Shown: piece after piece, positions 1 through 39,578 of the stretch | Position numbering within the stretch: the stretch's first letter is position 1 | Layout: each line of letters begins with the position of its first letter | Source: a virus | DNA: 39,578 bases | Direction: 5' to 3' (one strand) | IMG/VR virus record: IMGVR_UViG_3300021962_000253 | Location: 1 to 39,578 of that record | Notes under the pieces: model-generated | Told to the model about the DNA's origin: nothing | What the model saw: only the letters and a program-made list of their open reading frames with translations | The model's database searches: none | Translations under genes and position numbers: made by a program

Positions 1-162
1 TAAATTATCTAGCTCGGGGATAACGGGCAGACTTTTAGTAATTTCTTCTACTTGCTTGTAGCTGTTATCAAGATCTTTTACGTCCTCGTGTTCCTTTACG
101 GGAACCTCAGGAACTTCCTCTTTGTCAGCTAAATTGAATAGATCTTCTAATTTTTTAGTCAT
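1..162 (-). CDS. Probable terminase small subunit (gp16-like), N-terminal part
   Basis: The first 54 codons of a gene that runs off the left edge. The product starts MTKKLEDLFNLADKEE and is acidic and hydrophilic, followed by a stretch ending KSLPVIPELDNL. I infer a gp16-type small terminase, which helps the large subunit start DNA packaging. The reasons are position directly after gp4 in a late morphogenesis operon and a resemblance to the N-terminal half of small terminases in aquatic T4-like phages, recalled from memory. No catalytic motif is expected or seen. There is no Shine-Dalgarno before the ATG; a TAAGTA element lies 5 nt upstream and overlaps the gp4 stop codon. It could instead be another small virion protein. 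Confidence 0.5.
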   Translation of the reverse strand, partial: MTKKLEDLFNLADKEEVPEVPVKEHEDVKDLDNSYKQVEEITKSLPVIPELDNL

Positions 163-167
163 AACAT

Positions 168-173
168 TACTTA
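168..173 (-). promoter_or_regulatory. Weak late-promoter-like element TAAGTA before the gp16-like gene
   Basis: On the minus strand TAAGTA is followed by five bases (ATGTT) and then the ATG at 162. The first three bases are the TAA stop of gp4. The spacing matches the TAAATA elements before the 976-2139 gene, gp13 and the HNH-like gene, and the TAAGTA at 10797-10802. The G at position 4 departs from the T4 late consensus TATAAATA. Confidence 0.35.
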
Positions 174-611
174 TCGTCTTTTTGAGCCTGTATGAAAAAT
201 ATCGCCTTCGTTGACTACTCTAAATCGTATTCCCTGTTGTTTACACCAAGATACAGCAGCTTCCCATTTAGCTAAGTTTTTTATGTACTGTGCTTGATTG
301 TAAGGGTGCTTGCCTACCTTTTCTCTTAGGGTTTGATTTTCTGGTTTTACCTCAACGACCTCGGCATGTTTTTTGCCATTCTTGTCGTTGTATACAACGA
401 AAAAGTCAGGAACATAAATTGTGTATTTTCCAGTCAATGGATCACGATAAGGAATTTGTATGCTTTCGCTGGCCCAACTTTCTACGCCAGGATGTTCATC
501 TAACATTTTCATAAAGATAAATTCCCAGCTGCTGCGAGCCAGTGGTTTCTTTTTTCCTATGTACTTGTCTGGGTTCTTCATTTCGAAGATCCCCTGTGCA
601 AATCTTCCCAT
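171..611 (-). CDS. 4: Head completion protein gp4, TnsA-like/PD-(D/E)XK nuclease fold
   Basis: A 146-residue protein of the T4 gp4 (gp50/gp4) head completion family, which acts after DNA packaging to prepare heads for tail joining. The TnsA-like nuclease core is visible: SSWEF with E30, PDF with D69, and VEVKPE with E87 and K89, the usual E...D...ExK set. The N-terminal MKNPDKY and PLARSSWEF segments and the later NQAKWEAA-like stretch (here AKWEAAVSWCKQQG) fit the family. The start overlaps the stop of the upstream gene as TAATG, so translation is probably coupled. All expected catalytic positions are intact. Confidence 0.85.
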   Translation of the reverse strand: MGRFAQGIFEMKNPDKYIGKKKPLARSSWEFIFMKMLDEHPGVESWASESIQIPYRDPLTGKYTIYVPDFFVVYNDKNGKKHAEVVEVKPENQTLREKVGKHPYNQAQYIKNLAKWEAAVSWCKQQGIRFRVVNEGDIFHTGSKRR

Positions 612-979
612 TACGGTAATATATTTCTGGTTATCAGTACGTTAGAAACATCTTTGGTTCTATAACCTAGAGTTGAAGTGATAGATCTATTATTATTTAG
701 AATTTCTGTAACTAGCGCACTTAGCTTAACTTGATCGAGATTTTTTATCCCATCTAGCACTTGAAAAATAGGAACGTTGTCGATCTTAGCCTGTTTTAAT
801 AAAACAGCCGCAGTTACTGATGCTGCATCGACATCAAATCCTTTTTCTTGAAAAAATGCTACTGTTGAATTGACTTCGTTAGCTCCAAACTCTAACGGGG
901 CTTGACCATAACTATCAAAAAATAATTTAGTACCTGTGGAACTATCATAGTCTGTAGGTGATGGTAGGTTGGTTCTCAT
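611..979 (-). CDS. Conserved small protein of the tail/head-completion operon, unknown function
   Basis: A 122-residue soluble protein, mostly predicted alpha-helical, with no signal peptide or membrane segment. It resembles a small conserved protein of aquatic T4-like phages that lies near the tail genes (from memory). Features include an acidic N-terminus (PSPTDYDSSTG), a helix pair around TVAFFQEKGFDVDAAS and LLKQAKIDNVPIFQVLD, and a C-terminal NNNRSITSTLGYR. It overlaps the preceding gene by ATGA and the gp4 gene by TAATG, so the three genes are co-translated. A minor baseplate or assembly role is possible but is only inferred from position. Confidence 0.7.
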   Translation of the reverse strand: MRTNLPSPTDYDSSTGTKLFFDSYGQAPLEFGANEVNSTVAFFQEKGFDVDAASVTAAVLLKQAKIDNVPIFQVLDGIKNLDQVKLSALVTEILNNNRSITSTLGYRTKDVSNVLITRNILP

Positions 980-2139
980 CCTTGATTTTCACCTCCTGCT
1001 GAGGGGAATGTTCTCTGAGGCAAGCCTCCACCTGCTGCTGCGTCAGGATTCGAAAATACATTTGTAGGCACGTCTGCACCTTTATATGCAGGAATAGCTG
1101 CACCATTTACATCCGGAGTAACATTAGTATTTTTTGGAAATAATGTGCCTGGTAATCCGCTGACCACATTAAGTGCTCCGTCGATAGCCGCCGGTGAAGT
1201 TATGATGTTAAGAGCTTCGTTTTTAAAATTTGCTTTTGCAGCTTCGAAATTCTTTGCTGTATTAATTGCCGCAACTGTTGTACTTAAAAATCCACCAAAA
1301 CTGTTAAATGCAGTGCCATCAGAAATATTTCCAAATACTGTAGAAACACCTGCTAGTGTACCACCTTCACCGAATATACTGGCTGTGCCTCCACCACCGA
1401 TAGTAAGAGGACTAGGTGTTTTGTCGTAGTAGTTATTACCGAATCCATCCGGCAGTCCTTGTTTTACTACACCAGATGAATATAGAACTGCTTCGTAACC
1501 GAGTTGCATAGTGCTTTCCGCTACTCCCGTTTCGCTACTGCCCATTGTTCCGTGTTGCCAGGACAAAATTTTAGGATTAACTAAAGTATAACCATTATAT
1601 CGTTGTCGACTCATAGTATATAACGTTACTGAACGAATAAAATCTCCCCAACGTCCAGTATCAAATCCATATGCATAACCCTTACCGGAAGAATATAATT
1701 CATTAGTTGCAAATGCTATCTTGTCTAAGTGTCTATCTGCTACGTAAGTTCCATAGTATAATGCCCACAAAGCATTTACTACGCCAGTATTATCATCGTG
1801 AAACGCTATGTTCACGGGATCGTACTTAATATCTTTATAACAAATTTTCTTTTTATTATACTGATTCTTAACTATATGTTCAAAAGTATACTTAGGTAAG
1901 TCTAAACTTTTGACCAACATGCCTACCATGTCTCCGTGTCTAGCTTTAAACTGGGTAGCTCCTGCTACGGATGCATCCAATTCAAAGTACACATAGTACA
2001 TGAACTTGGTTCTAGGAGCGAAAGCATAATTGTTATCAACAAACAATCGTGTGGCGTGTTGCCAATTGGCCATGTTGCCCTTAGGAGCAAGAGCACCGCC
2101 TAATACTTCGCCGAGGAAACGAGTGAATTTATCTGCCAT
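976..2139 (-). CDS. Tail-tube-fold baseplate protein (gp48/gp54-like)
   Basis: A 387-residue protein. The first ~240 residues look like the T4 gp19/gp48/gp54 tube fold: conserved MADKFTRFLGE, a LVKSLDLPKYTFEHIVKNQYN strand-loop, NIAFHDDNTGVVNALW, and a late TLVNPKILSWQHG strand. In T4, gp48 and gp54 cap the baseplate hub and start tube polymerisation. The gene directly follows the tail tube gene, which supports a tube-initiator role. Residues ~240-387 are Gly/Ala/Asn-rich and low-complexity. The ATG has no Shine-Dalgarno and lies 5 nt downstream of TAAATA. Whether it corresponds to gp48 or gp54 cannot be settled by eye. Confidence 0.65.
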   Translation of the reverse strand: MADKFTRFLGEVLGGALAPKGNMANWQHATRLFVDNNYAFAPRTKFMYYVYFELDASVAGATQFKARHGDMVGMLVKSLDLPKYTFEHIVKNQYNKKKICYKDIKYDPVNIAFHDDNTGVVNALWALYYGTYVADRHLDKIAFATNELYSSGKGYAYGFDTGRWGDFIRSVTLYTMSRQRYNGYTLVNPKILSWQHGTMGSSETGVAESTMQLGYEAVLYSSGVVKQGLPDGFGNNYYDKTPSPLTIGGGGTASIFGEGGTLAGVSTVFGNISDGTAFNSFGGFLSTTVAAINTAKNFEAAKANFKNEALNIITSPAAIDGALNVVSGLPGTLFPKNTNVTPDVNGAAIPAYKGADVPTNVFSNPDAAAGGGLPQRTFPSAGGENQG

Positions 2140-2144
2140 ACAAA

Positions 2145-2150
2145 TATTTA
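2145..2150 (-). promoter_or_regulatory. Late promoter (TAAATA), near-leaderless, before the tube-fold baseplate gene
   Basis: The minus strand reads GGATAAATATTTGTATGG, with TAAATA at 2150-2145 and the ATG at 2139. T4 late promoters (consensus TATAAATA, gp55 sigma) start transcription about 6 nt after the last A, which places the start at or next to the ATG. A terminator ends 6 bp upstream. Confidence 0.6.
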
Positions 2151-2156
2151 TCCAAT

Positions 2157-2186
2157 AAAAAAGCCCAGGTTAATCTGGGCTTTTTT
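2157..2186 (-). terminator. Rho-independent terminator after the tail tube gene
   Basis: A GCCCAG/CTGGGC stem (2163-2168 and 2175-2180) with a 6-nt loop, flanked by A6 and T6. It works equally on both strands but lies just downstream of the minus-strand tail tube stop at 2203, and would trim the abundant gp18-gp19 message. Confidence 0.85.
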
Positions 2187-2202
2187 GATAGTAATAAAAC
2201 TA

Positions 2203-2856
2203 TTAACCGACTGTTGCAGCACCACCACCGGTACCGCCTGCGGCAGCAGCAACTCTTGCACCAATAGAACGACCAATTCCATCAATTGAGCCACCTTTGT
2301 ATTGGATAGCATTATCAAAGCGGATTGTTAGAGCCACTGTAGCTGGTTCATTAGTACCGTAGTTCAAGTCGCCGTAGTCTGCATTTTGAATGAAACAACC
2401 GTAGCACTCATAAGTTTCTAAAATGCTTGGTTGATTAGCACCGTTGCCGCCGTCTAGTACTTCAATCTTAGTAGTGAACTTATAGTCAATACCAGAACGT
2501 GCTGATGCTTGCTCCATGAAATCGAATTGTTTCTGAATCTGTTCACCGACTAAACGCTGCACGTTTCCGCTAGCATCATCGCGTAGTGTTAGAGTCATTT
2601 GTTCCCAGGTGTACTTACCTGCAAGGAATACCTTGCTGTTGTACACAGGAACTTCGATCTCTTCAAAAGACACTTTTGGTCTTGTTACATCTGATACCTG
2701 CTTGGTCAATTCTGTTGAAATTGAACCATTAGCACCAAAACCTTGTAGTATCACTCTAAAGCGATACTTTAGTTTTGGCATTAACAGACCTTGTGTGGTG
2801 CTAGACTGGTTACTAGCTAAAGGTACTGTATATTTGTTTAATGAGGTAATTGCCAT
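2203..2856 (-). CDS. 19: Tail tube protein gp19
   Basis: A 217-residue homologue of the T4 tail tube subunit (163 residues in T4), which stacks in hexameric rings inside the sheath. The tube fold shows in KYRFRVILQGFG near residue 30, SDVTRPKVSFEEIEVPVYNS, the WEQMTLTLRDD strand (~84) and late YECYGCFIQNADYGDLNYG. It lies immediately after the sheath gene, as in T4. The last ~20 residues are a Gly/Ala-rich tail not needed for the fold. A strong GGGGAGA site sits upstream of the ATG, in the 3-nt gap and end of the sheath gene, so both are made from one mRNA. Confidence 0.93.
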   Translation of the reverse strand: MAITSLNKYTVPLASNQSSTTQGLLMPKLKYRFRVILQGFGANGSISTELTKQVSDVTRPKVSFEEIEVPVYNSKVFLAGKYTWEQMTLTLRDDASGNVQRLVGEQIQKQFDFMEQASARSGIDYKFTTKIEVLDGGNGANQPSILETYECYGCFIQNADYGDLNYGTNEPATVALTIRFDNAIQYKGGSIDGIGRSIGARVAAAAGGTGGGAATVG

Positions 2857-2859
2857 TTA

Positions 2860-5800
2860 TTAAATCTCCCCTGTATTCTTAATACGTAGTGGAATGTAGA
2901 TAAACTCAATGGCCTTCACTGGTTCAATCGCAATATCTACATACAACTCGTTACGATCAATTCTTGCTGGTGTGTTGTTGCTTGTATCACATACAACAGA
3001 GAAGTCATAAATTGCTCGTAAACCTACTAGTTCGAGTAACAGGCTATCGCAAGCTTGTTTAATCTCGTCTCTAGTGATTTTATCGTTTGGTTCAAACACG
3101 AACGGTCTTGCTAGTTTAGAAAGTTGACTTCTTAAGTAAACAACTAAACGTGCTACATTAATACGATCTAATGCACTAGAGTTTTTAGCACGAGTCTTCT
3201 GACCGTAGTTTACGTGACCAACACCGTTAAAGAATGCGATCGGATTTACTTTGATGTTATACAAAGTATCTCTTTGACCTTCATTCAATGCCACTTGCTG
3301 GAACTCGTTTGTTGATGCATCAATATAACCTACCGCTGTTGCGTTTGTTATAGCACCCCTTCTTGTACCTGCTGGTGCAAACCAAGGATAGCTAACCTGA
3401 TCACTCAATGCAAAAGTTCTTAGCATCATGTGACTTGCCGGAACAACTGCGTTAACACCGCCTAAGTCAGTTGTAAATCCATTTGGATAGAACACTGCGG
3501 TATATTCGTCGTATGTTACGATTCCGGTATCGCCGTTATCTAATGCACCGTTGGCATTTGTACCCCAGTTAGTTAATGTTGTTGCATCGCTCTTTAATCT
3601 TAGCGGTGAGTCGCCAATAACGAACGCTGTAATACCACGATCGATATTCAAGTTAACTAAGTTGCTCAATAGCTCTGGATAACCTGGGCAAGCAATTAAG
3701 TTAAAGTTACGACGTTCTTCGTCACGGATTTCTTGGCTAGTGTCTACTACACTCTTCATCGCTTGGATTACAACTTGACGTTGTGCTCTGCGGCCAAATG
3801 TACCGGAACCGTCATCCTGGTTACCGCTTGCAGTTACCCAACGATCAGTTGCATATAATGCCATTGACTGGCCGTCGCCGATTGTACTAGCAATACCATT
3901 AGTACCATTGTATCTAGTATTCAATGCTGTAGTATCAACATAGCTGTTTCTATATTTCTTAACATTGCCGCTGCTACGTCTTGTATTGTATAACAGGATT
4001 CCTCTCGGATAGTTAGCAGGATCTGGAGCATCTGGATCTAAGAAATCATTTTGTGTCAATGTTTCAATCGATGCTGCTGTATTTCCTGTAGTACCGTCGG
4101 AACCATAACGTGCATCAGCAAACAGTACGCCTTCTTCTGAAGTATTATCAGTCTTATCAACTAACACCCACTTCTTGTTATTATCGTCGTACTTGTAAAT
4201 TGTTGGGAAGTTCTCTGTATCAGCAGTGCTAATCCAAAGATCTTTATCAACTAATGCAGTACCATCAGTTTGTGTTGTTGGTGCTGTTGCAGCAACAATT
4301 GGACCGGTTGGATTTGTGTTAGGATATACGTTTCTATAACCCTTCCAGAATGTTCCATTATGGACCATGATATCTACATCACTGAAAGAAGGATTGTACC
4401 ATAGTTGTCCATCATCTGGTTCGTTCTTAGGAGCACTAGACTTAGCAGACCAGTTAACATCTGTTGCAGCTAATGGAATCCAATTAGTAGCTAAGAAAGT
4501 TCCACCATCTCCCGCTGGCATATCATAAAGATTTGCGGTGCCTTCTAGTGTGTTTAGATTAAACGCTGTAAAGATTGCACCTAACGGGCTGTTTAATCCG
4601 TCAGTAAATCTAATGTCGCCGCCTAGTTTGTGAGTAATAACAACTCTATTGTCAGTAGTAACGCTAGCTTCAACGTTAGTGTAGCCTCTAGCATTAATAG
4701 CACTTGCTAATCTGTCAGCATCAGCTACAGCACCAGTTGGACTAAAAGTTACCAATGAGCTATCTCCGCTCTGTACAGCCGGAGAACTAAGAACAGATGC
4801 ACCTGACTTACTTTCTCTCATTTTAAAATTATTAGAACCTGCGGTAAATGTAGAAGCTGTAATTGGCTCAGAAGTAATCACTGTAGAGCTTGTTGACTTT
4901 CTTCTCCAGATTCTGAATGTTGCAGTCTGTGGAGTAGAATCGTAACCAATATCTTCTGAATAGTTGTACTGAACAAATGCTTTATTTTGTGCAATGTTCT
5001 TTCCGCCACCTGTACGATCTAATCCATATAGTGCAGAGTGTGTGCTAGAATACAACGGAGCATCGACTAATTCCCATAACAGAGTAGTTCCGTTCCAACG
5101 CTTCAAGCTCCACTTAGCTCCTAGATTTGCATCAGTAGTCTTAACCCATACAGACCCTGTTGGGCGCGGAGTAGTATCGTCTGACTTGAACTCAGGAACA
5201 GTGTAATGTGGACTCATTTGTAATTCTGGTCCATAATATGTTCCTGCTGGAATACCGATATTAGTTAAGATCGGTCCTGTGCCTGCTGTGATAACAATAG
5301 CATTGCTCTTTGATGAATCTACTGCTGCTGAATCAATATCTGCATTTTGATATAGATAAATCCTATCACTCACACGAACTGCATAAACACCTTGTGCATT
5401 CATAACAGTATTAATATCAGAAACTAACGAAGTAGCAGTTGTGCCGCTGGCTGTGATCATTGTTCCATTGATATAGAATGTGTTGGTTGCGGTAATTGTT
5501 GGAGATTGAACAGTACCTTTAACGGTAGGATGTGAACGATACCAATCGTTTGAACCTAATAATACCCAAGCGCCAGATACGCCTAGCGTAGCTGTGTCTC
5601 TCTTGTAATAGATTCTACCCGGTTCTTTAGTTGAAGAATAAGCATCTGTAGTTTCTACAACTACTGCATATTCTCCGATAGTGCCAAATGAATCTTTTGG
5701 TACTCCGTTTGATACATTGATAGCGTCATCTGATGTTAAAACACGAGGAATCTTGTTTGTAAATTTCTGACCGCCAACTGTCGATGCAGCTGATCCGTTC

Positions 5801-6249
5801 CATTCAAACACACCAAATAAAGAATTCTTTGTATCTAACCACCAGTCGCCGTTACTTGGATTCGCTCCCGGGGCTGTTGTTGTGCCTTCTAATTGTGCTA
5901 GGTCTACGTCAGCTCTTACAATAAATGCTGCGTTTGATACACCTAACAAGCTGTATGCTGCTAATAAACCGAACTCATTTCTTTCACTTCCGTGAATTGG
6001 AGTTCCGCTAACTGTCTTCTCAAAAAACGGTACACCGTAGAGATCAACAAGGTCTCTTTGGCTAGTAATTTTGATTGCTTTACCTGCGTTAGCTTTGGTC
6101 GTTCCCGATGCTGTGCCTGTGCCAGCACCGTTTTTCTTATTCTGTGAGGTAGCCACTACAATGAGTGGAACTGTTCCTGGCTCAGCCGGTGTGTAAAAAC
6201 TCTCGTCAATTACGCTTACGTCTACGCCTGGTGAATTTAATGTTGCCAT
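2860..6249 (-). CDS. 18: Tail sheath protein gp18, with a large inserted decoration region
   Basis: A 1129-residue contractile sheath subunit; T4 gp18 is 659 residues. The N-terminal ~125 residues (MATLNSPGVDVSVIDES, then the SQRDLVDLYG and AAYSLLGVSNAAFIVRADV segments) and the C-terminal ~400 (FGRRAQRQVVIQAM, IDRGITAFVIGDSP, YPWFAPAGTRRG, INVARLVVYLRSQL, ending in a LYVDIAIEPVKAIEF strand) are the conserved sheath core. Between them (about residues 125-715) is an insertion with at least five W-rich segments of the type G-x-W-W-x-D...F-E-W-N-G and two longer beta-like modules. It presumably sits on the outer surface of the sheath. The start has a GGGAGA site and a late promoter ~35 nt upstream. 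Confidence 0.93.
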   Translation of the reverse strand: MATLNSPGVDVSVIDESFYTPAEPGTVPLIVVATSQNKKNGAGTGTASGTTKANAGKAIKITSQRDLVDLYGVPFFEKTVSGTPIHGSERNEFGLLAAYSLLGVSNAAFIVRADVDLAQLEGTTTAPGANPSNGDWWLDTKNSLFGVFEWNGSAASTVGGQKFTNKIPRVLTSDDAINVSNGVPKDSFGTIGEYAVVVETTDAYSSTKEPGRIYYKRDTATLGVSGAWVLLGSNDWYRSHPTVKGTVQSPTITATNTFYINGTMITASGTTATSLVSDINTVMNAQGVYAVRVSDRIYLYQNADIDSAAVDSSKSNAIVITAGTGPILTNIGIPAGTYYGPELQMSPHYTVPEFKSDDTTPRPTGSVWVKTTDANLGAKWSLKRWNGTTLLWELVDAPLYSSTHSALYGLDRTGGGKNIAQNKAFVQYNYSEDIGYDSTPQTATFRIWRRKSTSSTVITSEPITASTFTAGSNNFKMRESKSGASVLSSPAVQSGDSSLVTFSPTGAVADADRLASAINARGYTNVEASVTTDNRVVITHKLGGDIRFTDGLNSPLGAIFTAFNLNTLEGTANLYDMPAGDGGTFLATNWIPLAATDVNWSAKSSAPKNEPDDGQLWYNPSFSDVDIMVHNGTFWKGYRNVYPNTNPTGPIVAATAPTTQTDGTALVDKDLWISTADTENFPTIYKYDDNNKKWVLVDKTDNTSEEGVLFADARYGSDGTTGNTAASIETLTQNDFLDPDAPDPANYPRGILLYNTRRSSGNVKKYRNSYVDTTALNTRYNGTNGIASTIGDGQSMALYATDRWVTASGNQDDGSGTFGRRAQRQVVIQAMKSVVDTSQEIRDEERRNFNLIACPGYPELLSNLVNLNIDRGITAFVIGDSPLRLKSDATTLTNWGTNANGALDNGDTGIVTYDEYTAVFYPNGFTTDLGGVNAVVPASHMMLRTFALSDQVSYPWFAPAGTRRGAITNATAVGYIDASTNEFQQVALNEGQRDTLYNIKVNPIAFFNGVGHVNYGQKTRAKNSSALDRINVARLVVYLRSQLSKLARPFVFEPNDKITRDEIKQACDSLLLELVGLRAIYDFSVVCDTSNNTPARIDRNELYVDIAIEPVKAIEFIYIPLRIKNTGEI

Positions 6250-6282
6250 CTGATAAATCTCCCGGTATTAATCTACTCATAA

Positions 6283-6288
6283 TATTTA
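6283..6288 (-). promoter_or_regulatory. Late promoter (TAAATA) for the sheath-tube operon
   Basis: The minus strand reads GCTAAATATTATGAGTAG. The predicted start is near 6277, giving a leader of about 28 nt with GGGAGA before the sheath ATG at 6249. It diverges from the plus-strand element at 6345-6350. Confidence 0.6.
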
Positions 6289-6344
6289 GCGGCATTTTGA
6301 AAAAATGCATTGTTTGAACTAGATTAAAAGGGGCCAAAAAGGTG

Positions 6345-6350
6345 TAAATA
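6345..6350 (+). promoter_or_regulatory. Late promoter (TAAATA), near-leaderless, before the HNH-like gene
   Basis: The plus strand reads GGTGTAAATATTTGCATGAG, with five bases between TAAATA and the ATG at 6356. The nearest purine-rich tract (AAAAGGGG, 6327-6334) is about 22 nt from the ATG, too far to act as a Shine-Dalgarno. Confidence 0.55.
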
Positions 6351-6355
6351 TTTGC

Positions 6356-6688
6356 ATGAGACCGCTTTGTAAGTGCGGTATGCGACCAGCAGCCGTTAAT
6401 TATAGAAAAAATGGAAAGACCTTTTATAGAAGGCTCTGTGAAAAGTGCCTTTATAAAGGAGAAGTATCAACACCTAGATGGATGCGGGCTGGATATAAGA
6501 AAAAAACCCAGTGTGATAAGTGCGGGTTTAAGAGTCCCCATCCTGAAGTATTTGCGGTATTTCATGTGGACGGGGATCTTAACAACTGTCGTTATAGTAA
6601 TCTTAAGACTGTATGTGCAAACTGTCAGAGACTGTTACATAAAGAGGGGATTCACTGGCGTCAAGGGGATCTTGTACCAGATTTCTAA
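6356..6688 (+). CDS. Small zinc-binding HNH-like protein
   Basis: A 110-residue protein with four Cys pairs: C5/C7, C28/C31, C53/C56 and C87/C90. The last two pairs frame an HNH-like core, H70-x-D72-G, then N76/N77, N82-L and C87-x-x-C90. In most HNH nucleases of this kind the final CxxC is followed by His; here it is Gln91, so nuclease activity is doubtful. Similar small proteins occur in aquatic T4-like phages (from memory), with unknown role. The gene is on the plus strand between two minus-strand genes. Its last 86 bp overlap the 3' end of the gp1 gene tail to tail, including the C87/C90 codons. Confidence 0.75.
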   Translation: MRPLCKCGMRPAAVNYRKNGKTFYRRLCEKCLYKGEVSTPRWMRAGYKKKTQCDKCGFKSPHPEVFAVFHVDGDLNNCRYSNLKTVCANCQRLLHKEGIHWRQGDLVPDF

Positions 6689-7298
6689 CCTGCCTAAACA
6701 GATCGTCAATCGTAGAATTATTGTCTAGCATGTGATCAAATTTAGTTCCTACCCAGGATGTTTCGCTAGCGTGAATGCCTAATTTATTAAGCTTGTCTTT
6801 GCTCAATGCCCAGGCCATGTTACCAGTAGGACCAGCATTTACATTAACTGCATCCTGATACCACTCGGGTTCTGCACCTCGAATAACTCGCACTACTTTT
6901 CCGTTGGCTTTTTTGATAGCAGAAATTTCATTAGGAAAGCGGCAGTCTGAAATTACCACATCGTCTTTGCTATTACGTAGTTTATTCTCTAAACTAGCAA
7001 TCCAAATATCGTCGTGGAATCCTCTGCGGCACACTTCGGTGCCCCAGTATTGTAACACCCAACGAGGAGTTATATCACGGCCTAGTCGATTGCTCCACCA
7101 TTCATCTTTTTGCTCTCGCCACTCTCGAGCTTCTTTTGTACGTCCTTCTAAGAGAACGCGGTCCCAACCAAAAACGGCTGCAACCGCGTCTTTTAATGTG
7201 TTAGCGAAGCTTTCTCTACGAAATCCGTGGAAGTTAACCAGATAGTCGGCAACTGTGTCTTTGCCGCTGCCAATAAATCCGCAAATACCTATGATCAT
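6603..7298 (-). CDS. 1: Deoxynucleoside monophosphate kinase gp1
   Basis: A 231-residue P-loop kinase; T4 gp1 is 241 residues. It phosphorylates dNMPs (dGMP, dTMP and hydroxymethyl-dCMP in T4) to dNDPs for phage DNA synthesis in the cytoplasm. The Walker A motif G-F-I-G-S-G-K-D is at residues 7-14. A DVVISDCRFPNE segment (~113-124) matches the conserved DxRFxNE motif of the family, and GRDITPRWVLQYWGTEVCRR the LQ.WGTE motif. It is a metabolic gene inside a late structural cluster and has its own sigma70-type promoter plus a CTGGAGAA site. The last ~28 codons overlap the opposite-strand HNH-like gene. Confidence 0.9.
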   Translation of the reverse strand: MIIGICGFIGSGKDTVADYLVNFHGFRRESFANTLKDAVAAVFGWDRVLLEGRTKEAREWREQKDEWWSNRLGRDITPRWVLQYWGTEVCRRGFHDDIWIASLENKLRNSKDDVVISDCRFPNEISAIKKANGKVVRVIRGAEPEWYQDAVNVNAGPTGNMAWALSKDKLNKLGIHASETSWVGTKFDHMLDNNSTIDDLFRQVRNLVQDPLDASESPLYVTVSDSLHIQS

Positions 7299-7319
7299 AA
7301 ATTCTCCAGTGATAGTGTA

Positions 7320-7349
7320 AGTATACTAGAAAAATTTGTGTTAGGTCAA
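7320..7349 (-). promoter_or_regulatory. Sigma70-type promoter for gp1
   Basis: On the minus strand TTGACC (7349-7344) is followed by an 18-nt spacer and TATACT (7325-7320). The predicted start is near 7313, about 15 nt before the gp1 ATG at 7298, with CTGGAGAA between. No TAAATA element is present here. It fits expression by unmodified host RNA polymerase, unlike the neighbours. Confidence 0.6.
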
Positions 7350-7356
7350 ACCTGAA

Positions 7357-8115
7357 TTAACCGATAATGAATGTATAACCAATACCGCCAGGAACTAGAT
7401 TTACCAACTCTAAGGTCAGCCGTTCGAGGTCAGCTTGTGCTTCTTGTTTTAAACTAGCACCGTTCAATTGTGTTCCGCCTTGTGGGCCAGCGATCTGACC
7501 AAACTTTTCACGAGCTTGCCCTAGCATCATTTTACAGTTAGCCAGTGCATAATCTTTGATCCATTGTCCGGAGTAAGTGTCTTGTATTATAGCACTATCA
7601 GGTCTGGTGTTATACACCCATAGCATTATTTCTTCATTACTCCTAGGACGCTGCTGGATGACTAATTTTCTACTTTGAGGGATCCAGTGAAAATTAATAA
7701 AAGAACCAAACATTCGACCTACTTGTTCTTGATACTGGGCAAATAGATCATATGTTGCAAGTCCGCCCATGTTAGTAGAGCTTAAAAGATAGGTGTTAGT
7801 GTATGCCAAATTAAACGGCTCAAATACAGTGCCACCACCGCCACCACCGCTTCTGCTGCCTATGCTTCTTCGAAAAACTTGTCTTACTTGCTGTATTTCT
7901 TTTGGAAGTATGTACTCGTTTTTGTCCGTTTCCATTGTAAGAAATACCATGCTTTCCTCTACAGCATTATCGCTGCGTTGACGGAAAACCGCTAGAGCAC
8001 GACTAAGTGCTGTTTCATAATGGATTGGGTCCAATTCTATATCGATCATGCCGTCGCCCAGCATGGCTTTGCAATAGTCGTAGACCGCTTGTTTGTCTTG
8101 ATCAATTTGGCTCAT
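7357..8115 (-). CDS. 13: Neck protein gp13
   Basis: A 252-residue homologue of T4 gp13 (309 residues), which with gp14 forms the neck joining head and tail. Recognisable parts are the acidic helical N-terminus (AVYDYCKAMLGDGMIDIELDP), ESMVFLTMETDKNEYILP, FINFHWIPQSRKLVIQQRP, the helix WIKDYALANCKMMLGQAREKF and the typical C-terminus GGIGYTFIIG. A GSRSGGGGGG linker lies near residue 91. The start has no Shine-Dalgarno and lies 5 nt from a late promoter element. Its partner gp14 is encoded divergently on the other strand. Confidence 0.85.
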   Translation of the reverse strand: MSQIDQDKQAVYDYCKAMLGDGMIDIELDPIHYETALSRALAVFRQRSDNAVEESMVFLTMETDKNEYILPKEIQQVRQVFRRSIGSRSGGGGGGTVFEPFNLAYTNTYLLSSTNMGGLATYDLFAQYQEQVGRMFGSFINFHWIPQSRKLVIQQRPRSNEEIMLWVYNTRPDSAIIQDTYSGQWIKDYALANCKMMLGQAREKFGQIAGPQGGTQLNGASLKQEAQADLERLTLELVNLVPGGIGYTFIIG

Positions 8116-8120
8116 ACAAG

Positions 8121-8126
8121 TATTTA
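8121..8126 (-). promoter_or_regulatory. Late promoter (TAAATA), near-leaderless, for gp13
   Basis: The minus strand reads CGATAAATACTTGTATGAG; five bases separate TAAATA from the gp13 ATG at 8115. It forms one arm of an imperfect inverted repeat (8121-8129 with 8133-8141, 8 of 9 pairs) whose other arm is the gp14 promoter. Confidence 0.6.
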
Positions 8127-8135
8127 TCGTAGCGG

Positions 8136-8141
8136 TAAATA
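8136..8141 (+). promoter_or_regulatory. Late promoter (TAAATA), near-leaderless, for gp14
   Basis: The plus strand reads GCGGTAAATATATAACTATG. Seven bases separate TAAATA from the gp14 ATG at 8149, so the predicted leader is about 2 nt. The two divergent elements are only 9 bp apart, possible because T4-type late promoters need no -35 box. Confidence 0.6.
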
Positions 8142-8148
8142 TATAACT

Positions 8149-9351
8149 ATGCCAAGACTTTCATTATATCGCCCCGAACGCGGTAACGACTATAAATTTT
8201 TCGATAAAACTATCTGGGAAATGTTCCAGGTGGGCGGTACTGACGTTTTTGTACACAAGTATTTAGGGCCGGGCGCCGTTCCAGCGGGAGAAAATTCTCC
8301 CACTATACCAAATTACGGTGGAAATACTACAGAAACTCAAATACAAGATCTACTGTTTTTAGAAAATAGAGATCGCAAATATTCTCCCGATGTGTATGTG
8401 TTAAGGGGTGTTTATAACATACAAGATTTAGATTTTAATCTAAGTCAATTTGGTTTATTTTTGCAGAACGACACGATTTTTATAACTTTTCATATCAACG
8501 ATACTGTAGAAAAAATAGGTAGAAAACTTATGAGTGGTGATGTTATTGAATTACCACACTTAAAAGATTACAATGCATTAAATGATTTTAAATTTGCTCT
8601 CAAGAGATTTTATGTAATTCAAGATGTAACTAGAGCTGCTGAAGGATTTTCGGCAACATGGTATCCTCACTTATACAGAGCAAAATGCACACCGTTAGTA
8701 GACAGCCAAGAATTTAAACAGATTTTAGATGGTGCAGCCGAAGAGGGAAGTACTCAATCTCTTCGAGACATTATGTCTACTTACGAAAAAGAAATGCAGA
8801 TCACTAAAGCTGTTTTAGATCAGGCTGAGGCGGATGCTCCTTTGAGCGGATATGAAACTGTTCAATTCTATACATTGCAAACTGGAGATGACGGTAGACC
8901 CGAACTGCTGACTGCTGATGCCGAAACTATAGATGCTTCATCAAGTACATTAGATGCCAGTGTTGTTATAGAAAATGCAGTAAAACAAGGTTATGATGGG
9001 TACCTGATTGGAAATGATTTTCCGCCCAATGGTGCTCCATTTACTAGTGGAATTTCATTTCCGTTAACTGCACAACCGGGTGATTATTGTTTACGAACAG
9101 ATTATCTTCCTAATAGATTGTTCCGATATAATGGCTCTATTTGGATCAAGGTAGAAGATAGTGTAAGAACTACGATGAGTAACTTAGGACCATCTGATGT
9201 AGTGTCAGGAGAACGCTTTGAGGGCAAACCTACAAGAACTAATCAACGATCAACATTTATTAATAACACAACAGTAAACACGATCAATGGTAAACAAATC
9301 AATGAAAAACAAAGCTTGAGCAAAGCACTAAGACCAAAGGCAGATAATTAA
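8149..9351 (+). CDS. 14: Neck protein gp14, extended
   Basis: A 400-residue protein whose N-terminal ~240 residues fit the T4 gp14 neck protein (256 residues): WEMFQVGGTDVFVHKYLG, IQDLLFLENRDRKY, LSQFGLFLQNDTIFITFHIN and GDVIELPHL correspond to the T4 gp14 segments around IQMRGVECYY, LIFGEDLKNKF, FSNFGMQVQDEVTLSI and GDLIYFPM. The C-terminal ~150 residues are extra and include a decoration-like segment, QPGDYCLRTDYLPNRLFRYN, then GSIW. I chose ATG 8149 because conserved sequence begins there (MPRLSLYRPERGNDY) and the late promoter is just upstream; an earlier in-frame start at 8020 would lie inside gp13. Confidence 0.8.
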   Translation: MPRLSLYRPERGNDYKFFDKTIWEMFQVGGTDVFVHKYLGPGAVPAGENSPTIPNYGGNTTETQIQDLLFLENRDRKYSPDVYVLRGVYNIQDLDFNLSQFGLFLQNDTIFITFHINDTVEKIGRKLMSGDVIELPHLKDYNALNDFKFALKRFYVIQDVTRAAEGFSATWYPHLYRAKCTPLVDSQEFKQILDGAAEEGSTQSLRDIMSTYEKEMQITKAVLDQAEADAPLSGYETVQFYTLQTGDDGRPELLTADAETIDASSSTLDASVVIENAVKQGYDGYLIGNDFPPNGAPFTSGISFPLTAQPGDYCLRTDYLPNRLFRYNGSIWIKVEDSVRTTMSNLGPSDVVSGERFEGKPTRTNQRSTFINNTTVNTINGKQINEKQSLSKALRPKADN

Positions 9352-10796
9352 TGGATTTCTTTTACGACGGGCAAATAAGAAGATACGTAACACAGTTTAT
9401 GCGTATTTTCATCGGTTTCAAATATAAATCCGGCGATGGAGAGCTGCGCCACGTTCCTGTAATGTACGGGGATTTATCTAGATCAGTTGCGTCGATAATC
9501 AAAGATAATTCAGAAAATAAGATGCCATCGGTGCCGAGAATAAGCTGCTACATCAGTAATTTAGAACTCGATACGTCAAGACTAGCAGATGCTAGTTTTG
9601 TCAGTAAGATGAATTTGCGAGAAAGGCAGTATGATAGTTTCGATAATAATGGAGATCCTATTTACGGAAATTCTCAAGGAGCAAACTATACCATTGAACG
9701 ATTAATGCCAACTCCTTACAAACTATCAATGAAGGCAGATATTTGGACTTCGAATACTGATCAAAAATTACAGTTGTTAGAACAAATGTTAGTGTTGTTT
9801 AATCCTAGTTTAGAAATACAAACCACAGACAACTACATAGATTGGACTAGCCTTAGTGTTGTTGATCTAAACAGCATAATTTTTTCAAGCAGAACTATTC
9901 CTCAAGGTACAGAAAACGATATTGATATTTGCTCTATAGATTGTTCTATGCCTATATACATCACTCCCCCTGCAAAAGTAAAACAATTAGGTGTTGTAAA
10001 GAGTGTTATAATGAATATCTTCAGTGAGGATGGAGATGTTATTAACATTAACAATCTTGTGTATAACGGTAACCCTAACTCTAAAGTTATCACCACACCT
10101 AGTAATTTTGGTGTATTGTTACTCAAAAGCAACAATGGACAATCTAATGATTATGATTTGAGTTTATTAGATGCTCACGAAGCAGTTAAGAATTTAGGAT
10201 TAGATGTTCCTCAACGCATGGGAGATAGGCTAGATTGGCATCTAATCCTAGATCAACACGAAGCCTATCAACCAGGAATTAGCCAGATCTTCTTCCTACA
10301 ACCTAACGGTAACGAATTAAGAGGAACGTTTGTTATCAATGAAGTTGACAGTACCTATCTACTTGTGACCATAGAAGATAAACCATCTAACACTATTATT
10401 TCAGGAAGAACTACAATCGATGCTATTATCGATCCTATTAAATTTAATCCGAGAGGATCGGCTGTGGGTACGAGATTTTTAATCTTAGAAGATATTAATC
10501 CCTCAGTAGGATTTTATGATAGTGATCAAGATGGAGTCCCGACAGGCGCTGGCGAAAGTTTGTTGCCAGGAGTATATGCCTGGGGTAATCTACGTGCGAA
10601 CGCTAATGATATTATCGAATGGAATGGCAGTTCCTGGACTATAATCTTTAATAGTCAAGGTAATAATTTAACTCCTCCGGTTTATGTTCAAAATCTTACA
10701 ACTGGAATACAGTATAAGTGGGACGGGGAACAGTGGCTTAAGAGTTTTGAAGGCGAATACACTGCCGGATACTGGCGCTTTGTTATGAATCCTTAA
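9351..10796 (+). CDS. 15: Tail terminator/sheath stabiliser gp15, extended
   Basis: A 481-residue protein. The N-terminal ~215 residues match T4 gp15 (272 residues), the hexameric ring that ends the tail and binds the neck: MDFFYDGQIRRYVTQFMRIF aligns with the T4 start FGYFYNSSFRRYATLMGDLF, followed by RHVPVMYGDLSR, MPSVPRISCYISNLEL and the PTPYKLSMKADIWT strand. The remaining ~265 residues are a family-atypical extension with two W-rich segments (DIIEWNGSSW near 420 and YKWDGEQWLKSF near 460). The ATG overlaps the gp14 stop (TAATG). Confidence 0.85.
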   Translation: MDFFYDGQIRRYVTQFMRIFIGFKYKSGDGELRHVPVMYGDLSRSVASIIKDNSENKMPSVPRISCYISNLELDTSRLADASFVSKMNLRERQYDSFDNNGDPIYGNSQGANYTIERLMPTPYKLSMKADIWTSNTDQKLQLLEQMLVLFNPSLEIQTTDNYIDWTSLSVVDLNSIIFSSRTIPQGTENDIDICSIDCSMPIYITPPAKVKQLGVVKSVIMNIFSEDGDVININNLVYNGNPNSKVITTPSNFGVLLLKSNNGQSNDYDLSLLDAHEAVKNLGLDVPQRMGDRLDWHLILDQHEAYQPGISQIFFLQPNGNELRGTFVINEVDSTYLLVTIEDKPSNTIISGRTTIDAIIDPIKFNPRGSAVGTRFLILEDINPSVGFYDSDQDGVPTGAGESLLPGVYAWGNLRANANDIIEWNGSSWTIIFNSQGNNLTPPVYVQNLTTGIQYKWDGEQWLKSFEGEYTAGYWRFVMNP

Positions 10797-10802
10797 TAAG
10801 TA
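10797..10802 (+). promoter_or_regulatory. Weak late-promoter-like element TAAGTA before the Nudix-like gene
   Basis: The plus strand reads TTAATAAGTATCTACATG. TAAGTA abuts the gp15 stop and lies 5 nt before the ATG at 10808; no Shine-Dalgarno is visible. The form and spacing are the same as at 168-173 on the other strand. Confidence 0.35.
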
Positions 10803-10807
10803 TCTAC

Positions 10808-11200
10808 ATGCAAAAACGTGCAGGTATACTTTTTCTTTCTAGTCAAACCCAAAGAATACTGCTAATCCACGAAAATCTAAAGTGGACTGTTCCTACATTT
10901 GAACATCAATCAAATTTACTTGATGATGCAAAAGAATTGATAGTTAGCTTTAAGGGCAGCGAAGGTAGGATAATACCAATCGAACTTTATTTGAGTGAAG
11001 ATCGAGGGTTCGAATACAGTACTTACATCTGCTTAGTAGACTGTGAATTTTTGACTACTAAAATTAATACTATATGTTGGGCTGACTTAGACGATTTACC
11101 TAAAAATCTACACACGGGATTAAAAACAACCTTAAATAATTCTTTAATCAGAAGTAAAATTGAAACTATATTAGTAATGAGTAGGAATTATGTCGACTAG
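10808..11200 (+). CDS. Nudix-fold-like protein lacking the Nudix box
   Basis: A 130-residue protein with the outline of a short Nudix hydrolase: opening strand AGILFLSSQTQRILLIHE, WTVP where Nudix enzymes have W.LPGG, a strand FEYSTYICLVDCEF, and a closing CWADLDDLPKNLHTGLKTTL typical of phage and bacterial Nudix proteins. The catalytic box (Gx5Ex7REUxEExGU) is not there: the matching stretch FEHQSNLLDDAKELIVSFKG lacks the RE..EE core. It is therefore probably inactive or has a new binding role. It follows gp15 and overlaps the next gene by 11 nt. Confidence 0.6.
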   Translation: MQKRAGILFLSSQTQRILLIHENLKWTVPTFEHQSNLLDDAKELIVSFKGSEGRIIPIELYLSEDRGFEYSTYICLVDCEFLTTKINTICWADLDDLPKNLHTGLKTTLNNSLIRSKIETILVMSRNYVD

Positions 11201-11456
11201 TATTTCTAGAAATAAACTATTTGAAAGAGACTGTGAAAAGTATAAAAAATTTATACAAGAATGTACAGACGAAAATATAAAAGATAAAGCAGAATCTCTT
11301 TATAATCAATTCTTAGCACAGGCTAAAGAACTAGATTATTTCTTCCATAACGTGGTCATCGGTGACATAAAGGTCTTTATGCCACAACACCAGGAACATG
11401 GACATAAATTAAGAGAGATTCGATACCAACTCGAATCTCTCTGTAATCAAGCTTGA
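11190..11456 (+). CDS. Small helical protein, unknown function
   Basis: An 88-residue, charged, predicted all-helical protein (LFERDCEKYKKFIQECTDEN, then ESLYNQFLAQAKELDYFF). I do not recognise the family. The start has GAGTAGGAATT before the ATG and overlaps the Nudix-like gene by 11 nt, so translation is probably coupled. The 3' end contains a 12-bp hairpin and overlaps the convergent 1830-residue gene by 10 nt. It could be a virion accessory or a regulatory protein; nothing in the sequence decides. Confidence 0.65.
   Translation: MSTSISRNKLFERDCEKYKKFIQECTDENIKDKAESLYNQFLAQAKELDYFFHNVVIGDIKVFMPQHQEHGHKLREIRYQLESLCNQA
11412..11442. terminator. Strong hairpin at a convergent gene junction, possible bidirectional terminator
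   Basis: A perfect 12-bp inverted repeat, AGAGAGATTCGA (11412-11423) and TCGAATCTCTCT (11431-11442), with a 7-nt loop. It sits within the 3' end of the plus-strand small gene, just before the convergent stop of the 1830-residue gene. It lacks a clear U-run on either strand, so it may block readthrough or stabilise 3' ends rather than act as a classic intrinsic terminator. Confidence 0.5.
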
Positions 11457-14400
11457 GCTTCTGACCAACGTAGCAACAACGACACAGTGTTTGCTGCACC
11501 GCTAGTGACGAAAGCATTAATAGCCAATACGTCTGGACCATTCGGGAACGCTCCTCTACCACCAACCGCAGAGTTAGTTAATTCTTTCAAATCTGATAAT
11601 TCTAGAATCTGACGGTCACCTGTGTTAGCAGCGAACGCAAATACCTGTTCACCTGGGTTCGCATATCCCGGAGCACTAAATGAAAAGTTTGTAGTCGATG
11701 TTATGGTGCCAGTTGCCGCTTTGCTAAGTGTGATAGATGTGGTGCCCGAAGTTGGAGTATCGATCTGAACTCTAGTTACCGCAGTACCAGATGGTATGCT
11801 TGCAGCCGATGTTGCTGTCCAACCAACCTGTACAGCTGCCACCGATGCATTAGAGAACTGAGCTGTAGTTCTACCACTTTGCAAGTTACTCGTTAATGCT
11901 GCGGTAACAGTAGTTCCAGCACCTTCAAAACTTGTATCAGATCCCAATGCGATTTGACAGAACGACGGTAGACCACCTTGCGCTGCGTTGTTCAGGGCAA
12001 ACCAGTTTACAGTTGATGGACTTGCAAATATTGTTCCAATACCAACTGTTTGGCTAGACGAAACAGTATATGTTCCGACTCCACCCGATCCAGTACCCAA
12101 TGCTGTTATTGTCAATGTTGGGGTAATAGAAGGGCTGCCGCCACCAGTTAATGTTTGACCTACAACGATAACACCACTGTTCATTGCTGTTACAGTTAAT
12201 GTTGTTCCGCTGATTGAACCTGTAAATACCGCACTGTTAGTTGGGTAATTTTGTGGATTTAATACACCTTCAACAACAATTGTCTGGCCGCTAGTACCGC
12301 CAATAACCTCAATTGATTTTAGCAATAACTGAGAACGATTAAGTAATTCACGTTCACCTAAATCTCCCGGCACTGCATTAGAAACACTAGGAGCTAACCT
12401 AATAAGGAATGCACACTGTTTAGCGGTTGTAGCACTGAAAGATGTTAACTGATAGTTAAACAGATATCCACGATCGCTATCAAATCCACCGTCAATTAGG
12501 TAAGCACTACCCCAGTGGCTAATCAGTGGACTGTTAGTAACTGATGCTAAAATAACTCCCGAATTTACAGCGTGAGTAGCAGCCGGACCTGCTGTATAAG
12601 ATCTTTGAGCACCTGCTGCAAAGTTAGTTAAGCTAGCCGATCTAACTAACCCTGTAAGTGTATTTCCAGATTTAGCACTATAACTAATCAATTCGTTTTC
12701 ACAATACACAGTTCCAACATTAGGGAAGAATGATCCATCTTCTAATGACATAGTAGTTTGACTGTTAGTCATTGCACTGGCTAATCTAGTTCTAGCACCT
12801 TCATTAAGAACTTCATAACGTACAGGCAAGTTACCAGTACGCATATATGCTTCAGTATTAACGTTGTTGCCTTTTAGTCTATGGCAGAATACGTAGTCTC
12901 CTTTTGGACCTCTAAACATCCAATCAATAAAACCAGCACCATACCAGCTAAACTGTATGCCGATCATCTGCATTTTTGTAACATCTACGACATATCTGCT
13001 AGGACCAGTTCCGTCACAACGATCAAGATTCCATTGACTCTGAGGGATCTTAAGATCTTGTGTTAGACAGATTTTGGCATTAACAGCATTTGATGTTCCC
13101 CTGTAATCAGGAGTAACCGCTATGTTGGTCTGACTATTAACCTGGCTAACTACGTGAGTCATTCCTTTAATAACGATTCTATCACCAACTTTTAGTTGAT
13201 CTAGAAAACGAGTATTGGTTCCGATCAATGAGTTCGAATCTACATTTATAGAAGCAGTACCTGCTAACTGGAAAGTGCTAGACCTTTTAACAACTGCTAG
13301 CTGGGTTCCGTCATATTCAAAGAAAATACCATTTTGATCGTCAAACGGTCCAGAACGAACAACTGATCCGTGCCAGAATTTACAAGAAATCTGACTTTGA
13401 GCTCCCAACACTGCGCTAGTAGTTCTTAAGGTTGTAGAAGTAATAACTCTAAAAGTTCTTTCATCTATAATTTCTGAAACTGTATATGTTCCATTATATC
13501 CTAAACTCACTATTCCTGTTACATTAATTATAGCGCCAACTTGTAATCCGTGATCATTATCATCTACTACAAATGTTATAGTACTTCCTATTGTTAATCC
13601 ACTAGCCGTTGCGGATCTTAGATCATAGCTCGGAGCAAATAATGCACCAGTGTTATACATAGCTCCCTTACCAGACTGGTAACGTATGTATTTTTTACTC
13701 ATACGAATCGCCTGTGCGCCGTGTTGTGGGCCACCGGTACCTAATTGAACACCACCGTCGTAAGGTCTATGTACGAAGAATCCGTCTGATCTAGGATAAA
13801 GTATTCCAGTTAAACCAGCCTGAACTGTACCGGTAGTTCTACAACTATATTTCAATGTCTGAGGATTAGGCACTTCTTCAACAAAGAAAGGTCCGGCTGC
13901 TAATTGATGATTTGTTCCGGCGGATGTAATAACTGTAGAAATAGCGTTTCCTGGCAATAACCCGTGAGCTGATCCTAGACTTACTAGTATTCTTGCTAGA
14001 GAACCGTAAGTGATCGTTGCCCCACTGGTAATAGCACCAGTTGTTACGGCATTCAATGACACCGACGATAAAAATGCTAAAGAAGTGCCTGTGGTTGATG
14101 CTGTTCCGCTAAATGCACTAGCAGTAGAAACTCCTGTACCTAGAACTACTCCAACTTCAATGACTAAATCGTTCGCCGGGGTTGCTCCTCCTAGAGCAGT
14201 ACCTAACACTCGTATTTTATTGTTTGATTGATAATTAGTACCTGGAGTAGTTACTGCTACTACAGAATATGTTCCTGATTGTCTTCTAACTGTAAAGACC
14301 GCACCTGAACCTTGACCAGGTATCGGGGTTGGACTTAGGTAATAGTATTCTTGACCACTATTTCCTGGTGCGGTGCCAGTATTCAATGTCTGTATAGTAG

Positions 14401-16939
14401 CAACTTCTCCAGATGGGCCTATTCCGGTTACTCTGATGATAGCACCATTGCTGGTAGTACCAACTGAATCTGGGCCAAACGCACTTGCTGGAATTGTAAA
14501 CGGATATGTTGGATATCTAGTTACACCTAAGGTAATTCTGACTTCGTCTACGAATGCTGCGGCACCATACTGTCCGCTGTAATCGGCACCAATTCTTAAA
14601 GGAACATCTATATTATAATTGTTTGTATCAGTATATGGGCCAGCTAAATTGTCGTTAGCTCCATTAAGCGCAATAGTAATGTCACCGTTGGCTCTGCTTA
14701 CTGCTACATGATACCAAGTATTTAGGGCTAGAGCAGAGCCACCTTGGGCAACTATTGCACCGTTAGAATATACATATACCGCGTTAGAATTTGTTAATCC
14801 AATTAATAAAGCGTTATCGACTGCCTGTGATCTAAAATCTAAAATAGCCTGATCATTTCCACCGGTAGTTATTCTTATTCTAAATTCAATGGTGTAATCA
14901 CTAATACCTAATCGTAATTTATTTGTTGTAGCAGTAGTAATATAACCGGCGGCCGGTGTTGCTCCTAGAGTATTATTAACTCTAAAACTAGAACCCCCAA
15001 AAACGCTCTGAGTAGTAGATACTACAGCATTTCCGAATAATGTAAAAGTTTTTCCAGTCTCATCTAAGAATACTGTAGAATTATTACCGCCGTCAAAGTG
15101 CATTAACAACTGAGTAGTTTCATACACATTAACAGAAGTACCGGAAATCTCCAATACATCGTTAACAGAATAACCTGTTCCTTGATTATTAAAAGTTAAT
15201 AGTGAATACGTTCCAGCAGAATTATACAAGTTAAGGCTTAATCCTGTTCCTAGAGTACCTATGCTGGTACCAGAAATTCCAGTATATGTTCCGCTAATAC
15301 CTTGTCTAAATGCAGTGATCGGTGAATTAAGTGTCACAACATTTCCCACCACGCTAGTAACTGCTGCGGAAGATCCTGTTCCGTTGTTAACCACTAGACC
15401 AGTTTGAACATTGGTAACATTATCTATTGTAATACTATTATCACCTATCTGGCTATTTTCTGCGATAGTTTTAGTAGTTACTGTGCCGCCACTTCCTAAT
15501 ATAGATGTAAACTGAGTACCAGCAGTAATATTCGTTGCCGAAGTAATAGGAGCATTAACGGGAGGCGCTGTGCCAGTAAACGGAATAATGCTGGCTCCCG
15601 ATGGAACATTTAAACTGGCAGTGATTGTACCACTGCTGCCGGGACTATCAACCGTAAATGCAGCCGATCCTAAGCTAGCACCAGTGTAAAAACCTGCACG
15701 TCTTAGCTGAGTGTATGATGTTGCTACAACTTCCTGATCAACTGTTCCTACTTTAGATTTTGCATAATATGTAAAGCTTGTTGCAGTAGGTACTGTGTTA
15801 ACAATAAAAGTACCTTCAGCTCGACTAAAACCTAAAACAGTTGATGCTAATGCTTTAATGGTAATAGGTTGGCCCGCAATCAAAAAGTGAGGGGAGCTGG
15901 TTGTAACGGTGATTAGACTAGGTCCAATATTATTAGATCCTGTTGAAGCGTCTGTTCTAACATCGGTAACAATTAAATCGCTACCTGGAATTTCAAATGT
16001 AGATGGATATCCTCTGTTTGATGTAATAGCCTGCCACTTAGTCGGCTGTAATCCATATTCAAAGTCAGCGTCAATCATAGCCTGTGGAGCAGCTACACGC
16101 ATACGTTCGATCGCATCTGTACCAAAATTCCAAGGTCTTGTGATCTGTTCTTTATTCTCTACAAATATCTGTATCTCGTCGTCCGAAGAATAGGTCGAAG
16201 TATCTGTTACAAAATGTACAACTGTAAATCCATCGTTACCTTGTAAAGCAGTAGGAAAATTTTCATCTTTAGATGCTTTGATATCAACCGTAATTCCCAC
16301 TGTAGGATCAGTGAAATCATACATGATAGCATTTTTTGTTACATTAGAGATCAATAAGAAATTTTCGAGATCGATCTTTTCTGGGATCTTTAATGTTCCT
16401 ACACCATTTACCAATGCAGGCAAAGAAGATAGTCCATTAGTAATAACATTAACTGTGATAGTATTCAGTGTCGTAAGTCTTGCAGAAGCTCCGCCCTCAG
16501 CTGCCGAACCTGTTGTTGTCTGTACTACAGAAAATTGATATGAAGGTGCTAGAGTTTTGGTTAATATGTATGTGTTTATAACACCAATTAACCAATTGTA
16601 AACTGCTATCTCTGGTGCTCTTGTGCCTCCGATTTGAGGAGTAGTACCATCCCAATAATAAGATACTACTTCTCTAGTCTGCCTGTTACCGCCGTAACGT
16701 AGATCATTAAGATATGCATCAATCACATATCCAGTGTCTCTTTGGCACTTCACTGGATCATAATTAAATCCTACAAAAGCAGGAACATTATTAGAAATTT
16801 GATTCTGTATGTAGGCAGTTGACTCTGCTAGGAGATAACTTCTGTTTGCTAATAATAAAGCATAAGCATTAGGGTATGCATTAGAATTTGTCGATGTTCC
16901 TGGTGCAAATATGTAACTGTCTATTTTTCTTTTTGCCAT
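11447..16939 (-). CDS. Giant modular adhesin/tail-fibre protein with LamG-like domain (1830 residues)
   Basis: A virion adhesin candidate. Modules in order: YDPVKCQRDTGYVIDAY...YGGN (~58-130); a segment LLISNVTKNAIM to DADFEYGLQPTKW (~190-305) also found in the 2890-residue protein; beta-rich repeats; a concanavalin A/LamG-like jellyroll (~608-818, from LLMHFDGGNNSTVFLDETG to YPFTIPASAF, with TIEFRIRI and WYHVAVSR); more beta repeats; a conserved region (~1055-1550) from HRPYDGGVQL through RYQSGKG, DDQNGIFFEYDG, DRCDGTG and FSWYGAGF; then a GTYTVSSSQTV module and a closing PNGPD...WSEAQA shared with the paralogue. The start has GGAGAA 11 nt after the upstream stop. The jellyroll suggests glycan binding; that is inference. 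Confidence 0.8.
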   Translation of the reverse strand: MAKRKIDSYIFAPGTSTNSNAYPNAYALLLANRSYLLAESTAYIQNQISNNVPAFVGFNYDPVKCQRDTGYVIDAYLNDLRYGGNRQTREVVSYYWDGTTPQIGGTRAPEIAVYNWLIGVINTYILTKTLAPSYQFSVVQTTTGSAAEGGASARLTTLNTITVNVITNGLSSLPALVNGVGTLKIPEKIDLENFLLISNVTKNAIMYDFTDPTVGITVDIKASKDENFPTALQGNDGFTVVHFVTDTSTYSSDDEIQIFVENKEQITRPWNFGTDAIERMRVAAPQAMIDADFEYGLQPTKWQAITSNRGYPSTFEIPGSDLIVTDVRTDASTGSNNIGPSLITVTTSSPHFLIAGQPITIKALASTVLGFSRAEGTFIVNTVPTATSFTYYAKSKVGTVDQEVVATSYTQLRRAGFYTGASLGSAAFTVDSPGSSGTITASLNVPSGASIIPFTGTAPPVNAPITSATNITAGTQFTSILGSGGTVTTKTIAENSQIGDNSITIDNVTNVQTGLVVNNGTGSSAAVTSVVGNVVTLNSPITAFRQGISGTYTGISGTSIGTLGTGLSLNLYNSAGTYSLLTFNNQGTGYSVNDVLEISGTSVNVYETTQLLMHFDGGNNSTVFLDETGKTFTLFGNAVVSTTQSVFGGSSFRVNNTLGATPAAGYITTATTNKLRLGISDYTIEFRIRITTGGNDQAILDFRSQAVDNALLIGLTNSNAVYVYSNGAIVAQGGSALALNTWYHVAVSRANGDITIALNGANDNLAGPYTDTNNYNIDVPLRIGADYSGQYGAAAFVDEVRITLGVTRYPTYPFTIPASAFGPDSVGTTSNGAIIRVTGIGPSGEVATIQTLNTGTAPGNSGQEYYYLSPTPIPGQGSGAVFTVRRQSGTYSVVAVTTPGTNYQSNNKIRVLGTALGGATPANDLVIEVGVVLGTGVSTASAFSGTASTTGTSLAFLSSVSLNAVTTGAITSGATITYGSLARILVSLGSAHGLLPGNAISTVITSAGTNHQLAAGPFFVEEVPNPQTLKYSCRTTGTVQAGLTGILYPRSDGFFVHRPYDGGVQLGTGGPQHGAQAIRMSKKYIRYQSGKGAMYNTGALFAPSYDLRSATASGLTIGSTITFVVDDNDHGLQVGAIINVTGIVSLGYNGTYTVSEIIDERTFRVITSTTLRTTSAVLGAQSQISCKFWHGSVVRSGPFDDQNGIFFEYDGTQLAVVKRSSTFQLAGTASINVDSNSLIGTNTRFLDQLKVGDRIVIKGMTHVVSQVNSQTNIAVTPDYRGTSNAVNAKICLTQDLKIPQSQWNLDRCDGTGPSRYVVDVTKMQMIGIQFSWYGAGFIDWMFRGPKGDYVFCHRLKGNNVNTEAYMRTGNLPVRYEVLNEGARTRLASAMTNSQTTMSLEDGSFFPNVGTVYCENELISYSAKSGNTLTGLVRSASLTNFAAGAQRSYTAGPAATHAVNSGVILASVTNSPLISHWGSAYLIDGGFDSDRGYLFNYQLTSFSATTAKQCAFLIRLAPSVSNAVPGDLGERELLNRSQLLLKSIEVIGGTSGQTIVVEGVLNPQNYPTNSAVFTGSISGTTLTVTAMNSGVIVVGQTLTGGGSPSITPTLTITALGTGSGGVGTYTVSSSQTVGIGTIFASPSTVNWFALNNAAQGGLPSFCQIALGSDTSFEGAGTTVTAALTSNLQSGRTTAQFSNASVAAVQVGWTATSAASIPSGTAVTRVQIDTPTSGTTSITLSKAATGTITSTTNFSFSAPGYANPGEQVFAFAANTGDRQILELSDLKELTNSAVGGRGAFPNGPDVLAINAFVTSGAANTVSLLLRWSEAQA

Positions 16940-16950
16940 TTATTTCTCCA

Positions 16951-18111
16951 TTAACTACCCAACGCAATGCTGAGTGCTAGGCTTTTCCTTGTTGAATATA
17001 CTTTGGTAGCTACCAGTGGGTTAGTTTCTGGTGCTGTAGTCATTGTTGTGCCGTCATCAAAATTAATCTGTCTAGAATATAATTTATCCCAAAGACGATT
17101 AGGGTTACCTAAAGTATATCCTTTGTTAGTATCTGGTACTATACCGTATTTTACTCCGCTCACTGGTGTGGCGTTGTTAGAATACACAGTTTGACCTGCG
17201 CCACCAGTATATGCACTACTTGATGTTGTAATAGTTACCTGTGCCGGGAATGTACTGCCGTCATAGTTATCTTCGCGAATGTTAAAGACACCGCTTAAAT
17301 TTAAATGTCTTAAATCGCTGGTATCAGCTGCATGGAATCCATCTGATGAAACTAATTGACCTGTACCCGATTCACGAGTTAGTGTCAGTGATCCAATTTG
17401 TACGGATCCTGTAGATCCTAGATACAAATTGTTAAATCTTTTTAAGGTTGTACCAATGTTAATATTAGATAACTGAGGTACTATTGTGTTATGAATGATC
17501 AATTCATCTTCAAAGCGAACTTTACCAAAATGATGCATTTCGGATAAAACTCTAAGTTCGCTAGAATCTGTTGTGTTTAATTCTGTTCCTTCTATACTAA
17601 CACCTTGCACGACGATTTTTTCTGGTGCAGTTAATGTAAGAGCACCACTCGATGTTAAATTAATACCATTAGCAGTAATTGATGTTGAGCTGTTAGATTC
17701 TAAACTCAGTGTTCCGTTTTCGTAAACATACACTTTAGCTGTATTAGCTGAATTTCTTACAGCCACTCTGGTTACATTAGTTGTGGATTTAATCTCAAAA
17801 GAAAGTGGAGTATCGTTAATAGTACCTGCCACTCCGCTAGCATTATTAACAGTTAATTGTCCGCCTTGTGGAATAACCACGTTAGCAGAAATGTTGCCAG
17901 TAACATTAACTGTTCCTAATGTAATATTTGTAGGTAAATTGCTTAGATCAGATCTTAGCAGAGTATATCCGCCCGGTTGATCCTGATTATAAAGTCGCAG
18001 AGTGTTAAACTCAAAATCGTAAGTTACTTCACCTCTAGATCCCTGCCTAATTAATTTAGAAGCAGGTTCTGATAAACGCAATCTGGTTGCAACAATGTCT
18101 TTTCCGGCCAT
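16951..18111 (-). CDS. Fibre-like virion protein (386 residues)
   Basis: A beta-rich, Ser/Thr/Asn-rich protein without Cys. It starts MAGKDIVATRLRLSEPASKL and has strand-turn repeats (NVTGNISANVVIPQGGQLTV, SITANGINLTSSGALTLTAP), then a LGNPNRLWDKLYSRQINF segment seen in phage fibres that carry 'time series' repeats, and a C-terminal VYSTRKSLALSIALGS. It is first in a two-gene operon with the 1830-residue adhesin, with a late promoter upstream (18132-18137). It may be a trimeric fibre shaft or adaptor that anchors the adhesin. I do not know the exact family. Confidence 0.75.
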   Translation of the reverse strand: MAGKDIVATRLRLSEPASKLIRQGSRGEVTYDFEFNTLRLYNQDQPGGYTLLRSDLSNLPTNITLGTVNVTGNISANVVIPQGGQLTVNNASGVAGTINDTPLSFEIKSTTNVTRVAVRNSANTAKVYVYENGTLSLESNSSTSITANGINLTSSGALTLTAPEKIVVQGVSIEGTELNTTDSSELRVLSEMHHFGKVRFEDELIIHNTIVPQLSNINIGTTLKRFNNLYLGSTGSVQIGSLTLTRESGTGQLVSSDGFHAADTSDLRHLNLSGVFNIREDNYDGSTFPAQVTITTSSSAYTGGAGQTVYSNNATPVSGVKYGIVPDTNKGYTLGNPNRLWDKLYSRQINFDDGTTMTTAPETNPLVATKVYSTRKSLALSIALGS

Positions 18112-18131
18112 TTTATTATAGTCCTATCTAA

Positions 18132-18137
18132 TATTTA
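18132..18137 (-). promoter_or_regulatory. Late promoter (TAAATA) for the 386/1830-residue fibre operon
   Basis: The minus strand reads GCTAAATATTAGATAGGAC. The predicted start near 18126 gives a ~15-nt leader with AGGA before the ATG at 18111. It lies 14 bp after the upstream terminator. Confidence 0.6.
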
Positions 18138-18151
18138 GCAGTTTCTAATTC

Positions 18152-18183
18152 AAAAAAAAACCCCACCGTGTAGTGGGGTTTTT
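18152..18183 (-). terminator. Rho-independent terminator after the 2890-residue adhesin gene
   Basis: CCCCAC (18161-18166) pairs with GTGGGG (18173-18178) around a 6-nt loop, flanked by A9 and T5, just past the stop at 18197. In the minus direction the hairpin is followed by a run of U. Confidence 0.85.
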
Positions 18184-18196
18184 GGTGCCTTTCGGA

Positions 18197-21100
18197 TTAA
18201 GCCTGAGATTCTGTCCAGGTAATACGTGCAGTAACCAGTGTTGGATCTGTAGTTTCTGTCGGAACCACGCACATTGTAATAATGTCTGGTCCGTTTGGAT
18301 ATACATAATCGCCACCTGTAATACTGTTACCCAATTCTGCTAGAGAGCTCAAATCTTGTGCAGTACTGTTGTTACCTGTACAACGGAATTCATAAATCGT
18401 CAATCCGCCTGTGATAGTATCGTTAACTTGACCAGTATGTTTAATGATCTGTGTCAACGATGGAGCACCGTAGGACGAGAAGTATGCTTGTTGTGACAAG
18501 CTACCGTTTAGAACAAGTCTAATAGAAGCAGGTGTTGTCTTACCAGCTGTTGCGTATGTAATAACGATACCAACCTGTTGTAACACTAGAATCATTCGGT
18601 TAATAAGATCTCTTTCTCCTAGTGCTCCTACTAAGTTTGTGTCAACGCTAGGTGCTAGACGTAGACTCAATACAGGACAAGGTGTTCCTACACGGCTAGT
18701 TGGAATACTAATAGTGTCTGAGCCGCCTGAACCAGAAGCTACTGAGAACAAGTAAGCTTTGTCGTCTTCGAACACACCGTCCATGATCATCGAAGCACCC
18801 CAGTGATACAAGCTTGGTGCATAAGTTGGGGCATCACCGTTTCTGATCTCATAACGTGCTGGTATGTTACCAGAACGTAGATAAGCTTCAGTTTGATGGT
18901 TATTGTTGATGATCTCGTGTACATAAATCACGTGACCGTCGATGCCTTTAAATCCAAAACGGATCTTACCAGCACCGTACCAGCTAAAGTCGATGTAGGC
19001 CATCTGCATCTTGTGGATGTCTAGATTAAATCCATGACGTCCTGTTCCATCACACTTGTCAACACTCCATTCATATTGAGCGTATTTCTCATCAATGGTT
19101 TTAGTTGCTTGTACTCTAGCCTTTGTTGATCCTCTGTAAGCAGGAGTAATATCAATACTGGTGTTGCTGGCTACACGGGTTACCTTGTAGCTCATACCTC
19201 TGATAACAATAAAGCTACCAGGTGTCAATTGACCAGTGAAGTTAGTGTCAACACCTGTAACAGTGTTACTACCTTTCACTACTGATAATGTACCACCCAA
19301 CTGTTGTGTACTGAATCTCTTGACACAGTATAACACTTTACCATCATATTCATAGAACATACCGTTTTGATCGTCAAATACACCTGCACGTACTTTAGCA
19401 TCGTTCCAGGTGTACACAAACATTCTTGGGAACCCGTACGGTGTTGTATTTGCAGGAATACCATTTGTTCTATATGTGATAGTAAAGTCATCTACAACAC
19501 TAGCCACTACAAAGAATGGACTTGAGTTGTCTGGTACTGTATAAGGAGTTCCTCTAACAACGTTAGCAATCAATGATGTCTTGGCAGCATCGATAGCTGT
19601 CTTAGCAGTTTGTAAACCAGCTGCTGCCCAGGTTACGCTAGGTGCAGTTCTAGTAAAGGCTGCTAGTGCTACGTTAGCTGCGGTCTGTGAAACTGCATTT
19701 ACTTGGCTGATAGTAATATCTACGAAACCTTGTACTATAGCAGCATCACCAGATGTAGCATTGTTGCCCGATGTCACTTGTGATTCAGTGTTAGGCATAG
19801 AACCTGTAGTAGTCTTAGTAATTGCAATACCTTGAACGATTTGACCAAGGATAGTTTTTAGTCTATTATAGGCTGCTACAGTTTGTGCTCTGTGATCTGA
19901 ACTAGTTCCTGTTCTACCATCTGTGAAGTAGTAGTTAAAGAATTTGCTGACATCGTAGCTAGCACTGTTTCCGCCATATAGAATATCATATGCATATGCA
20001 TTGATAACATAGTTAACGTCACGTGTACACTTAGCAACATCATGATCGTATGCTGGGTATGTTAATGCTACCCAAGCATTGATTTCTGCTGTGATAAATG
20101 TTCTGTTAGCTACTATCTTATCTTTAGCAGCAATCTGTGATGTTGTAGCAGTACCTGGATCGGTATATGTCACAGTATCAGCAGCCGATCTACCATTGTT
20201 TAAGATGTCTACAACTTCTGCCCAGAAAGCATTGTTTCTAGTAATAGCTGTAGAATCTGCGATAGTATAAGCAGACAGATAAGCACCAGTTTTCTGGATG
20301 TTAGTAATAACTGGATTAGTAATTTCTTGGCTGTTGTAATCAGCTAGACCTAAGAATACAGCATTATAATTTGTACCTAAGGTAATGTCGTATCCAACAC
20401 CGTCAATGAAATAGCCTAAATCACGTTCGCATTTTACTGCTTCGTATTCGCTCTGTGCGCCAACCTGATCAAGTTGTATCTTTGATCCTACTGATAGTTG
20501 ATGCGGACGACGTGTCACAACTGTGGCAAATGTAGTGCCATCGTGTGTGATACGGCTAACGTCAATGCTAGGGCTGAAGTTCAAACCAGTTGACCATTGT
20601 AAGCCCTTACCAGATTGATAACGGAAATACTTACGTGTCTGACGGACGATACTTACGTTTGGACTCTTGCTAGCGTTGATTTCAACACCGCCGTCAAACG
20701 GTCTGTGTACGTTCTGGCAGTCTGGGCGTGGTAACAATTGTGTTTCTTGAACAATTGGCAATCCAGTTAAAACACCGTTACGGATGTTTCCATCTACCTG
20801 GCTGGTATAGAAGTTTCTTGTTGATATACTGTTGTTAGAAACTGTACCTGCACTTGCAAATCTAACCAATGAGCTAGAACAGATCGTAGTAGCGATCAAG
20901 TAGTGTGTCACACCAGAACCAATAGTGGTTAAGTCTTGAGGAATACCTGCAACTGAGTTTTGATCGGTGGTTGCTAATTTAATTAAATCATCGTTAACTT
21001 TGATTACATAATAAGCAGTACCATCTGTTAAACCACCGATTGCAGAACCTGAACCAATAGGTCCAAATGTATAAACTACTTTTGTACCTGTTAGAAAACC

Positions 21101-24100
21101 GTGATTTGGAATCAAGATTTCATCGTTGGCCAAGTTAACAACCTGATATGTTAAACCAGCTACAGTTGTTGTAGTTTCTGCCGGGTTAAATGTAACAGCC
21201 TTAGCAGTATATGGATCGGAAACTAACATTTCGGTATCGCTAGTTACAGAAATAACCTGCAATTCCAATGTACTATTTTCTAAGATCTCAAATTTATGTT
21301 GAGTACCTGTACCTGTACCAGTAATGTTTACAGCGTAAGCAAAGTTACCGCTATCACCAGAACCGCCTCGAATACATTCTGCATAACTGTTAAACAATGT
21401 GAATACGTTAGCATCACCTACGTTTACATAGTAAACCTGGTTTGGATTCAATCCGGGAACTGGAACCGCTGCTAGACTGTTACCTGTGCTACCTGAGTAG
21501 TAATGGTTAGCACCAGTTCCTGCAAAGTTAGTACCGAATCCGTCTACACGATATATTACACAATCACCAGTGTTTAATCTGTGGTTAGTGATAGTAATGG
21601 TGTTATCTGCGGCACTAACCGCTGTGCTAGCATCGAACGGTAATGTTCTACGCAATGCTGTATTTGATAACTTGATAGTGTCACCAGAACGATAAGTTGT
21701 TAAGAACTTGGTCTGATAAGCAGGCAAATTCAGTACTGGTTGCCAATCTGTTGAATACAAACCGGTTGCAGTTACCACTGGCTGGTTACCTGAATTTAGG
21801 TTACCAGTAATACCAGTTAATGACATATAGTAGGCATTTCTAAACAGTACGATATCACCGAATCTGTAACCGTCTGCCGAGTTCCATTCACCTCTATATG
21901 AATTACCAACTAATGTTGGGTTAGATACTTTTAATGTATGCACAGAACCACGACCAACACCTAAGATGTCAACACGGTCTGTATTGGTATAAGCACCTAC
22001 CCATGTGTTGTGTAATGAGAACTGGTTAGCTGTTTGTCCTGATGCAGCACCACCAGCTGTTGCGCCGGTAAACACTGTGTTAGAAACGAAATATGTTCTT
22101 CCGTTTACTAAACCGTTTACCTGACCGCCGTTGGCCCAAACCTGATAAATGACACGGTCGCCAGTTACCAAACCGTGATTATTAACTACAACACGATCAG
22201 TTGAAGCCTGAATAACAGTTGAGCTAGACCCGTTAAATGTCAAGTCACGTGCAACGATAGTTGCTAGACCTGGAGCAAGTGATTCACCCCACATCTGGCT
22301 AGTAGTAAATGTATGACCTACACCACCAGTTGGAGCAGAACCAGGACCACTAAATCCCTTCAATACGGTACCTGCGATAGCATTGGCCTTGGTAGTTGCT
22401 AAACAGAAAGCGTTTAAGCTTCTACGAACAACATAATATGTTGTATTGTTGGTTAATGAGATATAACCTGTATACGGTTGTCCTGATCCTTCGCCGATTG
22501 CAAATGTTAATGAACCTTTGCTATAAGTGACTGCTGTTCCTGTTTGAAATCCGTGGTTTTGAATATAGAATTCACCGTTTTGTTGATTTAGAACAAAGTT
22601 AGGATCAAATGTTAATACACGTTGCGGAACACTTAGACCTGTTGGCAATTGGATCGTTGTGTTAGTTACAGCCGATGCTGTATACCCACCGTCGAATGCT
22701 CCTGTAGCTGAACAATCAACTAATCTGTGCTGTACAGCAGAGCTGGCTAAACCAGTCAACGGTGCTGCTGCATAGTATTGTAGGAATACCCACGCAGTAC
22801 CTGCCGTAGTGATGTTGATTGGGAAGCTGGCATATGCCAATGCTTCTGTAATCGCCACACCAAAGTTGTTTTCGTCTTCAACAATAGCATAGTACAGATC
22901 GCCTGCTGCTAGGGTAATAGTACCTGCACCAGTTGTAACTGCACCAGTTGTTGTTGAAACAAAAACCATTGTTTCGCCTGGTTTCAAACCGTGGTTGGCC
23001 AATAGAATAGTCTTTCTAGTAGTATCAGCTGCACCACCGTTAACTAAACGAGGTACAAACTGTGTGGTCGTATACAATTGGAAGTGACCGTAACGACGTT
23101 TAATTACAGCACCATCTGAAATAATCGCTGAGGTTGTTCCATTTACTGCTCTTGTAACAGTTAATGTTAAAGACGCAATATTAGTAATGGTCATGTCTTC
23201 CGAACCAATTCTAATTGTTGCTCCTGTGGCTAGACCTGATGTACTAGTCACTAAAATAGAAGTAGCAGCAGCAGTATAATTGCCATCAACACGGCCAACT
23301 ACATTATAATAAACGTTGTTAGCATTTCTTATTAGATACTGCTGATTGTTGATCAAACCAGGAATAACACCAGTAAAGTTGTAAGCTACAATATCACTGG
23401 TTCCTCGATTTTCATAACGAACAATAGCATTCTCGATCAGGTTTTGACTTTCAAACGGAACAATAATTCTGTTTGCAGTAATGTTTTGAATTAATCTGCT
23501 GGTAAATGCATGGCTGGTCGTTGTGCTGGTAATTGCAGTAATTTGAACTGTGTTATTACCTGTTGGTAACTGTGTAGCTGCATAATCTTGCACTTTAAAG
23601 CAATTATTGTTTACAGGAACGCAGTAATATGTGTTACCACTGGTCAATCCTGTAGCAGCGGTAGGTGCTGTTAACTGCATCTTAGCACGAGTATAACGAA
23701 CGTTGTTAACGTCACTGATAAAGTCAAATAACGGACCAGGATAGTCTAATGCAGTTGGATATCCGCCTTGTTGTCCAGTTCCGCCCACTGCTTGGTTAGT
23801 TGATGTGCCACCGTGATTGAGTAACCAGAAGCTGTTAGAATATAAGTTTTCTTCAATTCTTGTGACAAAGAAAATACCAGCTCCAGCTGTAGTTGCACCG
23901 GTAAAGTTAACCGGTGTACCACTTGGCGTTAATGCTAGTGAGAATTCAAATACTGGAGTTCCTGTATTACCTAACATAATAGTTCTAACATAATACTTTT
24001 GATAAGAAGCATAAGTGTTAGGAGTGTTTGTCAACGGCGTAGGTAATGTTGAACCAGTACCTTGAGTTAAAATTACCGGGCATCCTTCTGTTAAGTAACC

Positions 24101-26869
24101 AGGAGCTGTTTGGAAGGTAGCAATCGCTCTGTCACGACCATTACCAGCACCACCTGTTGCACCTTGTGCTGTAAAGTTGCTTACAGAGAAACCAGGGTGT
24201 AAATGATAGATACCACCAACTAATGTGTTAGCTGTGTTAAAGTTAACAGCAGTAGCACCTACAGCCGAACCATAAGGTCCTGTACCAGAAATCGTCTGTG
24301 TTGTTCTTAGTTGGATTTCATCTGCGTTAGTTACAGATGCAAAATAAATTGCTCCATCACTTGGAGGTGTAACACCTGATGTCCAAGTGTTACCGCCGCC
24401 GATAAAGATTAACGGTTCAGCTGTACTTAGACCGTGATTCTTAATGTAGATACTGTCACTTAGAACGTTTTGTCTAGTGAAAGTCATAGCACTAATACTG
24501 TACCAGTCATGGTGACTTAGACGCAAGTGGTTGATCCATTGTTGATCGTGTAGGTAAATCCTGAATCTCGCATCAGTCATTGCAACTGCTGGGCTAACTG
24601 TTTGGCTTACACTCACAGTGTATGTACCAGTTTGCCCTGCTGTATAGAAGTTTACTGTTTGGCTAGTAATACCGGCTGTTAAATTATTGCTTAGTGTAAC
24701 AGTTGTTCCGCTAATAGCTGTGACAAATGTGTTGCTCGGAACACCACTTGCGCTGGTTACAAACTGTCCTACTGCGATACCAGTAGCACTAGATACAACA
24801 ATAGTATTTGTTGATACAGTACCTGTAGCAGTTGGTGTAGCTGCGGCAGCGTTTGTTGCAGTTAATTGTGCGGTAACGGTAGTTCCAGCAGAAACGCCAG
24901 GTCCTTGGATAGTCTCACCAACTGTAATTGCTCCACTAGTGATAGCACTAACGCTCATCGTAGTTGTTGAGATAGATGCTGTAAATGAACTAGGTGTTAC
25001 TAATGGATCATAACGTAAGAAACTGGTTGTTCCATTGGCTGCGGTGTTTGCTGTATTTGCTGTGGCTAATGTATAAGTCTGTGATACACCAGAGTTAATC
25101 AACACACCAGAACTGTTTGTAGGACCGGCTGCTACGAATGTAGTGCCAGTAGCAGTCCAGTTTGTGCTCTGAACTACGAACACACCACTTAGATTACTGA
25201 TTGAGTTAGCGATAGTGATCTGTCTCTTAGGAAAGATCTTATTGCTTTCGTTAGTTCCAGAAGCTAGTGTAAATGTATAGGTAGACTGACCGCTAGTTGC
25301 TGCTATGCTAGAAATTACAGGAGTAAGATCACTACCTCTCTTGAATAGTGCAAAAGTCTGTGTTAGAGAACCAGTACCTGTAAATTGAATTAGGTTAGTG
25401 CCGTCATATGCATCTTTGGCATTACTTGCCACTCTTATGTTATTTTGATCAATCACTACAGCATATAACATACCGCTGTTAGAAGTTGACCAGGTAGGAA
25501 TTTGACCAGATGAAAGAGTAAATCGTCCAGTGCCTAGTGCTGCGATCTGTGGAATAGAGCCAGTAGAAGCAGCTCCTACATATGCTATCATGTCACCTGT
25601 GGCTAATCCGTGATTTGGAATAGTGATATAGTGAGTAACGATTGATATGTTTGTGGCGATAATATCTCTGCGTATAACACCTTCGTGGAATGGTTCTAGG
25701 ACTTTAATTTCACCAGTTCCTAAACCTTGTCCAGTCATTGCTGTTGCAGAACCAACAGTCTGAGACACTGAAATTGTGTAAGTACCATTAGCACCTGTAC
25801 CAGTACCTAGTGCTGTAATATATGTACCAGCTGTTACACCAGAGCCAACAACACGTTGACCAATAGTAATGTAACCAGTTGGAGTTGGGGATGCGTTAAC
25901 AGTCAATGTTGTAGTAGAAATAGTTGCTGTAAAGCTGCTTAACTGACCTAACAATGTTGAACGATCGTCAACATCTCCACCGTTGGTAATACTTACTGGG
26001 TTAAAACTTTGAGTGTATCTTGGTAGGGTGTTAGCCAGATAGAATGTTGCATTAGTTTTAAAACCGTGGTAATATGGAGTTGTGATAGTTACTGTGCTAG
26101 ATGCCTGTGCATCAGTAGTCATTGGACCACTTAAATTAGTAACAGTATTATCCGCAGCAATTGTAGATCCTACATAGTAACGGCCTGGAGTAATGCTAGC
26201 ATATGGAGTAAAAATACTTACTGGAACACTTACTGTACCTCTTTGTACTGCTTTAGCATCAAAAGTAAAACTTAAATCTGATGTTCTTTTAACAACAAAT
26301 GTGCCTTCTGCTGTTGAACTATCAAGACCTCTAACATCTAACGGAGTACCTGTAGCAAGACCATGTGAACTAGAGCAAGTTACTGTAACTGTTCTTGTTC
26401 CGTTGACTGTAACATCTGAAATAATTGTCAATGGCACATCACCTGTGGCTGCATAGAAAGCAGGAACTTCGTTTACACGCTCAAGTGTTTCCCATTTAGA
26501 AGCTTGTAATCCGTATTCAAAGTCAGTATCGATCAACGTATTTGGTTGAGATACACGGAACTTGTTTACTGGATCCAGTAATGGTTCTTCTGGTGAAAAT
26601 TTAGCTGCTTCATCTTCGATGAAAATCTGTATCTCATCAGTTGCGCTCATCGCAGCACAATCATACTGCATCACAAACGAAGTTGTTTCGTATGTGTTAT
26701 CATATGTTCTAGATAAAACTTTTTTAGTTGTATCTGCGAAATTGAATAGAACTATGTTTCTAGTGACGTTTGTGATTAGTAGTAAACGTCGTGTTGCTAC
26801 ATTTCCATCAACTGTGATCTTATCGTTTGCAGGATCAAATGTGTAATCAAATATAAGTCTTTTTGCCAT
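18197..26869 (-). CDS. Giant repeat-built adhesin/tail-fibre protein (2890 residues)
   Basis: The largest gene here (8.7 kb). Residues ~28-170 ([16 protein letters not shown] to [14 protein letters not shown]) and the C-terminus from ~2055 ([44 protein letters not shown], ending WTESQA) are paralogous to the 1830-residue protein. Between them are about ten loose repeats with an NHGL-x-TG-x-x-V-x-Y signature (for example [46 protein letters not shown]), spaced 100-250 residues apart, and two Ig/fibre-like [11 protein letters not shown] modules. Two KCxRDxxYxIxxxxYD modules lie at ~2140 and ~2276. It is probably a long extended fibre that contacts the host. The start has AAAGGG and a late promoter upstream. 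Confidence 0.8.
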
Positions 26870-26888
26870 TGTAATGCACCCTTTAGTG

Positions 26889-26894
26889 TATTTA
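26889..26894 (-). promoter_or_regulatory. Late promoter (TAAATA) for the 2890-residue adhesin
   Basis: The minus strand reads GCATAAATACACTAAAGGG. The first three bases of TAAATA are the TAA stop codon of the upstream 1109-residue gene. The leader is short and carries AAAGGG before the ATG at 26869. Confidence 0.6.
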
Positions 26895-29800
26895 TGCTCC
26901 TAGTGCTACCGCCTGGGCAACAATCAAACCATAAGTGTTAGCCAGTTGTGTATCCACGTAAGTCTTTACCGCTTGTTCGGTCGGTACTGCTAAATTCGAA
27001 TTTCCGCTCATAGTACCGTCTGAACTAAATTCGTTAATCGATTCTCCGATTTGTGCTCCTATGGAACCCAAACGTAATGCTGTTAAACCAGTCAAATCAA
27101 ATGCGCTGGCATTAAGTGTTGCTCTACCAGTTGCTTGATCGACTTTAAAGTAATCCCCTACTCTAAAATTACCATCCTGATCAGTACTTACATAGTAAAC
27201 ACGACCTTCTACTCTTTCAACAACTTCATTGGCCTGTACAGGTGCCTGTGTTGGAGTACCAGGATAATTGGTAGTTACAGTTCCGCCAGTTCCGATATTC
27301 AAGAAATCATGACCTGTTAGTCTAATCTTAGAATATTGATATCTGATCGACGCTGCTGTACCGTCGTTGCTAGCAGTGGTCTTATCTCCAGTCAGTGAAA
27401 GAACTGCATAACCTGCTGGCTTATAACCAGTTCCAGATAATGTCCATTCGCTAACTGCTTGGATGACATACTTGGTGCTGTCACCGGTAATGGTTAAACT
27501 ACCTCCTGCCTGCGGCTGAGTAGTAAATCCGCTAACCACAACAGTATAACCTTTCTGTCCAGTAACGCCACCGGCTGCAACAGTTGCGGTTGCCAATGTT
27601 GTATTATCTCTAATAGTTTCACCTACTACAAAAGGACCTCCAGATATAATCTTGTATATTACTCTGTTCGAAGCTTCCTGAACATTTAAAATTCTTGCAG
27701 TAGTACCAGAAGTCAAACCTTGTAACACATTACCAACTGACAGACTGCCGCCAGATAATGTTAAGTTTGACCAGGTCAACATATTTCCATATAATGTACC
27801 GGTTATTGGAGTTTCGCCTGCATCAACTCCGCTGCTAACAGAACCGTACAATCCGTAACTATTATTACCGTTTAGTGAACGAATAATACCACCGGCTGTA
27901 GTTGCATAACCAAAATCGCAATAATATGTAAACAATGATACAGTTTCTACTCTAGCACCATTTGATACCCAAAGGCCAACACCCTGATCGTGTATGTTGG
28001 TGTACGAATGGAATACCATTGATTTATTACCGCTAGCATGCAAACTTCCGTCTACAAGAGCCCCGCATCCGCCCGAGCTGATCGCAGCACATTCCATAAC
28101 ATATGGAGATTTTGTAGTAACAGGACTTGCAGAATTTAATGCCACAAATACGCCACCTAAAGTAGCTGCTGTAATATCTTCAGGAGTTACTCCACTCTTA
28201 CTGAATCCGTTTAATCCGGTCATTGTAACTCTTGACAGCTGGCTACCGTTGCTCATCCTAAACATAGTTTTTGTTTCGTCGCCGGCTTGAGGCTGGATAA
28301 TTGTTGTACGTTGACCATCACCACATATATGCACACTGGCCGGAATAATAATAGGTAAAGCTTCAGTGTATGTACCTGCCGCAACAAAAATTGTTGCTGG
28401 ACCAGTTACTTGTGTGCAAGCATATGCGATTGTCAAGAATGCTCTGTTTTTACTTCTTCCATCATTAGAATTGCTGCCTTGCGGGCTAACATAATAAACG
28501 TTAGCACTATAATTGTTATTTTCCCAAACAGGGTCACCTGCAGAACTAGCTACTAGAATCTGGCCGTTGGTACCAATTGGTAATCTAGCAATAGCACCAG
28601 CTTGATTCTTAAAGTACATGTCACCGCGTGTGGTTAAGACTGCACTTAAAGTACCTGCTTGTGCAACAAGATTCCATTTTAATGGACTAGTATCTGGTTG
28701 TTGATTAAGGTTATCACTGTCGATAGAAATCCAAGAACTTGATGAGTATTCAACAACGTCATCTAATTCATACTCAGTTGCGCTGGACCATGTGCCTTTC
28801 CAGCTCATGCCAGATGATAGCAATGCCCAATACGTAGCATTTGGCGGTTCAATGTTTCCTGCTGTATTAGATGTGTGACCTAAAATACAAACATAAGAGC
28901 GTCCGCCGTATCGAACAATGTCACCGATCACATATGCTGTGGCGTCTGCATAGGTACCTTTCCAGCCTACAGCGTCAACGAACAATGACCAGTAACTAGC
29001 GTTAGTTGGTAGATTACCAGAACCTTGCTGAATACATAGATATAATCTTGGACCGTAGCTAACAACATCACCTACTTTATAAGTTGTTGCACCACTGTAT
29101 GATGATTTAAAATCGTAACCTTTGGTAAACACATCCCAATAGGTTGCATTAGATGGATCATTACCGGTTGTGTCTGCTTTGGCAGCATAAAAATTACCGC
29201 CGTAGGCAACTAGTTCGCCTGGTTTATAAGCTGTTGCTCCGGAATATGTTCCAATAAATGTGTAACCTTTGGTAAACACGTCCCAATAGGTTGCATTAGT
29301 TGGAAGATTACCTGTTGTTGTTGATTTGGCAACATAACGGAATCCGCCGTAACCTACAGTATCACCTTTCTGATAAGTGGTTCCGCCGGCATAAGATCCA
29401 AAGTATGCAAAACCAGGAGTTAAAATATCCCAGTAAGTTGCATTGTCGGGCGCATTGCCTGTTGTATCTTGATTGGCGACATAAGAATAAGAACTGTAAC
29501 TTACGATGTCACCTTTCTTATATGGTGTTCCTGCGCTGTATGCACCCCTAAATTGAATACCAGTTGTGATAGGTGTCCAATAAGTTGCATTCGTTGGAAG
29601 ATTACCAATTGTTGTTTGTGTTGCTACATAAGCATTAGAACCGTAGCTAACAACGTCACCTGGTTGATATGTAGTTCCTGCACTATATACGCCTTCAAAT
29701 TGTAAACCAGATGCAAATAATGTCCACTTAGTTAAATCAAAACTAGCACCAGATGTATGATAAGTTGTGCAAATGTATAACTGACCACCGTAGGTTACTA

Positions 29801-30221
29801 GATCGTTATATTTGTATCTTGTAGTAGATGCCCAAGATCCTTTGTAATCGATACCATCGTTGAGAAGTTCCCATTTGGCAGAGTCATTTTCTAATCCCAA
29901 CGATGTTGTAGCAGAGGTATGTCCTAATATACAAATATATGAACGACCACCATATCTAACAATGTCACTGATCTTATAATAGGTTGTCTGTGCCCAATTG
30001 CTAGCCCAGGCTTGACCGTCATTCATCAACTGCCATTTTGGAGTTGCGTCGTTTAGATCGCTGTAAAATCCCCCAGCAACGTTTGAGCTAGATGTATGTA
30101 ATGCCACGCAAACATAAACCTTACCACCATAACGAATCACGTCGTCACGTACATAAGCCGTAGAAGTATTCCAGGCTCCTTTCCATACAAATCTTAATCT
30201 ACCAAGTTTAAACTCTGCCAT
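26892..30221 (-). CDS. Tail-fibre protein: ten-fold carbohydrate-module-like repeats plus beta-helix (1109 residues)
   Basis: Residues 11-523 are ten tandem repeats of ~49-62 residues with the pattern (K/R)G-x-(W/Y)...Y...D-x-V-x-Y-G-G-x-x-Y...(G)N-x-P-x-N-A-x-Y-W, resembling chitin-binding type-3/CBM5-12 modules. A link follows ([20 protein letters not shown], ~527-545) that recurs in phage fibres. Then a right-handed beta-helix-like region begins with [16 protein letters not shown] (~578) and [20 protein letters not shown] (~605-625). The C-terminus has [17 protein letters not shown] and [19 protein letters not shown], common at the ends of aquatic phage fibre proteins. Likely a glycan-binding fibre. 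The start has AAAAGGACG and a late promoter upstream. Confidence 0.82.
28653..30191 (-). repeat. Ten tandem repeats within the 1109-residue fibre gene
   Basis: The units are 62, 54, 49, 49, 49, 49, 49, 49, 54 and 49 codons long. Repeats 4-8 (147 bp each) are the most alike, including a shared DNA core CCAATA(G/A)GTTGCATT on the plus strand near 29141, 29283 and 29578. The outer units are more diverged, which suggests growth by unequal exchange in the middle of the array. Confidence 0.85.
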
Positions 30222-30255
30222 TTTTCGTCCTTTTGCTTATTAAAAGCTATTTTAA

Positions 30256-30261
30256 TATTTA
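30256..30261 (-). promoter_or_regulatory. Late promoter (TAAATA) for the 1109-residue fibre gene
   Basis: The minus strand reads GTAATAAATATTAAAATAGC. The TAA stop of the upstream gene (30264-30262) directly abuts TAAATA. The leader is ~29 nt with AAAAGGACG before the ATG at 30221. Confidence 0.6.
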
Positions 30262-30627
30262 TTACACATCGTTTGGATATGTATATGGTTGGTTCACACG
30301 TACAACTAACTCGCCTTCTGCATTCAAATAATAATATAGATTTCTTGGATCCCATTTATACTGAGGATACACTAGATTGTCATATGTAATTTCGTGATTA
30401 GTTTGGATGCCTTCTAAGAAGTCGATACCAAATTCAAAATCTGGATAATCTTCTGCAGGATCACCCGGGCGATTTACTGCAATTTGATCTAATCCCAAAA
30501 CCTGATCAATCTTTACTAGGTACAATGTTCCGTCGGCATCTCTTCTTAATCCGTAGAAGAATCTGCTATTATTCTCGCCTAGCAGCGGATAAAAGTCTAC
30601 GTCACCGATATAATATGAATTACTCAT
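30262..30627 (-). CDS. Conserved small virion-cluster protein (121 residues), unknown function
   Basis: An acidic, aromatic-rich soluble protein: YYIGDVDFYPLLGENNSRFF, LYLVKIDQV, PDFEFGIDFLEGIQTNHEI, then YPQYKWDPRNLYYYLNAEG and LVVRVNQPYTYP. Proteins of this type are known to me from aquatic T4-like phages as uncharacterised neighbours of fibre genes. It is last in the operon that starts at 32464, with AAGGAAAGAGCG before the ATG. A baseplate or fibre connector is possible, but only by position. Confidence 0.7.
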   Translation of the reverse strand: MSNSYYIGDVDFYPLLGENNSRFFYGLRRDADGTLYLVKIDQVLGLDQIAVNRPGDPAEDYPDFEFGIDFLEGIQTNHEITYDNLVYPQYKWDPRNLYYYLNAEGELVVRVNQPYTYPNDV

Positions 30628-30637
30628 CGCTCTTTCC

Positions 30638-30967
30638 TTATGTTATCTCAACATAACTTACTATTACATCAATTGAAGCTGCTTGGCTGCTAGTAACTTT
30701 AAGTTCATTGTTTGTAAACAAAATTAATTTTTCACCACCGTTAATTGCCCGCATAGTTTGTCCGGGCAAAATAATTGCATTTTTAACATAATATCCTGTT
30801 GTACTGGTATCGTCTGTTAACGTAACACTGACTGTTACTGCATTTTCTAATAAATTACAAATACTTAAACCAATAACTGTTGCTCTAGTACCAGACCCAG
30901 TCTGTATTAACTGTGTGGGTGTTGTTCCTACCTGAGGTATAACTGTATTTTTAAAAAAGGTTGCCAT
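30638..30967 (-). CDS. Small beta-sandwich-like virion protein (109 residues)
   Basis: A beta-rich small protein with a pattern common in phage virion proteins: TQLIQTGSGTRATVIGLSIC, VTVSVTLTDD, the hydrophobic IILPGQTMRAINGGEKLIL and a closing VTSSQAASIDVIVSYVEI. The same plan (opening strand, SVTL-like strand, IxxPxGxTL turn, xNDxIxxTSS end) appears in the 187-residue protein at 34672-35235, so the two are probably paralogues. AGGATAA precedes the ATG. Exact role unknown; perhaps a fibre adaptor or decoration. Confidence 0.65.
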   Translation of the reverse strand: MATFFKNTVIPQVGTTPTQLIQTGSGTRATVIGLSICNLLENAVTVSVTLTDDTSTTGYYVKNAIILPGQTMRAINGGEKLILFTNNELKVTSSQAASIDVIVSYVEIT

Positions 30968-30970
30968 TCT

Positions 30971-32464
30971 TTATCCTAATGTTAGTACTGTTACTAATGC
31001 TATGTCTTGTGCAGTTGTAATGTTAATAGCACCACCAGCACCTGCAGGACTTGACCACTGAACTCCGTCCCAAACTTCAACTGCTAGAGAATCTAAGTTA
31101 TAACGCATCATGCCAACTTCTGCATAAGATGTTGGTCTTTCACTAGATAGACCTTTAGGAATAACAAAACCATTAGATCCAGTAAATTTGTAATAACCTG
31201 TTCCAGTATTGTTTAGAGTTGTTATAGCATTAGATACTCTGTTGGTAATCGAATTAGTTTTAAAATCAAAATTTTCAATTCTAATAACACCGGTACCGTT
31301 GGAATTGATCTGTAAATTAGTTCCCGATGTTAATGTACTAATAACATTGTTATCGATAGTAACACTGTCAACATCAAGTCTATCAGCACGTAATCTTGTA
31401 GTGTTTATGTCAGCAACTACCGAACCGTTGGCATAAAATCTAATAGTGTTGTCGTTTGCACCGGGTGTCAATTCGGCGGTAATCTTAGTATTACCGTCAA
31501 CATCCTCAACACCTATAAGGTTAAACCAGTTTGCGCCGTCAAACCCTTCATATCTATTGCGATCTGTATTGTATCGCATTCCACCAACTACAGCCGGAAA
31601 TGGTCTTTGTGCATCTGTTCCCACAGGTATCTGTAAAGCAGTCGTAGAATTAATTATTACTCTACCAGAGCCCTGAGGCTGTAAAACTATATTCTCATTT
31701 GTATCCCAGGTGCTGATAACATTTTCATTAATGTCGATTTTTTCTATTCTAATAGCACCTACACCATTTGCACGTAATTCTAAATTAGCATTAGAAACTG
31801 TTGTTCTAATTATATTATCGAATATTTCTACATCTGATAATACTGCACGATCAGCAAATATGTTTCTCCATTGCAGTGTTGGAGAACCTAGATCAAATTG
31901 TCCTGTATATTCTGGCAATATGTTGCTGGTTATTCCGGCATTAATCGTAATAGTATCAGTAGTTTGATCGCCAATAGTAATGTTACCTTTGATAACAACA
32001 TTACCATCTAAACTGATATTACCAGTGGCGTATAGGTTACCATAGACATTGGTGTTACCATAAATGTCAACAGTGCCGGTTCCATTTGGTCTAAATTCTA
32101 GATTAGCATTAGAATTTGCTGTTCTAATAGTATTACCTTCTAACAACAAATCGTCTACGCTAAGGCGTGACTGATAAACAGTAATGTCTCCTGCTGCTGG
32201 CAAGAAACTCATTGTAGGTGTATTAGCTAGGATTGTGTTACCAGAAATTTTAAAAGCACCAATATCTAATTGATTGGTTACTTCTAAATTGGTTGTTCTT
32301 GTTGTTCCTGAAACATCTAGGTCATAAGCAGGAGCGGCAGTGTTTACACCAATGCGGGAGTTATTAACATCGAGATATAGAAGGTCGGTCTCAAAAGCCA
32401 GATCTACCCCATTACGAAGCAAATTCGCCTTTAAGAGCGGACCTGAAATGCGACCAACAGCCAT
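30971..32464 (-). CDS. Fibre-like virion protein A (497 residues), paralogue of the 509-residue protein
   Basis: A beta-repeat fibre protein that opens GRISGPLLKANLLRNGVDLA, nearly the same as the start of the 509-residue protein. Repeats of the form DNxI-x(6-9)-N-A-N-L-E-(F/L)-x-x-N-G-T-G-T-V occur about four times. A middle GNITIGDQTTDTITINAGIT is also shared with the paralogue. Two W-type segments (GGMRYNTDRNRYEGFDGANW and MMRYNLDSLAVEVWDGVQW) close the two halves. It leads a three-gene operon with a ~97-nt leader and AAGGAGA before the ATG. Confidence 0.75.
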   Translation of the reverse strand: MAVGRISGPLLKANLLRNGVDLAFETDLLYLDVNNSRIGVNTAAPAYDLDVSGTTRTTNLEVTNQLDIGAFKISGNTILANTPTMSFLPAAGDITVYQSRLSVDDLLLEGNTIRTANSNANLEFRPNGTGTVDIYGNTNVYGNLYATGNISLDGNVVIKGNITIGDQTTDTITINAGITSNILPEYTGQFDLGSPTLQWRNIFADRAVLSDVEIFDNIIRTTVSNANLELRANGVGAIRIEKIDINENVISTWDTNENIVLQPQGSGRVIINSTTALQIPVGTDAQRPFPAVVGGMRYNTDRNRYEGFDGANWFNLIGVEDVDGNTKITAELTPGANDNTIRFYANGSVVADINTTRLRADRLDVDSVTIDNNVISTLTSGTNLQINSNGTGVIRIENFDFKTNSITNRVSNAITTLNNTGTGYYKFTGSNGFVIPKGLSSERPTSYAEVGMMRYNLDSLAVEVWDGVQWSSPAGAGGAINITTAQDIALVTVLTLG

Positions 32465-32533
32465 CAGCTCTCCTTATGACACCGAGTTTCACGGATAACC
32501 ACCTTACATTGCGGGTTTACCACAGTTTAATCA

Positions 32534-32558
32534 TACGAAAAATTGGTCATCTTTCGTA
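32534..32558 (-). other. Hairpin in the long leader of the 497-residue fibre gene
   Basis: TACGAAA (32534-32540) and TTTCGTA (32552-32558) can pair around an 11-nt loop. In the minus-strand transcript from 32561 the hairpin would sit at the very 5' end, where it could protect the mRNA or affect translation. The rest of the 121-bp gap (32465-32585) shows only the promoter and Shine-Dalgarno. Confidence 0.4.
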
Positions 32559-32566
32559 ATCACAAG

Positions 32567-32572
32567 TATTTA
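32567..32572 (-). promoter_or_regulatory. Late promoter (TAAATA) for the 497-residue fibre operon
   Basis: The minus strand reads GAATAAATACTTGTGATTAC. TAAATACTTGT is the same as at the gp13 promoter, but here the coding start is ~97 nt further on with an AAGGAGA site. Confidence 0.6.
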
Positions 32573-32585
32573 TTCAAATTGGAGA

Positions 32586-34115
32586 TTAACCGAAGACAAT
32601 GGTATAAAAATTAGATAGTTCTTCCATTTCGGCTTGCGTAACTACCGAACCAGCACCAGTGGTAATATTATAAATTGAACCATCCCAAATTTCTAACTGG
32701 TTCACATCAGTATTGAATCTTAGATAACCAATTTCTGGAGCAGGAATTAGACGACTGGCAGTATCGCCTGTTGGAATAACAACTGCGTTAGTTCCTGTTA
32801 GCCTATAGTAACCTTGATTTGTAGATTTAAATTCTACAGCACCACTACTAGGATTAATAAACGCACTACCTTGTATGCCTATGTTGTCTAGTTTCACTTC
32901 GCTAGAATTACCGTAGAATTCTAAGTTAGTGTTTAAGCTATTAGAGCTTATGCTGTTGTTATCTATAGTAACCTGGTCTACATCTACTCTTATGGCAGAT
33001 AATTTAACAGAATCTACACTGGCTATTTGAGATCCTGCCGCAGTAAAATTGATGATATTACTAGAAATATCTCTAGGAGTAGTAACGCGAGTAGCAAGGT
33101 CTGTAGAGTATAATCCGGCAAATGCTCCTCCGAGCCCACTAAATGTTCCGAATGTAGTGTTGTATCGTAAGTCTCCGATTACAGGATTCGGATATTGGGC
33201 AACTGTTCCTGCAGGAAATCTCAACGATGTTGTAGAATTAATTATTAATTGTCCGCCGCTGGGCGTAAAAACTATAGACCTCTGCAGATCATTGGTAGCT
33301 CCAGACCAACTGTTTTCTATAGTATTATTAACTATTCTTATTTTTTCTGCTAATACACCGCCAGAACTATTACCGCTTAATTCTAAATTAGCATTAGAAA
33401 TAGAAGTACTGATTCTATTTTGATTGATCATAACACTGTTACTGATCAATGGATCACTGATATAAGCAGTTCTCCAACGTTTAAGAGTACTGCCTAAATC
33501 GTATGTGCTGTCTACTCCCGGCTGTAAAGTCTGTGTTAATTCTGGTGTTAAACTTAGAGTATCAGTTGTTTGATCCCCGACGGTAATATTTCCACCAAAT
33601 GAGAAATTGCCGTCTATTACTATATTACCAGTAGAACTATAATTACCAAAAATTCTAGTATTAGATCTAAAATCTACAGTGCCAGTTCCGTTTGGGTCAA
33701 GTGCTATTGGTGTATTTGAATTTCTACTTGATATTACATTGTCATTTAATTGCAAATCGTCAGTAACTGTTTTACTGACTAACACTGTCCCAGTACCATT
33801 CCCAGCTCGAACATAGATAGGGCCGCTGATACTGCCTATTTGATTATTGTTAACTGTGAGATTACCTAGGGTCCCAGTCAAACCAATTAGATAATCTGTT
33901 TGAGTAGTTCCGTTGATCTGAAGATCTCGCCTGAGAGAATCAGTCTTAATTCCTATACCCTTTCCTAACCCAGATAATAGATTAGGATCTTCAGAAGTCT
34001 GTGGGGGTACTTTAAGATATAATAGGCTAGTCTCAAACGCTAGATCTACTCCAAACCTCTCTAGGTTTGAAGTTAACATCTGCCCTGATATTCTACCTAG
34101 TTCTGCTCCAGGCAT
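32586..34115 (-). CDS. Fibre-like virion protein B (509 residues), paralogue of the 497-residue protein
   Basis: It opens LGRISGQMLTSNLERFGVDL, followed by AFETSLLYLKV, as in the 497-residue protein. It has the same shaft repeats (NDNVISSRNSNTPIALDPNG, NQNRISTSISNANLELSGN), the GNITVGDQTTDTLSL segment, a TYDLGSTLKRWRTAYI segment and C-terminal LRFNTDVNQLEIWDGS. AAGGAG precedes the ATG. Last in the operon from 36649. Likely a homo- or heterotrimeric fibre shaft; two related copies may form different fibre segments, as with the T4 long tail fibre. Confidence 0.75.
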   Translation of the reverse strand: MPGAELGRISGQMLTSNLERFGVDLAFETSLLYLKVPPQTSEDPNLLSGLGKGIGIKTDSLRRDLQINGTTQTDYLIGLTGTLGNLTVNNNQIGSISGPIYVRAGNGTGTVLVSKTVTDDLQLNDNVISSRNSNTPIALDPNGTGTVDFRSNTRIFGNYSSTGNIVIDGNFSFGGNITVGDQTTDTLSLTPELTQTLQPGVDSTYDLGSTLKRWRTAYISDPLISNSVMINQNRISTSISNANLELSGNSSGGVLAEKIRIVNNTIENSWSGATNDLQRSIVFTPSGGQLIINSTTSLRFPAGTVAQYPNPVIGDLRYNTTFGTFSGLGGAFAGLYSTDLATRVTTPRDISSNIINFTAAGSQIASVDSVKLSAIRVDVDQVTIDNNSISSNSLNTNLEFYGNSSEVKLDNIGIQGSAFINPSSGAVEFKSTNQGYYRLTGTNAVVIPTGDTASRLIPAPEIGYLRFNTDVNQLEIWDGSIYNITTGAGSVVTQAEMEELSNFYTIVFG

Positions 34116-34129
34116 GGCCGCTCCTTGTA

Positions 34130-34675
34130 TTACTGATCAAAGCCGTAATACACTGTTACATATTTTCCAACAGGCACTGCGCTGGTAAATTTTAAATACC
34201 ACCCGTCTGCATACGGAGCAGAAGGACCAGTTAAGCTACCGCTAACACTTTGTTCTAGTGTAAAGTTTGTTGTTGAAATCTGTGGAACATTCTCTACTAG
34301 AACGATAATATTGTCAGCTGTGGCAGGAACATAAGTTAACGGACCAAATACTGTTTCAACAGCATTACCTACAGGACTTAGTGTCTGTTTTGTTATAGTT
34401 GATGCGCCTTTAAATCTAACAGTTCTCCATGCCCCATCATGGTAAACTTCTAGACCTAATGATGTTGTTGAAGGATTTGCTGTAGGATCTGACGTAGTGT
34501 TATAACGGACCATTCCGCTTTGTGCTAGACTGGTCTGAGGTCTGTCTGCGGTTGCACCTTTAGGCAACCGCATACTGTTTGTGCTGTCGATGAAAATCCT
34601 TCCAGATGGATACTGGATATAAGCATTGTCGCTAGCAGAAAATTTACTTATATTTTTTGTTTTTAAGAATTTCAT
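34130..34675 (-). CDS. Small fibre-associated virion protein (181 residues)
   Basis: The N-terminal half has the fibre segment FIDSTNSMRLPKGATADRPQ, then SGMVRYNTTSD and GLEVYHDGAWRTV, the same W-type closing unit as in the 497- and 509-residue proteins. The C-terminal half (~95-181) is a distinct beta domain with TKQTLSPVGNAVETVFGPL and a final KYVTVYYGFDQ. The ATG overlaps the upstream stop as ATGA with no strong Shine-Dalgarno, so translation is coupled. It may be a tip or joint protein of the fibre; function not known. Confidence 0.7.
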   Translation of the reverse strand: MKFLKTKNISKFSASDNAYIQYPSGRIFIDSTNSMRLPKGATADRPQTSLAQSGMVRYNTTSDPTANPSTTSLGLEVYHDGAWRTVRFKGASTITKQTLSPVGNAVETVFGPLTYVPATADNIIVLVENVPQISTTNFTLEQSVSGSLTGPSAPYADGWYLKFTSAVPVGKYVTVYYGFDQ

Positions 34676-35235
34676 ACTGTTAATGCACTCACTGTTGCAG
34701 CTAGATAACCAGCTGCTGCTGCTCCACCCGAAGAATATGCTGTAAATGCTGTTGAATTTACGTTCAGAGTAAATGTGTTAAGGGTTATTGAAACGATCTG
34801 ATAAGTGTTACCATTCAACTCAGTCATTCCCACAACTCCAGATATTGTTACATAACTGCCTGCTTCTAATAAGTGGCCATTAGATGTTACTACTGCTTGT
34901 GCTGCTTGAGTAACCCCTGTAATGCTAACTGATCTGTTAGTGCCTGAAGACGTTGCTTGTACGATGTCGCCGTTATCTAAAACTACACGTTCAGTATCAA
35001 AGAATAGTGTTTCTCCTGCAGGGATAGTTAAATTTTTAATAATAGTATTACCACTGCTTTTAGATCTACCGCTTTTAATCAAGTGTACTTCAAGACTTTG
35101 TGCGCGAACAGATTCGTCTGCAGGATCCGGAGTAGCAGTATTACAAAATACCATTGTTGTGATAGCCTGTGTTCCAGACGCTGTGAAAATCGTTTGGTCT
35201 AGGCCTGATAATAAAAGTGTAGATTCTATGCTCAT
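34672..35235 (-). CDS. Small virion protein with E1-FCCH-like insert (187 residues)
   Basis: Residues ~1-107 resemble the 109-residue protein at 30638-30967 (opening LLSGLDQTIFTASGTQAITT, a LEVHLIKSG strand, TIPAGETLFFDTERVVLDNG turn, then VQATSS). Residues ~108-175 (34711-34914) are a further module, AQAVVTSNGHLLEAGSYVTI followed by SGVVGMTELNGNTYQI and TFTLNVNSTAFTAYSSGG. This matches the 'ubiquitin-activating E1 FCCH' type beta module often found in phage tail proteins. The base protein is therefore extended by a module the paralogue lacks. AAGAGAA precedes the ATG. Confidence 0.7.
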   Translation of the reverse strand: MSIESTLLLSGLDQTIFTASGTQAITTMVFCNTATPDPADESVRAQSLEVHLIKSGRSKSSGNTIIKNLTIPAGETLFFDTERVVLDNGDIVQATSSGTNRSVSITGVTQAAQAVVTSNGHLLEAGSYVTISGVVGMTELNGNTYQIVSITLNTFTLNVNSTAFTAYSSGGAAAAGYLAATVSALTV

Positions 35236-35245
35236 TTATGTTCTC

Positions 35246-36253
35246 TTAAAACAGCATTGAATAAAGCAATGCTCGTTGTTGTCTGATTAATTCTCCGCCC
35301 TTTGAAGTATTTACAAAGAATAAACCGCTGTCACCTGTTCCGGGAGTCTTAGCGTATAAAATATTGTTACCGCTTGAACTAGCAGGTGTAGAAGCTTGAA
35401 CTGCTAATTTTAAAGGGGCATTAATAGCTAGTTTTCCTGTACCATTAATGACTATGTTTAAATCATCGTTTGTCGCTGGCACTGTAATAGTTTCATTAGT
35501 AATTTCTATTCCTAATAAACTAAACATATCGTCATAGAAACGATATCTTGTGTTATTGTCAATTTGAATATATACTTGACTTTTGCTACCCACAGAATGG
35601 ACTGTGCTAAGGTCTGCTGTAACTACTCTAGTATCAGCATCTCTTAAGAAGTATGTAGGATTGTTAATAACTGCCCAGTTAACATATTTTACGTTAGCTA
35701 AGACGTCGTCAGCTGTAGTTGCTGGCACAGAAAGTCCGGAAGGAAAGTTAATAGGATCATTGATCCTGCTAAGAATAGATTCAAAATAATCAGTAGTTCC
35801 TGTAGTTTTTACTAATCCGTTTCCATAACCAATTAATGTTAAATCTCCGTTATCGGTAGCAGAGTCAGTTAGTATTCTTCGAACTTTTAAATTACTGTTT
35901 GTATAATTAACGTTAGTTAAACCGGCATTAGCATCTGCGATGATAAACGTATCTGCATTTTCGTCATATACTAATACAGGTTGGCTGTTTGGAATACCTG
36001 CATTTAATCCTCTATCGACAGCAATACCAGAATATCTTAGACTGATGCCATTACCAGTTTCACCATAGTTAACGGTAAGGACATTGTCCTGGACGTTTAA
36101 ATTTTCTGCATCAACCGTGATAGTAATACCTTCGACAATAAGGTCTCCGGTAACTATCGTTTGTCCCAGTCTGGGACCGGTATCCAGCGTGATCACTCCA
36201 CCAAAGTTGGTCTTGATAGCATAATCGCCGTTAGTCTGTATTACTTGTCCCAT
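35246..36253 (-). CDS. Fibre-like virion protein (335 residues)
   Basis: A beta-rich protein opening MGQVIQTNGDYAIKTNFGGV, with a VTGDLIVEGITITVDAENLN segment typical of phage fibre shafts, then LKVRRILTDSATDNGDLTLI, a helical stretch ANVKYVNWAVINNPTYFLRD, and a C-terminal GTGDSGLFFVNTSKGGELIR. The ending resembles a conserved C-terminus of fibre-cluster proteins in aquatic T4-like phages (from memory). AGGATT precedes the ATG, 12 nt after the upstream stop. Probably a fibre or fibre-attachment protein; no enzyme motif seen. Confidence 0.7.
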   Translation of the reverse strand: MGQVIQTNGDYAIKTNFGGVITLDTGPRLGQTIVTGDLIVEGITITVDAENLNVQDNVLTVNYGETGNGISLRYSGIAVDRGLNAGIPNSQPVLVYDENADTFIIADANAGLTNVNYTNSNLKVRRILTDSATDNGDLTLIGYGNGLVKTTGTTDYFESILSRINDPINFPSGLSVPATTADDVLANVKYVNWAVINNPTYFLRDADTRVVTADLSTVHSVGSKSQVYIQIDNNTRYRFYDDMFSLLGIEITNETITVPATNDDLNIVINGTGKLAINAPLKLAVQASTPASSSGNNILYAKTPGTGDSGLFFVNTSKGGELIRQQRALLYSMLF

Positions 36254-36265
36254 TACCGAATCCTA

Positions 36266-36649
36266 TTAGATAGCTGTTAATACAATATAGTCTGCTGATG
36301 AGTCAGATTCTAAATACCATGTGTAACGTGTACCGCTGAAATTAGTGAATACACGTTTGGTAATTTTAGCGCAGTTTACTAAACCGGCATCAAGCATGCC
36401 CGATGTTGAACCAGTTAGTTGCATTTCGCCAGCTGCACTTGGTGTACCGTTCTTTAGAACACAGGTAAATCTTGTGTTTGGAGTTCCAACCCTTGCTACA
36501 AGGAAAGTCTTTGATCCGCGCTGTTTAATAATAATTCCGTCGGATCTTAATGCTGTACCGTCATGGAATTTTACTGTTATACCAGTTGCACTGACTGGTG
36601 TATTGATTACGTCAGTTCCCCTGACATCTTTTCTTAATGGACGTCCCAT
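36266..36649 (-). CDS. Small virion-associated protein (127 residues)
   Basis: A basic, beta-rich protein starting MGRPLRKDVRGTDVI, then IIIKQRGSKTFLVARVGTPN and a late TRYTWYLESDSSADYIVLTA. It has the look of small structural proteins that aquatic T4-like phages carry near gp23 (opening MGRPL, strand repeats with G-S-K-x-F), recalled from memory. It is the first gene of the five-gene fibre operon, with AAGGAGAA before the ATG and an ~80-nt leader. Function not known; head decoration or fibre assembly are both possible. Confidence 0.65.
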   Translation of the reverse strand: MGRPLRKDVRGTDVINTPVSATGITVKFHDGTALRSDGIIIKQRGSKTFLVARVGTPNTRFTCVLKNGTPSAAGEMQLTGSTSGMLDAGLVNCAKITKRVFTNFSGTRYTWYLESDSSADYIVLTAI

Positions 36650-36733
36650 TTGTTTTCTCCTTATGTTGACGTTTTAGGTCTACGCAGTGGGTACTGCATA
36701 AGTCTTGCACTATGCAAGCTCATTTAGACATTG
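36650..36733 (-). promoter_or_regulatory. Structured ~80-nt leader of the first fibre operon
   Basis: The leader between the late promoter and the 36649 start holds two small perfect hairpins, GCAGT/ACTGC (36684-36688 with 36693-36697) and CTTGCA/TGCAAG (36704-36709 with 36713-36718). A third pairing, GCATA/TATGC (36696-36700 with 36711-36715), cannot coexist with either. It could be a switch or just a stable leader; no known riboswitch is recognised. Confidence 0.35.
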
Positions 36734-36739
36734 TATTTA
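36734..36739 (-). promoter_or_regulatory. Late promoter (TAAATA) for the five-gene fibre operon
   Basis: The minus strand reads AGATAAATACAATGTC. TAAATA begins with the TAA stop codon of the upstream small gene. The predicted start is ~36728. An ATG 2 nt past the element is not in frame with a long product. Confidence 0.55.
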
Positions 36740-37006
36740 TCTTTGGGAAAGTAATGCCATCAGTTCAATTTTTTCAACTGTGCCGATAACTCTGTTGATT
36801 TCATCTAACTCTTTTTGGGCAAGTTCTAGATATTTTTTGCTCTTAGTTTGCCTGTAATGCACACCAGCTATGGAAAAATTTTGTATGTGATTTTCTACTA
36901 TGTGTTCAATTTTATGGACATCGTGTGCAAACAAAGGAAAACGTTTCTTCCAGACTTGTATCTGCTTTCTTAATTCAGGAAAATCTTTATCACTTTCAAC
37001 CTGCAT
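36737..37006 (-). CDS. Small helical protein downstream of gp23 (89 residues)
   Basis: A charged, helical protein: MQVESDKDFPELRKQIQVWK, HDVHKIEHIVENHIQNFSIA, RQTKSKKYLELAQKELDEIN and a closing VEKIELMALLSQR. Similar small proteins follow gp23 in aquatic T4-like phages (from memory); function unknown, perhaps capsid assembly. An in-frame ATG at 37057 is possible, but its first 17 codons would run through the gp23 terminator hairpin and encode CFKKALRSLFVWLKYL. The ATG at 37006 lies 4 nt after a TAAATA element, past the terminator, and gives the compact product, so I prefer it. Confidence 0.7.
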   Translation of the reverse strand: MQVESDKDFPELRKQIQVWKKRFPLFAHDVHKIEHIVENHIQNFSIAGVHYRQTKSKKYLELAQKELDEINRVIGTVEKIELMALLSQR

Positions 37007-37010
37007 CAGA

Positions 37011-37016
37011 TATTTA
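37011..37016 (-). promoter_or_regulatory. Late promoter (TAAATA), near-leaderless, between the gp23 terminator and the small gene
   Basis: The minus strand reads GGCTTAAATATCTGATGCAG; four bases separate TAAATA from the ATG at 37006. The terminator ends 7 bp upstream, and no Shine-Dalgarno is present. Confidence 0.5.
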
Positions 37017-37023
37017 AGCCAAA

Positions 37024-37049
37024 CAAAAAGGCTCCGAAGAGCCTTTTTG
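37024..37049 (-). terminator. Rho-independent terminator of gp23, UUCG loop
   Basis: An 11-bp perfect stem, AAAAAGGCTC (37025-37034) with GAGCCTTTTT (37039-37048) plus a closing C-G. The loop on the minus transcript is UUCG, a very stable tetraloop, followed by a U-run within the stem. It starts ~27 nt after the gp23 stop. Confidence 0.88.
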
Positions 37050-37075
37050 AAACACATAAAATGTTTTCTTCTAGA

Positions 37076-38251
37076 TTAGCTAAACTTAACGTTACCGCTA
37101 GTGATAGCAACTTTACCTAGATAGTCAGCTGCGTTACCTAGAGATGAAGCAACGTTGGTTAATTCAACGTAACCATATCTGGTCATAAAGCTAACTACTG
37201 GTTCAAATGTGCTAGGATCTAACACAACACCGCTGCTCATCAATGGAATGTATGGGCAGTAGAATGCTGGAGCGTCAGATTCGCTAGAACCTTTGTAACC
37301 AACTAGGATGTCTGTGCTGTCAGCAGCATAGCCATCAACATAAACACGCATCGCGCTGTTTAGTGTACCAACAAACTTGGTGTTTGTTGGAGCTTCGAAA
37401 GTACCTTCTGTAGTACGAGCGAAAGCAGAAGTAGTTGCAGACTGAAGAATTGTTAACGCAAATGGGCTAACAACTGCGTAGTTACCTGCACCACGACGTG
37501 TACGCTGAGCGATCAAGTTAGCAACACGGTTGATTTGAACAGCTAGAGCAGCGTGTTCGTCACCAACGAATGTAGCAGTACCTGAAACGGCAGCTTGGTT
37601 ATAAGTCTCAACTGCTGAACCTGCTAAGGTACGTAGTGAAGTTAAAACTTCCTGGTCGATTTCAGCTGTGATTTCTTGAGCTAGAGCAGCCATGATTTCT
37701 GCTTCGATGTCAATACCTTGTTGGGCTTGTGCATCTTGTGCAGCTTCAAATGTCCATCTTGCGCTTAACTTACGAGTTTTTGCCTCGACAGTTTGCTTCA
37801 AGATTTGGATGCTCATTCTGTTACCAGCGCGGCCTTCCTTAGAAGCAGTTGAATCTGCTTTTGGATTTCCTTCGCTAGAATTACCAGAATATGCAGAAGC
37901 AATCTTAAATGGGCTGAATGCTTCTTCACCAGCTACTACGCCAGCACCAGCATCAGTGTCGCTGTAACGAACACGTAATGTATGGATTTGACCAACTGGA
38001 CCAGTCATAGGTTGTACACCAACTAGTTCATTTGCGATGACAGTTGGCATTACACGTCTGATCACTGGAAGGATCACACGATTTAGGGTTGCGACATTAC
38101 CGGCAGAAGTAGCACCAGCAGTGGCACTCTCTGACAAATACTTGCGGGTATTTTCTAGAGTAGTGGCCATTACTGAACGACGAGTTCCTTGTAGGCCTTC
38201 TAATAGTGCCTCTTTGGTTTCCTGCCAGCGTGACTCGAGTAGTTCTGACAT
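37076..38251 (-). CDS. 23: Major capsid protein gp23
   Basis: A 391-residue HK97-fold major head protein of the T4 gp23 family, shorter than T4 (521). Marker segments: TLNRVILPVIRRVMPTVIAN and LVGVQPMTGPVGQIHTLRVR (~56-95), then KLSARWTFEAAQDAQAQQGI, a long helix of EIMAALAQEITAEIDQEVL, and the C-terminal FMTRYGYVELTNVASSLGNA. The N-terminal propeptide carries L39-S-E41, fitting the (L/I)-x-E site cut by the gp21 protease, so the mature subunit would start near S42 (inference). AAGGAGAA precedes the ATG; a strong UUCG terminator follows, as expected for the most abundant virion protein. Confidence 0.95.
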   Translation of the reverse strand: MSELLESRWQETKEALLEGLQGTRRSVMATTLENTRKYLSESATAGATSAGNVATLNRVILPVIRRVMPTVIANELVGVQPMTGPVGQIHTLRVRYSDTDAGAGVVAGEEAFSPFKIASAYSGNSSEGNPKADSTASKEGRAGNRMSIQILKQTVEAKTRKLSARWTFEAAQDAQAQQGIDIEAEIMAALAQEITAEIDQEVLTSLRTLAGSAVETYNQAAVSGTATFVGDEHAALAVQINRVANLIAQRTRRGAGNYAVVSPFALTILQSATTSAFARTTEGTFEAPTNTKFVGTLNSAMRVYVDGYAADSTDILVGYKGSSESDAPAFYCPYIPLMSSGVVLDPSTFEPVVSFMTRYGYVELTNVASSLGNAADYLGKVAITSGNVKFS

Positions 38252-38262
38252 ATTAGTTCTCC

Positions 38263-39357
38263 TTAAACTTTAAGTCCCGCAAGCTTGCGGATTGTGAAAA
38301 TTTCAGCAGTCTTACCTTCGCTGCTGTTCTGTTGTGGGGCCTCTTTATCGCCTGTGATCTCTTTGCCTTCAGTTATTGCCTTTCTTTTTGGAGCTTCTTC
38401 CGCCAATACGGCTGGTAGATACTTGTCGTATGCTCCGCGTAATTTTTCTGTTGCTACACTTTCTAGCAACTCGCCCATTACTGTGCGTTTGTCTCCTGCA
38501 AGTGGACCTAGTAATTCACTCATAATTTCCTTACGGGTCGCAAGATCTTTCGCAATGCGAATTTCTTTGTTCCTGCTTTCAACTAATTTTTGTGTTTCTG
38601 CTACAATTTTTGCTGCTTCTTCTAGTTCAGCTTCTTTCTGCTTAACTACTTTTAATAGTTTTGCAGTTTCGCTTTTCTCATTGAGATAACTCGCTGAGTA
38701 TTCACTAGCAAAGCTTTCAAAAATTCTGCGACCAAAGTCGTTACGGCGAGCAGCTTCAATGTCTTCTTTGAGTTGTGTCATTTCTTGACGTAGTTTTGTA
38801 GCTACGGCTTCTTTGACAATTGCTGCTGAACGAGTGATAAACTCTTTCTTTACAGCTTCAAATTTAGTCTTGCTTTCACGTACTAAACGTACTTTTGTTT
38901 CGGCAAGATCTTTCTTGTCAGTGTGGAATTCTGCGATTTCTTTAGCTAGTGCTTCCACAATGAATGCTTCTAATTTAGAGACATTTTCTGCTACTGCTAG
39001 ACGATCAGCATGTAGTTCGCTAAGTTCTTGTTGCAATTTTGCAAATACAAATGATTCCATTGTTTTTGAATCTTGCTTCATTTTCTTAACATACTTGGCC
39101 TTTGCTTCAATTAGACCATTGCGATCTTCAGCTAATTCGCCTAGTTCCGCTTGTAGTCTATCTTGTAACATGGCTTCTACAGCTTCTACCATTGCACTCT
39201 TGTCATGCTCATATTTCTGAGCAAATTCTTCGCGCAACTCAGCAGTTACTTGATCACGGTTTTCTTGAATCTTGCTTTGCCAAGCAGTTTCAATCTCCGA
39301 TTTCATTTCCTCGGAAATCACATTGTTTTCAAAAAGTTGTTTTACAAAATCTAGCAT
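38263..39357 (-). CDS. 22: Prohead core scaffold protein gp22
   Basis: A 364-residue scaffold; T4 gp22 is 269 residues. It is almost wholly alpha-helical, with heptad-rich Glu/Lys/Ala coiled-coil segments from ~20 to 280 (EIETAWQSKIQENRDQVTAE, AELGELAEDRNGLIEAKAKY, VVKQKEAELEEAAKIVAETQ). The N-terminal MLDFVKQLFENNVISEEMKS and the KEIMSELLGPLAGDKRTVMG, then YDKYLPAVL segment are typical of aquatic gp22. It fills the prohead and is digested by gp21 before packaging. Its place between gp21 and gp23 is the T4 order. TAGGAGAA precedes the ATG, 14 nt after the gp21 stop. Confidence 0.92.
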   Translation of the reverse strand: MLDFVKQLFENNVISEEMKSEIETAWQSKIQENRDQVTAELREEFAQKYEHDKSAMVEAVEAMLQDRLQAELGELAEDRNGLIEAKAKYVKKMKQDSKTMESFVFAKLQQELSELHADRLAVAENVSKLEAFIVEALAKEIAEFHTDKKDLAETKVRLVRESKTKFEAVKKEFITRSAAIVKEAVATKLRQEMTQLKEDIEAARRNDFGRRIFESFASEYSASYLNEKSETAKLLKVVKQKEAELEEAAKIVAETQKLVESRNKEIRIAKDLATRKEIMSELLGPLAGDKRTVMGELLESVATEKLRGAYDKYLPAVLAEEAPKRKAITEGKEITGDKEAPQQNSSEGKTAEIFTIRKLAGLKV

Positions 39358-39371
39358 GTGATTCTCCTACA

Positions 39372-39578
39372 TTATTTGAGTTTAGAGATAATCTGTTTAA
39401 GACTCTCTGCTATGTACTTCTGTGCCTTTGTATCGCCTTGGACTTCTTGTGCTATTCTAAATGCCTTATATCCACCTGCTTGATTCATCAAGTGTTCGTA
39501 AACCGGGGTTGGGTAAGCTCCCGGAGCTGATGGTTGTGCAACAACATCAACAGTAATAATTTCAAAACCATTGACTTT
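39372..39578 (-). CDS. 21: Prohead protease gp21, C-terminal part
   Basis: The last 68 codons of a gene entering from the right edge, ending ...QIISKLK and TAA at 39374-39372. The segment ITVDVVAQPSAPGAYPTPVY is the conserved C-terminal part of the T4 gp21 protease (DVVAxPSxxxAY), and it lies directly before gp22 as in T4. gp21 is a serine protease that removes the scaffold and trims gp23 in the prohead. The catalytic His and Ser would be beyond the window and cannot be checked. Confidence 0.88.
   Translation of the reverse strand, partial: KVNGFEIITVDVVAQPSAPGAYPTPVYEHLMNQAGGYKAFRIAQEVQGDTKAQKYIAESLKQIISKLK

Follow-up and report, generated by a model that had tools for sequence, protein, structure and literature searches.

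Predicted leaderless late genes behind T4-type late promoters in a group of uncultured T4-like jumbo phages

Late-promoter cores beside start codons in the window

T4 late genes are classic Shine-Dalgarno (SD)-led genes. On the minus strand of the virus record studied here, a TAAATA late-promoter core (37011-37016) stands 4 nt before the ATG (37004-37006) of a small gene, which raises the question of whether late mRNAs of this phage begin at the start codon itself. The window, that is, the whole stretch of 39,578 nt that was analysed, forms a virus record of 39.6 kb and carries T4-type genes for head, neck and tail. By gp23, its nearest named relatives are the jumbo phages Phosso (a Sinorhizobium phage, 73% identity) and Vibrio phage 2.275.O (70%), followed by PA5oct (69.5%) and by CBB and GAP32 (69%), the last two belonging to the same broad phage group as the window. 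For gp13, 65 named records matched, all at less than 60% identity (best 45% among the 25 matches listed), and gp13 of uncultured contigs is up to 83% identical to that of the window. The window is a member of an uncultured T4-like jumbo phage group. Two very long ORFs, 11447-16939 (1830 aa) and 18197-26869 (2890 aa), lie amid its structural genes.

The original prediction held that seven genes carry a TAARTA box 4-7 nt from the ATG and lack an SD; every pair was found at the place and distance described, and the SD is absent from all seven spacers. The small gene (36737-37006, minus strand), which is predicted to be leaderless, encodes 89 aa without a Pfam match, and its box is kept at 4-8 nt in 10 of 11 distinct homologous starts. 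A terminator-like hairpin with a T run (GCTCTTCGGAGCCTTTTT; 37025-37042, minus strand) was identified just upstream of this box; the ORF can be extended upstream to an ATG at 37057, and the hairpin sits between that ATG and the 37006 start. Also on the minus strand, a TAAGTA core (168-173) stands 5 nt before the ATG at 160-162 of a gene that extends beyond the contig end (box kept in 29 of 34 homologous starts), and a TAAATA core (2145-2150), again with a terminator-like hairpin and T run just upstream (2157-2184, minus strand), stands 5 nt before the ATG at 2139 of a predicted leaderless tail-tube-like gene of 387 aa (976-2139, minus strand; PHROG tail tube, E = 4e-7; 51 of 56). On the plus strand, the ATG at 6356 of a predicted leaderless HNH-endonuclease-like gene of 110 aa (6356-6688; E = 2e-6) follows a TAAATA core (6345-6350) by 5 nt (87 of 88), and the ATG at 10808 of a predicted leaderless 130-aa gene without PHROG or Pfam match and with no function assigned (10808-11200) follows a TAAGTA core (10797-10802) by 5 nt (45 of 55).

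The remaining two promoters stand back to back in a 33-nt gap. The TAAATA core on the minus strand (8121-8126) lies 5 nt before the ATG at 8115 of gp13, a predicted leaderless gene for the 252-aa head-tail adaptor Ad2 (7357-8115), with 55 of 68 homologous starts keeping the box, all at 5 nt. The TAAATA core on the plus strand (8136-8141) lies 7 nt before the ATG at 8149 of a predicted leaderless or near-leaderless gene of 400 aa (8149-9351; PHROG virion structural protein; box kept in 64 of 68), which had been named gp14 and is called gp14-like here. A pattern search recovered 51 distinct versions of such back-to-back promoter pairs. The two genes are divergent in the window (7357-9351), and gp13 and gp14 are in tandem in T4 and S-PM2.

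TAARTA is depleted in the window as a whole, with 41 sites vs 95.5 expected from shuffles. Starts with a box at 4-7 nt numbered seven vs 0.056 expected over 27 genes (Poisson P ~3e-13); when 80 candidate ATGs were used in the same test, the expectation was 0.17 and P was ~6e-10.

Six further boxes had been listed as late promoters with ordinary leaders. Four of them, all TAAATA on the minus strand and 19-34 nt from their genes, hold up: 6283-6288 (33 nt from gene 2860-6249, whose leader has GGGAG; leaderless state in 0 of 70 homologous starts), 18132-18137 (20 nt before gene 16951-18111, leader with AGGA; 0 of 2), 26889-26894 (19 nt before gene 18197-26869) and 30256-30261 (34 nt before gene 26892-30221, leader with AAAGGA). 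The boxes at 32567 and 36734 are weak examples, at 102 nt from the gene start at 32464 and 84 nt from that at 36649. The SD sites claimed for genes inside operons are clear in many of these genes but not in all, none being visible at 34675. As for the claim that the start class is tied to the position in the operon, leadered boxes too stand at intergenic gaps, so the leaderless class is not simply the first gene of an operon; leaderless starts are more often found after terminator-like hairpins.

Box-to-ATG spacing and its conservation in related phages

Uncultured viral contigs were scanned with gp13, gp23 and gp19, and the best 80 of at least 600 candidate stretches were taken for each; the related loci were picked on protein similarity, and the motif was not used for the choice. 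Together with the window, 235 related loci gave a set of 236 sequences, in which ORFs were called by one rule. In this set, TAAATA was counted 58, 254, 3, 46 and 15 times at a distance (d) of 4, 5, 6, 7 and 8 nt from the ATG, 18 times in total over d = 9-16, and increasingly again from d = 17; SD sites are usual where the box is at least 17 nt from the ATG. TAAGTA was counted 35 times at d = 4 and 44 times at d = 5, and a trough is not clear for this variant because 19 cases fall at d = 9-16. A spike combined with a trough was found for none of twelve control hexamers in the same 236 sequences. Their largest single value was 46 for AATATA at d = 5, a peak that can come from the gp14-like starts, where the sequence is TAAATATA and the box lies at d = 7; other local peaks were those of AATAAT (34 at d = 3 and 37 at d = 46) and ATAATA (30 at d = 2).

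Box-bearing genes were clustered into 201 families and one random member was drawn per family. This draw gave 18.1 starts at d = 4 and 29.2 at d = 5, then 6.3, 6.4 and 4.4 at d = 6-8, 0.6 at d = 9 and no more than 2.6 at each distance over d = 9-15. The d = 7 peak of the full set is mainly the gp14-like family, and some matches at d = 4-8 are spurious, such as an ATG within gp23 (family 24). Four long contigs (353, 280, 186 and 132 kb) were read in tiles and held 33, 24, 19 and 15 ATG starts at d = 4-5, i.e. 91 among 2688 candidate ATGs; at d = 9-16 they held 18 ATG starts in all, about 2 per distance, indicating that a few of the 91 will be background. GTG or TTG starts at d = 4-5 in the same four contigs were 2 among 2574 candidates. 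We also counted patterns on both strands of whole records, using the window and 18 related records from the contigs behind L001-L235, longer ones first. TAARTA-N5-ATG occurred 210 times vs 57 for the reversed pattern, and the N12 spacing was depleted (38 vs 97 reversed). The N5 counts were flat in the four cultured phages counted in this way, namely PA5oct (20, with 17 reversed), CBB (25, 19), Phosso (4, 4) and T4 (15, 12).

Gene by gene, the box at 4-8 nt is kept in 341 of the 380 distinct homologous starts of the seven window genes. In six control genes it was found at 0/64, 0/70, 0/2, 0/71, 0/74 and 1/29 starts, 1 of 310 in total. The counts exclude alignments beginning after query residue 8 as well as starts that lie near contig ends or have no ATG nearby, and each distinct 40-nt upstream sequence was entered once. 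A start was taken as leaderless when any in-frame ATG within 45 nt had a box at 4-8 nt, a rule which favours the leaderless class and was applied to the controls alike. A more distant box, at 9-54 nt, was seen at 25 starts of the seven families, 20 of them with an SD word; a gene tends to one of two states, either a box at the AUG without leader or a box upstream with an SD.

The two states of gp13 were placed on a tree of 113 proteins, in which 81 leaderless members including the window form one supported clade (100/99), one further leaderless case (L394) lies among PA5oct-like relatives, and all 31 leadered members fall outside the leaderless clade, so that two changes suffice. This is the second of two trees. 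It omits L403-L409, in which the choice of ATG is ambiguous as an ATG overlaps the box end, as well as box-less gp13 starts, proteins below the length limits and duplicates; the first tree, which included the distinct members of L403-L409, needed three changes. The leadered outgroups suggest that the leaderless state is the derived one, with the root placed at the midpoint. Leaderless use may extend beyond the gp13 clade, since 9 TAARTA-N5-ATG vs 2 reversed were counted in G007, the record that contains L230, and the gp13 of L230 is among the leadered ones on the tree.

Start-site context and competing explanations

The T4 late box lies at about -13 to -6. A T4 review places this box of eight bases roughly one turn of the helix before +1 and gives T as the consensus at -13, with A at nine sites (PMC2988020). 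On our reading, in which the -13 T is the first T, the T4 box covers -13 to -6 and is followed by a 5-nt spacer and then by +1. In this register, +1 coincides with the A of the AUG at d = 5. The T4 +1 would fall one base downstream of that A at d = 4 and two bases upstream of it at d = 7, and these two spacings need a flexible choice of start. The core found in these phages is TAARTA, with A as the preceding base in 58-60%, and the first T of TATAAATA is not conserved.

The base before the ATG was a pyrimidine in 62 of 66 starts at d = 5 and A in 1 of 66, and 339 SD-bearing genes had 152 pyrimidines and 149 A at this place. At d = 4, the base was A in 0 of 30, a pyrimidine in 16 of 30 and G in 47%. 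At the equivalent promoter position of leadered boxes, pyrimidine and A were equally frequent (54 of 123 each), indicating that the pyrimidine preference is not a general promoter feature; it looks like a constraint of the leaderless arrangement and not of the promoter. An A adjoining the AUG would presumably compete as the transcription start.

An SD word of at least 4 bases precedes 69% of 123 leadered starts and 51% of 671 first starts of genes without a box, against 6% of the 96 starts classed as leaderless. Among the 341 leaderless homologous starts, 63 have an SD word upstream, which lies ahead of the box in the cases seen and which we attribute mainly to the AAGG before the box in the 6356 family. 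The predicted structure of the first 45 nt of the mRNA showed no clear difference between the two promoter classes (mean MFE -3.36 for leaderless and -3.58 for leadered genes; -4.36 for SD genes without a box). The median gap to the upstream gene was 26 nt for leaderless, 42 nt for leadered and 1 nt for box-less genes. Moreover, a terminator-like hairpin with a T run within 80 nt upstream was found at 92 of 477 leaderless and 24 of 406 leadered starts, and at 5 of 700 box-less starts sampled from 1577.

The original prediction had named a distance peak in relatives together with a missing SD as its test. The outcome is strongly positive, and the interpretation as leaderless late mRNAs is supported on this comparative evidence, the transcripts being predicted ones. 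We consider it probable, at roughly 0.87, that T4-type late promoters start transcription at the A of the AUG or no more than about 2 nt away from it and so give leaderless or near-leaderless late mRNAs; the RNA start at the AUG, the late expression and ribosome initiation on the 5′-terminal AUG are what we infer from genome sequences. In such a scheme, gp55-RNA polymerase would open the TAARTA box and start on the A of the AUG, and ribosomes would engage the 5′-terminal AUG with SD pairing not being used. The recurrent leaderless set would comprise the neck gene gp13, the adjacent gp14-like gene and the gene for the tail-tube-like protein, in relatives also the large terminase and other virion proteins, and other late units would have the same box at least 17 nt upstream with an SD leader. 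When CBB gp55 was used as the query, a gp55 homologue was identified in 10 of 14 records, which are all 10 related records of at least 103 kb (E = 6.6e-58 to 8.3e-50; 42-48% identical to CBB gp55), and was not found in the four shorter records, the 39.6-kb window included. The near-absence of GTG and TTG starts fits the description of leaderless translation in E. coli as AUG-dependent, with AUG preferred over GUG and UUG (PMC9031893).

Several other explanations were weighed against this one. The genomes are compact, and A/T-rich hexamers might fall near ATGs through short intergenic gaps, the median gap of box-less genes being 1 nt. Compaction should give a smooth distribution, whereas a spike at 4-5 nt and a trough at 9-16 nt were seen; no control hexamer has both, and GTG/TTG starts have no spike. 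Chance placement is rejected on the strength of the control hexamers, the 9-16 nt trough, the one-per-family sampling and the reversed patterns, and we regard chance or compaction as negligible. Mis-assigned start codons, with the true starts further up- or downstream behind ordinary leaders, might be suspected since an in-frame start codon exists further upstream in 34 of 96 leaderless ORFs, with an SD word in 6 of these 34, and since the 37006 ORF is readable from 37057. However, 62 of the 96 have no upstream start codon, the box is kept in 341 of 380 homologous starts, and a downstream ATG or GTG within 20 codons with an SD of at least 5 bases was found in 0 of 96 leaderless genes vs 12 of 469 genes with an SD at the first start (3 of 96 vs 33 of 469 with at least 4 bases). 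At 37006 itself, homologues keep the box at this start and the hairpin lies between it and 37057. Mis-assignment therefore seems highly improbable.

A/U-rich sequence close to start codons can help initiation, and the box near the ATG could then be a translation signal, read by the ribosome or S1 on longer transcripts started upstream; read-through RNA may exist, as the upstream gene is no more than 12 nt away at 40 of 97 leaderless starts. We find this account unlikely, if less so than mis-assignment, because the same box is found together with an SD, at least 17 nt before the start, both in other genes and among further members of the same families, because the terminator-like hairpins lie directly upstream at 92 of the 477 sites, because a gap of 33 nt separates gp13 from the divergent gp14-like gene, and because the box matches the T4 late core and the long relatives carry gp55. 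A different kind of proposal is that the phages copy the style of their hosts, which would be bacteria with common leaderless genes. This concerns why the arrangement exists, not what it is, and it is compatible with late transcription starting at the AUG. Some bacteria do use many leaderless mRNAs (PMC9031893), but SD words are present at around half or more of these phages' other starts. A weak argument against it is the presence of bS21 in three related records (G001, G002 and G007), since the bS21 family was found in 6 of 14 control genomes and without a match in the control genomes of Thermus, Deinobacterium and Corynebacterium. Host style as the reason seems rather doubtful to us.

Known systems, translation factors and gene content

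The promoters resemble T4 late promoters (gp55/gp33/gp45; TATAAATA) in the TAAATA core and in the gp55 homologue of related records of at least 103 kb. They also resemble the late promoters of CBB and GAP32 (ATAAATA, 35 sites in CBB; PMC5259590), where the core likewise stands before structural genes; the excerpted account of CBB and GAP32 in that paper does not mention leaderless RNA. We compared box distances with one 49-kb region each of T4, CBB, Phosso, Atu_ph07, Vibrio 2.275.O and S-PM2 and two of PA5oct. The numbers of boxes at d = 4-5, 9-16 and 17-45 were 0, 5 and 16 in T4; 0, 2 and 15 in CBB; 0, 1 and 13 in Atu_ph07; 0, 1 and 11 in Vibrio 2.275.O; 0, 0 and 14 in S-PM2; 1, 0 and 13 in Phosso; and 2, 4 and 35 in PA5oct. 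Summed over these regions, 3 boxes lie at 4-5 nt and 117 at 17-45 nt, and the T4 structural region has 0 boxes at 4-8 nt from an ATG, unlike the 15-33 starts at 4-5 nt in each long contig of the uncultured group. The contrast is not absolute, because PA5oct has two boxes and Phosso one at d = 5. By this comparison, the leaderless arrangement appears to be rare or absent in the cultured relatives examined, and gp13 has an upstream box and an SD in PA5oct, Atu_ph07 and Vibrio 2.275.O. The d = 5 boxes of PA5oct, a phage otherwise leadered, belong to the start at 24080 in L236 (prohead scaffolding protein) and to one start in L382.

A 5′-terminal AUG without SD would also be shared with bacterial leaderless mRNAs and that of lambda cI (PMC9031893), which according to the same source are rare in enterobacteria. 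Unlike lambda cI, the arrangement is predicted here for many genes of one phage, for a phage late sigma factor, and beside SD-led late genes. With huge phages that encode ribosomal proteins (PMC7162821, PMC9723584), the group shares the status of uncultured jumbo phages and, in G001, G002 and G007, bS21; the huge phages bearing rpS1 are described as having few identifiable SDs, and in the text available from these papers 'leaderless' occurs 0 times in PMC7162821 and 'leader' 0 times in PMC9723584. A paper on phage AR9 calls phage transcripts 'often leaderless' and gives AR9 leaders of 26-491 nt (PMC5312081). In PMC9004378, which matched 'leaderless', 'late promoter' and 'T4-like', the first of these terms comes from the reference list. 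Among the matches listed, T4-type late promoters giving leaderless transcripts were reported in no open-access title or abstract opening. Phage genes of the leaderless kind are already known from lambda cI, and it is the coupling of leaderless genes to T4-type late promoters across a phage group that appears to be new.

Phage-encoded bS21 was identified in 3 of 13 related records (in G001 at 33352-33510, locus L289:1471-1707) and in 2 of 3 cultured relatives, PA5oct and Phosso. Because the latter two are nearly all leadered in the regions examined, bS21 is not specific to leaderless phages. Tracing the host through bS21 was not successful: a genome scan gave one match, a Bacillales MAG at 41%, and a PDB search returned bacterial, mitochondrial and other bS21 chains. 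T4 RegB is an SD-cleaving nuclease; it was rejected as a reason for SD loss, as REGB_T4 was found in 1 of 14 records, T4 alone. Phage IF3 was rejected as a cause too, being present in CBB and Phosso and in 0 of 10 related records searched.

We tentatively suggest, as a possibility still well short of even odds, that T4-like jumbo phages converted recurrent late genes to the leaderless form, that one late sigma factor feeds two modes of translation initiation, and that the late ribosome state (e.g. fewer competing SD mRNAs, or phage bS21) favours the leaderless set. If this is true, the mode of translation would add a level of control to late gene expression. With tens of genes whose late-type promoter is placed 4-5 nt before the AUG, and with SD leaders retained by its other late genes and by the cultured relatives examined, the phage group is a natural experiment on the gain and loss of leaders, with gp13 in both states and two changes on the tree. 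For annotation, start callers that expect an SD may misplace such starts. A base-resolved prediction of RNA 5′ ends follows from the box spacing.

Families with the box at d = 4-5 include gp13, tail-tube-like, large terminase, virion-structural and baseplate-connector proteins, with weak matches to internal-head proteins. A DAHP-synthase-family protein and a fatty-acid desaturase belong here as well, so the leaderless class is not purely structural. Metabolic genes near a box are L263:18929-19693, with cytidylyltransferase and mannose-6-phosphate isomerase domains (d = 5), L245:864-1697 of the DAHP synthase I family (d = 5), and L257:13847-15049, a class I/II aminotransferase whose box at d = 8 lies outside the 4-5 class. 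A predicted leaderless gene at L242:6803-8845 encodes a protein with CHASE2 and adenylate/guanylate cyclase domains, which seems an unusual cargo for a phage. Finally, M+I-E-L/I...E+A is a type of N-terminus that recurs among some predicted leaderless or near-leaderless genes (d = 4, 5 and 6), one of which also has an ATAGATSA-type stretch similar to a stretch inside gp23 (L247:648-824, L271:12791-13051, L241:19309-20000 and gp23 of L098 being the set for the two comparisons); this could be a propeptide or a prohead-protease cleavage signal.
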